DNA of 64,000 bases, taken from positions 682,001 to 746,000 of the forward strand of contig NZ_JACFPL010000001.1 of the NCBI RefSeq assembly GCF_016102005.1, read 5' to 3'. Positions within the stretch are counted from its first letter, which is position 1. Each line of letters opens with the position of its first letter. The stretch is from Bifidobacterium choladohabitans (GTDB lineage: Bacteria; Actinomycetota; Actinomycetes; Actinomycetales; Bifidobacteriaceae). The position numbers and the translations under genes were made by a program. The notes under the pieces are model-generated. The model was not told the origin of the DNA, did no database searches, and worked only from the letters and a program-made list of their open reading frames with translations. Positions 1 through 64,000 of the stretch are shown in pieces.

Positions 1-91
1 CATCGACTAATCGCTCACTCGAGCCGTCGAATTCCATAAGCAGAAGGGCCATTATGGTCGACAGAGCAACAATCAGCGGTTTCAGATCCAT
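1..91 (-). CDS. Partial TadC-like Flp pilus membrane protein (N-terminus only)
   Basis: The first 30 codons of a minus-strand gene that runs off the left edge. It begins MDLKPLIVAL and continues with a hydrophobic stretch, as expected for the first membrane segment of a TadC/GspF-type platform protein. The ATG at 91-89 is preceded by GGGAGG at good spacing, and the start overlaps the end of the TadB-like gene by 10 bases, so the two are probably translationally coupled. Placement as the last visible gene of the Tad operon is inferred from gene order, since too little sequence is present for a domain match. Confidence 0.6.
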   Translation of the reverse strand, partial: MDLKPLIVALSTIMALLLMEFDGSSERLVD

Positions 92-744
92 AGATCCTCC
101 CTGTCCAGATCATTCATCAGCAGATGCATCCAAACCAGACCAAGAACATAGAAGGCCGCACCAAGGATCAGGCAGATGGTTCCCGGGCCTGGGCGACATA
201 GGAAGGCCAGTGGTCGCGCACCCATAAACTCTCCCATGATGATTGTCAACGCTGGCAGGGTCGACAGGAGACGAATCGTGGCCTTGGGCACAGCAAAGGC
301 TTTTTCCCGGGCCTCATCCAGTGCCGCCCGCCGCCTCTGCATGGCTGCCACGGTCCGCAGCCCATCCGAAGCCCGGCAACCCAGGATGGCGCTGAGCCCA
401 TAGCAGGCCATCAGAGCCTGGGCCATAATCGTCAGAGTCGGCCCCCGTTCCTGGGGCAGGCATCGGTTCTCCAACATGGCCATGACATGTTCCGGCGTGA
501 CCTCCCGGGTGGCGAAACGTCGCCCGGATGCCTCCTCGAAAGCCTCTACCAGACCTCCTCCATTGTCGACATAGGCAAGCAGGGAAGTGATCAGCACCGC
601 CATACCAGGCCGGTCCGACTGTGCGGAGGGCCTGACAGACATGGCCTTCAGTCTTGTAGCTGCATCGCCGCTATGCGCAAGCAGGGCCAGACAGGCAATA
701 GTCGTCATCATCGCAGCCAGCCAGGCTGCAATCTCGTCATTCAT
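82..744 (-). CDS. TadB-like Flp pilus assembly membrane protein
   Basis: A 220-residue membrane protein directly downstream of TadA. Hydrophobic segments are visible near residues 5-25, around 105-125 and in two spans near the C-terminus (about 155-175 and 185-210), the layout of a short TadB/GspF-type inner-membrane platform protein that anchors the TadA motor. The start chosen is the ATG at 744, with GAGGTGG five bases upstream. A TTG at 756 would abut the TadA stop but would include that ribosome binding site in the coding sequence. Actinobacterial TadB proteins are often this short. The assignment rests on hydrophobicity and operon position more than on motifs. Confidence 0.7.
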   Translation of the reverse strand: MNDEIAAWLAAMMTTIACLALLAHSGDAATRLKAMSVRPSAQSDRPGMAVLITSLLAYVDNGGGLVEAFEEASGRRFATREVTPEHVMAMLENRCLPQERGPTLTIMAQALMACYGLSAILGCRASDGLRTVAAMQRRRAALDEAREKAFAVPKATIRLLSTLPALTIIMGEFMGARPLAFLCRPGPGTICLILGAAFYVLGLVWMHLLMNDLDREDLWI

Positions 745-756
745 AATCCACCTCAA

Positions 757-1845
757 CTAGGGATCGCTCGCCGAGGCGCTGGTCACAATGCCCCACCGCC
801 TGGCAAACTTCGACCAAGCCGTTCCGTAAGTAGCGGTCCCTCGGCCCGTCCAGGTACAGACGGCCTCCCCGATAAGCCGACCGTCGGCGGCAGTTGTCAG
901 TCGGCCAATCTGAGCGATATGTCTATGGCCGCCGGAACGTTCCAGATGGACAACAACGTCAAACGCCCCTTGGGCCAGAGCCGCCAGTGCCTTCGGCTGC
1001 AGCCCCGCCAGCAACCCCAGGGTTGCCAGTCTCGCGGGAACACGTTCCACGTTGTCGGCATGCAGAGTCGCCATGCCGCCCCGATGACCAGAATTGAAAG
1101 CCCGCAACAAATCAGCTATCTCCTCACCCCGGCACTCACCCAGGATTATCCGATCGGGCCGCATGCGCAGTGTGGCCTTGACCAGGTCGACCAGCCCCAC
1201 GCCCCCTGCCCCTTCAACGTTGGGCTCTCTTACAGCCAGGGAAACCGTATTCCTGTGGCCGGCGATACGACCAAGCTCACGGACTTCCTCCACAACGACC
1301 AGCCGCTGCTCCTGTGGACACATGCCCAGCAAGGCCCGCAGGAGCGTGGTCTTGCCGGCACCCGTGCCACCGGTCACCAGAATGCTGGCCCGATTGACCA
1401 CCAGCGCCCGAAGGATGAAGAGCCAGCTGGCGGGACACAGTCCGGCAGCAGCCAGCTCCTCCAGGCCGGGCGGGTGCCTGTTGGGCAGTCTGATGGAAAT
1501 GGCGGCACCCTCGGGGACAAGCGGGGCCAGCACGGCGTGGACTCTGATCCCCTCCCTGCTGGAAGCATCAGCCATGGGGCGAGCATCGTCCAGGCGACGC
1601 CCCAGCTGAGCACATAACTGCACAGCGAAGTCCCTTACAGCTCGAGGTCCAGTAAACCCGGGCCGAATCAGAACCTCCTCCATGCCCGAACCCCGGTCGA
1701 TCCAGACATCGCCCTGCCCGGTCACCGCGATATCAGTCACCGCAGAATCGCTCACCAGCCCATCCAAGTAGCCGAACGTAGGCGGCTGAACCGAATCTTC
1801 ATCGGGGAATGAACCTTCAAGGATTTCCCCACCTCCCCTGCTCAT
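757..1845 (-). CDS. tadA: TadA/CpaF-type pilus assembly ATPase
   Basis: The type II/IV secretion ATPase that powers Flp (Tad) pilus assembly from the cytoplasmic face. The 362-residue protein has Walker A GGTGAGKTT (159-167), an acidic box VVVEEVREL (183-191), the Walker B-like segment RIILGECRG (232-240) and the His box GHRGGMATLHADN (253-265) of the PilT/VirB11/TadA superfamily. Its ATG overlaps the stop of the CpaE-like gene as ATGA, and the TadB-like gene follows immediately, so the operon is tightly packed. Length is normal for the actinobacterial CpaF family. No defect is seen. Confidence 0.93.
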   Translation of the reverse strand: MSRGGGEILEGSFPDEDSVQPPTFGYLDGLVSDSAVTDIAVTGQGDVWIDRGSGMEEVLIRPGFTGPRAVRDFAVQLCAQLGRRLDDARPMADASSREGIRVHAVLAPLVPEGAAISIRLPNRHPPGLEELAAAGLCPASWLFILRALVVNRASILVTGGTGAGKTTLLRALLGMCPQEQRLVVVEEVRELGRIAGHRNTVSLAVREPNVEGAGGVGLVDLVKATLRMRPDRIILGECRGEEIADLLRAFNSGHRGGMATLHADNVERVPARLATLGLLAGLQPKALAALAQGAFDVVVHLERSGGHRHIAQIGRLTTAADGRLIGEAVCTWTGRGTATYGTAWSKFARRWGIVTSASASDP

Positions 1846-2801
1846 TTGACAGCCTCAGACCGAGTCAATCCGCGAGAAGAGACCGGCTCTTCCTTTCTTT
1901 CGCCGACGACGACCATCCCCGCGATCCGCTCCACCAGGGGTTGAAGGGCCCGAGCGTAAGCACGAGGGACCCGTTCCAGGCCACGACCATCCAGAACGGA
2001 TGCCGACAGCTTCGGCTGTGGCTTGAGGACCACGTCCACCGATCGGCCCAGAAACTCCTCCGCCTGTTCCGGGTCGACGCCATGGCTGACCCGATGCTGA
2101 GTGGGCATCATCCCAATCAGAGCCATGGGAGGTCTACAGGAGACCAATTGACTGTCCTGGTCTCGATCACCAGCACCTCTGCGGCCGTTCAGAGCATGGA
2201 GAAGCGCCTTCGCCCGCGCAAGGCCCAGCACGGTCATGTCCACCATCAACAACGAAGGAAGTCCCTTCAGCGAGCGCAGATTACCCAGGCCCTGGCCCCG
2301 ACCGGCATCAATCAGCAGGAGATCAGCAAATCCAGCCATAGCGCTCACGGCTGCGTCCACGTCCCACCAGCCCTGTGGCAGAGCACTCCAGGGATCGTTG
2401 CTGAGCAGCGGGATGCCATCCCAGACCGGCAGCTCTTCACGGAGGGCCTGAGGATCCACCCGGCCCAGGGGAGCGCGGATCCGTCCCAGCCGCATTCCAG
2501 GCGCCCCCTCGATGCCGACCAGGACATCCATCCCTCCGCCATCCAGGTCCAGATCCACCAGAGCGCATGACAGGGCCATGTCCCGAAGCTGTTTGGCCAT
2601 CAGGGCCGTCATGGTCGTCAGCCCAATGCCTCCCGAGGCTGAGAGAAAGACCAGCCCCGTCATAGCGGACCCATATTCTGCTTCTGAGCCACTCCGTCCG
2701 ATGCGGGCATCTCCGCCCGCCGCCCTCTCTGGCCGGTGTTCCAAAGACGACCCGACTGCATTAAAAGAGCGAGGAGTCCATTCAGGCTCCCGCCCTTTCA
2801 T
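1842..2801 (-). CDS. CpaE/TadZ-like (Ssd-type) P-loop protein of the Tad locus
   Basis: A ParA/MinD-superfamily protein heading the Tad operon; family members place the pilus apparatus at the cell pole. The start at 2801 is chosen for AAAGG five bases upstream. The open frame extends further, to 3161, but that stretch is Cys/Trp/Arg-rich and not protein-like, and a later ATG at 2663 has no ribosome binding site. With this start the protein has 319 residues. The P-loop region reads SASGGIGLTT near residues 53-62. The lysine of the usual KGGVGKTT is replaced by leucine, as in atypical CpaE/TadZ or Ssd proteins, so ATP hydrolysis is doubtful. The following LVDLDLDGGG matches the family's Asp-rich strand. 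Confidence 0.75.
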   Translation of the reverse strand: MKGREPEWTPRSFNAVGSSLEHRPERAAGGDARIGRSGSEAEYGSAMTGLVFLSASGGIGLTTMTALMAKQLRDMALSCALVDLDLDGGGMDVLVGIEGAPGMRLGRIRAPLGRVDPQALREELPVWDGIPLLSNDPWSALPQGWWDVDAAVSAMAGFADLLLIDAGRGQGLGNLRSLKGLPSLLMVDMTVLGLARAKALLHALNGRRGAGDRDQDSQLVSCRPPMALIGMMPTQHRVSHGVDPEQAEEFLGRSVDVVLKPQPKLSASVLDGRGLERVPRAYARALQPLVERIAGMVVVGERKEEPVSSRGLTRSEAVK

Positions 2802-3303
2802 GTGGCCTTTTATCATCGTCGGCGGTCTGTCTATGCTCATTCCAGTCATGGCTACCAGTACACCCGCCTCCTGGCATAAGCACCAGTCCACGGAGCCGAT
2901 GTGGTCGAACGACCGTATGCTTCCACATTGCTGCTCCCTCTCTGTGCACAAATGCATCAACACCGCGACACGCCTCGAATTGCAGCATTTTTGAGACCAT
3001 ACCCATGAAAGGCCACAGATGCTCACATGGAAGCGACAGATTCCTCCAAAACCGGCGTATTCGACCTGCCTGAATGCACGCAATCGCACAAAAGACCAAG
3101 CCTGTAGCCTTCTGCGCTCCAACGGGATGAACATGCTTGCCATCGGCCTCGAACCTGGCATAATAGCTTATACAAGGACGGTTCGAGAGCACGGAAGCCC
3201 ACAAAGTGTATGGCCACTAGGACCGATACGTTGGACGGGTGTATAAGACTTGACCGTTGCAACGATGATGTTGTGCAGAGATTCCATCTGGACCGACCTT
3301 GTG

Positions 3304-3331
3304 GGAACGGCCTCCTGCGGGGGGCCGTTCC
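3304..3331 (+). terminator. GC-rich hairpin, possible terminator or leader structure
   Basis: Perfect 9-bp arms GGAACGGCC and GGCCGTTCC with a 10-base loop, followed by TATTTAT. It sits 60 bases upstream of the ppk start. No gene on the plus strand precedes it, so it either ends a small unrecognised transcript or lies in the ppk 5' leader. Confidence 0.45.
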
Positions 3332-3334
3332 TAT

Positions 3335-3343
3335 TTATCCACA
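3335..3343 (+). promoter_or_regulatory. DnaA-box consensus upstream of ppk
   Basis: Exact match to TTATCCACA. A lone box could be chance (roughly 0.5 expected per 64 kb on both strands in random sequence), but a second perfect copy lies in the dnaB upstream region. Confidence 0.35.
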
Positions 3344-3394
3344 AGCTTTATCAACGATTGCAGAGGACGGCACCTGCGAATAGAGTGCTATGGT

Positions 3395-5641
3395 ATGGTT
3401 CAGAAATTTGACGCACCCTCCAAGGCCTTGCTACGCAGCCAGATCGCGGAGCATATTGCCGAGACCGACGGCCAGGCACGACATGTATCCAGGCACTCGG
3501 ATCACCCGGTCTCGCCCTTGCCTGAGGACCGCTATTTCGACCGGGAGCTGAGCTGGCTCAAGTTCAACAAACGCGTGCTTGAACTGGCCGAAGACGAGAG
3601 CGTGCCACTGTTGGAGCGTGCCAACTTCGCCGCCATCTTCGCCAGCAATCTCGATGAGTTCTTCATGGTCCGCGTGGCGGGTCTGAAGCGTCGCGTAGAC
3701 ACCGGCATCGCTGTGACGGCAGCCAGCGGAATGAGCCCTCGCCAGCAACTGAGGGCCATCTCCGAGCAGGCGCACAAGCTTCAGGACGAGCATGCCCACT
3801 ATGTCATCGACCACATCCTGCCGGATCTGGCCACCGAAAGCATCATTCTGCTGAGCTGGACACAACTGAGCAGCCAGGAGCAGGAACGGCTCACCAACTT
3901 CTTCCGCAACCAGGTCTTTCCGGTGCTGACCCCGCTGGCTGTCGACCCGGCCCATCCCTTCCCCTATATCTCAGGCAACTCCCTGAATCTGGCGGTCCTG
4001 GTGGAGAACCCGACCTCGGGCAAGACCCACTTCGCCCGCGTCAAGATTCCTGACAACCTCTCCCGTCTGGTTCCTGTGGACGATCTGACCGATGAGGAGG
4101 GCCGGGAAGAACGCTACGGATTCATCACCATGGAGAACCTGATCATCGCCCACTTGGAATACCTCTTCCCAGGCATGATCATCAAGGAGGCCCGCTCCTT
4201 CCGCGTCACCCGCAACGAAGACATTGATGTGGAGGAGGACGACGCCGAAAACCTGCTCAACGCCATGGAGAAGGAACTGCTGCAGCGGCGGTTCGGACCG
4301 CCCATCCGCCTGGAGATTTCCGACTCCGCTTCTCCCTTCCTCTCCCAGCTGCTGGCCAGCAAGCTCCGGGTCAACCAGGAAGAGGTCTATCGGCTTCCAG
4401 CCCCCTTGGACTGCACGGTCCTGTTCGAGCTGCAGTCCATCGACCGGGCGGATCTCAAATTCCGTCCCTTCATTCCCACCACCAACCGACAGATAGCCGA
4501 GGTGGAATCCAGCCAGGCCCAGGACATCTTCGCGGCCATCCGCGAGCATGACATCCTCCTTCACCACCCCTATGACTCCTTCTCCACCTCGGTCCAGGCC
4601 TTCCTGGAGCAGGCGGCGGCCGATCCGCGAGTGCTGGCCATCAAGCAGACCCTCTACCGGACCTCGGGCAACTCGCCCATCATCAATGCCCTGGTGGATG
4701 CCGCGCACGCCGGCAAGCAGGTCCTGGCCCTGGTCGAGATCAAGGCCCGGTTCGATGAGGAGGCCAATATCGCCTGGGCCCGTCAGCTGGAACGGGCCGG
4801 CGTCCATGTGGTCTATGGAATCGTGGGGCTCAAGACCCACTGCAAGCTCTCCCTGGTGGTCCGTCAGGAGCAGGACGGCCTGCGTCGTTACTGCCACGTG
4901 GGCACCGGCAACTACAACCCAAAGACCGCCCGCCAGTACACCGACCTGGGCCTGCTCACCTGCGACCCGGTGGTGGGGCAGGACCTGACCCGGCTCTTCA
5001 ACCAGCTGTCAGGCTATGCGCCCAAGTCCTCCTTCCACCGTCTGCTGGTAGCTCCACGCACGGTACGCTCGGGGCTGCTGCAGCGAATCGCCCGCGAGGA
5101 AGAGACCGCTCTGAGCGGCAAGCCTGCGTGGATACGGATCAAGGTCAACTCCCTGGTGGATGAAAAGATCATCGACGCCCTTTACCGGGCCAGCCAGGCG
5201 GGGGTCCGCATCGACATCGTGGAGCGGGGCATCTGCGCCCTGAAGCCAGGTGTGCCCGGGCTGAGCGAGAATATCCGAGTCCACTCCATCCTGGGACGGT
5301 TCCTGGAGCACAGCCGTATCTTCGCCTTCGCCAACTCCCAGGGTCCCCAGATTGGCGAGGGCCCCCTGGCCGGGCCGGAGGTCTGGATAGGTTCTGCCGA
5401 CCTGATGCACCGCAACCTGGACCGCCGTGTAGAGGCGCTGGTCCGCATCACTGCGCCCGAGCAGGTGCAGGGACTGATCGACTACGTGGATCTGCAGATG
5501 GCCGACAGCACCAGCTCCTGGCACATGCAGCCTGACGGCACCTACGTACGACACAGCCGGGATGATCAGGGTCGGCCTCTGGTCGATTCGCAGGAGTATC
5601 TGATCGACCGTCACGCCCGAACACCCAGGGCCAGGCGATGA
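3395..5641 (+). CDS. ppk: Polyphosphate kinase
   Basis: Reversibly transfers the terminal phosphate of ATP to long-chain polyphosphate. The 748-residue protein carries the PPK1 N-terminal signature [20 protein letters not shown] and [12 protein letters not shown], then phospholipase-D-like halves including [10 protein letters not shown], the autophosphorylated-His segment GLKTHCKL and the [13 protein letters not shown] stretch. The open frame reaches back to 3299, but that part overlaps the hairpin and DnaA box and is not protein-like. The ATG at 3395 ([10 protein letters not shown]) is the first sensible start, though it lacks a strong ribosome binding site. A mutT1-type gene follows 60 bases downstream, the same pairing as ppk1-mutT1 in mycobacteria. 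The C-terminus is Arg-rich but complete. Confidence 0.95.
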
Positions 5642-5702
5642 TGATGCGCCTCCAGGCCGGCAGGTCCGCCGCCAAGGTGGACAATAGGAATGGCACCCAA
5701 CC

Positions 5703-6782
5703 ATGAGCAGGACGGTCGAGGCAGCCGGAGCCATCCTCTACCGGTGGCGCACAAACTTCCAGGGATGGATGAAATTCAGCGACGACGGCCGGGCAGCCCC
5801 TGGAGCCAGCCCCCGATCCGACCTCGATGAGCTGGAGCTCTGCCTGGTCCATCGTCCCAAGTACGACGACTGGAGCTGGCCAAAGGGCAAACTGGAAAAT
5901 CGTGAGACCCACATGCGGGCGGCCGTGCGCGAGGTCGGTGAGGAGACAGGCTGTCTTGTCCGGCTTGGGCCCTATCTGGGGGATGCCGAATATCCGCTGA
6001 ACAACGAGGGCCGGCGCAGGGGCGGCAAAGGCGGCAGGCTCAAACATATCTGCTACTGGATGGCCACACCGACCGACCCGGAACATGCCGCCGGTCAGAG
6101 CGCATTGCTGGGGCCCATCCACCGGCCTGATTCCAGGGAAGTCGACCAGATACGATGGGTCGGAGCCTCCGAAGCCCGCAAACTGTTGACCCACCCCAGC
6201 GACAGAACCATACTGGACGCCTTCGTGGACCGGGTGGAGCAGGGCGGCATCCGGGCTCGTCAGCTGATCATTGTCCGCCACGGCAAGGCAGTTGCCCGGA
6301 AGGAGTGGACAGGCAAGGATGCAAATCGTCCTCTGACCCCCAAGGGCGCTGGCACCTCCTACGCCCTGGCTCGGGAACTGGCCTGCTTCGCGCCCGACCG
6401 CCTCCTGTCCTCCCCCTGGATCCGCTGTGTGCAGACATTGCGACCCTACGCCGACGAAGTAGGCTTGCCCATGGAGATGGTGGCCTGCCTGACGGAGACC
6501 TCCTACCACCGACGCCCGGACCAGGCCCACAGCTGGCTGGACAGGCAGATGGCCGACCTGCTGACAGGCAACCGGACCACCATGATCTGCATGCATCGCC
6601 CGGTCCTGGGAGGTATCTTTGAAAAGCTGCGCGGGCTCTGCTCCAGCGGATCGCTGTCCAAACGGCTGCCCGACGACTCCCCTTTCATGCCCACCGGCAA
6701 CGCCATCGTCCTCAGTCTGACCGGCAATCCCAATCATCCGACCATCATCGACATACAGAAGGTGACTCCCATTGTCTACTGA
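5703..6782 (+). CDS. mutT1: MutT1-type Nudix hydrolase fused to a histidine phosphatase domain
   Basis: A two-domain housekeeping enzyme of 359 residues. The N-terminal half holds a complete Nudix box (G-x5-E-x7-REVGEETG, about residues 62-82), including the REVxEExG metal-binding core. The C-terminal half begins LIIVRHGKAVARKEW, with the RHG catalytic histidine of the phosphoglycerate mutase/SixA superfamily. Mycobacterial MutT1 has the same arrangement and degrades oxidised guanine nucleotides and diadenosine polyphosphates. The gene sits right after ppk as in mycobacteria, which supports a role in nucleotide or phosphate housekeeping. Its last bases overlap the next gene. Confidence 0.88.
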   Translation: MSRTVEAAGAILYRWRTNFQGWMKFSDDGRAAPGASPRSDLDELELCLVHRPKYDDWSWPKGKLENRETHMRAAVREVGEETGCLVRLGPYLGDAEYPLNNEGRRRGGKGGRLKHICYWMATPTDPEHAAGQSALLGPIHRPDSREVDQIRWVGASEARKLLTHPSDRTILDAFVDRVEQGGIRARQLIIVRHGKAVARKEWTGKDANRPLTPKGAGTSYALARELACFAPDRLLSSPWIRCVQTLRPYADEVGLPMEMVACLTETSYHRRPDQAHSWLDRQMADLLTGNRTTMICMHRPVLGGIFEKLRGLCSSGSLSKRLPDDSPFMPTGNAIVLSLTGNPNHPTIIDIQKVTPIVY

Positions 6783-7491
6783 CAGCAACTCCAGAATCGG
6801 CTCATCCTCAATCCGCTCCTCCCGCACAGGATTCGTGGCCTCCGGCACCGGAGCATCCCGGCCCTCACGCCCAGGCCAGCTGGACCCGGCCATCGCCGAT
6901 CAGCTCTCCGGAGGCATGGACCCCCAGCAGATCAGCGAAATGAGCCATGTTTCGGCGGCCTCCCTCTTGGACCGGGTCCACCACAGCACCGATCCAGCCA
7001 TCGTCAAACGGGTTCTGACCCTGGTAGACCGTGAGGGCGTGGATGTCGTAGCCGAGCTCTGGAGCGACAGCGACCCCGACTCTCTGCCCGGCATTCTTTG
7101 GCGACTCTACATGCTTCGCAGCTGGATGCGTAAGGACGCTGATGGAATCAGTCGTCTGTGGAGGCTGGGCGAACCCACCGACACCGCCGCATCAGCTATA
7201 GCCGGGGTGGATCAGGCCCCGGAGGCCGACGACATCATCCGAACCGCCGACTCCATCCTCTCCGGAGCCTTCACCGGCGACTTCGCCATAGCCCTGGAAC
7301 GGGCCGGAGCCTTTTGCGACGTGATCGCCCGCGGCATCAAGACCACCATCCGGGATGCCCAGAGCCGGCAGCTGGACGGTCAGGAGGCCAAGGAGGTGGA
7401 CGCGGCCCAGCGCACCGTCAACTCCCTCAACCAGACGGCCCGTGACTTCATGCGGGGCGCATCGCTCTGGCGGCGGGGACGGCTGGAGTAG
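6772..7491 (+). CDS. Conserved-looking hypothetical protein, translationally coupled to mutT1
   Basis: A 239-residue soluble protein I do not recognise. It starts at a TTG (6772) inside the end of mutT1, with GAAGGTG about seven bases upstream, so coupling is likely. The first 35 residues are Ser/Arg-rich and probably disordered. The rest is mostly helical, with repeated DP and acidic motifs and the segment LPGILWRLYMLRSWMRKD near residues 104-121. There is no signal peptide, membrane span or recognisable catalytic motif. Its place in the ppk-mutT1 unit suggests co-expression, nothing more specific. Confidence 0.75.
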   Translation: MSTDSNSRIGSSSIRSSRTGFVASGTGASRPSRPGQLDPAIADQLSGGMDPQQISEMSHVSAASLLDRVHHSTDPAIVKRVLTLVDREGVDVVAELWSDSDPDSLPGILWRLYMLRSWMRKDADGISRLWRLGEPTDTAASAIAGVDQAPEADDIIRTADSILSGAFTGDFAIALERAGAFCDVIARGIKTTIRDAQSRQLDGQEAKEVDAAQRTVNSLNQTARDFMRGASLWRRGRLE

Positions 7492-7739
7492 AATCCGCCA
7501 CCCTTTCATGCCGGAAGCGTAAGCGCGCCGTGAACACGGATCAGACCCCGGCATGCCCTACAATGAGGACTGCGTCGGACCATGGCTAAGCCCCGGGCTC
7601 CGTTTGTTGCCGCTGCGAGCGGCGTTTGCGCCGACAGGCGCTTGCATGGTTCGGCGTTTTCATTTTCATTCCCAAATCGAAGCCAGCATGGCTTGCCGGT
7701 CGCTACCAGAAGCCGACCCGCTGAGCTACGCTGAGAGGT
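7492..7739 (+). promoter_or_regulatory. upp leader with two consecutive hairpins
   Basis: The region before upp contains two adjacent perfect stem-loops: GCCGCT/AGCGGC at 7609-7623 and GCGCC/GGCGC at 7628-7641, followed by a T-rich stretch (GTTTTCATTTTCATT). A possible -10 (CTACAAT) lies near 7558-7564. The arrangement could be an attenuator for pyrimidine control or the terminator of the upstream unit. I cannot identify a PyrR site. Confidence 0.35.
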
Positions 7740-8378
7740 ATGGAACTTCACGTACTGGAACACCCGCTGATCGAGCACAAGCTGACCGTACTGCGGGACA
7801 AAAACACCCCTTCCAACACCTTCCGCGAGCTGATCAGCGAACTGGTCATGCTTGAGGCCTACGAGGCCACCCGCAATCTGGACATCGAGGACCACCCCAT
7901 CGAGACCCCGGTCGCTCCCATGGTGGGCAAGAAGCTCTGCTCCCCGCGCCCCATGGTGGTCCCCATCCTGCGCGCCGGACTGGGCATGCTTGACGGCATG
8001 ACCCGTCTGCTGCCTACCGCTGAGGTCGGATTCCTCGGTCTCAAGCGCGACGAGAACACCCTGGACATCATCACCTACGCCAACCGCCTGCCTGAGGACC
8101 TCTCCGGCCGTCAGTGCTTCCTGCTGGATCCCATGCTGGCAACCGGTGGCACCCTGATCGCCGCCACCAAGTACCTGGCCGAGCGCGGCGCCAAGGATGT
8201 GACCTCCATCAACATTCTGGCCGCTCCCGAAGGCCTGAACCGCCTCAAAGAGGAGATGGACCCCTCCATCAACCTCAAGGTGGTGGTCTGCGCAGTCGAT
8301 CAGAAACTGAACGAGCACGCCTACATCGTGCCCGGCCTGGGCGATGCCGGCGACCGCCTCTATGGCGTCATCGACTGA
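7740..8378 (+). CDS. upp: Uracil phosphoribosyltransferase
   Basis: Pyrimidine salvage enzyme making UMP from uracil and PRPP. The 212-residue sequence matches the family from end to end: [13 protein letters not shown] (75-87), the PRPP-binding loop [11 protein letters not shown] (128-138), and the C-terminal uracil-binding segment [15 protein letters not shown]. The ATG follows GAGAGGT closely. Length is typical. A strong terminator lies just downstream, so the gene is probably transcribed alone or as the last gene from the leader upstream. Confidence 0.97.
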
Positions 8379-8416
8379 ATCAACGAATTGATGGGGGCAC
8401 GAATCCCATCCCTGAC

Positions 8417-8452
8417 AAGGACCTGAATCCTGCGCGATTCGGGTCCTTTTTT
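8417..8452 (+). terminator. Rho-independent terminator after upp
   Basis: Stem AAGGACCTGAATC paired with GATTCGGGTCCTT (one G-T pair) around a short loop, followed by a run of six T. A clear intrinsic terminator 38 bases after the upp stop. Confidence 0.9.
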
Positions 8453-8794
8453 CAGCGGTATTCGATGGCCCTCCCGGCGGACGCTGCGCAAGATGGACCA
8501 GGCTTTCCTCCCCTACCCCGTCAGCGAGGATAGGCTGGCTATGAAACGTCGCTATAGAAACTGCTGACTCTGCGATGCCATAGAGCTTGGCGGACCGATC
8601 CCCATGGTCTGTAATCCTCCCGACCTCTATCCTCCCGACCTCTATCCTCTTGCCCCGCCTCTTGCACAAGGGCGCCTAATCGCTCGTCGCCACCCTGGTT
8701 CTCCCCTGGTCTGACCCTGAAAACACCCTGAGTGGGCTATCTCCCGGTGTTGCAATAAGAACAGCAGCATTCAAGGGTGAGAAAGGAGCACACC
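8453..8794. other. Intergenic region upstream of the FtsX-type permease
   Basis: About 340 bases with no gene that I can support. It contains the small tandem repeat at 8614-8650 and, just before the permease, the ribosome binding site AAAGGAG. A promoter is expected here but no convincing -35/-10 pair stands out. Confidence 0.4.
8614..8650. repeat. 15-bp tandem repeat, 2.5 copies
   Basis: The unit ATCCTCCCGACCTCT occurs twice in direct succession (8614-8628, 8629-8643) and is followed by a partial third copy ATCCTCT. It lies about 145 bases upstream of the permease start, so copy number could affect promoter architecture. Confidence 0.75.
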
Positions 8795-10864
8795 ATGGAG
8801 GGCAAGTCCCTTTCCCTGGGTAGATCACTGGCAGGAACCGGGGCCGCAGGACCGACAGGCGGGGGTGGCTCGCAAACCGCAGGTCGAGCCAAGGCACGCA
8901 CTCCTGGCCTGGCCTCCCTGGTGCGATCCTTTCTGCATGAGCATCGGTCCTCCTACACGGTCATGGTCCTGGCGGTCATGGCCGCCTCGGTCCTTACCAG
9001 CGCCTGGGCCCAGGTAGCCATTGCCGCCCGGAAGGGCGACGGGATGCCAGATACTCGCGCAATGAATTCCTACGACCGCGCTATGACCCTGTCCTTACAA
9101 GACGGCGCTACACTAATATCCATAATGTACGCCTGCATATGCGGGTTCGTCTCCATCTTCCTCGTCATCACCTCTGTGGGGTTCCTGATCGAGCGCCGTC
9201 GTCGCGAGTACGCCATGATGCGGCTTTCAGGCGCTTCTCCCCGCACGGTGAGACTCATCTCCCTGTTGGAATTCATGATTCCGGTAGGTTTGGCCGCCCT
9301 CGTGGGCAGTTTGGCGGGATGCCTGCTGGTGCCCGCATTCGCCAAGTCTCTGATTAACTCAGGCTTTGAAGCGCTGGAAATGACCGCGCATCCCCACCCC
9401 ATGGGGATTGTCCTCGCCTTCGCCGGGATACTCCTGGCAGGCCTCTTAGGAACCTGGTTCGCTGCCAGAAGGATTACCGCCATCTCTCCCATCGAGGCCC
9501 TGCAGGACTCGGGAAATCGGTCAGGAACCAAGTCAATCGGCCCTCTTCGCCTGATAATCGCCCTGGCCGGCCTAGCTGGAGGACTGGCCATGGTCTATCA
9601 CCGCTTCAAGGGCATGGACATTGAAATCCAGATCATGGCCTCGACCGGCTGTCTGCTCGTCATCATCGGCGCCCTGGCCCCTGTCCTGGTTCCGGCCTGT
9701 GCCAACCTGATCGGCATCCCCTTCCAACTGGCCTTCCGAGGCGCCGGTCTTCTGGCACGGCAAAGGGCGCGGAAGGAAAACCGGAGCTCCACCGCCGTCG
9801 CGGTGCCGATCATCCTGATGCTGGTCATCGTGACCGGAGTGATAGCCCTGGGACGGTCCAGCTGGGCGCAAGAAGCCATAAGCCGGTATAAGCCGGTCGC
9901 TGCCGAAATCATGATCACAACAGATACCAAAGACACCAGGGATCTGGACCGGCAACTTCGCTCGTCCGCAGATGTAGGATCCGCCGTCACCTACAGCAAA
10001 GAATCTTGGAGAAGAGCGGGCAACACAGACAGCAAAAGCGATGCACCTTTCATCAGTGCCATGCACATCAACAAAAGCGGCAAGGCGCTTGACACGATCA
10101 GTCCTGCTTTCATCACAGGCTCGGCTGCAGACCTGGGACCAGGTAAGGTCGCCATATCGAAAGGCCACAGTCAGGAAAAGAATCCCCTCGGACGCACGCT
10201 GACCTTAATCGACAAAAACGAAAAGCGCCACACGCTGACCATCACCGCCATTGTTGACATGACACCGACAGGGCAGACAGGCGAGTACCTGATCATGGAT
10301 GACAGCCTGTCACAACTGGCTCCCGACAACCGTGGGTTGACTACCTTAGTCAGGACCGCTCCCCGAGTCCAGACAAACGATTTGATCAGTAAGCTCAACG
10401 CTTCATGGGACAGCAAGGGCATCAAGGCCTGCACCAAGAAGGAGTACATTCGTTCCGACATCCAAAGGTCACAGAAAGTGCAGCGGGCCATGCCCCAGAT
10501 AGCGAACGGGGCCATCGTCCTGACGGCCATATTTCTGATCCAGGCATGCGCCATCGCGGTCAATGAGCGTCGCCAGGAGAATCGTAGAATGCAGGCTGCC
10601 GGTGTTTCACGTGGAACATTGGTCTGCTCCTCGATTTGGGAGTCAGTAATCGATGCTCTTTCGGCCATCCTTCTTTCAGCCCTGGCCATGGCGGGGGTGC
10701 TGGCCGTCATCTTCCATCAGTTGTCCGACCAGGTAGACATGAGCGTCGTGCCTCTCCCCTACGGCTACTTCCTGACCATGGCCCTCTGGGCGATAGGCCT
10801 GGCTGCTGCGGCCTCAGGCCTGTACAGCTGGTTCAGCTCTCGGGCAGATACGATTCGAAGATGA
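8795..10864 (+). CDS. FtsX-type ABC transporter permease, orphan
   Basis: A 689-residue permease with two FtsX-type modules. A short cytoplasmic N-terminus leads into a first membrane segment (residues ~48-70), followed by a block of three segments with the characteristic LIERRRREYAMMRLSGASPRTV loop. A central span pair precedes a large soluble extracytoplasmic domain (about residues 350-565), and three more segments end the protein with a second ERRQENRRMQAAGVSRGTL loop. Such permeases pair with a LolD/MacB-type ATPase for peptide resistance or lipoprotein work, but none is adjacent. The ATG at 8795 is chosen over the frame start at 8777 because AAAGGAG lies six bases upstream. The end overlaps the convergent phosphodiesterase gene by 32 bases. 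Confidence 0.85.
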   Translation: MEGKSLSLGRSLAGTGAAGPTGGGGSQTAGRAKARTPGLASLVRSFLHEHRSSYTVMVLAVMAASVLTSAWAQVAIAARKGDGMPDTRAMNSYDRAMTLSLQDGATLISIMYACICGFVSIFLVITSVGFLIERRRREYAMMRLSGASPRTVRLISLLEFMIPVGLAALVGSLAGCLLVPAFAKSLINSGFEALEMTAHPHPMGIVLAFAGILLAGLLGTWFAARRITAISPIEALQDSGNRSGTKSIGPLRLIIALAGLAGGLAMVYHRFKGMDIEIQIMASTGCLLVIIGALAPVLVPACANLIGIPFQLAFRGAGLLARQRARKENRSSTAVAVPIILMLVIVTGVIALGRSSWAQEAISRYKPVAAEIMITTDTKDTRDLDRQLRSSADVGSAVTYSKESWRRAGNTDSKSDAPFISAMHINKSGKALDTISPAFITGSAADLGPGKVAISKGHSQEKNPLGRTLTLIDKNEKRHTLTITAIVDMTPTGQTGEYLIMDDSLSQLAPDNRGLTTLVRTAPRVQTNDLISKLNASWDSKGIKACTKKEYIRSDIQRSQKVQRAMPQIANGAIVLTAIFLIQACAIAVNERRQENRRMQAAGVSRGTLVCSSIWESVIDALSAILLSALAMAGVLAVIFHQLSDQVDMSVVPLPYGYFLTMALWAIGLAAAASGLYSWFSSRADTIRR

Positions 10865-11918
10865 TGCCGTCGAAGTCCGGGCTGGCCGCCTCCTGCGCGC
10901 GCTCGGAACGGACGGTCCAGGCGATGGGCGTCCCACCCAGGAATCGATAGAGCCGCATGGGCATTGAGTGCCCGCTGTGCCACTCGCAGGCCACGAAGTC
11001 CGGCCGCCCCAGCCAATTGAAGAGGAGGGACCCGGCCATCCAGCGCACAGCCGAGGAACATGTGTCTACGCGACCGTGGTAGGGGGCGACCAGTTGTCCC
11101 CTAGTGACGCCTGGGTGGTGAACCCGATACCAGGCAAGGGCCAGGACATTGAAGGACTCAATCACATAAGGACCCTGGTATTGAGACAGGAGGGCATCGG
11201 TGCGGTGCATAAGCTCCCGATCCAAGCCCCGGTCCATCTTGATCTCGACGACCAGGGGCACCCGGCCATCCACCAGAGCGAGCACATCAGACAGAAGAGG
11301 CACATGCTGCACTTCAGAATCGTCGAGACTCTCGTCCTCTCCCTCCGTTTCGGGACCGCCATCGTGGTCGGCAGAACCCGGAATCTCTTCCACGGACTCA
11401 AAAGCCTGGGCTGGGCTTGGGCACAGGGGAATCCTCCGCAGCTGATCGTAGGTCAGGTCCGCAACTGCTCGATTGACACCAGCCACCCGCCGCAGATCTC
11501 CATCGTGGATGACCACCACCTGGCCATCACGGCTGAGATGGACATCCAACTCAATCCCGTAGCCGGCCCTGCAGGCCGCTTCGAAGGCAGCCAGCGAATT
11601 TTCGGGCGCCACCACCCGATGGGGATTGGCCGGAGCCGAAGCGTGCCTACCTAGGGGTTTAACAGACGCAACCTTCAGGCAATCATGAATACGGTGCAAG
11701 TAGGCGGTCTGTTCAGCGTCGGGATTGGTCGTCTCCATCCCCGAGCCAGCATCGTGCAGACCCCTATGAGCATATGGATGCAGCGACAGTCCAGCAGGCT
11801 TTCTTCGGCCCGCAACCACCGAAAGGCCAGGAGCCAGGGCCCAGCACCAGGCTCCAAAAACCCCGAATCCCAGACCCAGTGCGACCTTGCCGGCCAATCG
11901 TGCTTTGGACCCCATCAT
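10833..11918 (-). CDS. Membrane-anchored glycerophosphodiester phosphodiesterase
   Basis: Hydrolyses glycerophosphodiesters to glycerol-3-phosphate and an alcohol. The 361-residue protein has an N-terminal membrane segment (about 10-35), the first catalytic motif AHRG (His51, Arg52), then PENSLAAFEAACRAGYGIELDVHLSRDG with the metal-binding Glu123 and Asp125, and HDGD with the second catalytic His138. Between AHRG and PENS is an insertion of about 45 residues, whereas these motifs are normally almost contiguous. Start codons at 11918 and 11915 follow GGAGG. The 3' end overlaps the convergent permease gene by 32 bases. Confidence 0.88.
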   Translation of the reverse strand: MMGSKARLAGKVALGLGFGVFGAWCWALAPGLSVVAGRRKPAGLSLHPYAHRGLHDAGSGMETTNPDAEQTAYLHRIHDCLKVASVKPLGRHASAPANPHRVVAPENSLAAFEAACRAGYGIELDVHLSRDGQVVVIHDGDLRRVAGVNRAVADLTYDQLRRIPLCPSPAQAFESVEEIPGSADHDGGPETEGEDESLDDSEVQHVPLLSDVLALVDGRVPLVVEIKMDRGLDRELMHRTDALLSQYQGPYVIESFNVLALAWYRVHHPGVTRGQLVAPYHGRVDTCSSAVRWMAGSLLFNWLGRPDFVACEWHSGHSMPMRLYRFLGGTPIAWTVRSERAQEAASPDFDGIIFESYLPES

Positions 11919-12096
11919 CGCCTCCAGCCATCAGCTACTTCACTACCCACGCTAGCATCGCAGGAGGCCGGACGCGCTTTGCCGGCTTGACTTCAAGCTG
12001 CTTCAAGGCCTTATCCTTGAACAAGCAGATTAGAGAGGCATGCCCCGCCTTTAACCAACTCCGTCAAGCAATCTGCCAAGAAAGAAGCACAATACC

Positions 12097-12957
12097 ATGC
12101 AGAACGATTCATCCACTGCCGTCCCGTCCGTCAAGCTCAACAACGGCGTCCTCATGCCCATGGAGGGCTTCGGCGTCTACCAGATCGCCGACCTGGACGA
12201 GTGCCGCCGCTCGGTTCTGGATGCTCTGGAAACCGGGTACCGGGCCATCGACACGGCCCAGGCCTATGGAAACGAGCAGGCCGTCGGAGATGCCCTGGCC
12301 CAGAGCGGCCTCGACCGCGACCAGGTCTTCCTGACCACCAAGGTCTGGATCACCAACTACGGGTACGACAAGACCAAGGCCTCGATCGAGGAGTCCTTGA
12401 AGAAGCTGGGGACTGACCACCTGGACCTGGTCCTCCTTCACCAGCCCTTCAACGACTACTACGCAGCCTGGCACGCCCTTGAGGATCTCTATGACCAGGG
12501 GGTCCTGCGCGCCATCGGAGTCTCGAACTTCTATGCCGACCGCTATGTGGACCTGGTCAAGTTCAACAGAATCGTCCCGGCCGTCAACCAGCTGGAGACC
12601 CACGTCTTCCACCAGCGCCCCCAGGAACGCACCTACATGGACAAGTACGGCACCCGGATCGAATCCTGGGGACCCTTCGCCGAGGGCCGCCAGGGTATGT
12701 TCACCAACCCGACCCTGACCGAAATCGGACAAGCGCACGGCCGGACCGCAGCCCAGGTGGCCCTGCGCTTCCTGGTCCAGGACGGGGTCATCATCATCCC
12801 GAAGACCACCCACCGCGAGCGCATGCGCGAGAACCTCGACATCTGGGACTTCCAGCTCAGCGACCAGGAGATGGACCGGCTGCGTGCCATGGACACCGGC
12901 AAATCCGCTTTCATGAACCATGAGGATCCTGAAACCGTTGAGGACTTCGCCGGCTGA
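12097..12957 (+). CDS. Aldo/keto reductase (2,5-diketogluconate reductase-like)
   Basis: NADPH-dependent reductase of the AKR superfamily, 286 residues, cytosolic. The catalytic tetrad is visible: Asp52 and Tyr57 in AIDTAQAYGNE, Lys82 in TTKVW, His115 in LLHQPF. The cofactor-binding end IIIPKTTHRERMREN is intact. The pattern fits the AKR5 group (2,5-diketo-D-gluconate or methylglyoxal reduction), but the substrate cannot be set from sequence. It stands alone between a divergent phosphodiesterase and a convergent kinase gene, with a weak AAAGAAG ribosome binding site. Confidence 0.93.
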   Translation: MQNDSSTAVPSVKLNNGVLMPMEGFGVYQIADLDECRRSVLDALETGYRAIDTAQAYGNEQAVGDALAQSGLDRDQVFLTTKVWITNYGYDKTKASIEESLKKLGTDHLDLVLLHQPFNDYYAAWHALEDLYDQGVLRAIGVSNFYADRYVDLVKFNRIVPAVNQLETHVFHQRPQERTYMDKYGTRIESWGPFAEGRQGMFTNPTLTEIGQAHGRTAAQVALRFLVQDGVIIIPKTTHRERMRENLDIWDFQLSDQEMDRLRAMDTGKSAFMNHEDPETVEDFAG

Positions 12958-13007
12958 TTCAGCATCAGAGAGTATCTGTATCTATCCAGGATGGATGGGC
13001 TCTCAGC

Positions 13008-14726
13008 CTAGGCTTCGCCGTTGCGTCGCCGACGCTTGAGGGCCCGGTGCTTAATCAGGATGTCCAGAACTATCCAGACCGAAAGAATGAAGGCCACTAC
13101 GTATCCCAGCATGCTGACCACCGGGATACCGAAGACCACCGGCTTGATGCGGGCGAAGTAGACGATTGAAGAGCCCACATAGAGGCCGACGACAATGAGG
13201 GCCATGGTCAGCCTGTTGACCATGTCAGACAGCTGCTGCAGGGGTTCCTCAGAGCCTACAAGCTGCACATTGGCGCGCAGCTGGCCGCGGGTCAGCATCT
13301 TGGTTGCGGTCTGGGACTCAGCCAGGGCACCCAAAAGCCCATGCAAAGCCAGGTCGCCCTGGATTCCAAGCTTCCGGGTCTCCTCCTTGAGGATGGATCC
13401 TGTGCCCTGGCTGTAGGCGACATGATCGGTGATGATCTGCACGATGTTGGCCTCGGGCAGGAACTCATCCAGGAGTCCTTCAAGGGTGACCAGGCAGCGT
13501 GCCACCATGGTGACCGACCCCGGCACCTTGATGCCATGCCGGGCGGCCAGCTTCATAACGGCATTGACGTATTCGGCGATGTCCAGATCGGCCAGATCCA
13601 GCTTGCCGAAACGCTGGACGACCGCATCCAGGTCGGCCAAAAGATAGGGGTAGTCCTCGGCCCTGGCCTCGCCCGTGCCGGCGAAGCGGAGCAATCCCTG
13701 GGCAAGGGCCGGTGAATCCTCGCGGCCTACTGCAAAAATCATGTCCTTCAAGGCCGATTTGGTCACCTTGTCCAGGCGGCCGACCATTCCAAGGTCTATC
13801 AGCACTATGCAGCCATCGCGGATGATGATGTTGCCGGGGTGCGGATCGGCGTGGAAGAAGCCCCGGTCCATGATCTGGGTGGCATAGTTGTCGACCAGCT
13901 TGGTGCCTATCTCCTTCAGGTCATAGCCCTGAGCCACCAGTTGGGCAGGCCGTGAGAGGGATATCCCGTCGATGTATTCCATCACCACCACATGCTTGGT
14001 GCACAGTTCGGGATAGGGCTTCGGGCAGTCGATGTAGGCGTAAGCGTCGCAGAAATCCTTGAACTCCGCCAGATTCGCGGCCTCCTGCTGGAAGTCGACC
14101 TCGGACTGGAAGGTCTCCCAGAGTTCCTCGACCACCCCGCGGATGTCAATCACCTGGGTACTGCGAACGAACCGGGAGGCCCACTTGACCATGCTGCGCA
14201 GAATGTCGATGTCCTGGGCCATGGTCTCTTGTATCCCTGGGCGCTGGACCTTGACGGCCACATCCTCACCACTGACCAGGCGGGCACGATGCACCTGCGC
14301 CAGGGAGGCCGACCCCAAGGGGACAGGGTCTATGGAGGAGAAGATCTGGTCGAGCGGACGGCCATACTCGGTGGCCAGGGTGCTGGTCACCACGGAATAC
14401 GGGATGGGATCCGCGTCGGCGCGTAGCTTGGAGAGCTCGCGGCAGAAAGCCTCCGGCAGAATCTCCGAACGCATGGAAAGAATCTGGCCCACCTTGACGA
14501 AAGTGGGCCCGAGCGCTTCGAACAATCGACGCATGGTGACCGGGGTCAGACCGTGGATGATGTCGAACCGGTTGGCGATGCGGATCATCTCGGCCAGTCG
14601 ACGGGCCCTGCCACGCCTGTGCCGAATCCTTCCTGCCGCCCCCTGCCGCTCTCCCGTGCCGACCCCGAAGAGGCCGATGGTCTGCACCGGGGCATCATGT
14701 CCGTTCATGGCATCCATACTCACCAC
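13008..14726 (-). CDS. ABC1/UbiB-family atypical kinase
   Basis: A 572-residue protein of the ABC1/AarF/UbiB family. Visible are the KxGQ motif in GPTFVKVGQILSMRSE, the Ala-rich loop LGSASLAQVHRA that replaces the usual glycine-rich loop, the catalytic segment FFHADPHPGNIIIRDG, the metal-binding LIDLGMVG, and two C-terminal membrane spans before a basic tail. Family members support quinone or lipid metabolism as ATPases or kinases. Bifidobacteria generally lack ubiquinone, so the substrate is open. The start could be the GTG at 14726 or the ATG at 14717. The phasin-like gene upstream is on the same strand and may be co-transcribed. Confidence 0.9.
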   Translation of the reverse strand: MVSMDAMNGHDAPVQTIGLFGVGTGERQGAAGRIRHRRGRARRLAEMIRIANRFDIIHGLTPVTMRRLFEALGPTFVKVGQILSMRSEILPEAFCRELSKLRADADPIPYSVVTSTLATEYGRPLDQIFSSIDPVPLGSASLAQVHRARLVSGEDVAVKVQRPGIQETMAQDIDILRSMVKWASRFVRSTQVIDIRGVVEELWETFQSEVDFQQEAANLAEFKDFCDAYAYIDCPKPYPELCTKHVVVMEYIDGISLSRPAQLVAQGYDLKEIGTKLVDNYATQIMDRGFFHADPHPGNIIIRDGCIVLIDLGMVGRLDKVTKSALKDMIFAVGREDSPALAQGLLRFAGTGEARAEDYPYLLADLDAVVQRFGKLDLADLDIAEYVNAVMKLAARHGIKVPGSVTMVARCLVTLEGLLDEFLPEANIVQIITDHVAYSQGTGSILKEETRKLGIQGDLALHGLLGALAESQTATKMLTRGQLRANVQLVGSEEPLQQLSDMVNRLTMALIVVGLYVGSSIVYFARIKPVVFGIPVVSMLGYVVAFILSVWIVLDILIKHRALKRRRRNGEA

Positions 14727-14810
14727 TCACCTGCGTCCTTTATCCGCATGGCCGACCAGCGGCAGGCATTCCGGCGCAGACGACCGACGCTGACAGTAAA
14801 TTGACTGCTT

Positions 14811-15182
14811 TCAGCCCTGCTGACCCGCGATGGGATCATTGGAGGTGATGGGAATGGACCCTGACCGACGATTCGGCATTGGCGCCAGGGGCTCGTGGTC
14901 GGGACGGCGGGAATCAGGAGCAACATGAGTCGCAGGCCTGGGCGCGCCAGCAGCCGGTGCAGGTGCGCTGTCAGCAGGAGCGGGAGCAGGTGCAGGAGCG
15001 GGAGGGTTCTGTCTGTTCCGCTTGAGCTCAGTGTTGAGAATCTTTCCCTGCTCGACCGTCAGCTCACCCTTCTTGACCAGGTTGTCAATGACCTCCTGGC
15101 CCTTCTCCACGCCTGTGGCCAAGGCTCCGATGCCAGCCAGAAGCACCTTGTGCAATCCGTCACCGATATGCAAATCCGACAT
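14811..15182 (-). CDS. Phasin-like small protein with Pro/Ala-rich tail
   Basis: A 123-residue protein whose first half (LHKVLLAGIGALATGVEKGQ, then VIDNLVKKGELTVEQGK) resembles the PhaF/PhaI-type 'phasin family' helix with its short hydrophobic N-terminus. The second half is a low-complexity Pro/Ala stretch ending in a polar tail. The start at 15182 follows GGGAGG with six-base spacing, better than the ATG at 15203. Polyhydroxyalkanoate granules are not expected in bifidobacteria, so a membrane- or nucleoid-associated structural role is as likely. It lies upstream of the ABC1 kinase on the same strand, a pairing that may be functional. Confidence 0.75.
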   Translation of the reverse strand: MSDLHIGDGLHKVLLAGIGALATGVEKGQEVIDNLVKKGELTVEQGKILNTELKRNRQNPPAPAPAPAPADSAPAPAAGAPRPATHVAPDSRRPDHEPLAPMPNRRSGSIPITSNDPIAGQQG

Positions 15183-15398
15183 GATATGCCTCCCAGCATT
15201 CATACGCCCTTGAAGTACCGGGCTCTTTTGACCGCCAAGAGACGAGCGGCCGTCTCTCTTTACAGTCTAGCCGGTTATCATTGACCGATCCGATTCGACA
15301 CCATGGCAAGAGGGACCGCAACGTCTCTCCCCTGGCACTGTCCCCGACCGCTGATCAGAATCTGCGCAGGACCCGCAGGCGGAACTGCAGGCTCCCCT

Positions 15399-16229
15399 TC
15401 ATCTGGGCCTGGAGGCTGCGATACGGCTGGCCTGATCTGCCAGGGAGTCCAGGCGCTCCAGCTCGCTCCGGCTCTTCTGGTCCATGGCAGTCTTCATCTG
15501 GGCGAAGGTGCCCTGGCCGTACCGCCTTTCGGCTGCCCCCTCGATAAGGAAGTCCGTGATGGCCGGGTTCTTCGGCAGCAGCGACCCGTGCATATAGGTG
15601 CCGATGACCTTCTTCCATCGGGCCCCCTCGGTGTGGTCCTTGCCGTTGTTGCCGCGTCCATCCTCGGTCACCATGCCCAGGGGTTGGGCCCCCTCACCCA
15701 GGTAGGTCAGGCCCGAATGGTTCTCGTAGCCGACCACCCTGCCGAAGTCCTCTGCCTGCTCCACCAGGTTGCCGATCATCCGCTCGGGCTTGGCAATGGT
15801 GTGCACGTCAAGAATGCCGACCCCCTCCAGGCGCTCATGGTCGGAGGTCTCGAAATAATGGCCGAAGAGCTGATAGAGCCCGCAGATCATCAGCATGGGC
15901 ACATCCTGGTCGGCCAGATCGTGCAGAAGACCGCCCCGCTCCCGCAGGTCGTCGATGATCCGTTCCTGGCCATGGTCCTGGCCGCCGCCGCCCAGAATCA
16001 TATCGATCCGCTCCGGCCAGGCATCGCCGGGATCGTAATAGCGGACCGTGGGACGGAATCCGTACAGCTCAGCCCTGCGGGTCACGCTGAGAATGTTGCC
16101 CGAATCCCCGTAGATGTTCATGTCGCGGTGGTAGAGGGAGAGGATCTGCAGCGGCGGATGGTTTCCCACGGCCTCGGCCTTATCCTGCGTCTGCGGCATT
16201 CCTGTGCTCCTTTTGGCTCGCTCGCTCAT
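15399..16229 (-). CDS. gatD: GatD glutamine amidotransferase subunit of lipid II isoglutaminyl synthase
   Basis: Supplies ammonia for amidation of D-Glu in peptidoglycan stems, working with MurT. The 276-residue class I (CobB/CobQ-like) glutaminase shows LGGGGQDHGQE, the nucleophile Cys116 in LMICGLYQLFGHYF and His214 in YMHGSLLPKNP. The first 25 residues are a polar extension before LQILSLYHRDMNIYGD. Its ATG overlaps the murT stop (ATGA), so the two subunits are made together. The C-terminus carries a charged helix not essential to the fold. Confidence 0.94.
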   Translation of the reverse strand: MSERAKRSTGMPQTQDKAEAVGNHPPLQILSLYHRDMNIYGDSGNILSVTRRAELYGFRPTVRYYDPGDAWPERIDMILGGGGQDHGQERIIDDLRERGGLLHDLADQDVPMLMICGLYQLFGHYFETSDHERLEGVGILDVHTIAKPERMIGNLVEQAEDFGRVVGYENHSGLTYLGEGAQPLGMVTEDGRGNNGKDHTEGARWKKVIGTYMHGSLLPKNPAITDFLIEGAAERRYGQGTFAQMKTAMDQKSRSELERLDSLADQASRIAASRPR

Positions 16230-17617
16230 GCGCCCACCCCGGCATCGTCCACGCTCGTGATCCTGCCGAGGGCGGACCGAAGCCGGAGCATCGACGTGTA
16301 AGTGCAGTAGATTCGCTTGGGTCGGCCTGGGTGCACCTCAAGGAAGGCTGTCAGCGCCCGATCCAGGTCGGTCTCGATCGCCTCCGTAGGCACCTGGTCA
16401 TAGGCCAGGCGCAGGGCCATGTCGTAGGCCCGGGTGCCGGAGACCATGGCCACACCGGTATCCCTGAGCGAGGTGAAGTCCACATCCCAGAGCCAGCTCA
16501 TGTCACGCCCGTCCGCATACTCGTCGCGGATGGCGATCATGGTGTCCTGCCCGGCAGGGTCGAAGGAGGACAGGGCCAGACGGAAGCCCATGGGGTTCTT
16601 GACCAGGACCAGCTCAACCGGCGCGCCCTGGTAGGTGATGACCTCCCCGCGGCCGAAGGCGGGCGTGACCTTGGACAGGGCATCCATGAGCGCTGCATCA
16701 TCAGGCTCCCCGTCCTCCAGAACGACCCTCACCAACGCCAAGGCAGCGGCCGCATTGTAGAGGTTGTAGACGCCCTCCAGACGCAGGTCGGTCTCCAGAA
16801 GCCGCCCATCCAGGCGGAAGGCGGCCCGGTGGTCCATGACCCTTTCCAGGGTCACCTCGGCCGGTAGCCGGTGACCGGGGCGAATCGGGCGGGAGGTGCT
16901 GGCCGCACCGGCACCATGGGCACCCCGATCCGAGGCATGCATGTCGTCATCAGTGGGGAAATAGCTCAGCAGATCGTCTGACAGACCGAAGTAGGCCACG
17001 CCGGTCTGGGCCGGCGTCTGGGCGGCCAACCTGGCGATGCGCGGATCCTCACGGTTGAGGACCACCGTGCCCGTAGTGGCCTGAGCCACCTGACCCAGCA
17101 GCCGGGCAGTGGTATCGATTTCCCCAAACCGGTCCAGTTGGTCACGCATGACATTGAGCAGGAGGGCGTAGCGGGGCTTGACCTGCCGCACAAAGTGGAC
17201 CGCATAGGCCTCGTCCAACTCCAGGACGGCAATATCGGCATGCAGCCGGCCGGAGAGCCCCAGAGTGGAAACCAAGGCCGAGACCACGCCACGGGTGAAG
17301 TTGGACCCGGTCGGATTGGTGAAGACCTTGAGGCCCAGGGATTCCAGCATGGAGGCGACCATTCGGGTGGTGGTGGTCTTGCCGTTGGTCCCCGAGACCA
17401 GGACCACACCACGGGGCAGCCCCGACAGGGTCCTGGCCAGGAAGCCCGGGTCGATCCGCTCCACCACCTTGCCAGGCAGGGCCGAACCGCCGTGATGGGA
17501 CAGACGCGAAACGAGGCGCACCACCTTGCCGACCAGAAGGGCCAGGAGCGAGCGCCAAGACCGACGGGGACGACCGGGCTGATCGGCAGGCTGCGCCTTG
17601 GAAGTCTTGGACCGCAT
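16226..17617 (-). CDS. murT: MurT ligase subunit of lipid II isoglutaminyl synthase
   Basis: Mur-ligase-fold partner of GatD that activates the D-Glu carboxylate of lipid II with ATP. In the 463-residue protein the P-loop GTNGKTTTTRM is at 76-86, the central LELDEAYAV and NVMRDQLDRFGE segments are typical, and the C-terminal domain has LVKNPMGFRLAL and RAYDMALRLAYD. The segment where firmicute MurT proteins carry a four-Cys zinc ribbon (about residues 205-270) has no cysteine here and is partly low-complexity. GGAGGGG precedes the ATG, which lies two bases after the dnaB stop. Confidence 0.93.
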   Translation of the reverse strand: MRSKTSKAQPADQPGRPRRSWRSLLALLVGKVVRLVSRLSHHGGSALPGKVVERIDPGFLARTLSGLPRGVVLVSGTNGKTTTTRMVASMLESLGLKVFTNPTGSNFTRGVVSALVSTLGLSGRLHADIAVLELDEAYAVHFVRQVKPRYALLLNVMRDQLDRFGEIDTTARLLGQVAQATTGTVVLNREDPRIARLAAQTPAQTGVAYFGLSDDLLSYFPTDDDMHASDRGAHGAGAASTSRPIRPGHRLPAEVTLERVMDHRAAFRLDGRLLETDLRLEGVYNLYNAAAALALVRVVLEDGEPDDAALMDALSKVTPAFGRGEVITYQGAPVELVLVKNPMGFRLALSSFDPAGQDTMIAIRDEYADGRDMSWLWDVDFTSLRDTGVAMVSGTRAYDMALRLAYDQVPTEAIETDLDRALTAFLEVHPGRPKRIYCTYTSMLRLRSALGRITSVDDAGVGA

Positions 17618-17619
17618 GA

Positions 17620-19041
17620 TCAGACCCCTCCCTGCTGGTAGTCCTGGGGCATGTCCTTGAACTTGGACTTCTCGCCCAGGAAGGCCAGCTTGAAGGTGTC
17701 GGTGGGGCCGTTGCGGTGCTTGGCCAGAATGATGTCGGCCTCGCCCGGGCGGTCCTCCTTGTCGTAGAAGTCCGGTCGGTGGACCAGGAAGACCACGTCG
17801 GCGTCCTGCTCGATGGATCCCGACTCGCGCAGGTCGGAGAGCATGGGCTTTTTGTCATTGCGCATCTCGGGACCGCGGTTGAGCTGGCTCAGCGCCACCA
17901 CCGGAACCTCCAGCTCCTTGGCCAGCAGCTTCAGGGCGCGCGAGAAGTCGGAGACCTCCTGCTGGCGGGATTCGACCCGCTTGCCCGAGGTCATCAGCTG
18001 CAGGTAGTCGATGACCACCAGTTTCAGGTCGTTGGTCTGCTTGAGCCGACGGCACTTGGCCCGGATCTCCATCAGACTCATGTTGGGCGAATCGTCCAGG
18101 AAGAGCGGGGCATCCTGGAGTCTGCTCCAGAAGGTGTTCAGGGTGTTCCAACGTTCGGGGGTGATGTCGTCCGCCCGGCGCAGGGCCACCAAGGGGATGT
18201 CGGTCTCGGCCGAGATGATGCGCTGGGCCAGCTCGGTCTTGCTCATCTCCAGGGAGAAGACCACCGTGGTCATGTTGTTATGGAGGGCCGCGGCGCGGGC
18301 GAAGTCGATGCCCAGGGTGGACTTACCCATGGCAGGGCGGCCGGCCACCACGATCATCTGCCCGGGCTGCAGGCCCTGGGTCACGTCGTCGATGCTCTTG
18401 AAGCCGGTGGGCACGCCCCGCTCCATGTCGCCGTTCTGCAGCTTGTCCAGCTGGTCCAGGGTGTCATGGACGACCGGCCCGATGGCCTCGTAATCCTGGC
18501 GGACCCTGCCCACGCTCATCTCGTAGACCTCGGCCTGGGCCAGGTTGACGATGTCCTCGGCCTGGGAGCCCTCGGCCGAGTAGCCCAGCTGGGCGATCTT
18601 GGTGCCGGCCGCGATCACATTGCGCAGGATGGCCCGCTGGTGGACGATTTCCGCATAGTAGGTGGCGTTGGCGGCTGTTGGGACCGAGGCCACCAGGGAG
18701 TGCAGATAGTCGGTGCCCCCTACCTTCTCCAGGTCGCCGGACTTGAGCAGCTCGTTGGCCACCAGGACCGCATCCACCGGCTGGGAGGCCGAGAAGAGGG
18801 TGACGATGGCCTCGTAGATGGTCTGGTGCTTGGGCTGGTAGAAGTCGGATATTTCAATCATCTGGCTGACTTCGCCGATGGCATCCTTGCTCATGAGCAT
18901 GCCGCCCAGCACGGCCATCTCCGCATCGTCGTCATGCGGGGGCACCCGGTCGAAGAGCATGTCACGGCCGGTCTGGGCACGATCGGTGGGACGCTGTTCG
19001 GGATGGGTGTAGTCGGTGTAGTCATCGGAAGCCATAGCCAC
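17620..19041 (-). CDS. dnaB: Replicative DNA helicase DnaB
   Basis: The hexameric 5'-3' helicase of the replication fork, 473 residues. The N-terminal domain (PPHDDDAEMAVLGGMLMSKDAI) is followed by a RecA-like C-terminal domain with Walker A AGRPAMGKST, the H2 segment VFSLEMSKTELAQR, Walker B LVVIDYLQLM, then LSQLNRGPE and the ESGSIEQDADVV motif ending in AKHRNGPTDTFKLAF. No intein is present. The start is the GTG at 19041 or the ATG at 19035; neither has a strong ribosome binding site. murT and gatD follow in the same direction. Confidence 0.96.
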   Translation of the reverse strand: MAMASDDYTDYTHPEQRPTDRAQTGRDMLFDRVPPHDDDAEMAVLGGMLMSKDAIGEVSQMIEISDFYQPKHQTIYEAIVTLFSASQPVDAVLVANELLKSGDLEKVGGTDYLHSLVASVPTAANATYYAEIVHQRAILRNVIAAGTKIAQLGYSAEGSQAEDIVNLAQAEVYEMSVGRVRQDYEAIGPVVHDTLDQLDKLQNGDMERGVPTGFKSIDDVTQGLQPGQMIVVAGRPAMGKSTLGIDFARAAALHNNMTTVVFSLEMSKTELAQRIISAETDIPLVALRRADDITPERWNTLNTFWSRLQDAPLFLDDSPNMSLMEIRAKCRRLKQTNDLKLVVIDYLQLMTSGKRVESRQQEVSDFSRALKLLAKELEVPVVALSQLNRGPEMRNDKKPMLSDLRESGSIEQDADVVFLVHRPDFYDKEDRPGEADIILAKHRNGPTDTFKLAFLGEKSKFKDMPQDYQQGGV

Positions 19042-19367
19042 GATTCTACGAAGAGGACCGTCCCTGACAGCCCTAAGATGAGGATTTCACCCAAGGCATT
19101 CACCAGGGCGCGCCGATGGAACTGGATGGGCACGGGGCCGGTCCTGCATGTGTACAGAAAAATAAGTTATCCACATTCAAGGCGTGTCCTAGAGGACATG
19201 TGTGCAACTTATCCACCTCATGGGTACAACTCTGTGCAAAACTTGGGGACAGTCTTCCACATCACCAATCCAGCTTGCGCTCAGGGCTGTTTGGTGATAC
19301 TGCACCTACCGGCAGGGCGTCCACGGACTGGCTTTCAGGGGTTGTGTCTTCAGCCCAGAGCATTAGC
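19042..19367. other. Divergent control region between dnaB and the MATE gene
   Basis: About 325 bases with no gene. It carries one perfect DnaA box and further box-like 9-mers, and must contain the promoters of two divergent genes. The open frame of the MATE gene runs back through it but the translation there is not protein-like. Confidence 0.5.
19167..19217 (+). promoter_or_regulatory. DnaA-box pair upstream of dnaB
   Basis: A perfect TTATCCACA at 19167-19175 and a one-mismatch TTATCCACC at 19209-19217, same orientation, 42 bases apart (four helical turns). Related TCTTCCACA occurs near 19253. DnaA may regulate the dnaB promoter. Confidence 0.45.
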
Positions 19368-20768
19368 ATGGCGTCCATGCGCAGCCACAGGGACATCCCC
19401 GAAACCAAGACCGGATCAATCACGCCGGAAGAGCGGCGGGCGACCTACCGGACCATTGCTGGACTGGCCATACCCACCTTCGGCCAGCTGATCGCCTCCC
19501 CACTCTTCGTCATGATCGACACCGCCATCGTGGGCCACATCAGCGACTCGGCCCTGGCCGGGCTCTCCATCGGATCCACTGTGGTGCTGACCACCGTGGG
19601 CCTGTGCATCTTTCTGGCCTACGGGACCACCTCCCAGGTGGCCCGGCTCATGGGTGCCGGCCGCCGCCGGGAGGGCATGCAAGCCGGCGTGGACGGCATG
19701 TGGCTGGCCTTCGTCATCGGCCTGGTCGTCTGCGCTGTTCTCCTGGCTCTGAGCCGGCCCATCTGCAGCCTGATGGGAGCTCGGGGGCCGGTCCTGCAGG
19801 CGGCACGGACCTATCTGGATGCCTTGGTCTTCGGCCTTCCGGCCATGCTTATGGTCTACGCGGCCAACGGCATCTTCCGCGGACTGCAGAAGGTAAAGAT
19901 CACCCTGGTGGCCGCCGTGTCGGGCGCCATCCTCAACACCGCCCTGGAGGTCCTTCTGGTCTTCGGCCTGCACATGGACATTCTGGGCTCGGGCCTGGCC
20001 ACCCTGATTGCCGAGTGGGCCATGGGGCTCTTCCTGACCATCCCCGCCCTGGTATGGGCCCGTCGGGAAGGCGCCCAGCTGCGGCCCCGGCTCTCAGGCA
20101 TGGCGGCCAGCATGGGCGACGGTTTCCCGCTCTTCCTACGGACACTGGCCCTGCGGGTCTGCCTCTTTATGACCGTGGTGGCTGCGGCCCATCTGGGCGA
20201 GCAGGTGCTTGCAGCCTACCAAGGAGTCAACTCGGCCTGGAACTTCGGACTGAACATGCTGGATGCCGTGGGCATCGCCGGCCAGTCACTGGTAGCCACC
20301 GAGCTGGGCGCCGGACGGCGGTCACGGGCACGGGTCATGACCGACCTGTCAGCCAAGGCCGGCATGGCCATGGGAGTGCTGGTCGGACTGGTCATGATCG
20401 CCTTGGGCCTCTTCGCCGCTCCCCTGTTCAGCCCCACGCCGGCCATCAGATCGCTGATCACCGTGGGCATGATCGTCCAGGGAGTCTTCATGCCCGTCGC
20501 CGGATGGATGTGGGCCCTGGACGGGATCCTGATCGGGGCCGGGGACTATCGCTACCTGGCGGCCACCTGCTCCCTCACGGCTGTGATCTACCTGATCGGC
20601 CTGCTGGGTATGACGGCTCTGGCCATGAACTGGACGCCCACCTGGCGGATAGCCATGCTCTGGGCCGTACTCAATGTCCTCTTCATCGGCGTCAGAGCCA
20701 TATGCAATGGCTTGAGAACGCGCACCGATGTCTGGATGGGGACGATAAGCCAAGCCAAGGAAGCCTGA
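19368..20768 (+). CDS. MATE-family (DinF-type) multidrug/sodium antiporter
   Basis: A 466-residue inner-membrane exporter of the MATE family, with about twelve hydrophobic segments in two six-helix halves. Characteristic pieces are GLAIPTFGQLIASPLFVMIDTAIVG at the first helix, YGTTSQVARLMGAGRR after the third, and AAYQGVNSAWNFGLNMLDAVGIAGQSLVATELGAG in the second half. The family expels cationic drugs or metabolites in exchange for H+ or Na+. Start: ATG at 19368 (or 19377); the upstream in-frame extension to 19116 covers the DnaA-box region and is rejected. It is followed by a bidirectional terminator. Confidence 0.92.
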   Translation: MASMRSHRDIPETKTGSITPEERRATYRTIAGLAIPTFGQLIASPLFVMIDTAIVGHISDSALAGLSIGSTVVLTTVGLCIFLAYGTTSQVARLMGAGRRREGMQAGVDGMWLAFVIGLVVCAVLLALSRPICSLMGARGPVLQAARTYLDALVFGLPAMLMVYAANGIFRGLQKVKITLVAAVSGAILNTALEVLLVFGLHMDILGSGLATLIAEWAMGLFLTIPALVWARREGAQLRPRLSGMAASMGDGFPLFLRTLALRVCLFMTVVAAAHLGEQVLAAYQGVNSAWNFGLNMLDAVGIAGQSLVATELGAGRRSRARVMTDLSAKAGMAMGVLVGLVMIALGLFAAPLFSPTPAIRSLITVGMIVQGVFMPVAGWMWALDGILIGAGDYRYLAATCSLTAVIYLIGLLGMTALAMNWTPTWRIAMLWAVLNVLFIGVRAICNGLRTRTDVWMGTISQAKEA

Positions 20769-20783
20769 AAAGACATAGAAAAA

Positions 20784-20835
20784 GCAGGACCCCGACCGCT
20801 AGACCATGAAATCGGCCACAGCGGCGGGATCCTGC
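20784..20835. terminator. Bidirectional terminator between the MATE gene and the PII gene
   Basis: Long imperfect inverted repeat, GCAGGACCCCGACCGCT (20784-20800) against AGCGGCGGGATCCTGC (20820-20835), lying between two convergent genes. A-rich sequence on the left would give a U-rich tail to transcripts from the minus strand. Confidence 0.7.
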
Positions 20836-20860
20836 CGAAACTGGTCAGCAGGCGGCTGCC

Positions 20861-22482
<1,622 letters not shown>

Positions 22483-22596
22483 GCCTACACCTCTCTTTTC
22501 CCCATCCGGGCGGGCAGTCCCCAATAAAGAGGACTTTCCTCCGGACAGCCTACGTCAGATTCTCTTCCACTTCCCGATTCATCAAACAGGAAGAGG

Positions 22597-22656
22597 ATGA
22601 CGGTCAGGTCACCGCCGCATTACCTCCGGGTGACTATTGGATGACCACCTTATGAC
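22597..22656 (-). promoter_or_regulatory. GlnR/PhoP-type operator: six pentamers at 11-bp spacing
   Basis: On the plus strand RTNAC pentamers start at 22597 (ATGAC), 22608 (GTCAC), 22619 (ATTAC), 22630 (GTGAC), 22641 (ATGAC) and 22652 (ATGAC): six in a row, each exactly 11 bases after the last. In the amtB direction they read GTCAT, GTCAT, GTCAC, GTAAT, GTGAC, GTCAT. OmpR-family regulators such as actinobacterial GlnR (GTnAC-n6 boxes) and PhoP bind direct repeats of this period. The array lies 115-175 bases upstream of amtB, so GlnR-like nitrogen control is the natural reading. Confidence 0.75.
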
Positions 22657-22671
22657 CAACCACCGGCAGGA

Positions 22672-23976
22672 CTACTCGTCTCCCAGGATGCCGTCGACAA
22701 AGGACTCCGGATCGAAAACGGCCAGATCGTCGGGCCCCTCGCCCAGTCCGACCAGCTTGACGGGCACGCCCAGCTCCCGCTGAACAGATATGACAATGCC
22801 GCCCTTGGCCGAGCCGTCCAGCTTGGTCAGGACGATGCCCGTGACCCCGATGGCCTGGGCGAAGACCTGGGCCTGGATCATCCCGTTCTGCCCGGTGGTG
22901 GCATCCAGGACCAGCAGAACCTCGTCCACGGGCAGGTTCTTCTCGATCACCCGCCGGATCTTGCCCAGCTGATCCATGAGGTTGGCCTTGTTCTGGAGGC
23001 GCCCGGCGGTGTCCACAATGAGGACATCTGACTGATCGTTTTTGGCCCGTTCCGCGGCTTCGAAGGCCACCGAGGCCGGATCGGCACCGTCGCGGTCGCT
23101 GCGGACCACGGGCACGCCCACCTTGCCACCCCAGGTCTCCAGCTGGTCAGCGGCGGCGGCACGGAAGGTGTCGGCGGCCCCCATGACCACCGACTTGCCA
23201 TCGGCCACGAAGAGCCTGGCCAGCTTGCCCGCCGTGGTGGTCTTGCCTGTGCCGTTGACGCCCACCATGATGATGACCGACGGCCTGTTGGCCTGAGGTC
23301 GGGCAGCCACCAGAGTCCGGTCCATATCGGGGTCGACCAGATCGATCAGGCGCTGACGAAGGCCACGACGCACTGCTGCTGGGTCCTTCTGCCCGGTAAT
23401 CCGGGCATCGTCACGCAACTGTTTCACCAGCTGTTCGCTGGCCTCAGCGCCCACATCCGCCATGAGCAGGGTGTCTTCCACATCCTCCCAGTCGGACTCG
23501 CTCAGATGGTCCTTGGTCAGAATGGCAAAGAGGGCCTTGCCGAAGGGGTTGGGGCTCTTGGCCAGCCTGGCCTTGAGCCTGGTCATACGGGATGCAGAGG
23601 TCTCCGGATGAGCTAGCTCCTCCTGCGCCGACGATGCCACTTGCTCGGCCGAGGACGACTGGGCGGACGCCGCTGAACCCGTAGAAGCGTCCGGATTGGG
23701 GGATGCGCCCGATGCAGGAGAGGCAGATTGGACACTTTGGTCAGCCGATGAAGCTGCTGGGGAGGCACCAGGTTGGCCTTCAGCTCGACCCTTTGCTGCG
23801 GCCGCCGCCGACTCCGGGGACAGAGAAGAGCGGCCATCATCAGACTCTTGCACCCTGCCTGGGCGCGTGGAATCCCCCTGGGACCGGCGCTTACGGACCG
23901 TCACCAGAATACCGACCACCGCCAGCACCAGGACGATCAGCGCCGCGATAAAAATAAGGAGCTGCTGTGTTGTCAT
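22672..23976 (-). CDS. ftsY: Signal recognition particle receptor FtsY
   Basis: SRP receptor GTPase that docks ribosome-SRP complexes to the Sec translocon. The 434-residue protein starts with a membrane-spanning segment ([21 protein letters not shown]), unlike the amphipathic A-domain of E. coli but common in actinobacteria. A low-complexity Ser/Ala linker to about residue 120 follows, then the N domain and the G domain with [45 protein letters not shown] and the [14 protein letters not shown] end. The ATG at 23976 directly precedes the membrane segment; the open frame extends to 24006. Confidence 0.95.
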
Positions 23977-24025
23977 AGGTACCAGCCTAAAGGCGAAAAG
24001 GGACACGGATGGTCATCATGAGCGG

Positions 24026-24598
24026 TCACTTTCCGCTCGGGTGACCCTTGTCCGTCTGCGAACCGCTCTTGACCGAAGGCATGACGTCGGAGGTGATGGG
24101 TTGAGGCTCCCGCCGCTGCGGATGCGAGTGCTCAGGGCTGGATGATCGCAAGGTGACGTTTCTGGGGGCTGGAGGCCCAGAGGCCGCAGAAACCGATGGC
24201 ACGGCATTCCTCCGTTGCCTCGGGCTAGCCGACGATGCAGAATCAGTGCTGGGCGGCCTGGGCAGATTTATCTCGTCCTTGGAATCGGAGGCGAGCATGC
24301 CTCGAACCTCCACCACGGAGGAGGAGTTGACATAAACCGGATAGGGATGTGCAAGGTCTTCAGCGGTTGGTGCATCCTCGCCCGAGCCAGGGGCAAAAGA
24401 CAGATGCCCTCCTGCAATCCGCGGCAGCTTATTCTCTCGCTCCTGCTGACGGCGGGCGGCCCGGCGTACACGCTCATCCAGAGACTGGGAAAAAGCACGG
24501 TCCTGGGACTCGCCAAGCGCCAAGCGCATGACAAATACGATGAATGCCACCACCACCAGCACCCATACCAGGACAATCATCCAGACCATACCTGCCAT
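24026..24598 (-). CDS. Small single-pass membrane protein, unknown function
   Basis: A 190-residue protein with one strong N-terminal membrane helix (VWMIVLVWVLVVVAFIVFVM), then a charged segment (SLDERVRRAARRQQERENK) and a long Pro/Ser/Arg-rich, apparently disordered tail. No domain is recognised. It lies upstream of ftsY on the same strand with a short gap, so co-transcription is possible. The start at 24598 or 24589 cannot be settled; the ribosome binding site is weak. Similar 'membrane anchor plus disordered tail' proteins are common beside cell-envelope genes in actinobacteria. Confidence 0.65.
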   Translation of the reverse strand: MAGMVWMIVLVWVLVVVAFIVFVMRLALGESQDRAFSQSLDERVRRAARRQQERENKLPRIAGGHLSFAPGSGEDAPTAEDLAHPYPVYVNSSSVVEVRGMLASDSKDEINLPRPPSTDSASSASPRQRRNAVPSVSAASGPPAPRNVTLRSSSPEHSHPQRREPQPITSDVMPSVKSGSQTDKGHPSGK

Positions 24599-24689
24599 TC
24601 TCTCAGAAGAACCCCATAGACGCGCTAAGACACGAGGAATCTATCGGTCTCTTTCACACTGGTTCATGCTGACGCGTTCTTTGGCCTTT

Positions 24690-25241
24690 TTACTCGGTAG
24701 ACAAATCAACCCAATATCGTTCTACTGGCTGACCAGATCTGCTGGGGAGCACATTCTCCAGTTGCCCGCCACGCGAAAGGATGGTCCGGCGGCTGGCCAG
24801 ATTAGACGGGGAACAAGTAATCAGGACCCTACTCATGCCCAGAGTGGCAGCTTGTCGAAGACATTCATCCAGCATCAGCCCGGCATAGCCCAGCCGGCGA
24901 CAATCCGGACGAACTGAATAGCCGATGTTGCCGCCCACTCGCAGAAGCGCCTGCGTAAGCTGCAACCTCAGCTGAATCATCCCCACCAGTTTGCCGCTGG
25001 GGTCCATGGCGGCGAACTGCAGAGCTGGCACAAACCCCGGCGGCAGATCATCACCACGCGCCTGACCAGCCACCTCCGGCAGACCAAACCGACGAACCTC
25101 ATCCAGGCTGTGGCAGCCCTCCAAGGGGCCGAGACCAGCCGCTTCATCCTGAGGCTGAGAACGGCAGGCCTGCAGATATTCCCAAATCGCTTTGGCATCC
25201 ACCGCACCCGGCTGATCCACCCTCACCAGACGGATTCCCAT
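24690..25241 (-). CDS. GNAT-family N-acetyltransferase
   Basis: A 183-residue acetyltransferase of the GNAT fold. The core reads LVGMIQLRLQLTQALLRVGGNIGYSVRPDCRRLGYAGLMLDECLRQAATLGMSRVLITC, with the acetyl-CoA-binding motif V-R-P-x2-R-R-x-G-Y-A near residues 111-121 and the NLASRRTILSRGG segment after it. It resembles the YedL/'predicted acetyltransferase' group whose substrates are unknown. AGGAGGTGGACC before the ATG is a near-perfect ribosome binding site. It has no obvious link to its neighbours. Confidence 0.88.
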   Translation of the reverse strand: MGIRLVRVDQPGAVDAKAIWEYLQACRSQPQDEAAGLGPLEGCHSLDEVRRFGLPEVAGQARGDDLPPGFVPALQFAAMDPSGKLVGMIQLRLQLTQALLRVGGNIGYSVRPDCRRLGYAGLMLDECLRQAATLGMSRVLITCSPSNLASRRTILSRGGQLENVLPSRSGQPVERYWVDLSTE

Positions 25242-25445
25242 GGTCCACCTCCTCTGCCCAGTCCAAGGCCTGTCCCTTTATCTGCTGCGACCTTACTGTT
25301 CCCCCGAATAGCCTCCAAGACCCCCGTCTGGGCGATCCTGCGGCTGCCCTCATTGGTGGAGGAACAGGGAATTAATACACAGTCCAGGCCATACCCGTGG
25401 GCCTATCTGAGACAGTCGGCGATCCAGAAACCAACGCCGGCCAGC

Positions 25446-26873
25446 TCATCGCCCGCATCCCTCGCGAATCAGGCAGGTGTCCAAGGCCACGGGGCCACGC
25501 GACCTGGTCACGCTGACCTCCAGGTGGCTGGTGGTCAGTGGACCGACCTGTGCAAAGTGCTGATACCCAATGGCCCCCACTTCTGCCACTTGGCGGAGTT
25601 CACCGTCAAGTTCGGCACTGATGACGACCTGCTCCACCCGCTGGCCGACCTCGATGTGCTCACGAAGGATGAGCCCATCCACCTGTCGGGGACGGTCGAA
25701 ATCAATGGTAACAGTGGGATGCTCATCATCCGCAGCGGCCAGCCACCAGCCGGAGTCCACACCAGTGGACAGGAGGGCCTGTGGGTCACTCCCGCAGGCG
25801 TTGGAGGAGACGGACACCTTGGCACCCTCGGTGACGGCCCCCTGCCAGAATTCACGGATCCTGCGACCCAGACCGGTCAGGGAATCCACATCGGGCTGGC
25901 TGATCTTCCCCTGGGCGTTCGACGGCACATTGAGCACAAGATTGGCGTTCCCGCCGACAGTGGTGGACCAGATGTCGAAAAGTTCGTCAGCCGTGCGCAC
26001 CTTGTCGTCCTCGCTGGCATGGTGGAACCAACCGGGCCGGATGGAGGTGTCGACCTCGGCCGGGTACCAGACCAGGGGGCCGCCGTACTGTTCAAGAACC
26101 TTGCGACTGCCCAGGTCCTCATCTTCAGAACGCACAGCCCAATCGGGGTTGGCGGGGTGGTCCAGTTCTCCCTTGCCCATCTTCCACTCTGCATGGCTGA
26201 GGGATGCTGGAACCACGCTCCACTCGTTTTCGCGTGCCTTGCCGGCCTCGTTGCCGCACCAACGGACATCAGGTCCGCATATGCTGATGACCGCTTCCGG
26301 CTGAAGGGCCCTGATCACGTTGAAATAGCGTTGCCAGTCATAGGCCTGGGTCTTGCCGTTGGGTCCCTCGCCATTGGCCCCGTCCATCCAAACACTGAAG
26401 ATAGGTCCGTAGTGGGTAAGAAGCTCTATCAGCTGGTTGACATAGTAGTCGTCATAGGCCTTGCCCTGCCCGTAAGTGGCCTCGGTCCTGTCCCAGGGGG
26501 ACAGGTAGACACCGAACTTGAGGCCGTGACGGTGGGCGGCCTGGGAGACCTCGCGGACCACATCGCCCTTTCCTCCCCTCCAGGGAGAGCTGGCCACGCT
26601 GTGCTCGGTGTAGGCACTGGGCCAGAGGCAGAAGCCGTCGTGGTGCTTGCAGGTGAGGATCACCCCCGTCATGCCAGCGGCTTTAAAGGTCTCCATCCAC
26701 TGGTCGCAGTCCAGGTCCGCCGGATTGAAGAGGGCGGGATCTTCGTGGCCCAGGCCCCATTCGCGGCCGGTCATCGTGTTCATGCCAAAGTGCATGAAGG
26801 CATACATCTCCATGCGCTGCCAATCGAGTTGACGGCGGGACGGCTTGATATTGGCGAGATAATCCAGATTCAT
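25446..26873 (-). CDS. Alpha-L-fucosidase, GH29 (1,3/1,4-type)
   Basis: Retaining fucosidase of 475 residues without a signal peptide, so it acts on imported fuco-oligosaccharides. GH29 hallmarks are FMHFGMNTMTGREWG near the N-terminus, ILTCKHHDGFCLWPS with the paired His, GVYLSPWDR, and the nucleophile Asp in FSVWMDGANGEG. The C-terminal part after about residue 340 is a beta-rich domain (WWLAAADDEHPTVTIDFDRPRQVDG) seen in the subfamily that cleaves alpha-1,3/1,4 fucose. The ATG at 26873 follows GGAAGGA; the frame start at 26945 has no such site. It lies next to the remains of a beta-mannosidase, suggesting a former glycan-degradation cluster. Confidence 0.92.
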   Translation of the reverse strand: MNLDYLANIKPSRRQLDWQRMEMYAFMHFGMNTMTGREWGLGHEDPALFNPADLDCDQWMETFKAAGMTGVILTCKHHDGFCLWPSAYTEHSVASSPWRGGKGDVVREVSQAAHRHGLKFGVYLSPWDRTEATYGQGKAYDDYYVNQLIELLTHYGPIFSVWMDGANGEGPNGKTQAYDWQRYFNVIRALQPEAVISICGPDVRWCGNEAGKARENEWSVVPASLSHAEWKMGKGELDHPANPDWAVRSEDEDLGSRKVLEQYGGPLVWYPAEVDTSIRPGWFHHASEDDKVRTADELFDIWSTTVGGNANLVLNVPSNAQGKISQPDVDSLTGLGRRIREFWQGAVTEGAKVSVSSNACGSDPQALLSTGVDSGWWLAAADDEHPTVTIDFDRPRQVDGLILREHIEVGQRVEQVVISAELDGELRQVAEVGAIGYQHFAQVGPLTTSHLEVSVTRSRGPVALDTCLIREGCGR

Positions 26874-27169
26874 CGGAATCCTTCCTTGGAATTCGTCTTG
26901 TCGATGGGTTGCCTGGGTCTGCGGTCTCATGGCTGGTCTTTGCACTTCTTTGTCCGAATCTGCTCATACACCAGCGGGCAGCCGAGACCTAATTAATTAA
27001 CTTACCTCACAATTACCACGAAAGGAATTGACACGCATGAGACATGAGTGAGGACTGTCAGTTCGGCAGCCAGAGGGAAGATGGAAAGGTGCTGTTCAGA
27101 CAGACACCGACCGCTCCGGCCCAAGTAGGAACCGGAAGGGATGCCCTTTCGCCTTCCCCTCGAAAGGAT

Positions 27170-29242
27170 GCTCACAACGTCTGACACTGCAAATCGTTGG
27201 CTGTCCGCAGGACCCTGGGGGCAAAAAGGGCTCAGGAACGTCCACAGGAGCCGAGGCGATATGCCAGACGACCGACTCCCGGGCAGGAGGGTGGCCATGC
27301 CGCTGTCGATTGAGGCGGCAGGATCCACCTTGTCCGCCATGCAGAAGACGTCACGGGCATATGTCCGAGCGGTCAGGGTCCAGTCGGTAGCCGTAGTCCT
27401 CGGCCCCGATAGGGGCTTCAAGAGGGTCGGGCCGGAGGGCCTGGTCGACGACCTCAGCCGGATTGTAAATGACCCTAGCAAATCCGGACGGTCGGTACTG
27501 GCCACGAGGATCTCCTGGGCAGGGCCGCCGTAGGTAGCCACGGTGGCCTCCAAAACCCTGGGCCTGTCCCCCTGCCGGTATGGAGACCCGGGTGATTTGA
27601 TCGGCCAGGACGGTTCCATCCAGGCGGCGACGCTCCACCCGCCACTGGCCCTCCCAGGCCTGACGGGTGTCGTTGACCATGACCAGGGCTAGCTGGTCGG
27701 GGGTGACAGGCATGCCAGCCCAACTGTGCTCGGCCCGGTAGGCCTCTGAGACCTCGGGCTGAATGGAGGCTAGGCGAGGAGCGAAGACATCGCGCGAGGC
27801 GAACCAGAGGGCTTGCGATGCCCGTCATGGTCCACGCCGCCCATGAGATCACCAGCCAGTCATTGAGCTGCCAGAACAGGGTGCCGGCATTCACCGGCTC
27901 CAGGGAACGCATGTACTCCACCCCGAATCGGATGGCCTGGGCCTGCTGCAGCTGACAGGCCCAGTGCCAGTCCTCAATGTCTTCCCAGCGGTCACTGGGA
28001 ATCAACCAGGAGTGTGGCCCATCCGAACGATGGCCGTTGACCACACCGCCGTAACTGATGTCATAGAAGTCACCCGGAGTCAGGTGGAAACGCATGCCCC
28101 GGGAGAGCTTGATGGTGCCATCGACAGCCTTCTGATGGACCAACATCTGGGTGTCGAGAAGGGGTCCAAGGGACTGTCATGCACCACGCGAGTCAGGGTG
28201 CCCCAGGCAAGAGGCGCCTGGTATCCGAACTCGTCGGCGAAGCGGGGTTTGTAATCCCTGTAGGCCCTGCAGTCCTTGTTGTTCCACACATTCCAGATGT
28301 GCACTGTCCCGTCTTTGTCCTTATTGGGTGTGGTGTACTTGGTGAAACTCATCGGGGAACTCGGCAGGTAGATCCTGGTCGGATCCAGCTGTGCGAACAG
28401 ACGGGGGAAAGGATCGGAATAGTATCCATCACCCCAAGGGCGTTCCCCGTAGCCCAAGGGCCACCAGAGCCGATCCCCCTGAGGACCAGGCGGACCGTGT
28501 CCGCGCCGGCTTTGAGGCAGGAGCATGCGCCGTTGCCACCTAGATGGACCCGCACGGGTATCCCCCGGACTGGGTGCCGGGCCGGGCCGTCTCATCGATG
28601 CCGGACCCACAACAACCACCGGCGCGTTCCAAATCCACATCCACGGTGAGCAGGCCCTCACCTTGGTCGTCGACACCCACCGCGGGCGGACCCGGGAAAT
28701 TCTGACACCGGACCAGGAATCGATGCCTATGGGTTGCCGGTTCCAGCATTGGCCACGTCGATTCCCCGGTCCCCTCCGAAGGACGATGCCGCTTTCCGGA
28801 GCGGATTGAAGGGGTGGTTGTCATGAGGGTAGTAACCCAGAATTGACTGTCGCCTCTCCCCCCTCGCGGACGGGGGAGGTGGAGGAAACGACCAGCGTGC
28901 CCCCCACCCTCCCTTGAGGAGATCGCGCACCTCCCACCGGTGGGAGCGGTAGGCATTCTGGGTGCTGCCGACCGGTCAGCCGTTGAGTTCCAGTGCGGCA
29001 ACCGTGCCCAGCCCGTAGGACACCAGGTCGTGACGCTGCGACCCGTCGTCATGCCAACTGAACCACCAGTCCACATCGCCGATCCACTGCTGGGCCTGTT
29101 CGTCGTCCCCGTCATAGGGGTCACCGATAAAGCCGGCGCGAAGGAGGTCCATGGTCGCCTCCCCCGGCACTCGGGCCTCGACTCCATTGGCCACGCGATT
29201 GCGGAGATCCTCCGGCGCCTCTTGGGGGTTGAGGGCTGTCAT
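27170..29242 (-). pseudogene. Decayed GH2 beta-mannosidase
   Basis: A chain of minus-strand fragments in different frames that together follow a GH2 beta-mannosidase. The N-terminal piece (about 29242-28979) has VPGEATMDLLRAGFIGDPYDG, WIGDVDWWFSW and HDLVSYGLGTVAALELNG. Next come PHDNHPFNPLRKAASSFGGDRGIDVANAG and WWPLGYGERP, which then jumps straight to DPTRIYLPSSPMS, KPRFADEFGYQAP and TLFWQLNDW. The C-terminal piece includes YARDVFCMADKVDP. Several frameshifts are needed. The jump after WWPLGYGERP removes some 200 codons that should carry the acid/base Glu; the nucleophile region (ADEFGYQ) remains. End points are approximate. Confidence 0.85.
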
Positions 29243-29539
29243 GGCCCAAGTCCCGTCAAGAGGGGGTGAATGTGGATGGGTGATGTGTAAGCATGGTGCT
29301 TGTCTTCCTTGTCTTGCGCTCCGTCGGCAGAGGCTTCAAGCTTTCCCCAAAGTCCCGTGATAATCGTTCAACTCGGTGTACTCCTGCACGACACTAGCAA
29401 AGGCCGAGCCGAGCATCAGGCAGCGATGGGTTCGGCAATCGGAAGGGTCGGCCGGCGGGGACCCGGCCCGATGGACCATCCAGTGGACAGGCCGCCGCGA
29501 TGTGCCGTCGACCAAGTATGAGGTATACTATGCCATGTT

Positions 29540-29612
29540 GCCCCTCTGGCTCAATGGTTAGAGCAGCGTCCTTTTAAGTCGTGGGTTGTGGGTTCGAATC
29601 CCACGGGGGGCA
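29540..29612 (+). tRNA. tRNA-Lys (anticodon TTT)
   Basis: A full 73-base cloverleaf: acceptor GCCCCTC/GGGGGGC, D-arm GCTC/GAGC, anticodon loop CTTTTAA (anticodon TTT at 34-36), T-arm GTGGG-TTCGAAT-CCCAC and discriminator A. The anticodon stem GCGTC/GTCGT has one T-T mismatch, a mild oddity. TATACT at 29524-29529 may be its -10 box. The CCA end is not encoded. The sequence turns AT-rich and gene-poor directly after the 3' end, typical of a tRNA used as an integration site, though I found no duplicate of its 3' end in the window. Confidence 0.92.
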
Positions 29613-30935
29613 CTTTGGATTCATCACTCAACATATAACGGATCAAACTTCACTCCCTAGTTTATTCACACCGTCACAGCTGAGCGTGAGTCGTTGTATT
29701 TTGAGATTCATGAAGATATTAAAGAGTTCGCCGAATTGACCTTCAATATGAGCACCCTTTTGCACATAGAACTTATCAAAGAACACCAGTTGATGATTTT
29801 GGCACAAAGAATCGTCAAGGTTCATTACACCGCTTGTGACTGTCCCTAATTACTGCCAAATAGTCGCCCCCGTTAGAGCATTGCTTAATCGCATTCCGTG
29901 TTCCTGACCGCAATCTTCGCCTCAAAGAAAGCGAGCCCTCAACTGATGTGTTCCAGTTCTGTCCTGAGAAGAATGACCAGGATCGCTCCCATATAGAATC
30001 CTGCAGGAGCTTGCCAGGTTCAACAAGCAGGTCAGCGCGTTTAATCTGATACCCATAGTGTTTGTGGTTAGAGCACCTAGAACGCCCACCGGAACACAGA
30101 GAAATATGGGTGGACGAAGTCGTGACTGTTGCACGTATTCAACAGACTGAGCCGGAAGTCCCGCTTCATGCGGCATATGCTGCTTTTCGGGCAACACTCG
30201 TAAACTTAGGTTTTCTCGCCCTATACCTGGTATGTGCAAGCACACCTGGACCCAACACCAAATTTCTGCAGACACAAATCACTCGTGCAAACACCCCTGC
30301 CCTGCGTCACCTAACCTCTCCTTTCCACCTGTATTAGAGATTGGTCAGGGAACAGCACACGGACGACAATGCCGACGGCACAGACAGACGCTATAACAAA
30401 AAGTGGTGTCCAAACCTCCGTCAATAAGTTCTACCAAAGAGAGTTCGTTGACTATTGTCTCGCATTCACAGAGCTGCAGTTAAACAGCTCATGCAGAATC
30501 GAAGGTCCAAAGTCTATTTCGAGGTCCCCGACATGAATCTTGCTGGTGACAACTGAATCGATGCTGAACACCGTAAGGTTCACCGCAGAAACCTACAAGG
30601 CGGAACCATCAGAGACCCATATGCCATGACCCTTACCGAGAGACATACCTTCCTAAGACATATTGAATGTATAGAAGCTGCTCAACATCTCCGAACTGGT
30701 AGCACAGTTCGATATGCCTTGGGAGTCTCTACTGAGACCGCGGAATGAGCATCAATCATGATTTATGCAAGGTAAACGACAGAATAAGAATTTGTGCCAA
30801 TACCTGCAAGCATTTCTAACTGTAAACATTGATCTCAGAGTTTGATGGCGCGAGTCATTTGATATTTTGATATTAAGGGAGCGCAAAAGTCAACGTGATG
30901 TAATTGCGTTACACATCATACGGGAGTATTGAACA
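29613..30935. other. Gene-poor stretch with decayed reading frames after tRNA-Lys
   Basis: About 1.3 kb, AT-richer than the left part of the window, with no intact gene that I can support. Between 30360 and 30750 the plus strand keeps protein-like pieces such as NADGTDRRYNKKWCPNLRQ and RDPYAMTLTERHTFLRHIE broken by stops, so it is probably relic coding sequence of mobile origin. The family could not be identified. Confidence 0.5.
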
Positions 30936-32054
30936 ATGAACGATACAGAACACCAGGACGTGCCAACGGAGTCGAGATTATCACAAATACTCGCTCATAC
31001 CGCTGAACAAATGCTGTCTGAATTCAAAAAAATTCGCATCTCTTTTGATCACAATGGTATGGCTGGTGAAGGCGGGGAAACCGTTGTCGCAGAATTCCTT
31101 CGCAGCCAACTGCCGCAGTCTATTGGAATCTGCACCGGAGAAATCCTCGATGTCACAGGACAGACCAGTAAGCAGGAGGATGTAATCCTCTACGACGCAG
31201 AACACACTCCTATGCTGTTTGCAGATCAGAATAAAAGGTTAGCTCGAGTACCAGCAGAAGGGGTACTCGGCGTCGTAGAGGTTAAAACACATCTTCGCAG
31301 CAGTGATATTGAGACATGCTTAGCTAACTGTAGAAGTGTCAAGCAACTGGTACGCACTGCATACTTTCCACAAGCTATTCAAACCACACACACGATATAC
31401 GGCAAACAATATGTCAATCCTCCAATTTATTACACCGTATTCGCAGCAACTTCGGATAACCTATATGCAGGCAAACTCAATAAAATCCAAGAAGACGTTC
31501 CGATTGATCAACGCATTGACTCAGTATGCTGTCTGGATAGAGGCGTCAATGTCAATTTAGGACTCGATCTATCCAACGGTATTGAACATGTACACAACGT
31601 AATGTCAGCAAGGAGTCTTCCCAAAGGGGCAATGGCAAATTCGACAACTAAAAATCCCCTGCTTATATGGTATGCAATGCTAGCTTCATCTGTAATGCAG
31701 TTTCCTGTTCGTCCAATTGATGTCACTAAGTATATGGAAAAAGAACTCATAATCTCCGCCTGTATCCCCGATGAGCGGTCGGTAAAATCTGTGACTGAAG
31801 ATGCCATCAATGCTCTTGCACATAGTCAAGGATTGGATCCCGACCTGTTACGAAAATCTGTTACCCCTGGGGCGAATCTCTCTGCAAGAGAATACTACCA
31901 AGTGCTTCGTGCACCAGGGTTTACATTTTCCAGCGATCTGAGTGCGCAAGCTCTGAACACGTTTGAAAAGATGCGACAACTTGCCCAAAATCTGCCATTC
32001 GATCAGTGGATTACATTCCTCTCGAGCAGCTTATCCGATGAGGAACATTCGTAG
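30936..32054 (+). CDS. DUF6602-type nuclease-like protein
   Basis: A 372-residue protein resembling the DUF6602 family, which looks like a PD-(D/E)xK nuclease fold. The candidate active-site pattern is GEGGE (44-48), CTGEILD (66-72), SKQEDVILYD (78-87) and VPAEGVLGVVEVKTHL (105-120). The ED, D and EVK are spaced as in restriction-like nucleases. The C-terminal half is helical and unassigned. There is no signal peptide. GGGAG lies nine bases before the ATG. It stands alone in the accessory region next to unknown mobile-type genes, so a defence or mobile-element role is plausible but unproven. Confidence 0.7.
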   Translation: MNDTEHQDVPTESRLSQILAHTAEQMLSEFKKIRISFDHNGMAGEGGETVVAEFLRSQLPQSIGICTGEILDVTGQTSKQEDVILYDAEHTPMLFADQNKRLARVPAEGVLGVVEVKTHLRSSDIETCLANCRSVKQLVRTAYFPQAIQTTHTIYGKQYVNPPIYYTVFAATSDNLYAGKLNKIQEDVPIDQRIDSVCCLDRGVNVNLGLDLSNGIEHVHNVMSARSLPKGAMANSTTKNPLLIWYAMLASSVMQFPVRPIDVTKYMEKELIISACIPDERSVKSVTEDAINALAHSQGLDPDLLRKSVTPGANLSAREYYQVLRAPGFTFSSDLSAQALNTFEKMRQLAQNLPFDQWITFLSSSLSDEEHS

Positions 32055-32262
32055 AGCCCCTGCAAAACGGTAATCGTGATAAATCGATAGTTCCCTACAT
32101 GCCGAACTAATTTGGCTGGATGAAGCGAGCCGAACATCTGTCGGAAGTATTAGAACCTAATCATTTAGGCATTACTGCTTAATTGACTATTTGGAGCCAT
32201 TCCTCATCTAGAGTATTCATATCAATCCAAGGACGTCGGACACATTCGAATAAGGAATTGCA

Positions 32263-33195
32263 ATGGATGATATTGCTGTTGGTGACGAGCTTATCTATCG
32301 GGTGCGGGAGTATGCGTCGTCGGAACGTGTTCGTATCGCTGAGATTGATAACCGTAAAAAGACCCCGCGCTATGTGGTGGAGTTTCTGGATGGCGAGAAG
32401 AAAGGCACACGAGAGAATATCCCGGGAAGTCGTCTGCGTGGACGATGGACGGATGTTGACCGGTATGATGCGCTGATGGCGCATTGGAAGAGCCTTGAGG
32501 GCTATGAGCTTTCCGACATTGAAGAATACGCAATTGAACGTGTGTTTATATTGTTGATTCCCAAAGAGATTGCGGAACCGGAGTGGTCACCCGTGCATTG
32601 GACGACCCGGATTCATAATTCCACCGGGTTGGAGAAGCTGATTGGGGTATCGGCTGAGGACATGCTCGCCCAGGCTCCCGGTTTCAAACTTGAGGGAGAT
32701 ACCATCCTGTCACCTTATGGTACGCTTCGCGTGGCCCAGTACGCATGCCGGGTGAATCCCATACCCGTACTTGACTGGGTAGAGCAGGAAGAGAAAGAAT
32801 ACCAAGAGAAGTGCCGCAAGGGCAGTCCTGCGGTCACCTTGGACAACAAACCCTATACAACGAGTCCTGACTGGGAGTATGAACGGTATCTCGAAGATGG
32901 CCGTCCCTTGCATGAATTGTTACGTGCATGGTGTGGTCAGCGGGCCGTCACCTTGATGGAGCGCGCCGAGGCGGCTGAGGCTGAAGTACACCGGCTCAAC
33001 ATATTGATTGAGGAGCTGTTCAATCAGATGAAGAAAAATGGCTTTGAACAAGCAGTTGAGTACATCGAACAGTCCTATGTCAAAGAACGCATTACCGCGT
33101 ATAACTATCGCACGATTGTAGAGCGTCCACTTGATCCGTCGGAGAGGCCTGTACTTGTCGAATACCGACGTGCTCCACGGTGGTGGGGCTACTAA
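32263..33195 (+). CDS. Hypothetical protein of the accessory region
   Basis: A 310-residue protein not assigned to a function. The N-terminus is beta-like and reads like a binding module (VGDELIYRVREYASSERVRIAEIDNRKKTPRYVVEFLDGEKKGTRENIPGSRLRG). The middle is charged and the C-terminal part contains a helical stretch with LMERAEAAEAEVHRLNILIEEL. From memory, similar proteins occur sporadically in actinobacterial genomic islands. AAGGA six bases upstream supports the ATG at 32263. The stop overlaps the stop of the next, convergent gene by four bases. Confidence 0.7.
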   Translation: MDDIAVGDELIYRVREYASSERVRIAEIDNRKKTPRYVVEFLDGEKKGTRENIPGSRLRGRWTDVDRYDALMAHWKSLEGYELSDIEEYAIERVFILLIPKEIAEPEWSPVHWTTRIHNSTGLEKLIGVSAEDMLAQAPGFKLEGDTILSPYGTLRVAQYACRVNPIPVLDWVEQEEKEYQEKCRKGSPAVTLDNKPYTTSPDWEYERYLEDGRPLHELLRAWCGQRAVTLMERAEAAEAEVHRLNILIEELFNQMKKNGFEQAVEYIEQSYVKERITAYNYRTIVERPLDPSERPVLVEYRRAPRWWGY

Positions 33196-34379
33196 TCCTC
33201 TTTCATTAATTGATCAATCAGAGGCTTGAGCTCGGTCTCGGTAGGTTCAGGGACGTTGGGACGTATTGCCCTTAATGGTAGAGGATCGTCTCTGTCGGCC
33301 TGGGCATTGATTTGCTTGGCCCAAGCAAGCATTCGTACTTTCTGCTTGTTTGGTTTGGATGCGGCGGCGGATTCAATAGCTTGCGCATAGCGACGCAGCA
33401 GCAAGGAACCCTGCCATTGTCGGGACTGCTGATACATCGTCTCAACGATGAAGTGATCGTGATAGTTTCTCTTTGCCTGTCTAGTGGCAGCAGCAAGACG
33501 TCGTTTACGTCTCTCTGCTTGCACTTTTAACTGCTCCTGTTCCCGCTCGTACTCCTCCTGCTTACGTTTGCGCTCAGCCTCCTCATCACGCCGTCGTTCG
33601 TCCATGGCGTCATGGCGCAGCTGCATCTCCTCAAGGATCTGCGCAAGATCATCCTCAAGATAATGATCGTCCGTATCATCCCAGCGGTCAGCCCAGAACT
33701 TGCCGCCCTCGCCGCGCAGGACCAGACTCAGATGTGTGTCAGGAATCTCATCCTCATCAGGAAACAGGCGGCCACGCCACGCCCAGTTAATCTCGCTTCT
33801 GGTCGGCTCATGATGCTTGTGCAGCGTCTTCTGTTCAAACCATAAGCGATACTCATCCTGACCGAACACGAACATAACCTCATCATGCTTCGGGCCGTCA
33901 TACCTATACTGGTTAGGGAACAATGGCTCGCCCAATTTCGCCTCGACCGTTACGCCACGTCGTCTAGCCTCAGTGACAAGTGCCTCAATCAGAAGCAGCG
34001 CACGATGTTTAGGTTCGCCCTTGACTTGGAACGCATCACTGTTCTTGAGTAGTGTGGTCACATCATTGGGATTACGTAATTGTGCAGACACCGGGATTGG
34101 CTTCAGCTTCTTCAACTGCCAAGCAGGCAACGGCTCAAGTCTGACGGCGGCACCACTTTGTCCCCAACTTCTCTTAACCGTAATCTGCATCCCTTCAGGA
34201 ATCTTCCCCGACCTTTTGGCGAAGGAGGCAAGCCTCTTGTAGTGGCTTATCTTGTCATAGGGAATCGTAATATCATGGGATTTAGCATCCACCAAGGTGA
34301 TCATCATCTGCTCTGTCGCACTATGCTTGCGAGCTTTTTGTAAGTGCACCTGCTGAGTTTGCTTACGAGAAGACTTCAT
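33192..34379 (-). CDS. Hypothetical coiled-coil protein of the accessory region
   Basis: A 395-residue protein, function unknown. An N-terminal basic segment is followed by a mixed region with ALLLIEALVTEARRRGVTVEAK and EYRLWFEQKTLHKHHEPT. A strongly charged coiled coil sits at about residues 240-305 (runs of RRRDEEAERKRKQEEYEREQ). The C-terminal helix contains LLLRRYAQAIESAAASK. The general build resembles island-borne actinobacterial proteins that carry an N-terminal helix-turn-helix, which is absent here, so an N-terminal loss is possible. AAGGA precedes the ATG at good spacing. It is convergent with the gene at 32263-33195. Confidence 0.65.
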   Translation of the reverse strand: MKSSRKQTQQVHLQKARKHSATEQMMITLVDAKSHDITIPYDKISHYKRLASFAKRSGKIPEGMQITVKRSWGQSGAAVRLEPLPAWQLKKLKPIPVSAQLRNPNDVTTLLKNSDAFQVKGEPKHRALLLIEALVTEARRRGVTVEAKLGEPLFPNQYRYDGPKHDEVMFVFGQDEYRLWFEQKTLHKHHEPTRSEINWAWRGRLFPDEDEIPDTHLSLVLRGEGGKFWADRWDDTDDHYLEDDLAQILEEMQLRHDAMDERRRDEEAERKRKQEEYEREQEQLKVQAERRKRRLAAATRQAKRNYHDHFIVETMYQQSRQWQGSLLLRRYAQAIESAAASKPNKQKVRMLAWAKQINAQADRDDPLPLRAIRPNVPEPTETELKPLIDQLMKED

Positions 34380-34985
34380 GGGCAGTCCTTAATTGTTTCG
34401 TCCAAGTTCAGTTTTTGGGGGCTCAGGAGAATTAGATATAACCTGTCAATCACATGGTTAATTCTCGATCGGTTTCATCTCTTCTTACTACCAGCTACGC
34501 TCCACATACAAGAAAGTAGACGCCAGTTTGAGTAAGCTGCACACACCACTGCAAATTGTACCCATCAACTATCGCTAACCCATGATTCGACAGCACACGC
34601 ACCTAGTTTCATTGCCATTAATCATGATTAAAAGCGTTAGGACGACCAATAGCGTTCCAGAGCAGCACCCTAAGCTGAACATCGCCTAACGATTCATCGC
34701 GAAAATTCGCCGCGCTTATTGTCCTACCAGGAGGAGTGGGATAATTTCAATTCCAACACTACGCGCATATCGTCTTCGATTTAAGGTAGAAAGAACTGCA
34801 AAAAGCTAAAAGTTAGGCGTTGATTACATTCCGAAGTTGGCTCATATCAGAAATCTGTCCATTAGAATCTCGGCATCTGATTAGCTGCCCAAGTACCACC
34901 GCACCAATCCAATATGTAACCATACTATCCACTTACGCAACGATGGGCTAGGTACCTGACATAGCCTTGATCTATTTACCGAATC
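34380..34985. other. Gene-free AT-rich stretch
   Basis: About 600 bases between an unknown gene and the toxin-antitoxin pair. I see no open frame of protein-like composition, no RNA gene and no clear repeat. The promoter of the minus-strand gene ending at 33192 should lie in its right-hand start region just above 34380. Confidence 0.4.
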
Positions 34986-35291
34986 TCAGTATCTACCGCG
35001 CCTACCCAACACCTGATCGTGGGAACCTAGTCGCAAAATATAGGCCGCATCGCCCTCCCTATGCCACACCAGCAGCAGATCTCCAGCATTGCCCACATGG
35101 CACTCATAAATAGCCGCATAACCTTGCAGCATATGCATCCGATGATGCGCCTTCAATGCCTGGAGCGACGCTTCAGAATTCTCTGCTATCAGATCAAGCA
35201 CCTCCTCGACCGGCTCAAATGAGACGTGCCTGCGAACCATGCGCTTCAGGTCTCTCGTAAAAGCACCAGTGGAAACCAGCGCAAGCCTCAT
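34986..35291 (-). CDS. YafQ/RelE-family mRNA interferase toxin
   Basis: A 101-residue ribosome-dependent mRNase toxin. The YafQ catalytic pattern is preserved: His50 in LKAHHRMHMLQGY, His65 and Asp71 in ECHVGNAGDLLLVW, and His91 in LRLGSHDQVLG. Its ATG overlaps the antitoxin stop (ATGA), so the toxin is made only when the antitoxin is translated. All key residues are present, so it is probably active. It is controlled through the operator upstream of the antitoxin. Confidence 0.9.
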   Translation of the reverse strand: MRLALVSTGAFTRDLKRMVRRHVSFEPVEEVLDLIAENSEASLQALKAHHRMHMLQGYAAIYECHVGNAGDLLLVWHREGDAAYILRLGSHDQVLGRRGRY

Positions 35292-35578
35292 CGGTCCGCG
35301 CCAGCAGCTGCTAGCACGCCATCCACCAGGTCCTTTCCTGTGGCGTACCCCTTAGTCTTCCCCCTCATGGCCAGACGGCGCGATTCCTCCAAGGCCTCCT
35401 CAGTTTCGGCAGGTAGATCCAAGCTGAAGTCCAAGGGGATCCGCTGCTCCCGAATGATCTGCTTGTAAAAGGCTCTGGTGACCGTAGTCATATCCAGACC
35501 AAGCTCCTTCACGATATGATCCACCTGTTGCTTGTCCGCATCGGATATACGCACCGTAACCTGAGACATCTTCTCCAT
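35288..35578 (-). CDS. RelB/DinJ-family antitoxin
   Basis: A 96-residue antitoxin: an N-terminal ribbon-helix-helix DNA-binding domain (SQVTVRISDADKQQVDHIVKELGLDMTTVTRAFYKQIIREQRIP), then the toxin-binding tail with AETEEALEESRRLA. The start at 35578 (MEKMSQ) is preceded by AAGGTGG; a second Met three codons on is also possible. The open frame extends to 35614, which would run into the operator. Antitoxin and toxin-antitoxin complex are expected to bind the palindrome at 35601-35632. Confidence 0.9.
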   Translation of the reverse strand: MEKMSQVTVRISDADKQQVDHIVKELGLDMTTVTRAFYKQIIREQRIPLDFSLDLPAETEEALEESRRLAMRGKTKGYATGKDLVDGVLAAAGADR

Positions 35579-35600
35579 CGGAGCCCACCTTCCTTGTTGT

Positions 35601-35662
35601 CTGTAATTTTGCATTAAAGTGCAAAATTACAGCTGATTTCTTACTTTAATACAAAATTGCAG
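35601..35662. promoter_or_regulatory. Toxin-antitoxin operator: palindrome plus repeated half-site
   Basis: Perfect 13-bp arms CTGTAATTTTGCA (35601-35613) and TGCAAAATTACAG (35620-35632) around TTAAAG. A further copy, CTTTAATACAAAATTGCAG (35644-35662), matches the inverse complement of the left half at 17 of 19 bases. This is the autoregulatory site expected for a RelB/DinJ-type ribbon-helix-helix repressor, with room for cooperative binding. Confidence 0.85.
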
Positions 35663-36115
35663 TGCATGGTAAGGCATCAATGTGCATAGCTGACAGCAAT
35701 AGCATGCATCCATTGCTTCATGCTGCGCTGGGCGATTCCGACTACTCATGTTTCCAAGCCAACATTGACGAAGCGGATCTCTACGAAAGCGATAGCCAAC
35801 CGGTCTTCTACTACAACCAAACCGCCCGAACGAGAAAGACACTGAACTCAGCTACGCTCGCCTCTTAAGGGCAACAGCCTTGGAACCAGGCAGCTGATTA
35901 ATCAGAGCCACGCTACGTCAGAGGTTTTACGCCCATTGCCATTCCGGCCCTATTATGAATGCAGTCAAGCGAGAATAAATAGGCAGCCAAAGCGCAAGGC
36001 AAAGTCACTAATAACCCTGCCCTACTTTTTAATCTGCAGCATAACTAATTGGTCTTACAGACCAGGGATGACGTGCTGTATCTAAAGGAATTCTGGCCGC
36101 ATCTTCACGCTCCAC
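35663..36115. other. Gene-free stretch between the TA operator and the helicase gene
   Basis: About 450 bases without a supported gene. A short perfect hairpin TGGTCT-TAC-AGACCA lies at 36050-36064, 50 bases past the helicase stop, and may help end that transcript, but no T-run follows. Confidence 0.4.
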
Positions 36116-39100
36116 TCAGTTTTCTACGCTTGCCTCCACCGGTAGGTCCTTTGCAATCCTGGACGTATAGGTTCCATTCTTCCAATCAGCGAGATTGCCG
36201 ACCACGTAGACACGACGCTTGGCTCGCGACACGGCGACGTTGAGCAGGTTGGGCGACCCGTTAACCCATGAACGAGAGCCTTCTCCACGCTTGCCGGCTC
36301 TGCTGCCAAGAACGATGAAGACCACATCGGCTTCCCGCCCCTGGGAGGTGTGGACGGTTCCGGCCTGGCTTGATGCCAGCCGGCTCGCTTCGCTGTCATT
36401 GCAACCAGTGCATTGCCGCAAGGCATCCGCGAAGGTGTCACGCACCTGGTTGGCCACAGCTCTGAACGTAGCGATGACCAGAATATTGGTGGGGTCGATC
36501 CCGCCTTGGAAGAGCCCGCATAGACGCTTGTGTAGTTCGTAGCCTTCCTGCGGCCTCCATTGCGTTCTCCCCGTTTCGCTGGAATTCGGCGGCACATCGT
36601 ACCAGCAGGAGGTCGGCAGCTCATCTCCCGCGCAGGGCCCAGACGGATAGGCACAGGGCTGATGCTCCGGCCCTACACGCACCATCCTGCCGGAGTAGGC
36701 CATATCGTTGCATATGGAAAACATGGGTTCACCACAGCGCCGATGGACCACCAGAGGCATCCCCAGCCAGTGGTCATCCGTCTCGTCCAGCAGACCGCAA
36801 GGCGTCTGGTAATCAACCAAGGCCTGCATGTTTTCGGACTCCAGTCCTAGGTGCTGCAGGTGATGGGTGCTCGCCAGGAGTTCACGCTTCGGCTTGGGCA
36901 TGGTATCCACGGGCTGGAGCTGCATAGGGTCTCCAACTGCAACCGCATGTTTCACGCGCTGCAACAGACCAGCAGCGGCCTGGGGCAGGGCCTGTCCGGC
37001 CTCATCCACAATCGCCCAGCCGAGCGCCTCCTTGCCTATCCCCGAAAACATTCTGGATATTGAAGCAAAGGACGAGGAGACGACTGGGATCTCCAAGAAG
37101 AAAGTCTGCCAAGCCACCAACCTCTCGTCATCCGTAAAGCCATTCGACTGCATCACGGCGCAAGCCAGGGACAGATTGCACATGAACTGGTGCGCAGCAC
37201 CCATGACGGCCTGCTGATGAAGAGCCAGCGCCTTGATATAGACCTCCGTCCGCGCCTTGCTCCATTCCTGGTCCATCCACGCAACATGGTCATCGCCAAT
37301 GTCGGGCCTGGGCCACTGAATCTGTTCGGCTTCAGCAATTTGCTGTTCAAGAGCAGTAAGTTGCCTGGTCAAGGTCGCAATCTGTTTTTGGCATCGACCT
37401 AACTCCTGATCACCGACTTCCAACCCTCCATAGAAGGACTGCAACCGCTGATGGACCGTGCTGGCCTGCTCATCAAAATGCTGCTTCGCGCGACGCGCCT
37501 GCTCCAGATCAGTACGTACCTTAAGCTCGTCCTGCTGCCTTTCGCGGCTGTGGAAAAACGACCTTAGCGGATGCGCCTTCCAGTAAGACAAGTGAGCCTG
37601 ACAAATGCCATCAGCCTGTTCCCAAGCAGCTTGCGCATTATTGGCAGCCTGGCCAGCATCCGACATCTGCCGTTCCATTGATTGAACCTGTCCGACATAC
37701 CTTGAGCGGCTTGCCTTCATGCCAAGGAGTTGTTCATTGAGGGTTTTCAGCTCGGCTGACAGATCAGTTCGCTGATTGCACAGACCTGAATAAGAACGCG
37801 CAAGATTGTACTGGGCAATTTTCCTGGTGCGGATGCTCTCTTCCTTCTTCAGCGCAGCATTAAAGTCGTTCCTGGCCTTTGCCCAATTGGTCCTGCTGCC
37901 TCTTTCACCTGGCATGTATTTCAATGACTTATAGATAAATTCGTTTTTGAAGGGCCACAGGAATCGGTTTTTATTGCTCATATTCCCCAAGACCGCCGAT
38001 ATAAGAGCCCAGGCAGAGGAGGTATTTGAAGGACCACTCTCCTTATCCTGGCTCCTGCGATCGGCAATCTGCCCGGCAAAGTCTCGAAAAGCGAATCCAC
38101 AGGGAACCTGCTTGAATTCACTGTCAATATAGGATTCCCACTCGGTGTCTATAGCATCGGCACTGGGCAGATCCTGGCTGACGTTTTCAACAGCCTCGTT
38201 GTTGCTGGAAGCAACGACAATCTCAAAGCCGGTCACCGACGGATCAAGCGTCCAGTAGACGTAGTCCTTGTCCTCGTCCGAGGTTGCTCTGGCCAGCCTC
38301 CGGGATGTGAAAATATCCTGAGGACGGGAGAATCCTGCCAACCGCCGAGCCCTGGCCACAATAATCTCGGCTACCACATCCTTGAGCAGGGTGGTCTTGC
38401 CGGTCCCAGGAGGGCCATTGACACCTAGAAGCGATGAGCTGCCATATCCTTCCAAGGCCGCCCGTATTTGATTGATCGCCAGCTGTTGGCCTGTCGACTG
38501 GAATTGATTGGAAGCACTCGGCCATCGCCCGAACGGCATGCTGGCAGGTTCCGTGAAGTCGCCGACCAGATGCCCTTCGGGGTCCTTCTGCAGATTGAAC
38601 CGTCGAGGATGACCAACCGATAGATATTGCCTGACCGGTTCAGAAAATATTTCAGGCCCATTTTGATAAAGGTCCTCAAGATCTTCGAGGAAGAAGGAGT
38701 CCATCATTTCGCCATTCAACGATTCTGAACTGGCTTCCAGATGGCAATTGACATAATCCCTGATCAGAGGAGAGCCGTCAGCGCGGGCGAAAAGAGGAGA
38801 GCTACTCACCGCGCGGTCATCCAGTCCCATCCGTTTTGCTACCTGCTCAACGAGGCTTTCGATCTCGTATCTGCCGACCGGACCTGCCTGGTCCTCAGAG
38901 TCTTCCCCAGCCAGACGATTGAATTCGGATTTGAGTTTGCTTTCCGTATCGTCAAATACTTCGATATGTGGCCACCCAGCCGGGCAATCGGGCCAGCCCT
39001 CATGATTGAACAGGCAGGAAACCGCTTTGGCATATTGCGAGAGCATCAACGATCTTGGAACCAGACAGCCATCATCCCCTACGCAGAACTCCATGAGGGA

Positions 39101-39931
39101 AGCCACGGCAGAAGGACCGCCAGCGCGCTTGCTCTGCCGATGGGCAAGCTCCTGCAACACCTCATCCTGAGCAGTCTCCTCGGCTGGCGAGAGCTCTCGA
39201 ACAAGCTTGGCTGCCTTCAACAGCGCATTCGTGACTACACGCTGGGAGAGCCCAACTGCTATTCGAAAACGTTCATGCCTAAGCCATCGATTTTGTCGTC
39301 CTACCCCTTCTTGCTGCTCCGAGCTCTCGCCAGGTTTTACTGCCTGGTGGACGGGGCGACGTGCGAATCGACGGTCATAGTCCTTGCGGTAAACGGCACA
39401 GGCTGAGCCAGGTCGATTGGCCTTTGCTGACAGCTTTTCCACCACCTGTAGCAGGCGCGAAACCATGGAATCCGTCAGTTCAGTACCTGCCGGCAGAGGG
39501 CCGGGCTGCTCAGCCACCTCTAGCCATAACCGGTTCGTCTCCCTAAGCAGACCGGTTATAGTCTGTTCGTCGAGCCCTGATTTTGCCGCCTGCGCGCGCA
39601 ACCAATTCTCGGTATCCTCCGCAAACGAGAAAGGTTTGGTCAGCCGAGCGTACATGTCTGTCTGCAGCCGGTATATTTTCCTGCTCTGCAGGTCGTTATA
39701 GAGGTTTGTATAGGAACGACGCTCATTGTCAACCGGCCCGATGAGAAGATCAGCATGAATGCCATCCCATGGAAGTCGCTCCTGCTCAGCAACGCTTACC
39801 CTGTGGTCGTCGTTGCGGGAGGAGGATAAAGCAATGAGCTGGTTATCCCTCCAAGTTTGTGGCGAGAACAGTTCAACCGCGCACCAATATGACAAAACAT
39901 CCATTGCATGCTGTTGCTCATCGTTCCCCAT
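36116..39931 (-). CDS. Large SF1 helicase/ATPase with central coiled coil, probable defence gene
   Basis: A 1271-residue superfamily 1 (Upf1/DNA2-like) helicase. The first 450 residues are an unassigned N-terminal region. Walker A GPPGTGKTTLL is near residue 510, followed by long coiled-coil segments (about 680-880). DEAGQ in WAIVDEAGQALPQAAAG, VAVGDPMQLQPV, then VHTSQGREADVVFIVLG and NLLNVAVSRAKRRVYVVGN complete the helicase motifs in order. All motifs are intact. The architecture resembles single-gene helicases found in defence islands. It is flanked by a toxin-antitoxin pair and peptide genes, which fits, but no partner gene is visible. The ATG at 39931 has a weak ribosome binding site. 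Confidence 0.8.
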   Translation of the reverse strand: MGNDEQQHAMDVLSYWCAVELFSPQTWRDNQLIALSSSRNDDHRVSVAEQERLPWDGIHADLLIGPVDNERRSYTNLYNDLQSRKIYRLQTDMYARLTKPFSFAEDTENWLRAQAAKSGLDEQTITGLLRETNRLWLEVAEQPGPLPAGTELTDSMVSRLLQVVEKLSAKANRPGSACAVYRKDYDRRFARRPVHQAVKPGESSEQQEGVGRQNRWLRHERFRIAVGLSQRVVTNALLKAAKLVRELSPAEETAQDEVLQELAHRQSKRAGGPSAVASLMEFCVGDDGCLVPRSLMLSQYAKAVSCLFNHEGWPDCPAGWPHIEVFDDTESKLKSEFNRLAGEDSEDQAGPVGRYEIESLVEQVAKRMGLDDRAVSSSPLFARADGSPLIRDYVNCHLEASSESLNGEMMDSFFLEDLEDLYQNGPEIFSEPVRQYLSVGHPRRFNLQKDPEGHLVGDFTEPASMPFGRWPSASNQFQSTGQQLAINQIRAALEGYGSSSLLGVNGPPGTGKTTLLKDVVAEIIVARARRLAGFSRPQDIFTSRRLARATSDEDKDYVYWTLDPSVTGFEIVVASSNNEAVENVSQDLPSADAIDTEWESYIDSEFKQVPCGFAFRDFAGQIADRRSQDKESGPSNTSSAWALISAVLGNMSNKNRFLWPFKNEFIYKSLKYMPGERGSRTNWAKARNDFNAALKKEESIRTRKIAQYNLARSYSGLCNQRTDLSAELKTLNEQLLGMKASRSRYVGQVQSMERQMSDAGQAANNAQAAWEQADGICQAHLSYWKAHPLRSFFHSRERQQDELKVRTDLEQARRAKQHFDEQASTVHQRLQSFYGGLEVGDQELGRCQKQIATLTRQLTALEQQIAEAEQIQWPRPDIGDDHVAWMDQEWSKARTEVYIKALALHQQAVMGAAHQFMCNLSLACAVMQSNGFTDDERLVAWQTFFLEIPVVSSSFASISRMFSGIGKEALGWAIVDEAGQALPQAAAGLLQRVKHAVAVGDPMQLQPVDTMPKPKRELLASTHHLQHLGLESENMQALVDYQTPCGLLDETDDHWLGMPLVVHRRCGEPMFSICNDMAYSGRMVRVGPEHQPCAYPSGPCAGDELPTSCWYDVPPNSSETGRTQWRPQEGYELHKRLCGLFQGGIDPTNILVIATFRAVANQVRDTFADALRQCTGCNDSEASRLASSQAGTVHTSQGREADVVFIVLGSRAGKRGEGSRSWVNGSPNLLNVAVSRAKRRVYVVGNLADWKNGTYTSRIAKDLPVEASVEN

Positions 39932-40133
39932 ATTTGCCAGTATGCGGATAAGCGGGGACAGGCACGAGAATCAGGATCCATGCTCCAGGAGTCAAACTGT
40001 TAGACGGAAGCATAAGGTTATGGACGCGCACAAGTCGCAAGCCAGGGCAGGGACACCGAATCTAACCGAATCCCGTATCAACCTTAAAACCGTCAAGCCC
40101 AAAAGGAATTGGAATAAGTAGGCTCCCAGCACG

Positions 40134-40769
40134 TTACGGCATCTGGCTAAGTGCTCCGTCATTCATGTGGAAAAATTCATCTGCGATTTGCTTAAGCTCA
40201 CCCTGGTGGTGACTGGCGATGATTATAGTCCTGCCCTGATTGCGCTGCCTGATCATCTCGTCCAGGAAGATCCCCACAGAATGCTCATCCAGACCATTCG
40301 TAGGCTCATCCAACAGAATCAGACGCTGGTGTTCCATTAGGGCCTGCACAATAGCGAGCTTCTGCCGCATGCCCAGCGAATAGGATTTAACCTTCTCATC
40401 CACATGGCCATCAAGGCTGAATTCAGTCAGTAGCCGTTCAGTTTCATCAGCATCAAAAGTGTGGTTGATGTTCCCCAGATAACGGAGGTTCTGCATGGCA
40501 GTTTCACTGAGCACAAACCCCGGGTTCTCGATGATCAGGCCGATGGGCTCAGGAAGTCGACGATTGAAAACCACAGGCTGACCTCCAATGGTAACCTTGC
40601 CGGAATCCGGCCGTATAAAGCCGCATATGGCTCGCAGCAGCATTGTCTTGCCCGATCCGTTGGGACCGACTATGCCATAAATCCGTCCTGAATCAAATTC
40701 AGCTTCAACTTGATTGAGCACCCGCTTGCCTTTGTAGGTCTTGCTCAGGCTGTCAACATGAACGAACAT
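40134..40769 (-). CDS. ABC transporter ATPase of the secreted-peptide operon
   Basis: A 211-residue ABC ATPase. Walker A GPNGSGKTMLL, Q-loop region near IENPGF, signature YSLGMRQKLAIVQALM, Walker B LILLDEPTNGLD and the H-loop IASHH are all present. The sequence is closest in style to ATPases of bacteriocin-immunity and ABC-2 exporters (short, no accessory domain). The ATG follows AAGGAG. It is the last gene of a five-gene minus-strand unit starting at 43540: peptide, three permeases, ATPase. Confidence 0.9.
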   Translation of the reverse strand: MFVHVDSLSKTYKGKRVLNQVEAEFDSGRIYGIVGPNGSGKTMLLRAICGFIRPDSGKVTIGGQPVVFNRRLPEPIGLIIENPGFVLSETAMQNLRYLGNINHTFDADETERLLTEFSLDGHVDEKVKSYSLGMRQKLAIVQALMEHQRLILLDEPTNGLDEHSVGIFLDEMIRQRNQGRTIIIASHHQGELKQIADEFFHMNDGALSQMP

Positions 40770-40826
40770 GGGGAGTTCTCCTTATCAAATGGGCGTTAAT
40801 TGTGCTATGAGGCGGCTTCATGACAC

Positions 40827-41492
40827 TCACGCGATTCGGGGATGATCGCAGGCCACAGCGTTCGCGGCAATCAGCGCGACCGTAAGGGCAAGCAGCGATG
40901 GAAGCCATAAGGGTAGAGGACCTGCATGCGCCGTGGAAAACCACCGCGCAGCCGGCCAAAAAGACAGCAGTGACGCATAAATAACGAGAGCAACAATGTA
41001 GCCAGCCGCCCGGTTTGCCAGAAGATAGGAACAGTTAACCATAAGAAGCATGCAGAACAGGGTCAGGCCAGCGCAAATAGCGGTTGACAGCAGTTGACCG
41101 GGAACCAGATCAGGTATCACCACAAAAGAGATGCATGCCTGAATCCCTGTAAAGACCAGGCAGTAAAGGGCTAAAAGTGCCAGGTAACTGGCGAAATGTC
41201 GAATCCCCCGATCCTGACGGATGTAGACCAGCGGATTCGGTATAGCCAGGTATTCCGAAAGCTGCTCAAGAGGAAGGGCCATTCCAGTAATCATGAAAAC
41301 CAGGGCGTGCATGTTAGTCAAGAGATTTGACTCCTGGGGATTTTCACTGAGACGGTACATACCCATAAATATGCTGCTTGGTTTCCTACTGAGATAGTAG
41401 TTGGTCACCAGAACGGCAAATGCCAGCAGAATAAGGGCCCGCAGACCGTTACGTGGTCCAAGTTGCTGCATTGCTCTTCGTAGCGCGTGCAT
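40827..41492 (-). CDS. Membrane permease 3 of the secreted-peptide operon
   Basis: A 222-residue membrane protein with about six hydrophobic segments: LRALILLAFAVLVTNYYL, MHALVFMITGMALPL, YLALLALYCLVFTGIQ, LLSTAICAGLTLFCMLLM, AAGYIVALVIYASLLSFW and LWLPSLLALTVALIAANAV. The start is the ATG at 41492, one base after the stop of permease 2, with GGGTGA upstream. The open frame back to 41636 overlaps permease 2 and is rejected. No family signature is recognised beyond the ABC-2-like layout; the assignment rests on the operon with the ATPase at 40134-40769. Confidence 0.75.
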   Translation of the reverse strand: MHALRRAMQQLGPRNGLRALILLAFAVLVTNYYLSRKPSSIFMGMYRLSENPQESNLLTNMHALVFMITGMALPLEQLSEYLAIPNPLVYIRQDRGIRHFASYLALLALYCLVFTGIQACISFVVIPDLVPGQLLSTAICAGLTLFCMLLMVNCSYLLANRAAGYIVALVIYASLLSFWPAARWFSTAHAGPLPLWLPSLLALTVALIAANAVACDHPRIA

Positions 41493-41493
41493 T

Positions 41494-42189
41494 TCAATCA
41501 CCCAGTCGATCAGTATTACCGAAAGCTGATGAGTTAGCCAGAGCCATAACCGGGCAATAGACAATGAAAGGGACAATCTGTTGTATAACCACAAATTTCC
41601 AATAAGGAGCAACAGGGTACCAAAAGTAAAATACAAACCTAGTAGCGTTACCCGCCAGTGGACTCAACAACCAATCTGCAATAGCGAAAAAACCAATGAT
41701 AATAGGCAGGAATCGTCCCCAGGATATTCCAAGGTTGTTCAGCAGCAGGCAGACCAGACCCACAGAGATAATCATCATGAATATTTGCACAGGGACCATC
41801 AGGGAAACAGACAAGGCCATAGGTGTTATCTGCTGGCCCTGCAATGGGAACTCAATCAAGAAAAACAACAGCCACGTGTATAAAGCTCCGACGATACCGA
41901 CAAGTGCGCACCACAGCAAGTTGGTTTTCAACTGCAAACGCGGATCGCGCCTGACCATTTCGAAGGTCGAATACCTAGCACTTCCAGCGTATAACAGCAT
42001 CAGGAATACGGGCAATACTCCGATAGTAGGGCAGTTGAGCATGAACCCCGCATAGTCCATCACTGGATCCTTCTCCATGTTGAGAAATAACTGGGTCGTG
42101 CAATAGATAAAGCCAAATAGGAAGAGTCCGGTAAGAACCATTTTGGAACCGAAGGAGGAACGACGCAGGTAGATCAGATGATTAATCAT
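41494..42189 (-). CDS. Membrane permease 2 of the secreted-peptide operon
   Basis: A 231-residue membrane protein with six hydrophobic spans, including MVLTGLFLFGFIYCTTQLFL at the N-terminus and LPIIIGFFAIADWLLSPLA. The true start is the ATG at 42189, which overlaps the stop of permease 1 as ATGA; the open frame reaching 42381 is not coding. The motif ARYSTFEMVRRDPRLQLKTNLLW after the second span is a cytoplasmic loop typical of ABC-2-type permeases. It is likely a subunit of the same transporter. Confidence 0.75.
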   Translation of the reverse strand: MINHLIYLRRSSFGSKMVLTGLFLFGFIYCTTQLFLNMEKDPVMDYAGFMLNCPTIGVLPVFLMLLYAGSARYSTFEMVRRDPRLQLKTNLLWCALVGIVGALYTWLLFFLIEFPLQGQQITPMALSVSLMVPVQIFMMIISVGLVCLLLNNLGISWGRFLPIIIGFFAIADWLLSPLAGNATRFVFYFWYPVAPYWKFVVIQQIVPFIVYCPVMALANSSAFGNTDRLGD

Positions 42190-43091
42190 GAAACATCTCG
42201 GCTTCGTTTGAATGCAACAAGCGAGGCCGATATGACAACCGGCAGGCATACCGAAAGGGCCATTCCTACGAAGATCTGCACAAGTTGTCGAGAATCTGCG
42301 CCCCCAGGAGCAGGGAAGAGAAATATCATATGGCTCCATTGGTCGGGCACAAGAAAATTGGTCATTCCTGGGAGCATCCACCAGAGCATGCTAAGGACGA
42401 AGGGGATGAGAACTTCAACATACCTATGGGTAGTAAAGAACGATGCAGCGACGGCAATATCTGCGAACAGGCCCGAAAGAATGAATACCATTAGCATAAC
42501 CGTGAGGATAGCCAATGGCTGATTGAAGCGGTACAACGGATACAGCCACGAATCTGAATAAATGAGCACATATTTGGATCCGTCAACCAAACCCGTGGCA
42601 TCCACGACATCACCATTGATGAAATTCATGTGTGGGTTCATGATTGCTGCAACAACCAAGTTTATCAAAAGCGGGCTCAACCCCCCTATGCCTCCCAAAA
42701 CAAATCCGGATGCCAGCGAGGTGTTCATGATTTTGCCGCGTCCCTCGCGTCCCAGCATTCCACTCATACGTCGACTATGCCGCTCGATTGCAGCTACACT
42801 GCCGCCTACAAGAGCAGCAAGAAAAGGAAGAATGAATAGATAAAGTCCCGATCCAGTCCCATGGCAACTGAATAACATCACGTCGCTGAGGAAAGTCAGT
42901 TCATGACCAGGAGCTAACCGAAAGCCAGCATAATGCGTCGTCGAATACTGGATTAGGAAAAGTGCAATCGACATCGCAATTACCGAAACCATTCGAAGAC
43001 TAGTCAAGCTGCGAGAGATTTGAGCCTTAGCCAGGGATGTATTAATCAAAATACTCCTCCGTTGAACATAAGAGTTGACAAGTCCCTTCAT
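42186..43091 (-). CDS. Membrane permease 1 of the secreted-peptide operon
   Basis: A 301-residue membrane protein with about six spans. The first is near residues 35-55 (VSVIAMSIALFLIQYSTTH); others include LYLFILPFLAALVGGSVAAIE, FVLGGIGGLSPLLINLVVAAIM, LAILTVMLMVFILSGLFADIAVAASFF and FVGMALSVCLPVVISASLV. A large loop lies between spans 3 and 4. It starts 32 bases after the peptide gene and overlaps permease 2. Together with permeases 2 and 3 and the ATPase it may form an exporter or an immunity pump for the adjacent secreted peptide. Confidence 0.75.
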   Translation of the reverse strand: MKGLVNSYVQRRSILINTSLAKAQISRSLTSLRMVSVIAMSIALFLIQYSTTHYAGFRLAPGHELTFLSDVMLFSCHGTGSGLYLFILPFLAALVGGSVAAIERHSRRMSGMLGREGRGKIMNTSLASGFVLGGIGGLSPLLINLVVAAIMNPHMNFINGDVVDATGLVDGSKYVLIYSDSWLYPLYRFNQPLAILTVMLMVFILSGLFADIAVAASFFTTHRYVEVLIPFVLSMLWWMLPGMTNFLVPDQWSHMIFLFPAPGGADSRQLVQIFVGMALSVCLPVVISASLVAFKRSRDVS

Positions 43092-43123
43092 CCATCTAAT
43101 GGTCGAAGGAACTTGCCGTTGTC

Positions 43124-43540
43124 TCAGGCTGAGTCAGGACTCCACACACCATAGGCCTGTGTGGTCCCGGAATAGGCATATGCGTGCTGCAACCTCATAT
43201 GGACCTGTTTTCTCCCAAACTTCTGATATGCATAGTTGTGTACATATTGGTACTGGCCAGATTTCAGATTCACAGTTGCCGAATTGACATCTTCGTTGGA
43301 ATAACCTAGCATCCAGCTGCAAATTGTACGGCCATTGGATACACTGGTTGCCTTGATGTATCCTGAACTGGCATCCTGCTTTTGACGATTTGGAGTATCA
43401 CTAGTTTGCCAGCTCGAGAGATAGGCGCTCCATCCAGTATCCGCGTGATTGTTAGCAAATGCAGCTGGTGCAAAGCTAAGTGATGCAGCAAGCGCTAAAG
43501 CTACAGCCATGCCTTTCTTTTTTAGATTTTTTAACAACAT
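43124..43540 (-). CDS. Secreted peptide precursor (DUF2712-like), candidate bacteriocin
   Basis: A 138-residue preprotein. It has a clear Sec signal peptide (MLLKNLKKKGMAVALALAAS, then LSFAPAAFA, cleavage likely after AFA), leaving about 108 residues rich in Ser, Tyr, Gln and Asn with a single Cys, ending WSPDSA. The beta-type pattern and WSPDS ending resemble the small secreted DUF2712 family, often found beside ABC transporters; the match is from memory and tentative. CTAAGGAGGTCATA before the ATG at 43540 is a near-perfect ribosome binding site, and a consensus promoter lies just upstream. Its ABC operon points to an antimicrobial or signalling peptide. Confidence 0.75.
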   Translation of the reverse strand: MLLKNLKKKGMAVALALAASLSFAPAAFANNHADTGWSAYLSSWQTSDTPNRQKQDASSGYIKATSVSNGRTICSWMLGYSNEDVNSATVNLKSGQYQYVHNYAYQKFGRKQVHMRLQHAYAYSGTTQAYGVWSPDSA

Positions 43541-43582
43541 TATGACCTCCTTAGTACTGCCATAGTAACTAGAGTCAAATTT

Positions 43583-43612
43583 ATTATACTGATAAATAAG
43601 TCTCACTGTCAA
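43583..43612 (-). promoter_or_regulatory. Consensus promoter of the secreted-peptide operon
   Basis: On the minus strand: TTGACA (43612-43607), 18-base spacer, TATAAT (43588-43583). Both hexamers are exact sigma-70 consensus, about 45 bases before the peptide ATG. One of the strongest promoters in the window. Confidence 0.85.
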
Positions 43613-43941
43613 ATTAGCTTTTCGTCATCTTTTGTTTTCAGCTTCAACACAGCCGAATTTCCTTCAAAACTCTACGATTATGCCCCTGGATGCTCTGTCT
43701 TCCCTTGTCTCGCAAACAGCTGCCAGTCATGCAGAAGAGCTGAAAAATAGGTCAAACAGCAGATGAAACCGACAGTGTCAATGTTGATAATTTTGTTCAA
43801 CACTACCTCTGTATGGAAAAGAGTGATGAAGTGGCACACAGTTGATCCATAATGGCTTTGCGGAAGATGAAGTAGGGCGCAAACTGTGCCCTTATCTGGT
43901 GCAGCGAGAGCAAGTGCAGTCACCGCACCGGGAAAGGGCGA
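43613..43941. other. Gene-free stretch between the peptide operon promoter and the P-type ATPase
   Basis: About 330 bases. An 81-codon minus-strand frame (43678-43923) begins at an unsupported start, lacks a ribosome binding site and has a Cys/His-rich, unprotein-like composition, so I do not call it. No RNA gene or terminator is evident. Confidence 0.4.
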
Positions 43942-46900
43942 TCATGCCCGCAGTCGTCTGACTGCCCAGTTGAACAGCTTGCGCAGTTCCGAAGCCACTA
44001 GAACCAGGGAGGCCAGGGCGATGCACTCCAGCCACGCCTGGGGCTGGAGGGGGACGGTGCCGAAAGCCTCGCCCAGGAAGGGCACATAGATCACCAGAAG
44101 CTGGAGCAGTATGGAGATTCCTATGGCACCCCAGAGCCAGAGGTTGCTGAAGAGCCCCAGGAAGGCCGACTTGCGGGAGGAGCGGGAGGCCAGGGCGTTG
44201 AAGAGCTGGGCGAAGACCAGGATGGTGAAGCCCATAGTCCGCGCCTCCCTGATCTGTGCCTCGTGACCGATCGCTTGGACGGACCTGTCGGTGAAGAGGC
44301 CGCCGCTCAGGTGCATGTCCATGCCGATTAGGGTGACCACGGCCATGATCAGGCCTATGTAGATGATGTCAACCCACATGTCCCGGTCGATCACCCGGTC
44401 GTTGATGGATCGGGGCGGGCGATCCATCAGATCATCGGTCTGCGGGTCCACACCCATGGCCAGCGCGGGGGCCGCATCGGTCAGGAGGTTGATCCAGAGC
44501 AGCTGGGTGGCCAGCAGCGGCACGGTCACGCCCGCCATGCCGGGCTGCGATATGCCCAGAAGCCCCGCAAAGACCACGCCGCCGAAGACCGTGAAAACCT
44601 CTCCCATGTTGGAGCTGAGCAGGTAGCGCAGGAACTTGCGGATGTTGTCGAATATGCCCCGGCCCTCTCTCACGGCCTGGACGATGGTGGCGAAATTGTC
44701 GTCCGCCAGGATCATCTTGGCTGACTCCTTGGTGACCTCGGTTCCGGTGATGCCCATGGCCACGCCGATGTCCGCGGTCTTGACAGCAGGGGCGTCATTG
44801 ACGCCGTCGCCGGTCATGGCCACGACCTTGCCCTGGTCCTGGAGCGATTCGACGATCCTCAGCTTGTGCTCGGGGGCCACGCGGGCGTAGACGGAGACCT
44901 TGGAGGTGGTCTCACGAAGCTGGTCCGAATCCATGGCATCCAGCTGCTCGCCGGTGCAGGCGGGCTGTCCAGGCTTGATGATGCCCAGGTCCCCTGCGAT
45001 TCTGGCTGCGGTGAGTGGATGGTCGCCAGTGATCATGATCGTTCTGATACCGGCCTTGTGAGCCTGGTCCACCGCCTGGCGGACCTCGGTGCGGGGCGGG
45101 TCGATGATGCCGACCATGCCCGTCCAGATCAGACTGCTCTCCAGTCGAGTCCTTTCCTGGATCACCTTATCCGCGGACAGACGGACCGCTGGAGCATGCT
45201 GAGACATCCGAGACAACTGGTCTGTCTGGTCTGTCTGGTCTGTCCGAATCGTGCTTGACAGTCTCTCCCCTTCGTCAGCTTCGGTTAGGGACAATAGCTC
45301 ATGGTCAGATATAGGCCGGAAAGCCTGCCCCAGAGTCCTATAGGCATCCGACGAGAGGCTGCTGACTTGGGCGAGTATCCTCTCCCGGTCAGCGCTAGTC
45401 ATAGGCCTGACCTGGCTGTCTTCGAGAATCCGGTCGCACCGGCCGAGCAGCACATCGGGAGCACCCTTGCAGAAGAGGCGCGATTGCCCTTCGCTGCCGT
45501 CACGCGGAGCGGCCAGGACCGACATGAGCTTGCGCTCGGACGTGAAAGGAATCTCAGCCAGACGACGGTAGCCGTCAGCCTTGGCATCAGCGCCGACTTT
45601 GCGAGCGGCGACAATCAGAGAGACCTCCGTGGGATCGCCGACGCTCTGCCAGTGACCCTGCCCGGATCCAGACTGGGTCTGGGAATCAGGTTCGGCCTCG
45701 ACCGGCTGCCAATGCAGGTCTCCGTCGTTGGCGATGGCCCCGACCATCAGGGTCTCTTCCACTGCCTCAGCCAGAGATGAACCAATGGTATCTGTCAGTT
45801 GTTGATCATCTGACCCACTGGCCTCGACCGGCTGCATGGTTCCCTCCGGAGCGTACCCGGTGCCAGTGAGCCTGACCTGCCCCGAGGGGACGACCACCCG
45901 TTCAACGGTCATTTCATTGCGTGTAAGAGTCCCTGTCTTGTCGGAGCAGATGACTGATGCCGATCCCAGGGTCTCCACCGAGCTGAGCTTCTTGACGATG
46001 GCATGATGCTTGGCCATGCGCTGCACGCCCAGGGCGAGAACCACAGTCAGGATGGCCGTCAGCCCCTCCGGCACAGCAGCTACGGCCAGGGATACGGCCA
46101 TGAGCAGGGAATCAATCAGATCCTGGGTTGTCTGAAAGCCTTCCATCAGGGCCAAAGCAGCCAAAACCAGGGCGGCAATCAAGCAGACGGCCAGTCCGAG
46201 GAGCTTGGAGACGCGGGCCATCTCCTTCTGTAGGGGCGTGGGTTCCTCCTGGGTATCAGCCAGCATGTCGGCGATCTTCCCGACCTGGGTGTCCATACCA
46301 GTAGAGGTGACGATCATGCGCCCGTTCCCCTGGGTCACTGCGGTGCCGTTGAAGACCATGTTGGTTCTGTCACCCAGAGCCTTGGGCTGGTCAAGCCGAC
46401 CGGGCCGCTTGCCCACCGGCAGCGACTCGCCGGTCAGCGATGCCTCGGCCACGCGCAGACCCGCGGCCTGGAACAGTCTTCCGTCGGCGCCGACCGAATC
46501 GCCTTCAGCCAGGACTACTACATCACCAGGCACGATCCTGCTGGTCTCCAGGCTGACCACCCGGCCGCCTCGCAGCACCGAGGCGTGCGGGGCCGTCATG
46601 CTCGCCAGAGCATCCACAGCCCGCTCGGCCTTAGCCTCCTGAGCGTACCCCAGGGCGGCATTAAGGATGAGGATGATCATGATGACGATGGCATCAAAGG
46701 GCAGGGGCTCCCCGCCTCCTGATGCCGGATGTGAGCGTTCCACCACCCAGGCCACCAACGAAATGGCCGTGGCTGCCAGAAGCAGATAGACCAAGGGGTC
46801 CTTGAACTGTTGAAGGAATTTCCTCCATGCAGGAACGGGAGGCGCTCCAGCCAGCTCATTAGGACCGAACCTGTCCAGCCGACGCGCCGCCTCGGCCTCA

Positions 46901-47082
46901 TCCAGGCCCCGGTCGGGGTCCACATTCAGGGCAAGGGCAACCTGATCGACACCTACTATAGAAGGGTCCTTGAGGACGGGGCCATTCACTCTGCGCCTCT
47001 GCTCATGGCCCTGCCCTGCAGTCGGGATCACGCCGGTATCTGTCGATTGCTCATGCTTGGGATCGCTGGTCAACCCAGTCAT
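43942..47082 (-). CDS. Cation-transporting P-type ATPase (type IIA-like)
   Basis: A 1046-residue P-type pump. It shows the N-terminal cation ATPase domain (GVDQVALALNVDPDRGLDEAEAARRL), the actuator TGESLPV, the phosphorylation site CSDKTGTLTRNEMT, the hinge GDGVNDAPAVKTADIGVAMG, and the C-terminal six-helix domain (LLWINLLTDAAPALAMGVDPQTDDLM). The pattern is that of Ca2+/Mn2+ (PMR1/SERCA-like) ATPases. The nucleotide-binding domain carries Gln/Ser-rich insertions (around QSGSGQGHW and RTDQTDQTDQ). The ATG at 47082 follows CAGGAGAG; the frame extends to 47286 without a ribosome binding site. The promoter at 47194-47223 fits this start. Confidence 0.92.
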   Translation of the reverse strand: MTGLTSDPKHEQSTDTGVIPTAGQGHEQRRRVNGPVLKDPSIVGVDQVALALNVDPDRGLDEAEAARRLDRFGPNELAGAPPVPAWRKFLQQFKDPLVYLLLAATAISLVAWVVERSHPASGGGEPLPFDAIVIMIILILNAALGYAQEAKAERAVDALASMTAPHASVLRGGRVVSLETSRIVPGDVVVLAEGDSVGADGRLFQAAGLRVAEASLTGESLPVGKRPGRLDQPKALGDRTNMVFNGTAVTQGNGRMIVTSTGMDTQVGKIADMLADTQEEPTPLQKEMARVSKLLGLAVCLIAALVLAALALMEGFQTTQDLIDSLLMAVSLAVAAVPEGLTAILTVVLALGVQRMAKHHAIVKKLSSVETLGSASVICSDKTGTLTRNEMTVERVVVPSGQVRLTGTGYAPEGTMQPVEASGSDDQQLTDTIGSSLAEAVEETLMVGAIANDGDLHWQPVEAEPDSQTQSGSGQGHWQSVGDPTEVSLIVAARKVGADAKADGYRRLAEIPFTSERKLMSVLAAPRDGSEGQSRLFCKGAPDVLLGRCDRILEDSQVRPMTSADRERILAQVSSLSSDAYRTLGQAFRPISDHELLSLTEADEGERLSSTIRTDQTDQTDQLSRMSQHAPAVRLSADKVIQERTRLESSLIWTGMVGIIDPPRTEVRQAVDQAHKAGIRTIMITGDHPLTAARIAGDLGIIKPGQPACTGEQLDAMDSDQLRETTSKVSVYARVAPEHKLRIVESLQDQGKVVAMTGDGVNDAPAVKTADIGVAMGITGTEVTKESAKMILADDNFATIVQAVREGRGIFDNIRKFLRYLLSSNMGEVFTVFGGVVFAGLLGISQPGMAGVTVPLLATQLLWINLLTDAAPALAMGVDPQTDDLMDRPPRSINDRVIDRDMWVDIIYIGLIMAVVTLIGMDMHLSGGLFTDRSVQAIGHEAQIREARTMGFTILVFAQLFNALASRSSRKSAFLGLFSNLWLWGAIGISILLQLLVIYVPFLGEAFGTVPLQPQAWLECIALASLVLVASELRKLFNWAVRRLRA

Positions 47083-47193
47083 GCCACTCTCCTGCTTATG
47101 CCACGGAGTAGTCAACGCTTCAGAGGCCCGTTGGAAGAAATCAGAGGCGGCCAGACCAAAACGCTGCGTGGATGCTTGCCAAGTTGAACCAAT

Positions 47194-47223
47194 AATATAC
47201 ATAAACACGGCCGAAGTCGTCAA
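47194..47223 (-). promoter_or_regulatory. Probable promoter of the P-type ATPase
   Basis: Minus strand TTGACG (47223-47218), 18-base spacer, TATATT (47199-47194), about 110 bases before the ATPase start. Confidence 0.6.
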
Positions 47224-47315
47224 GGCCTTTGCTTCAGTATGCATTCTCAGGCCTGTCTCATGACAGAGACGGTATCTTTGCTGCACTTAACTTGGCAGCG
47301 CCCTAGTTGCCGAAT

Positions 47316-47329
47316 CCCCCCCCCCCCCC
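47316..47329. repeat. C14 homopolymer tract
   Basis: Fourteen consecutive C on the plus strand followed by AAAAATACTAG, about 95 bases upstream of the P-type ATPase promoter and 260 bases upstream of the precursor peptide. Such tracts vary in length by slippage, and are also a common place for sequencing error. Confidence 0.9.
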
Positions 47330-47588
47330 AAAAATACTAGATCTTCATTAGAAAAGCTTTAATCAATTTGGGCTCATCTGGCATAAAAACCCTTATCTGC
47401 CCTGAGAATCCTATTTAAGACCCTCTTGTGATTATTCGACAGGCTCAGCTGGCGTTATCTGAGCAGTAAATAGTCTTATAGGCCAACCATGGTAGTTCTT
47501 GCCAGCCGTCTGCCCTAACGATCCTTTCAGTGGAGACACCATTGGAAATAGCACTAAACACGAGAAAGAGAGGAGAGAGACGGACAAA

Positions 47589-47708
47589 ATGCACAACATT
47601 ATCGATCTGCAGAATAGTAATATCGCCATGAATGATGAAGCCGCTCATCATAGCGGCGTCAGCATATTTGCATGCCACGGCGGTGGGCATGATAATATCT
47701 GGAGTTGA
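47589..47708 (+). CDS. Candidate class III lanthipeptide precursor
   Basis: A 39-codon ORF. The N-terminal leader begins MHNIIDLQNS; the IIDLQ at residues 4-8 matches the LFDLQ/ILELQ helix motif of class III leaders (RamS, LabA) that binds LanKC enzymes. The C-terminal core reads SGVSIFACHGGGHDNIWS, with Ser22-x2-Ser25-x3-Cys29, exactly the Ser-x2-Ser-x3-Cys pattern that becomes labionin or a dehydroalanine/lanthionine pair in SapB and labyrinthopeptins. A purine-rich GGAGAG lies 11 bases before the ATG. Transporters and a prolyl-oligopeptidase follow on the same strand. No LanKC is in the window, so modification in this strain is uncertain. Confidence 0.7.
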   Translation: MHNIIDLQNSNIAMNDEAAHHSGVSIFACHGGGHDNIWS

Positions 47709-47906
47709 TGGACCTGCAGCTAATCCACAAAAATATGCCACTGCGATGACGTATTCACCAAAATGGCATGGGCTGTCATTTTTGCCTTGATGATGGCAAG
47801 GACAACAGTCATGTAAGTCTATGGGTGCCATCCTTGTATGGCATCCATAGCATTATTCTGATGAAGATTTATAAGTCGCGAGAACGGCGATGATGGGAGA
47901 ACGGTG

Positions 47907-48608
47907 ATGAGTGGTGCTTCAGTGAGTTCAAATGGATTGACGATGACGGTGACTCCGAGGAAGGATGATTCGATCACCATCCTCGACCATGTCGACTTCC
48001 ATGCTGAGCCCGGAAGAATCACGGGGATTGTCGGCCCCTCAGGCAGCGGAAAGTCCACCTTGCTGTACTGCCTTTCGGGATTGGAACGTGCGACATCCGG
48101 AAGCATCTCCCTTCTAGGGCATGACATCACGCATATGCGAGCGTCCGCGCTCACTCGGTTTCGGCGTCGGCATCTGGGATTCGTGTTTCAGTCCTACAAC
48201 CTGATCACGAGCATGACGGTGGAGGAGAACCTCGCGCTGCCATTCACCCTGCGCGGCCGTCGACTCCCCAAGCAAAAAGCGGATGAGATGTTGCGGTACT
48301 TCGGATTGGCAAACGAGAAAAAAAGGAGCGTGACGATGCTCTCAGGCGGAGAGCAGCAACGTGTCGCGCTTGCACGAGTGCTACTCTCCGATGCAGATAT
48401 CATTTTCGCCGACGAGCCGACTGGAGCCTTGGATCAGGAATCTGGCGCCAAGGTCATGCAGGTGTTCAAAAGTCTGGCTATGGATGCGGGCAGGACCGTA
48501 GTAATAGTGACCCACAGTGGAGAGGTAGCCGGACAGTGCGACCAGATCGTTGAGGTCCGTGATGGCCACGTGCTGAACGCCGATGCGGAGAGCGGGGCCG
48601 GTATATGA
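47907..48608 (+). CDS. ABC transporter ATPase (MacB/BceA-type)
   Basis: A 233-residue ABC ATPase of the group that works with FtsX-type permeases. Walker A GPSGSGKSTLLYCLSGLE, Q-loop FVFQSYNLITSMTVEEN, signature LSGGEQQRVALARVLL, Walker B IIFADEPTGALD and H-loop VTHS are all intact. The ATG at 47907 follows GGGAGA; a GTG one codon earlier is the frame start. The stop overlaps the start of the permease gene as ATGA. It lies about 200 bases after the precursor peptide and may provide self-immunity against the mature peptide, as such pairs do in other lanthipeptide loci. Confidence 0.92.
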   Translation: MSGASVSSNGLTMTVTPRKDDSITILDHVDFHAEPGRITGIVGPSGSGKSTLLYCLSGLERATSGSISLLGHDITHMRASALTRFRRRHLGFVFQSYNLITSMTVEENLALPFTLRGRRLPKQKADEMLRYFGLANEKKRSVTMLSGGEQQRVALARVLLSDADIIFADEPTGALDQESGAKVMQVFKSLAMDAGRTVVIVTHSGEVAGQCDQIVEVRDGHVLNADAESGAGI

Positions 48609-50035
48609 GGGGCGCACTCTCTGATCTGAAAGCAGCCCCGGCCGTATGGGCAGGCGTATGGCTGTCACTAATCGTTTCCCAGACCGCTGTGTGCACTATT
48701 GTCGCCGCGCGCAGGGCTATTGATGCCGCTTACCACGGACCGGATGCCGGGCTAGGCGCCAACCTTTCCGGCCCAGCAATGCTGTTCAGCGTGGTCATAG
48801 CCGTGTTCGTAATGCTGTGGGTCGTGACCGCCGCTCTGAACCAGCGTCGGCACCAACTAGCATTGCTGGTCCTTCAAGGCGCCACGCCTTGGCAGCTGCT
48901 CTTCGGGAATCTGGCTATCATCATCGTCCTATTCATCTTGGCAGCAGTAGCGTCATCCCTCCTGACGCCGCTGGCAGCACCATATCTGTTCGACCTCCTG
49001 GCCAGAGCATTCGAGCTGAAACTGACGTATCAAGCAACCCAGCTGCTGGCATCCATCGGCACTGGGTTGGCCATTGCCGGAGTCGCCGTCCTTGCAGGCA
49101 CAGTGCTGACCGTGCGCACACTATCCAAGATCAGGCCGATAGAGGCGCTTCGGCAGTCACAAAACCCGCCGAGACAAGTGAACGCATTCCGTGTTCTGCT
49201 AGGCGCATCGTTGCTCGTGGGAGCGATATGCGCGCTCATCATCCCGGGGACAGCTACACGCAAGATAGACTCTGGCGAGCTCGCCACGCACATTTCCGGC
49301 AGGAATCCCATAGAGTCCAGAGTGACAGGATTCATTGGGTTCTCCATGGGAGGCATGTTCCTCCTGATCTTCGCATTGGCTGTTCTGGCTCCCTATGTCA
49401 TGCACTGGTTCACCAAAGGATGGACGCATCTTCTCCCCCTGCCGTTCAGCACCTGGAAACTCGCTAGGCAGCAGGCCGTTGGGAGGATCCAACGACAGAA
49501 CGCGACCATCATTCCCATGACGGCCGGCTTGTCGTTGCTCATGACTTTCTCTGGTGTGTTGCATACGCTGACCGACAGCCTCAAGAATTTCGCCAGTAAC
49601 GGCCATTCCATGAACGTGAACCCACACATGCTGACGAACCTGATGGCCATGCTCGGCCCTGCGCTCATCATCGCTTTGGTGGGCGCAATCTCCGGACTGA
49701 TGATCACCGCACGAGGGCGACGCCTGGATCTGGCGCTGACATACGTATCCGGTGCCAGTACCGGACAGTTGCGCATTTTGGGAGCCCTCGATGGTCTCAT
49801 TTCGATGGTCACCTCGGTGCTGCTCGCCTTCGTCATCACACTGCTCAGCACCTGCGGCACCGCCTTCATGCTGCAACGATATCTGGGAAGCGCAAAGATA
49901 AGCGTTCAATGGGGATATTGGGCGGTCATCGCACTCCTCGCTATTGTCGTAGGCGCCCTCGTCACAGGCGTGCAGGCGCTGTGCGCGCGTTCCGAGGATT
50001 CTGTGAGGGTCATATCACGTGCAGTCGGTGAGTAA
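48605..50035 (+). CDS. FtsX-type ABC permease, partner of the upstream ATPase
   Basis: A 476-residue membrane protein with about ten hydrophobic segments in two FtsX-like halves and no large extracytoplasmic domain. The loop RRHQLALLVLQGATPWQLLFGN after the second span and RGRRLDLALTYVSGASTGQLRILGALDG near the end are the paired cytoplasmic motifs of the family. It starts inside the stop codon of its ATPase gene (ATGA), so stoichiometric synthesis is likely. Export of hydrophobic peptides or protection from them is the usual role. It is complete, unlike the exporter downstream. Confidence 0.9.
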   Translation: MRGALSDLKAAPAVWAGVWLSLIVSQTAVCTIVAARRAIDAAYHGPDAGLGANLSGPAMLFSVVIAVFVMLWVVTAALNQRRHQLALLVLQGATPWQLLFGNLAIIIVLFILAAVASSLLTPLAAPYLFDLLARAFELKLTYQATQLLASIGTGLAIAGVAVLAGTVLTVRTLSKIRPIEALRQSQNPPRQVNAFRVLLGASLLVGAICALIIPGTATRKIDSGELATHISGRNPIESRVTGFIGFSMGGMFLLIFALAVLAPYVMHWFTKGWTHLLPLPFSTWKLARQQAVGRIQRQNATIIPMTAGLSLLMTFSGVLHTLTDSLKNFASNGHSMNVNPHMLTNLMAMLGPALIIALVGAISGLMITARGRRLDLALTYVSGASTGQLRILGALDGLISMVTSVLLAFVITLLSTCGTAFMLQRYLGSAKISVQWGYWAVIALLAIVVGALVTGVQALCARSEDSVRVISRAVGE

Positions 50036-50057
50036 CCACCCCCAACAAAGGACGAAA

Positions 50058-50265
50058 ATGTCGCCACACAAGCGGAATAGTAATGAGAAAACCGCATCTT
50101 TGATAGACGTGCCCCGCCTTTTGAAATCCATAAGGGTGTTTTATTCACGGTTAGTCTGCTAAGTATAGCGAGCGCCCTCTTAAATCTGGCTCAGCCACAG
50201 CTTGTCAATGTCATTCTTGGACGCGTGCAGCATAACATGCGATCCGCAGTGCCCCTCTAATAGCG
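50058..50265 (+). pseudogene. Out-of-frame N-terminal piece of the ABC exporter
   Basis: An ATG at 50058 with AAAGGA upstream opens a frame MSPHKRNSNEKT, then ASLIDVPRLLKSIRVFYSRLVC, stopped by TAA at 50160. The exporter sequence continues in the +2 frame as SIASALLNLAQPQLVNVILG, then RVQHNMRSAVPL, stopped at 50258. It then passes to the frame of the long ORF (IALAGVFLSG). These pieces together form the usual first membrane segments of an ABC exporter, so two single-base-type frameshifts separate the true start from the rest. The second lies at a CCCC run (50252-50255). Confidence 0.7.
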
Positions 50266-51864
50266 TTGGCAGGAGTGTTTCTGTCCGGCGCAGCAATCAC
50301 TTCTTTTGACGCTTACCTGCTGTTGAACGATATGAGACGGTCTCTAGTAATGCATATTCTGCATTTGCCGTTCAAAGATCTGGACCAGTCGCATACAGGC
50401 AACGTAATTTCTATTATTTCATCTGATACAAATGAGCTGAAGCGCTTGCTGACCGATGGATTACCAGAAGTGTTTGGCACTTTACTGGTGTTCATAGGCG
50501 CGTGTGTGGGAATGGTCATAATCAGTCCCGTCATGTTCGTTATCTCTCTTTCGACCTGTCTTGTTACCGTCGGTTTACTGGTAGTCTTATCCGGAAAATT
50601 ACAAGACTTCTCCAGAGGGGCTCAAACGGCCATAGGAGATATGACGTCTGCAGCCACTGATGCTTTGATGGGTTTAAAAACGATCAGGGCCTTCAACGCT
50701 ACAGAGCAGGAGACCGACATAATCAGCGAAAAGGCCAAACAAGCGTACACATTTGGTCGTCTAATTTCCAAGAAGCAATCACTAATACAGCCATCAGGAA
50801 TGGCCTTAATGCAGTTGTGCCTAATGATTGTATTGGGGATCGGCGCTTTCCAAGTGGTCAAAGGGGTGATGACTGTTCAGCAACTGGTAACTTTCTCTAT
50901 GTACTTAGAAATGATGTTTACACCTATGGCGACACTTTCGTCGGCATTTAGCAGCCTGTTCAGAGCGTTGGGCGCATACTCCAGAATTCAAGCAATAATG
51001 GGAATGTCGACCGAAGATGCAACGTCAGCAGGAGCAGTGTCCTGTAAGCTCCAAAGGAAGATCCCCAACCCCGATCGGATTGACATCGATTTTGACCATG
51101 TTGATTTTTCTTATGATGACACACAAGAAAATCGTGGCAAGCTCCAATTGAATGATGTAAGTGTACATATGAAAGGCGGTGACGTCTACGCGATAGTCGG
51201 ACCATCCGGAGCAGGGAAATCAACCATGCTGGCCCTCATAGAGGCATTCTATAAGCCGAATCATGGCCACATTCTCTTTAATGGTGTTGACATTTCAACG
51301 CTTAGCTCCTCTTATGTACATTCTCTGATCGGCTATGTTGAACAAGATGCCCCTATCTATTCTGGTTCTTTCAGAACGAATTTGGCGATGAACAAGAACG
51401 ACGTATCTGATGAAGACTGCTGGGATGCCTTGAATAAGGTGAACCTCGCGCAAAAAGTGAGAGGCACCTCCGATGGATTGGATACCTTGGTAGGCGAACG
51501 CGGTGTGTTGCTGAGTGGTGGTGAACGTCAACGCTTGGCCCTGGCAAGGTTGTTGCTCATAAAGCGGCCAATTATCTTGCTTGACGAAACAACCTCTAAT
51601 TTAGACGCTAAAAACGAGGAGTTGGTCACACAAGTTATTCATGCCAATTTTCCCGAGCAGACAATTGTTATGGTAGCTCATAGATTAGAATCGATCGCTT
51701 CGTCAGATAGAATCATAGTTTTGGCCAGTGGAACCATCAACGGAGTTGGGACACATGCTGATCTGAGCATGAACAATCCTTTGTACCAACAATTGTGTAG
51801 GAATACAGGGATGGATGACATTGATTTAAGTCACATGCAGGAAAGATGCATCAATGGACAATAG
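50266..51864 (+). CDS. ABC exporter (MdlB/LanT-like, no peptidase domain), N-terminally frameshifted
   Basis: A 532-residue ABC half-transporter. The membrane domain lacks its first segment because the gene is split over frames upstream. Remaining segments include VFGTLLVFIGACVGMVIISPVMFVISLSTCLVTVGLLVV and MALMQLCLMIVLGIGAFQVV. The nucleotide-binding domain has Walker A GPSGAGKSTMLALIEAFY, signature LSGGERQRLALARLLL, Walker B IILLDETTSNLD and the switch His in VAHRLES. There is no N-terminal C39 peptidase, so leader removal must be done by another enzyme, probably the peptidase gene that overlaps its 3' end by 11 bases. The TTG start given is only the open-frame start. Confidence 0.8.
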   Translation: MAGVFLSGAAITSFDAYLLLNDMRRSLVMHILHLPFKDLDQSHTGNVISIISSDTNELKRLLTDGLPEVFGTLLVFIGACVGMVIISPVMFVISLSTCLVTVGLLVVLSGKLQDFSRGAQTAIGDMTSAATDALMGLKTIRAFNATEQETDIISEKAKQAYTFGRLISKKQSLIQPSGMALMQLCLMIVLGIGAFQVVKGVMTVQQLVTFSMYLEMMFTPMATLSSAFSSLFRALGAYSRIQAIMGMSTEDATSAGAVSCKLQRKIPNPDRIDIDFDHVDFSYDDTQENRGKLQLNDVSVHMKGGDVYAIVGPSGAGKSTMLALIEAFYKPNHGHILFNGVDISTLSSSYVHSLIGYVEQDAPIYSGSFRTNLAMNKNDVSDEDCWDALNKVNLAQKVRGTSDGLDTLVGERGVLLSGGERQRLALARLLLIKRPIILLDETTSNLDAKNEELVTQVIHANFPEQTIVMVAHRLESIASSDRIIVLASGTINGVGTHADLSMNNPLYQQLCRNTGMDDIDLSHMQERCINGQ

Positions 51865-53677
51865 CAAGCCGTTTCGCATTGGCGATTGGTGGTATTCAGA
51901 AACAAGCAATTCCAATAACGATTTCATTCTTGAAAGGCTTTCATGCGGGGACAAGTCAAAGGAACGCCACCCAAAAATCGCCTGCAAATTAAGCGCTTCC
52001 GTCATTAACCGATTTTATGGATTGCAAATCGGCTTCAACGGGAAGATCGCCGTCTCCATCCTCCACTCTGAATTGGATTCGTCGTACGAGTTGAATCTAA
52101 TAGCACTAGAAACAGCCACTTTACTGACGACTGTCAATACCGCAGGTAGTGATGTCTGCTTATCGCCTGATGATTCGTGGTTGTACTATCTATCGCTCGA
52201 TAGAGATGGAAGTCCCAAAGAACTCAGGAAGAGACGTACAGCATTCCCATTTCTAGATGTTAACCTTAAGACTTTGTCAGTAGGGAAATGGGCCACGATA
52301 GATGTGTTACCTTCGCGCAGATTTCTTTTTCTGCATGAGGGAGACAGCACCTTCCTTATACACACTGATGGTCATCTCGCTGATTCCCCTCAATTATGCT
52401 CGCGAAACGTCAATGGCCTGAGAAAAGTTCAAGATGTAAGTGCTAAAGGGAACACGTACTTCATTGGGTACGGAAATGATGGAGAAGACCAGCAATACAT
52501 CATCGTTGTTAACGGAGAAAAGAGCTTATTGAGACCACAAGCTTGGAAATATGTCCATGTAAGCGTCAAGGGCATCATCACTGACTATGCGATTTTCAAC
52601 GACGAGATTCTTCTGGTTATCCGCACAGGCGGTGATGAAAATATCATATGGACAACCTGGATGAGCGTCATCAATGAACCAGGCGAAGTGAAATGGAAGA
52701 TGGTAGCAACGGAACCAAGCGTGCATCATACTTCGCTTTTTCTGGTACAGGCGTTTAGTCCTCAGCATTGCCAAATGATGGTGGATGTTTGTTGTCCGGC
52801 TTGCAAAGTCTCTTCATATGCCTATATAGGAAAGGGCATTGTTGATTGGCACAAGGGGCTAGACCGTCATCACCAAATGATTGAACCAAATCATTATATT
52901 AGATTTCTTACTCCCCTATCATACGATAACGCAAAAATCCCTGTTACATTGATTTGTCCTAAAAACACGAGAGAAACTCCGCTTAATAACACAGTAGTGG
53001 TTCTTTTGGTATATGGCGCTTACGGGAAAAATCTTGATCCTACATACGATTCATCCATCCAATATCTGGTGAGCAGAGGCATGCATATAGCCTATGCGCA
53101 TGTCAGGGGAGGAGGCGAGCTTGGGACTGAATGGCATCACGCCGGCCAGAGGGGTAACAAACAAAACGCCATAAATGATTATATATCGGTGTCTATATCC
53201 ATAAAACATGAATGTGCTGGGGATGATGTGCACATCATTGCTGCGGGAGCAAGTGCGGGAGGAGCGATAGCGGCTGCAGCATTAAACCAACGCCCTGATC
53301 TATATGATGCCGCATACTTAGTGGCACCATTTATTTCGCCGCTAAAAGCAGTTCTTAATGACAGAAACCCTAGGCTTGCTATAGACCAAGAGGAATTTGG
53401 AAGAACCCAATATCCTCGAGAAATTGAATATCTTAGATCTTGGTCTCCTCTGGAAAATGTTGCCCACCAATCTTATCCTCCCATATGCATTGCTGTTAAT
53501 AAACTTGATACTAATGTGAATAATTCGGATATATATCTATATGCGAGGAAAATACGAGCCGCTGGCGGCAGGATTTTCATTTCAACTAGAGAACAGGCGA
53601 CTCACACTTTCGTCTTGCCTTCTAAAGATATCTTTGATGAAATTAATTGGTTGCTTAATTTTCAGCATGATACGTAG
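51854..53677 (+). CDS. Prolyl oligopeptidase-family serine peptidase, candidate leader protease
   Basis: A 607-residue S9-family (prolyl oligopeptidase/oligopeptidase B-like) enzyme without a signal peptide. The N-terminal part forms a divergent beta-propeller. The C-terminal alpha/beta-hydrolase has VRGGGELGTEW (417-427), the nucleophile elbow GASAGG with Ser467, Asp552 in NKLDTNV and His584 in EQATHTF, a complete triad. Class III lanthipeptide loci often use such peptidases (FlaP type) to trim modified precursors. The gene starts within the end of the exporter gene, so coupling is strong. Low GC and odd codon use mark it as acquired DNA. Confidence 0.88.
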   Translation: MDNSKPFRIGDWWYSETSNSNNDFILERLSCGDKSKERHPKIACKLSASVINRFYGLQIGFNGKIAVSILHSELDSSYELNLIALETATLLTTVNTAGSDVCLSPDDSWLYYLSLDRDGSPKELRKRRTAFPFLDVNLKTLSVGKWATIDVLPSRRFLFLHEGDSTFLIHTDGHLADSPQLCSRNVNGLRKVQDVSAKGNTYFIGYGNDGEDQQYIIVVNGEKSLLRPQAWKYVHVSVKGIITDYAIFNDEILLVIRTGGDENIIWTTWMSVINEPGEVKWKMVATEPSVHHTSLFLVQAFSPQHCQMMVDVCCPACKVSSYAYIGKGIVDWHKGLDRHHQMIEPNHYIRFLTPLSYDNAKIPVTLICPKNTRETPLNNTVVVLLVYGAYGKNLDPTYDSSIQYLVSRGMHIAYAHVRGGGELGTEWHHAGQRGNKQNAINDYISVSISIKHECAGDDVHIIAAGASAGGAIAAAALNQRPDLYDAAYLVAPFISPLKAVLNDRNPRLAIDQEEFGRTQYPREIEYLRSWSPLENVAHQSYPPICIAVNKLDTNVNNSDIYLYARKIRAAGGRIFISTREQATHTFVLPSKDIFDEINWLLNFQHDT

Positions 53678-55176
53678 TCACTGCTGAACTGATCGTTGAG
53701 TATCTAACGGCAAGGTTTAGCTGAAGAAGTTGCACGCGAATTTCCATAGGTCGTACAGGAACAAATCTCGGAATTGCTCATTCTCAAAACATAACCCATG
53801 CTGTTCCGAACAACCAATCAGCTATCTTTTTTATGATTATCTGATCTCAATGATGATGATTTCCTATAGACCTAAGAGACTGAACCTGACTTCAGCCACT
53901 CAATAATAATCTAAACGGGTATGCGTAAGTTAATAGATGCCGTGCGCTCCGGTCTTCCCTAAGCCATGATGGGATGATACGAAAGCGCTTGGAAGGAGGA
54001 AAAAGAGGGTACAGCCAGTGCATTATGTCGGTCGTGTCCTTTCGGCATTTTTGCATCTCGGGCCATGGCGACGGTCTTAGAGCTCCTCCGGTCGTCCTCT
54101 TCCCACTTCTCGTTCCTGATCTGCGCATAATTCTGTCCCTTTTTCTTTATTAGTGCATTGTGCTAGGAGGAAGGAAGTAGATGTAGGCGGTCACGTAGAC
54201 TCAATAAACAATGGCAGTTTCAAAACCAGCAGTTCACACTATTAACGGTCGCGCAGACTGCAACACGATCACATCCCCGTTGTTTTTGCAGGCCCTGCCC
54301 TTGACTATGCCGCCTGATCATGCATTATGTCCATCTATTGAATTTGATCTGATTGCGTGTTCTTTGGATATGATTGCCTCTGCACTAGATGGTGCACTCC
54401 GTTGAGCGCGGCTTATGAAAATACGGCGTCTTTCAGGGCTCAACATATTGGCATCGGTCTGAGGATCTACCGAAACATTATCGCATCGGAAGTCCCGAAA
54501 ACCTCAGTTTCTTTTAGCTGTGTAGGCTTCATGCGGCATCGGCATCCTGGATCCGGGCATGACCGCCTGTGCTGGTGCTTGTTGTTTTGTGGTAGATTAG
54601 TCTTTCATCCATGCATCTGCCGCTAACAGAAACCAAAATCACCGTTTTGCCGTCAATCAGGCCTTCGCTATAATCGGCTTGACCTTGTGGGACTCATCTC
54701 TTCCCCCTGTACCATTATTGCCTTCTCCAGCTCCTGTACGTCACGGACACCGACAACCTAGACTAAGATTCTCGTCAAGCCCACACACAGCGATGCCGCC
54801 CTCATCCTGGCCGAACAGCGACGACAACCAGTCATACACCGTCGGAGGCCCTTGGCTGGCGGCTTTGGCTTCTATCGATTGGCTTTCACAACCCTTGTGC
54901 TGAATCGAACGCACAACCTCCTCCAGCGACCGATCGCTCTGTTCAGCGTCATCTGATTTTTACATGCAGGTCCCTACAGTCCCTACAAATTTATAATTCC
55001 TGTTATCTGTAACATACAGATCTACTAAAGAATGGCAAACCTCTGTAATCAATTACTAAATAATTGATGTTTTTATAATTAATAGCCCACGACTAACACT
55101 ATTTCCTAATCTTTACCACTGCGCAATTCTTAACTGGACACCGAGTTTGCTGTGACCGGTATCAGCTCCGCTGAAT
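53678..55176. other. Gene-free stretch with decayed coding remnants
   Basis: About 1.5 kb between the peptidase and the sensor kinase, AT-rich at its right end (55000-55130). A minus-strand stretch at about 54960-54760 reads as protein-like sequence (EQSDRSLEEVVRSIQHKG, then PPTVYDWLSSLFGQDEGG) without a start and is probably a gene relic of unknown family. A LanKC gene could once have stood here, but I see no kinase or cyclase motif. Confidence 0.45.
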
Positions 55177-56685
55177 TCACTGCACTGGCAAAGATACAGT
55201 GACTGCTGCGCCATCGCCACTGGCTGCATTGGCCAGGATTAGGCGGCCTCCTGCACTTTCCACAGTCGACCGCGCTGCAGCCAGGCCGATGCCATGGTGA
55301 CCGCTGGAGCCGTGCCGACTGCTGTCAGCCTGATAGAGCCATTCCGTGGCATGGGCCAGAGCCCGGCTGCTGAAACCTGGACCCCGGTCACGCACGGTCA
55401 CCACTAAGGCTCGCCCGCCCTCCTGACCACCCTCCAGCCTCCAGGTCAACGTCACTAGGCCATGGTCCGGCGAGTAGTCAGCCGCGTTCGCAACGATGTT
55501 CATGATCGCTCGGACAAGGTCAGCGGCATCACCGGAAATGTGACCAGCGGCGGAATCCAGACGGCCATCGCTCTCAAGCCGCAGCCCCCGGGCTTTCGCA
55601 TAGCCTTGGGCTTGATTGTCGACCATATCCCTCAGGACAGCTGTGGCGACCCCAGATCGTCCGGAGGCCGCACCCATGGAGCCCTGGCTGATGGCCTGGG
55701 CATAGTCAGCCATTTCACGGATGGCACCCTCGATATAACCCAGGTAGGTCTGCTGCTCCTGGCTGAGCTCGGTCTCGCTTAACAGTTCTGCATTGCCTCG
55801 CATGACGGTCAAAGGCGTTTTCAAATCGTGAGCCAGGGCTGCCACCTGCCGCCGCTGGGCCTCCTGTGCCGTCCAGGTCGCCTCCAGGGACTTCCTGAGC
55901 GTGACGCGCATCCGGTCGAAGGAGTCCAGCACCCGGTTGATCTCCAGGATGTTGGTGCGGGGCAGCCCGACCTCCAGATCCTGGCGCCCTATATCGGCAG
56001 CCACCTGGTTGAAAACCTTGAGCTTGGAAGATATGACATGAGCTGCCCTCAGCCCGACCGCCAGCAGAGTAATCGGCAGGGCCGCCGCAAATGCCGCCAG
56101 CAGGAAGTCCTGAGGGTTGGGGTACCGGTCACGGGCCTGCTTCGAAACCCACTGCGGCATGATCTGATAAGCCAGAACGCACCGGCTTCCATCAGCCGTG
56201 GCATAGATGGCATACGTCGCTTCCTTGCCCACGCGGGTGCCCAGCGGCTGGCCGGTCTTCCTTCCCTGCTCCTCCACCAGCGTGGATGCCCCGCGCTCAG
56301 GATGATCGGCCGCCAACAGGTCCGCATCAGCCGCCATGCCAGGGCCCATGTCGCCCTCCAAGGGACGTCCTCGATGGTCATAGGTCCGGTACCAGTAGGC
56401 TGCGGGAATCATGGCGTCGTCCACAGTGGCCGAACTGCTGATGGTGCGCCCCACCTCCTCCAGGTGCCGTTCGCCGTAGTTGGCCCAAAGGAAGTCGCCC
56501 CTGGCGCCCAGACCCGTCCAGACCGCGTCGATGCCGGCGAAGAGCAGGACCAGTGCTAGGAGCACATAAAGAAAGTATCTGATAATCAGCAGAACAATGG
56601 GGATCCCTTTGCGGCCGGACGCACCCTTCCCCTCGCTGCTCCGCCTCTGTGGCGATCCGGGCCCGCCGCCGGTCAGGCCGCCCAC
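55177..56685 (-). CDS. Sensor histidine kinase of the immunity operon
   Basis: A 502-residue two-span sensor kinase. Membrane segments flank an extracytoplasmic domain (spans at about 28-50 and 193-212). A HAMP-like linker is followed by the phospho-acceptor His286 in AALAHDLKTPL, the N-box IMNIVANAADYSPD, G1 VTVRDRGPGF and GIGLAAARSTVESAGG. The GTG at 56685 overlaps the end of the regulator gene. It pairs with the response regulator upstream and the three-gene ABC transporter, the arrangement of lantibiotic immunity systems (LanK with LanFEG). The trigger is probably an extracellular peptide. Confidence 0.92.
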   Translation of the reverse strand: MGGLTGGGPGSPQRRSSEGKGASGRKGIPIVLLIIRYFLYVLLALVLLFAGIDAVWTGLGARGDFLWANYGERHLEEVGRTISSSATVDDAMIPAAYWYRTYDHRGRPLEGDMGPGMAADADLLAADHPERGASTLVEEQGRKTGQPLGTRVGKEATYAIYATADGSRCVLAYQIMPQWVSKQARDRYPNPQDFLLAAFAAALPITLLAVGLRAAHVISSKLKVFNQVAADIGRQDLEVGLPRTNILEINRVLDSFDRMRVTLRKSLEATWTAQEAQRRQVAALAHDLKTPLTVMRGNAELLSETELSQEQQTYLGYIEGAIREMADYAQAISQGSMGAASGRSGVATAVLRDMVDNQAQGYAKARGLRLESDGRLDSAAGHISGDAADLVRAIMNIVANAADYSPDHGLVTLTWRLEGGQEGGRALVVTVRDRGPGFSSRALAHATEWLYQADSSRHGSSGHHGIGLAAARSTVESAGGRLILANAASGDGAAVTVSLPVQ

Positions 56686-57404
56686 TGGTACCCCACCGAC
56701 CAGATGGTTCTGATGGGATCCGCTCCCAGGGCTTTGAACTTGCGCCGGACATTGCTCAGGTGCACCCTGACCGCTGCAGTGGCATCGCCGTTTGGACTAT
56801 TGGCGGCCGAGTCGTCCGCCGTGGCCAGGCAGGCCTCCCATATCTGCGGAGGCGTATATGCCCGCCCAGGATGTTGGGCCAAGAGGGCGCATATGCGGTA
56901 TTCCGCATCCGTCAGATTGGCTTTGTGCCCATTCACTCTGATTTGACGCGTCTGAAGATCCATGTCCAAGGAGCCGAAACGCAGAAGCGGGCGTCTGGAC
57001 CGGCTGCCCTGGGACAGCCGCGCCCTGACCTTGGCGCGGAGTTCGGCTACGCCGAAGGGCTTGCGTATGTAATCGTCGGCACCTAGGCCATAGGCCAGCA
57101 CAGCGCTGTCCTCGTCGGTCTTGGCCGTCAGGAAGATGATCGGGCAGGACGCTCGGTCCCTGATGGATGCCAGGAGGGCGAAGCCGTCCATGTGAGGCAT
57201 CATGACATCGCACAGGATCAGGTCGACCGAGGACAGATCCATCTTCGTAACCTTTCGGGAATCGTTGATCACGGTCACCGCGTGGCCGTCCTTGGACAGG
57301 GCCGCCATCAGCAGCGCAGTGATCCTGGGATCGTCGTCCACCACCAGGATGGTGGCCTGATGCCGATCGCCCCCATGGGAAAGGTCGGCCTGCGTGTCAA
57401 CCAT
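56673..57404 (-). CDS. OmpR/PhoB-family response regulator
   Basis: A 243-residue two-domain regulator. The receiver has phospho-acceptor Asp66 in LILCDVMMPHMDG, with the acidic pair in VVDDD, the Thr of FLTAKTDED and Lys of RKPFG. The winged-helix output domain is seen in NLTDAEYRICALLAQHPGRAYTPPQIWEA and VRVHLSNVRRKFKALG. The ATG follows AAGGAG. It lies between the permease and kinase genes of the same minus-strand unit. It presumably activates the ABC genes; the palindrome at 59991-60006 is one candidate site. Confidence 0.93.
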   Translation of the reverse strand: MVDTQADLSHGGDRHQATILVVDDDPRITALLMAALSKDGHAVTVINDSRKVTKMDLSSVDLILCDVMMPHMDGFALLASIRDRASCPIIFLTAKTDEDSAVLAYGLGADDYIRKPFGVAELRAKVRARLSQGSRSRRPLLRFGSLDMDLQTRQIRVNGHKANLTDAEYRICALLAQHPGRAYTPPQIWEACLATADDSAANSPNGDATAAVRVHLSNVRRKFKALGADPIRTIWSVGYQWAA

Positions 57405-57480
57405 GATCGGCTCCTTCTCTGCGCTTGGCCTCCCCCGGCTCAGCCGGCATACATGCCTGTCAGGCGTTTCTCAGCCCAGT

Positions 57481-58350
57481 CTAATCGCTGGCCTTGTGCC
57501 GGTCTTCGAACCAGCCGATCCACAGCATGAGCGCCACGGCCAAGGCCAGGGTAAAGTCCAGGCAGGGAACCAGATTATCCAAGGCAGTTACGCCGATGGA
57601 GACCCGTAGGCCGTCCCCTCCCGGCATGGTCAGGGCCAAGGCCTGCTCAATGCCCAGGGAGCCGAAGCGGGCGGGCCAGGTGAAGGGGATCCACCGGCTG
57701 ACCCCAGTGGGGCCGGCCCCGGCCAGGGTGTGACTGTACAGGCCGTTGAGCAGGCCTCCCAGGGAGCCGATGGCGGTCCCAGTGCCGACGACCCCGACGG
57801 CAATGGTCAGGTTCCTGCCGAAACGCATGGCCAGGGCTATGGCCAAGAGGTAGAGGCAGAGGGAACCCCCGGCAATGCCCAGGATGGCGAGCGCGAGGGC
57901 GGAGACCGGCGTCCCCGCCCGGCCTGCCAGAGCCATGGGCAGGCGGAAGGCCAGGGCGGCCAGGACCAGAGCCAGCAGGCCCAAGATCCAGAGCACCATG
58001 ATCTTGGCTGTCAGGCCCAGGCGGCGGCTGGGAATCCCCAGGAGGTTGGCCATGTCGCCAGCCTCGCGCTCGGTTTCGATGTTCAAGGCGACGATGATGG
58101 CGACCATCAGGGGCATGAAGGCACCCAGAATCTGGAAGAAGGCATCGGTCCCGAACCCGGGGTCGTAAGGGGCTGCAACGAAGTAGGCGCCGCAGGCGAT
58201 CCCGGCCGCCAGCCCGCAGACGGCGTGGATGGGGATGAGCGCTGATCCGCGCAGCCGTCCGGCCTCCGAGACTATGGCCCGGCAGATGGTTGTCCTGGGT
58301 TGCCTGGTCGGAACGGTCTGTCTGGCGGCGCGTCTGTAGTGCACGGTCAT
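57481..58350 (-). CDS. Lantibiotic-immunity ABC permease (LanG/MutG-like)
   Basis: A 289-residue ABC-2-type permease. About six hydrophobic segments follow a basic N-terminus. The segment GAYFVAAPYDPGFGTDAFFQILGAFMPLMVAIIVALNIETEREAGDMANLLGIP is typical of the MutE/EpiE-MutG family, including the REAGDMANLL loop. It starts one base after the stop of the other permease gene. The pair forms the membrane part of a transporter that expels lantibiotics from the membrane. The operon order is F-E-G-R-K. Confidence 0.85.
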   Translation of the reverse strand: MTVHYRRAARQTVPTRQPRTTICRAIVSEAGRLRGSALIPIHAVCGLAAGIACGAYFVAAPYDPGFGTDAFFQILGAFMPLMVAIIVALNIETEREAGDMANLLGIPSRRLGLTAKIMVLWILGLLALVLAALAFRLPMALAGRAGTPVSALALAILGIAGGSLCLYLLAIALAMRFGRNLTIAVGVVGTGTAIGSLGGLLNGLYSHTLAGAGPTGVSRWIPFTWPARFGSLGIEQALALTMPGGDGLRVSIGVTALDNLVPCLDFTLALAVALMLWIGWFEDRHKASD

Positions 58351-58351
58351 G

Positions 58352-59203
58352 TCAGTCGGCCTCCTTATGCGAGAACCAGATTCCCGTCAGGAGGGACAGG
58401 AGCAGGAACCAGACCAGACAGACCGCCAGCGCCGTCAGGCTCTGACCGCCGAAGACGGACAGTGCGGTCTTGATCGGACTACTGCTCTCGATTTTCAGGG
58501 GCACGCCATCGGGCATGACCGTCATGAAAGGCACTGGCAGGCTGATCATGGCGGAGGGCGGCAGGAAGGGCCATAGCCGTTGGTTTCCCCAGAAGGTTGT
58601 CGAGACCAGCAGGTCCGCCATATAAGGCAGGCCGAATCCGATCAGGATGCCGAATCTGGCGGTCAGCGCCAATCCCGCCGGTATCATCCAGGAGCAGGCC
58701 AGGACCAGCATCAGGGCGCTGATGACAAAATCAGCCGGAGAGGGCCCCTCGACTCCAGAGATGGCGATCATGAGCGCCGGCAGGCCCAGAGCCAGCAGGG
58801 TGGCGACGCCGACCAGGAACAGGCAGTAGACGATCTTGGCCCACCAAACCAGAATGGGCGCGGCGGGCAGGGCCAGGGTCGTCCTCCACTGCTGCCTTGC
58901 GTCGATGCTGGCCACGGCGGCGCTCATCAGGGCAGCCATGGCTGGAAGGAGCAGGACATACCAGTAGTTGACCGAAGAGGGCGACCAGACATGCAGTCCG
59001 AACACGAGGACAGCCATGATGATAATGAGCACCAGAGGAAAGGCCAGGGCCATACGCCTCGGCGCGGCCGACCGACCTTTCATGATCTCTACTGCCAGGA
59101 TCCTGCCGAAGGGGATGCCTCCGGCCCTGACCCGCGTCCCGATCTGGTCGCCTGATGCAGCCACATTATCTTGGGTCAGTTCTTCAAGGTTCCTGCTGCT
59201 CAT
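58352..59203 (-). CDS. Lantibiotic-immunity ABC permease (LanE/MutE-like)
   Basis: A 283-residue permease of the MutE/EpiE family. Six hydrophobic segments are visible, preceded by GRILAVEIMKGRSAAPRRMAL, the first cytoplasmic motif of the family, with VASIDARQQWRTTLALPAAPILVWWAKI in the second loop. The ATG overlaps the stop of the ATPase gene (ATGA) and carries AGGAGGTCGCG upstream. It pairs with the LanG-like protein downstream. No structural lanthipeptide gene is next to this operon. Confidence 0.88.
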   Translation of the reverse strand: MSSRNLEELTQDNVAASGDQIGTRVRAGGIPFGRILAVEIMKGRSAAPRRMALAFPLVLIIIMAVLVFGLHVWSPSSVNYWYVLLLPAMAALMSAAVASIDARQQWRTTLALPAAPILVWWAKIVYCLFLVGVATLLALGLPALMIAISGVEGPSPADFVISALMLVLACSWMIPAGLALTARFGILIGFGLPYMADLLVSTTFWGNQRLWPFLPPSAMISLPVPFMTVMPDGVPLKIESSSPIKTALSVFGGQSLTALAVCLVWFLLLSLLTGIWFSHKEAD

Positions 59204-59895
59204 CGCGACCTCCTGAGCACATCCATGAACAGCCCCTCCAGGTCCTCCCCGGCATGCAGCTCATTCTCGTAGGCCAGGCGGCCGTCGGCGATGATGCCGA
59301 TGTGATCCGCCAGGACCGACACCTCGGAGAGGATATGGCTGGAGACGATCACGCTCATCCCCTGCTGGGGGAAACTGCGGATCATCCCTCTCAGCTCCTC
59401 GATGCCCAGCGGATCCAGCCCGTTGGTGGGCTCATCCAGGATCAGCAGCCGAGGTTTGGTCAGGATGGCGTTGGCTATCCCCAGGCGCTGCTTCATGCCC
59501 AGGGAGAACTGCCCAGCCTTCTTGGAGCCCGTATCGACAAGTCCGGCAATGGAGAGCGCCTGGTCGATCCGCTCATCAGGCAGGCCAAACAGGGTGGTGC
59601 GCACCTTGAGGTTCTGGCGGGCCGTCAGGTTGGGGTAGACGGGCGGCTGCTCAATCAGAGCACCGATGTCGTAAAGGTCCCGGCGCGACCAAGGGTGTCC
59701 ATCCAGGATCATGGACCCGCCGCTAGGGCGCAGCATGCCTGTGACCATCTTCAGAGTGGTGGATTTGCCAGCCCCATTGGGGCCCAGAAGCCCGTAGACT
59801 CCGCCCTCGGGTACATGCAGGGACACCTGGTCGACGGCCCGCTGCCCATGGCCGAAGACCTTGGTCAGCCCCTCGGTCCGTAATATGTAATGCAT
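59200..59895 (-). CDS. Lantibiotic-immunity ABC ATPase (LanF/MutF-like)
   Basis: A 231-residue ATPase with Walker A GPNGAGKSTTLKMVTGML, signature FSLGMKQRLGIANAIL, Walker B LLILDEPTNGLDPLGIEELR and H-loop SSHILSEV, all matching the LanF/BcrA family. The ATG at 59895 is preceded by GAGGAG; the open frame to 60264 runs through the intergenic region and is not coding. It is the first gene of the F-E-G-R-K unit. The upstream region contains the palindrome CATCAACCAGTTGATG. Confidence 0.9.
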   Translation of the reverse strand: MHYILRTEGLTKVFGHGQRAVDQVSLHVPEGGVYGLLGPNGAGKSTTLKMVTGMLRPSGGSMILDGHPWSRRDLYDIGALIEQPPVYPNLTARQNLKVRTTLFGLPDERIDQALSIAGLVDTGSKKAGQFSLGMKQRLGIANAILTKPRLLILDEPTNGLDPLGIEELRGMIRSFPQQGMSVIVSSHILSEVSVLADHIGIIADGRLAYENELHAGEDLEGLFMDVLRRSR

Positions 59896-59990
59896 GATCG
59901 GCTCCTCTCCGTTTCCGTATGGCAGGAGCCAGACTAAAGACCGAAAATAAAGAAAGATAAAGGTAAACGTGCCTGAACATAGTCTTATAC

Positions 59991-60006
59991 CATCAACCAG
60001 TTGATG
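59991..60006. promoter_or_regulatory. 16-bp palindrome in the divergent immunity/hsd control region
   Basis: CATCAAC-CA-GTTGATG, perfect 7-bp arms, 96 bases upstream of the LanF-like start and 160 bases upstream of hsdM. It could be an operator for either unit; OmpR-type regulators usually bind direct repeats, so the assignment is open. Confidence 0.4.
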
Positions 60007-60166
60007 CGGTCGCCCTATGCCTGCGGACTTTACCCGACTGGTTAATTTGGCTGTTCTCTGTCCTGATCGATAACCATATACTGAGACTATAAATATGTGC
60101 GGTCCGTCCAGCAGCATGATCTGCCTGTTTGATATCGCACATGCAGGAGCACAAGGAGCACATGGA

Positions 60167-61822
60167 ATGGCAGATACCAGGGAAATCCAACGAGCGGAAT
60201 TACACAAGACTATCTGGAAAATGGCAAATGAATTACGGGGCTCTGTGGACGGCTGGGACTTCAAATCCTATGTCCTTGGGCTGCTCTTCTACCGCTTCAT
60301 ATCCGAAAATCTGACAGACTATCTTAATGCAGCTGAACACGCAGCGGGCAATAGCGATTTCGATTATGCACAGCTATCCGACGAACAGGCAGAACTTGGA
60401 CGCGACGACACGGTCGCAGAAAAGGGTTTTTACATCCTCCCTTCTGATCTGTTTGTCAACGTGCAAGCCAATGCTACTCAAGACGAGAATCTGAATGAGA
60501 CTCTGGAGAGCGTATTTAAGAATATTGAAAAATCGGCCCTAGGAACGGCTAGCGAGGATAACTTCAGGGGGCTTTTTGATGACTTGGACGTCAATAGCAA
60601 CAAGCTGGGTCCTACTGTGGCTGAGCGTAACAAAAAGCTCAGCAGACTGCTGACAGCTATTGGTGACATGCAGCTGGGGTTTGACGACGATACTCAGATA
60701 GACACCTTTGGTGATGCTTATGAATTTCTGATGAATATGTATGCTTCTCAAGCAGGAAAATCCGGCGGTGAATTCTTTACCCCCCAAGAGGTCTCGGAAC
60801 TGCTGGCCAGAATCACAGTAGTCGGCAAAACCCATGTCAACAAGGTATATGACCCAGCCTGCGGATCCGGCTCCCTTCTGCTTCAGTTCAATAAAGTACT
60901 AGGTGAAGGTAACGTGCAGCAGGGGTTCTTCGGCCAGGAAATTAACCCCACCACATATAACTTGGCAAGAATCAACATGTTCCTGCACAATGTGAACTAT
61001 ATGAAGTTTCACATAGCTCATGGGGACACTCTGACATCACCTGCATACGATAATGAAGAGCCCTTCGAGGCCATAGTATCCAATCCACCTTATTCCACTA
61101 AATGGGATGGCAAAAACAACCCGACTCTCATTAATGACGCGCGGTTTTCACCAGCGGGCGTGCTAGCACCAGTATCCAAAGCGGATCTGGCATTCACCAT
61201 GCACATTCTTTCCTGGCTGGCTGAAGATGGCACAGCAGCCATTGTCGAATTCCCAGGAGTACTTTATCGAGGTGGCGCCGAGCGAAAGATCAGAAAATAC
61301 TTAATAACTAATAATTATATAGATGCCATAATCCAACTCCCACCGAATCTATTCTTCGGCACCACGATCGCAACTTGCATAATAGTACTGAAGAAGTCCA
61401 AAACAGATAACAACATTCTGTTTATAGATGCCTCAGATCAATTCGTGCACTCAGGCAACAAAAATAAACTTGCTAAAGCTAACCGTCAAAAAATTTTGAA
61501 CTGGTATAGACAACGCAAAGATGCTGATCACCGAGCTAGATTGGTTGCAAATTCAGACGTTAGCGAAAATGAATATAATTTCTCAGTTTCCAGCTATGTA
61601 CAACCCGCATCCGCTGATGAAGCAGTTGACATTCATAAAATCAACAGACTGATTGACGATACAGTAAGACGTCAACAAGAGTTAAGAACACAAATCGACG
61701 CTATTGTAAACAACCTAGAGGACAGGAATGGGAAAGATAGCTACTCCTCTCCCATGAAAGCAAATTCATTGAAATCACAAAGCGTCCCATCACATGCTAC
61801 CCACGCAAGAGCAACTGCTTAA
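60167..61822 (+). CDS. hsdM: Type I restriction-modification methyltransferase subunit
   Basis: A 551-residue HsdM. The N-terminal helical domain (HKTIWKMANELRGSVDGWDFKSYVLGLLFYRFIS) is followed by the N6-adenine methyltransferase core with SAM motif I YDPACGSGSLLL and the catalytic NPPY in VSNPPYSTKW. The FFTPQEVSELLARI segment before motif I is characteristic. The ATG at 60167 has AAGGAG eight bases upstream; the frame start at 60095 has no site. The C-terminal end has the helical HsdS contact region. hsdS follows 17 bases downstream and hsdR overlaps hsdS, so the three are one operon. Confidence 0.95.
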   Translation: MADTREIQRAELHKTIWKMANELRGSVDGWDFKSYVLGLLFYRFISENLTDYLNAAEHAAGNSDFDYAQLSDEQAELGRDDTVAEKGFYILPSDLFVNVQANATQDENLNETLESVFKNIEKSALGTASEDNFRGLFDDLDVNSNKLGPTVAERNKKLSRLLTAIGDMQLGFDDDTQIDTFGDAYEFLMNMYASQAGKSGGEFFTPQEVSELLARITVVGKTHVNKVYDPACGSGSLLLQFNKVLGEGNVQQGFFGQEINPTTYNLARINMFLHNVNYMKFHIAHGDTLTSPAYDNEEPFEAIVSNPPYSTKWDGKNNPTLINDARFSPAGVLAPVSKADLAFTMHILSWLAEDGTAAIVEFPGVLYRGGAERKIRKYLITNNYIDAIIQLPPNLFFGTTIATCIIVLKKSKTDNNILFIDASDQFVHSGNKNKLAKANRQKILNWYRQRKDADHRARLVANSDVSENEYNFSVSSYVQPASADEAVDIHKINRLIDDTVRRQQELRTQIDAIVNNLEDRNGKDSYSSPMKANSLKSQSVPSHATHARATA

Positions 61823-61839
61823 TTAGTGAATTACTAGTC

Positions 61840-63138
61840 ATGGCATTAAAACAAGCTTCAAAATTTGCGCACTTAGACAAGCAGCAAGGTTTAAATATGA
61901 CTACAGATACGCAATTGATTCAAGAAAAACGCTCCGAGGAAGTACCCTTTTATTCAATTGATGAAATCTTTACCCTTCGCAATGGGTATACCCCTTCGAA
62001 GTCAAATCCTGACTATTGGAATGGAACCGATACAGTCCCATGGTTTCGCATGGAAGACATCCGGAAAAACGGAGGAGTATTGGACCATGCGATCCAATCT
62101 GTTTCCCGAACAGCAATAAAAGGCGGGACGGTATTCCCTGCTAATTCTCTAATTGTCGCAACCAGCGCGACAATAGGAGCACACGCGCTGATTACTGTAC
62201 CGTATCTTTCAAATCAGCGATTTACCTCTTTAACTTTGAAACCAAAATTCCGAAAAATGATCGACATGAAATTTGCTTATTACTACGGGTTCATACTTGA
62301 TAAATGGTGCATGAAGAATACAACGACATCCAGCTTTTCTAGTGTGATTATGTCTAAATTTAGGCAATTCCGTTTTCCTATTCCTCCGATGCCTGTGCAA
62401 AAAGCTATTGTACGGATTCTAGAATCATTCACTTCCCTTGAAAATGAGCTAGAGAATGAATTAGAAAAGGAACTTGATGCACGATTACTCCAATATGCAC
62501 ATTACAAAGATTCAATATTCATCAGAGAATCTAAATTGGTGGGAACCATTCCTTTAGGAAAGGTTGGTACGTTTATCCGTGGTCAGGGATTGCAAAAAAA
62601 AGACTTCACTACCACCGGACACAGTTGCATCCACTACGGGCAAATCTATACAGATTATGACATTGAAACCACAACAACCAAATCATTTATATCGGACTCA
62701 CTTGCAATGAAATTACGTCAAGCAAAGCCCGGCGATCTTGTGATAGCTACAACAAGTGAAAATGATCAGGATGTTTGCAAGGCCATAGCTTGGATGGGCC
62801 AGGAGAGCGCCGCGGTCAGTGGAGATGCTTATATATTCAGACATCGACTTAATCCGTTATATGCTGCCTTTCTTTTCTCAAGTTCCATATTCCAAAAGCA
62901 GAAAGTTCCTTTTATTACCGGCACCAAAGTGCGCCGCGTCTCGGGCAAAAATATGGCCAGAATATTAGTTCCCGTTCCGTCGCTTGAAAGACAAGCAGCC
63001 ATCGCATCAACACTTGAACAGTTTCATTCCCTGATTAATCGATCAACCACATCACTTCTAGACGAAATCGAAGCTCGCCATAAACAGTATGAGTATTACC
63101 GTAATCAACTTTTGACTTTTAGGGAGTTACACGCATGA
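61840..63138 (+). CDS. hsdS: Type I restriction-modification specificity subunit
   Basis: A 432-residue HsdS with two target-recognition domains, each followed by a conserved helix. The first half has PFYSIDEIFTLRNGYTPSKSNPDYWNGTDTVPWFRMEDI and the spacer IPPMPVQKAIVRILESFTSLENELENELEKEL. The second has IPLGKVGTFIRGQGLQKKDF and VPVPSLERQAAIASTLEQFHSLI with its helix. These set the bipartite recognition sequence. Start at 61840, or at 61897 with AAGG seven bases upstream. No inverted second hsdS copy is visible. Confidence 0.93.
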   Translation: MALKQASKFAHLDKQQGLNMTTDTQLIQEKRSEEVPFYSIDEIFTLRNGYTPSKSNPDYWNGTDTVPWFRMEDIRKNGGVLDHAIQSVSRTAIKGGTVFPANSLIVATSATIGAHALITVPYLSNQRFTSLTLKPKFRKMIDMKFAYYYGFILDKWCMKNTTTSSFSSVIMSKFRQFRFPIPPMPVQKAIVRILESFTSLENELENELEKELDARLLQYAHYKDSIFIRESKLVGTIPLGKVGTFIRGQGLQKKDFTTTGHSCIHYGQIYTDYDIETTTTKSFISDSLAMKLRQAKPGDLVIATTSENDQDVCKAIAWMGQESAAVSGDAYIFRHRLNPLYAAFLFSSSIFQKQKVPFITGTKVRRVSGKNMARILVPVPSLERQAAIASTLEQFHSLINRSTTSLLDEIEARHKQYEYYRNQLLTFRELHA

Positions 63139-64000
63139 GTAACTTAGACGCATCTGCATACAGTCCTATCGCTATGTCCGAGGAAAGCACAGTCATCGCA
63201 AGATACGAGGCACCAAACTCTGACAAAGCCGGATACCAGTCTGAAGCGGATCTTGAACGAGATTTTATTCAACTCCTTGAATCCCAGGCATACGAATATG
63301 TACAAATACATACTGAACGGGATCTTATTGAAAATCTCCGATCCAGACTTGAAGATCTGAATCACATCAAATTCACCGACCAGGAATGGGATCAGTTCTT
63401 CACAACCTCCATCTCCAACAGCAACGATGGTATCGCCGAGAAAACATACCGTATACAGAAAGATTATGTCCAGGCACTTCGCCGTGACGACGGTAGTACT
63501 AAGAACATCGCTTTGATTGACAAAAAGGATATTCACAACAACGTGCTCCAGGTGATCAACCAATATGCAGTCCCCAGTGAGGCCCAGGGCGGCAGTACCA
63601 CATATTCGAACAGGTACGACGTGACTATTTTAGTTAATGGCCTGCCACTGGTCCACATAGAGCTCAAACGCCGAGGTGTTAGTATCCGTGAAGCCTTCAA
63701 TCAAATAAACCGATATCAGCGCGAATCTTTTTGGGCTGATTCCGGCTTGTTCGAGTATGTGCAGCTGTTTGTCATCAGCAATGGAACTTTAACTAAGTAC
63801 TATTCCAATACCACACGTCAGAGACACATTGCCCAGATAGGGTATCAAAGCAAGAAGAGAAGGACCAGGCGCCAGACCTCGAACAGCTATGAGTTTACTA
63901 GCTTTTGGGCTGATGCCACCAACGAACCGATATTGGATCTAAGAGCATTCACCCGCACATTCTTTGCCAAGCACACTATTCTAAATATCCTGACACGCTA
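63135..64000 (+). CDS. hsdR: Type I restriction endonuclease subunit, partial (N-terminus)
   Basis: The start of HsdR, cut by the window edge after about 288 codons. The ATG at 63135 overlaps the hsdS stop (ATGA). The visible part holds the nuclease domain: NRYDVTILVNGLPLVHIELKRRGVSIREAFNQINRYQRESFW, with the D-x(n)-E-x-K catalytic pattern in YDVTILV and HIELKRR. The helicase domains lie beyond the edge. The gene is open throughout the visible part, so the system looks intact. Confidence 0.95.
   Translation, partial: MSNLDASAYSPIAMSEESTVIARYEAPNSDKAGYQSEADLERDFIQLLESQAYEYVQIHTERDLIENLRSRLEDLNHIKFTDQEWDQFFTTSISNSNDGIAEKTYRIQKDYVQALRRDDGSTKNIALIDKKDIHNNVLQVINQYAVPSEAQGGSTTYSNRYDVTILVNGLPLVHIELKRRGVSIREAFNQINRYQRESFWADSGLFEYVQLFVISNGTLTKYYSNTTRQRHIAQIGYQSKKRRTRRQTSNSYEFTSFWADATNEPILDLRAFTRTFFAKHTILNILTR

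Follow-up and report, generated by a model that had tools for sequence, protein, structure and literature searches.

A five-gene operon of Bifidobacterium choladohabitans encoding a putative Sec-secreted beta-sandwich bacteriocin and a candidate LanFEG/CprABC-like immunity pump

The window (the whole 64,000-nucleotide stretch of DNA that was analysed) carries a five-gene operon on the minus strand, running from 43540 to 40134. A Sec-signal protein comes first, followed by permeases P1, P2 and P3 and then by an ABC ATPase; an earlier note on this DNA had both coordinates and gene content right. The features of the operon are as follows.

43583..43612, minus strand: promoter TTGACA-18-TATAAT, perfect hexamers (12/12 matches)
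43545..43552, minus strand: ribosome binding site AAGGAGGT, 5' of the ATG
43124..43540, minus strand: secreted peptide gene, 138 aa, its signal and cleavage assigned by eye
43540-43454, minus strand: peptide signal, 29 aa, ending AFA, judged by eye
43453-43127, minus strand: mature peptide, 109 aa, predicted N-terminus NNHADT, C-terminal GVWSPDSA, cleavage site judged by eye
42186..43091, minus strand: permease P1, 301 aa, about 6 TM, of the three permeases the one conserved most widely
41494..42189, minus strand: permease P2, 231 aa, about 6 TM, its start overlapping the P1 stop
40827..41492, minus strand: permease P3, 221 aa, 5-6 TM, start placed by comparison with homologues
40134..40769, minus strand: ABC ATPase, 211 aa, Walker A GPNGSGKT, Q-loop Glu instead of Gln (IIENP)

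The P3 start is the point where relatives align; a longer ORF begins at a TTG inside P2. The Sec-type signal described in the earlier note stands, and its mature peptide of 108 residues becomes 109 if cleavage falls after AFA. The perfect consensus promoter and ribosome binding site that it reported are present. As a family trait the perfect promoter was rejected, since among 15 upstream regions compared it was found only in the window, L001 and L016. The three permeases are indeed distinct, being mutually unlike by hhalign (probabilities of 0.14%, 0.17% and 0.53%). The arrangement is not due to chance, because it recurs in relatives. Neither of the operon's neighbours in the window, a helicase-like gene and a P-type ATPase gene, suggests a bacteriocin. 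An Rfam search of positions 39000-45000 gave no match, and PADLOC matched the ATPase alone, through its ATPase domain, and none of the other four proteins.

The peptide and pump set is conserved in Bifidobacteriaceae and also occurs on Lactococcus plasmids, so its relatives span two phyla, Actinomycetota and Bacillota; for loci L049-L051 we claim the same phylum only. The peptide was found in 18 of 189 Bifidobacteriaceae genomes and P1 in 27, all 18 peptide genomes included (Fisher p 7e-19, without phylogenetic correction). Every peptide match (20/20) has a P1 match within 400 bp, and the peptide without P1 was not found among the 189 genomes. P1 without the peptide occurs in nine further genomes, with a partial P1 in two of them (G118 and G137). 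The 13 P1 matches that lack an adjacent peptide are made up of ten loci that we read (L070-L079), an extra copy at L006 and the two partial matches. All four pump genes are complete in 8 of the 10 pump-only loci inspected; the pump is decayed at L073 (P1 and P2) and L077 (P2), as though pumps could also become dispensable.

The Lactococcus relatives are located on small mobilizable plasmids, on one of which the set adjoins a Bacteriocin_IIc gene, HlyD and peptide-export ABC genes. All peptides in the plasmid records are annotated as 'hypothetical protein', and we therefore expect name-based genome-mining tools to miss such peptides. One plasmid record names the strain L. lactis UC109, which is missing from the six strains that inhibited strain HP in a published screen, in the available part of PMC6458302. 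UC109 is called cremoris there and lactis in the plasmid record and may be a different isolate; it may also have gone unscreened.

Loss of the peptide with retention of the pump can be followed in a sister genome (G022, locus L070), where the peptide gene is gone and all four transporter genes are kept. In place of the stretch corresponding to 43107-43586 of the window there are 84 bp that include C-terminal remnants. P1 shares 99% identity with that of the window, and P2, P3 and the ATPase have the same lengths as in the window. At L005 and L044 a TGA lies inside the peptide gene (confirmed as internal in L044), and the pump genes cover their profiles fully.

Parts of the operon have also been exchanged as a module. 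Between L003 and L006, P3 and the ATPase are nearly identical (dS 0.13 and 0.11), whereas the peptide, P1 and P2 are strongly different (dS 2.0, 2.1 and 1.2). The extra P1 copy at L006, of 288 aa, matches the P1 of L003 (98.4% over 764 nt, 93% over the protein). Between the window and B. mellis, the mature peptide has 13 nonsynonymous changes and 1 synonymous change, against 11 nonsynonymous and 14 synonymous changes in the four transporter genes (Fisher p 0.005); counting the whole peptide gene gives 13 and 2 (Fisher p 0.0095). This diversifying signal comes from one species pair, two other close pairs having too few changes, and there was no such signal in the L003/L006 pair. The P-type ATPase gene, used as a rate control, gave dN/dS 0.17 at dS 0.146. 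The helicase-like gene (36116-39931) was left out as a control because its alignment showed 687/1268 differences versus 95.8% tblastn identity, a misalignment for which a stop in the second copy is the probable cause.

For the ATPases of the window, L016 and L049, the best NCBIfam model is TIGR03740, the lantibiotic-protection ATPase. The window ATPase scores 147 bits, far under the LanF cut-off of 309.75, though this is the best of all models. Glu replacing Gln in the Q-loop is a hallmark of LanF; the pattern IIE(N/H/T)P is found in 20 of 25 ATPases, and inspection by eye shows LIENP or MIENP in the remaining five. P1-P3 gave no match at E<=10 to the MutE/EpiE and MutG models (TIGR03732 and TIGR03733, which form the LanFEG set with TIGR03740), or to Pfam, DUF1430 included. 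The structure model of P1 is of low confidence (pLDDT 64) and has no significant match in the PDB (best E 0.022); its best rows are ABC-2/type V exporters (NosY, PmtCD, Mla, KpsM and ABCG proteins).

In overall design the transporter resembles the LanFEG/CprABC-type pumps NisFEG, CprABC and NsrFE1E2G, which likewise combine one short ATPase with several small permeases of about 6 TM. Peptide-less versions with a two-component system are a further likeness. The window pump differs from them in having three full-size permeases rather than two, and the peptide differs from those of lantibiotic systems in being an unmodified Sec-type protein, the five genes including no lanthionine enzymes. Three permeases per ATPase, which the earlier note called unusual, is uncommon, though NsrFE1E2G of S. 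mutans offers a precedent with three TM subunits, according to the part of PMC5786555 that was available, NsrE1 and NsrE2 being 82 and 171 aa long.

The AlphaFold2 model of the mature peptide is mostly beta (pLDDT 89.3) and forms a generic beta-sandwich. Its best fold matches were the Ena2A pilin, PirA, CBM86 and GOLD domains; for carbohydrate-binding modules the scores were middling (Z 8.0 for CBM86, 7.2 for CBM36). The best matches are at the level of the common beta-sandwich background, and we therefore claim no target. No toxin-like fold stood out in the PDB fold search with this model, and 2LGN, the reference fold for Lactococcin 972, was absent among the PDB matches listed, which leaves room for a shared fold. 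Searching the sequences of solved structures with the peptide profile yielded one chance match (E 1.3), and phage records yielded none.

Two families had been suggested for profile checks. Membership of the Lactococcin 972 family was unsupported both by profile and by profile-profile comparison: no PF09683 match at E<=1 was found among 11 members of the peptide family, the Lactococcin 972 model TIGR01653 gave no match to the window peptide at E<=10, and hhalign against four PF09683 genes gave 0.4%. The PF09683 model is effective in this genome, as it gives 44.3 bits to a gene elsewhere in it. DUF2712 (PF10916) gave a faint match to residues 44-137 of the window peptide (E 0.066, 14.3 bits, the cut-off being 22) and matched 5 of the 11 family members at E<=1 (best E 0.013). 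The DUF2712 model misses the peptide gene in a search of its own genome and matched nothing across 296 genomes of the phylum, with a positive B. subtilis control.

Our preferred explanation, at a probability of about three in four, is that the five genes are a bacteriocin operon pairing a putative Sec-secreted beta-sandwich bacteriocin with a LanFEG/CprABC-like ABC immunity pump. The 138-aa precursor would leave by the Sec pathway and be cut after AFA to release a beta-sandwich protein of 109 aa. This protein would damage or inhibit related bacteria, and its target probably lies in the envelope, by analogy with other Gram-positive bacteriocins. We infer that P1, P2, P3 and the ATPase assemble into an ABC-2 type pump whose task would be to keep the producer's membrane free of its own peptide, in the manner of LanFEG/CprABC pumps acting on lantibiotics. 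P1 and P2 would probably be specific for the cognate peptide, with P3 and the ATPase as a shared core. The genetic pattern of co-occurrence, peptide loss and module exchange fits what would be expected of a dedicated immunity gene in a producer. The presence of two-component genes around many of the loci also suits this explanation. The suggestion of a little-described bacteriocin family is also in keeping with these data, given TIGR03740 as the best ATPase model, the small mobilizable plasmids and the class II bacteriocin neighbour, and we retain it as putative.

It is improbable that the peptide is instead a signal (pheromone) sensed by the ABC proteins and a two-component system in BceAB-type fashion. 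Two-component genes do flank 7 of 19 peptide-type loci, and in 6 of 10 pump-only loci they are neighbours of the pump, with a remnant in L073, and in Lachnospira eligens a related permease/ATPase set sits with agr-type quorum genes. However, no relative of the flanking regulators was found in the DNA compared for 12 peptide-type loci, the window's among them (at L011, 230 bp upstream), pumps are retained after peptide loss, and a folded protein of 109 aa exceeds the usual size of a pheromone. The permeases are also too short to have room for an extracellular domain like that of BceB, given as 200-250 aa in the available part of PMC5786555.

We likewise consider it unlikely that the peptide is an innocuous envelope protein, binding wall or sugar, and that the pump handles envelope stress or a foreign bacterial peptide. 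The generic fold with its carbohydrate-binding matches would suit such a role, and the lone pumps with two-component systems resemble CprABC resistance modules. Nevertheless, a matched toxin-immunity pair better fits both the joint exchange of peptide, P1 and P2 and the restriction of rapid change to the mature peptide, and the plasmid copy adjoining a bacteriocin also argues against an envelope protein. Very unlikely is a third possibility, that the four ABC proteins export or mature the peptide: the shared operon and strict co-occurrence speak for it, but a peptide with a Sec-type signal and AxA site should need no exporter, and ten inspected loci have the pump genes (eight complete sets) and no peptide. 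The view that the transporter serves immunity or sensing rather than export thus agrees with the signal and with pumps that occur without the peptide, the reverse never being seen in 189 genomes.

The putative bacteriocin operon can be compared with two other kinds of system. Those of the Lactococcin 972 type (peptide, DUF1430 permease, ATPase) also begin with a Sec-signal peptide followed by permease and ATPase, but they have one large DUF1430 protein where the window operon has three small permeases, and their mature peptide is about 66 aa rather than 109 aa. The same genome carries a separate Lactococcin 972 system (G000:C8), whose permease matches DUF1430 at E 1.1e-5 and 26.1 bits, just under the cut-off of 28.2. 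The pump Mr10EFGH for enterocin MR10/AS-48 is similar in that it, too, is found orphaned from its bacteriocin gene. It differs in its subunits (a transmembrane protein, an accessory adaptor, an ATPase and one permease) and in the bacteriocins concerned, as set out in the accessible portion of PMC10598978.

More tentatively, and at somewhat under even odds, these genes may represent an undescribed superfamily of putative Sec-secreted beta-sandwich bacteriocins ending in G-x-WSPD in Actinomycetota and Bacillota, with a three-permease pump in Bifidobacterium. P1 and P2 of that pump would be exchanged jointly with the toxin, as a matched specificity cassette, against an unchanging P3 and ATPase. 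In the literature searched, which leaves out most subscription journals, we found no published description of these peptide or pump relatives, nor any inhibition or immunity data for them. To our knowledge, unmodified, Sec-secreted, folded bacteriocins are few, and the peptide-recognising subunit of LanFEG-kind pumps is not generally known. Different peptide-P1-P2 sets on a shared P3/ATPase, a sister strain that has lost its peptide gene, and lone extra P1 alleles amount to a natural experiment. Given these variants, specificity could be tested by simple subunit swaps, which would be feasible in food-grade or commensal hosts.

A separate module lies at 55.2-60 kb of the window. Its ATPase (59949-59203) passes TIGR03740 with 335.7 bits, and the adjacent genes match MutE (58355-59203, 95.9 of 145.2 bits) and MutG (57484-58350, 77.6 of 117.2 bits), both below cut-off.

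The ORFs and promoter hexamers bear out the gene content that the earlier note had read here, a Sec-signal peptide with three permeases and one ATPase behind a perfect promoter:

43540 to 40134, minus strand: five-gene operon, with peptide, three permeases and ABC ATPase in succession
First gene, minus strand: secreted protein of 138 aa (the peptide), Sec-type signal with an AFA end
After the peptide, minus strand: permeases P1, P2 and P3, of 301, 231 and 221 aa
Last gene, minus strand: ABC ATPase of 211 aa

The perfect hexamers flank an 18-base spacer, and AAGGAGGT precedes the ATG of the peptide gene. The 3' end of P1 overlaps the start of P2, and one base separates P2 from P3, which suggests a single transcript with coupled translation. 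The assembly comprises 10 contigs and 2,075,734 bases; the closest named relative among the loci is B. mellis, of the host genus Bifidobacterium.

A peptide scan of 84,980 species genomes, which picks up close relatives only, gave 12 loci, all in Bifidobacterium. P1, P2, P3 and the ATPase lay downstream of the peptide match in all 12, the peptide being broken in one (L005, B. pongonis). The peptide profile matched 18 of 189 Bifidobacteriaceae genomes (17/161 high-quality) and P1 matched 27 (25/161 high-quality), with all 18 peptide-bearing genomes among those 27 (Fisher's exact 7e-19 by genome, uncorrected for relatedness). By coordinate comparison, every one of the 20 peptide matches had a P1 match at most 400 bp away, on the opposite strand in two cases (G002 and G096:C3), and 13 of 33 P1 matches had no adjoining peptide match. 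Since the pump (the permeases and ATPase) without the peptide was common in the 189 genomes and the peptide without the pump was never seen, the pump appears to provide immunity.

Natural losses of the peptide argue for the same role, because the transporter genes were kept. In genome G022, 84 bp stand in place of window positions 43107-43586; the adjacent -35 is retained, the -10 is altered, and a remnant of the last peptide codons is readable by eye. Its P1 is 99% identical to the window's, and all four transporter ORFs are at least as long. The peptide frame is interrupted by an internal TGA in L005 and L044, where each of the four pump genes spans its profile. The two breaks, alike but independent, put the TGA (~8097 in L005, ~8765 in L044) at the position of a tryptophan conserved in relatives, early in the mature part.

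Exchange of the peptide, P1 and P2 as a module also points to immunity. Between L003 (B. merycicum) and L006 (B. erythrocebi), P3 and the ATPase are nearly the same (dS 0.13 and 0.11), whereas dS in the strongly diverged part reaches 2.0 for the peptide, 2.1 for P1 and 1.2 for P2. Upstream in L006 lies an extra 288-aa P1 with 98.4% identity to L003 P1 over 764 nt (93% at protein level) and, after it, part of a P2. A comparable surplus P1 in L045 is accompanied by a fragment of the peptide. Such traces would be expected if one toxin-immunity allele had replaced another.

Immunity is further suggested by the concentration of nonsynonymous change in the mature peptide between the window and B. 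mellis, with 13 nonsynonymous changes and 1 synonymous, against 0 and 1 in the signal and 11 and 14 in the four transporter genes pooled. This excess concerns one species pair: changes are too few in L042/L043 and L016/L017, and the L003/L006 pair had no such excess. Silent-site divergence was 0.014-0.036 in the operon versus 0.146 in the neighbouring P-type ATPase gene, a hint of recent operon exchange between the two lineages. The earlier note had favoured immunity or sensing over export for the transporter, and its immunity reading is backed at the sequence level by the asymmetry, the G022 deletion, the broken peptides, the module exchange and the fast mature-peptide change.

Most likely, then, a peptide exported via Sec would fold as a beta-sandwich (AlphaFold2 model with pLDDT 89.3 and pTM 0.83) and act against related bacteria, and the pump would expel it from the producer's own membrane. 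P1 and P2 probably recognize the peptide, because all three changed together in L003/L006.

Other modules of the window and genome are as follows:

G000 (the window's genome) contig 8, 11794-11946 (L080 5660-8843): Lactococcin 972 system with PF09683 peptide, 685-aa DUF1430-like permease and 240-aa ATPase
55177-59949, minus strand: LanFEG/CprABC-type module with ATPase, two permeases, response regulator and histidine kinase
47904-53677, plus strand: ABC ATPase and large permease, then ABC exporter with fused ATPase and prolyl oligopeptidase-family peptidase
60095-63138, plus strand: type I restriction-modification methylase and specificity subunit (ORFs read by eye)

The genes at 47904-53677 could process and export a peptide. 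The suggested Lactococcin 972 family did not survive the profile check, in which the peptide scored 0.4% against Lactococcin 972 genes (profile-profile) and the genome's own system served as a working control. TIGR03740, the lantibiotic-protection model, was the top NCBIfam model for the ATPases of the window, L016 and L049, and all 25 ATPases examined (20 by pattern, 5 by eye) have glutamate at the Q-loop position. Most ABC ATPases have glutamine there; the glutamate is a LanF hallmark. The operon would work like LanFEG yet falls outside it: the membership tests for Lactococcin 972 and LanFEG both fail, with working controls in the same genome and window. The LanFEG control, 55177-59949, has an ATPase above cut-off for TIGR03740 (335.7 bits) and permeases that are MutE-like and MutG-like, each below cut-off. 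Mediterrocin shows that activity is possible for a Sec-type peptide encoded in one cluster with an ABC protein and a DUF1430 protein (PMC12345188), and pseudocin 196 that bifidobacterial LanFEG-type genes plus a helper confer partial protection (PMC11305057).

Ten pump-only loci (L070-L079) were read. Eight seem complete; P1 and P2 are shortened in L073 and P2 in L077. The genomes of L077, L078 and L079 have a peptide-type locus elsewhere. In six of the ten, the pump lies next to genes for a response regulator and a sensor-kinase-like protein, divergent in L072, L074 and L076 and in line in L077, L078 and L079; L073 has a remnant. The L072 and L077 regulators match Pfam Response_reg and GerE; the corresponding kinases show HisKA_3 matches that are weak and below cut-off. 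Relatives of these regulators flank 7 of 19 peptide-type loci. Pump-only loci with two-component genes are arranged like CprABC-type resistance modules, whose orphan pump counters foreign peptides (PMC10257480, PMC5786555).

Beyond Bifidobacterium, the peptide matched three mobilizable (by typing) Lactococcus plasmids of 8.5-9 kb at 29.5% identity (tblastn). Their cargo is the peptide, three permeases, ATPase and a small membrane protein plus replication or mobilization genes, a layout that matches the look of a bacteriocin plasmid. On an 82-kb Lactococcus plasmid the set recurs, interrupted by a regulator gene 3' of the peptide, which is 60% identical to the first Lactococcus peptide; the set adjoins a Blp-family class II bacteriocin (Pfam Bacteriocin_IIc, 4.6e-8), HlyD and a peptide-cleavage/export ABC protein. 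Outside its own genome, the peptide profile matched three genomes of the phylum (4/296 counting its own). More members were recognized by eye in records of Collinsella aerofaciens and Vescimonas fastidiosa plasmids, where the peptide is followed by two permeases, the ATPase and a DUF5028 protein; L049 has DUF5027 and DUF5028 proteins. In profile-profile comparison, Bifidobacterium peptides matched those of Lactococcus (98.5%, E 2.4e-15) and the Collinsella/Vescimonas/L049-type group (98.8%, E 9e-17), and P1 was homologous in every group compared (86.9-99.7%); Bifidobacterium P2 and P3 had no match outside Bifidobacterium at this depth. The peptides compared share a Sec-type signal and a C-terminal G-x-WSPD motif. 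The peptides are annotated "hypothetical protein" in the plasmid records read; the literature searched held no paper with DUF2712, DUF2705 or DUF5028, and the WSPDS motif led to unrelated papers alone.

Three further plasmid settings were seen. On a Vescimonas fastidiosa plasmid (L058, 1861-7912), a peptide with GEWSPDS sits in a run that also encodes a sigma factor, a DUF4367 protein, another secreted protein, a pair of permeases, an ATPase, a DUF5028 protein and a signal peptidase. On a Lachnospira eligens plasmid (L060, 1607-9042), related permease and ATPase genes form a single run with genes for AgrB, a cyclic lactone autoinducer peptide, a LytTR regulator and a histidine kinase, perhaps a quorum-controlled relative. 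P1-type permeases were also matched on small Lactiplantibacillus plasmids (L056, L057 and nine more records); on L056 a divergent small secreted protein, which lacks the WSPD terminus, is perhaps a toxin of another type.
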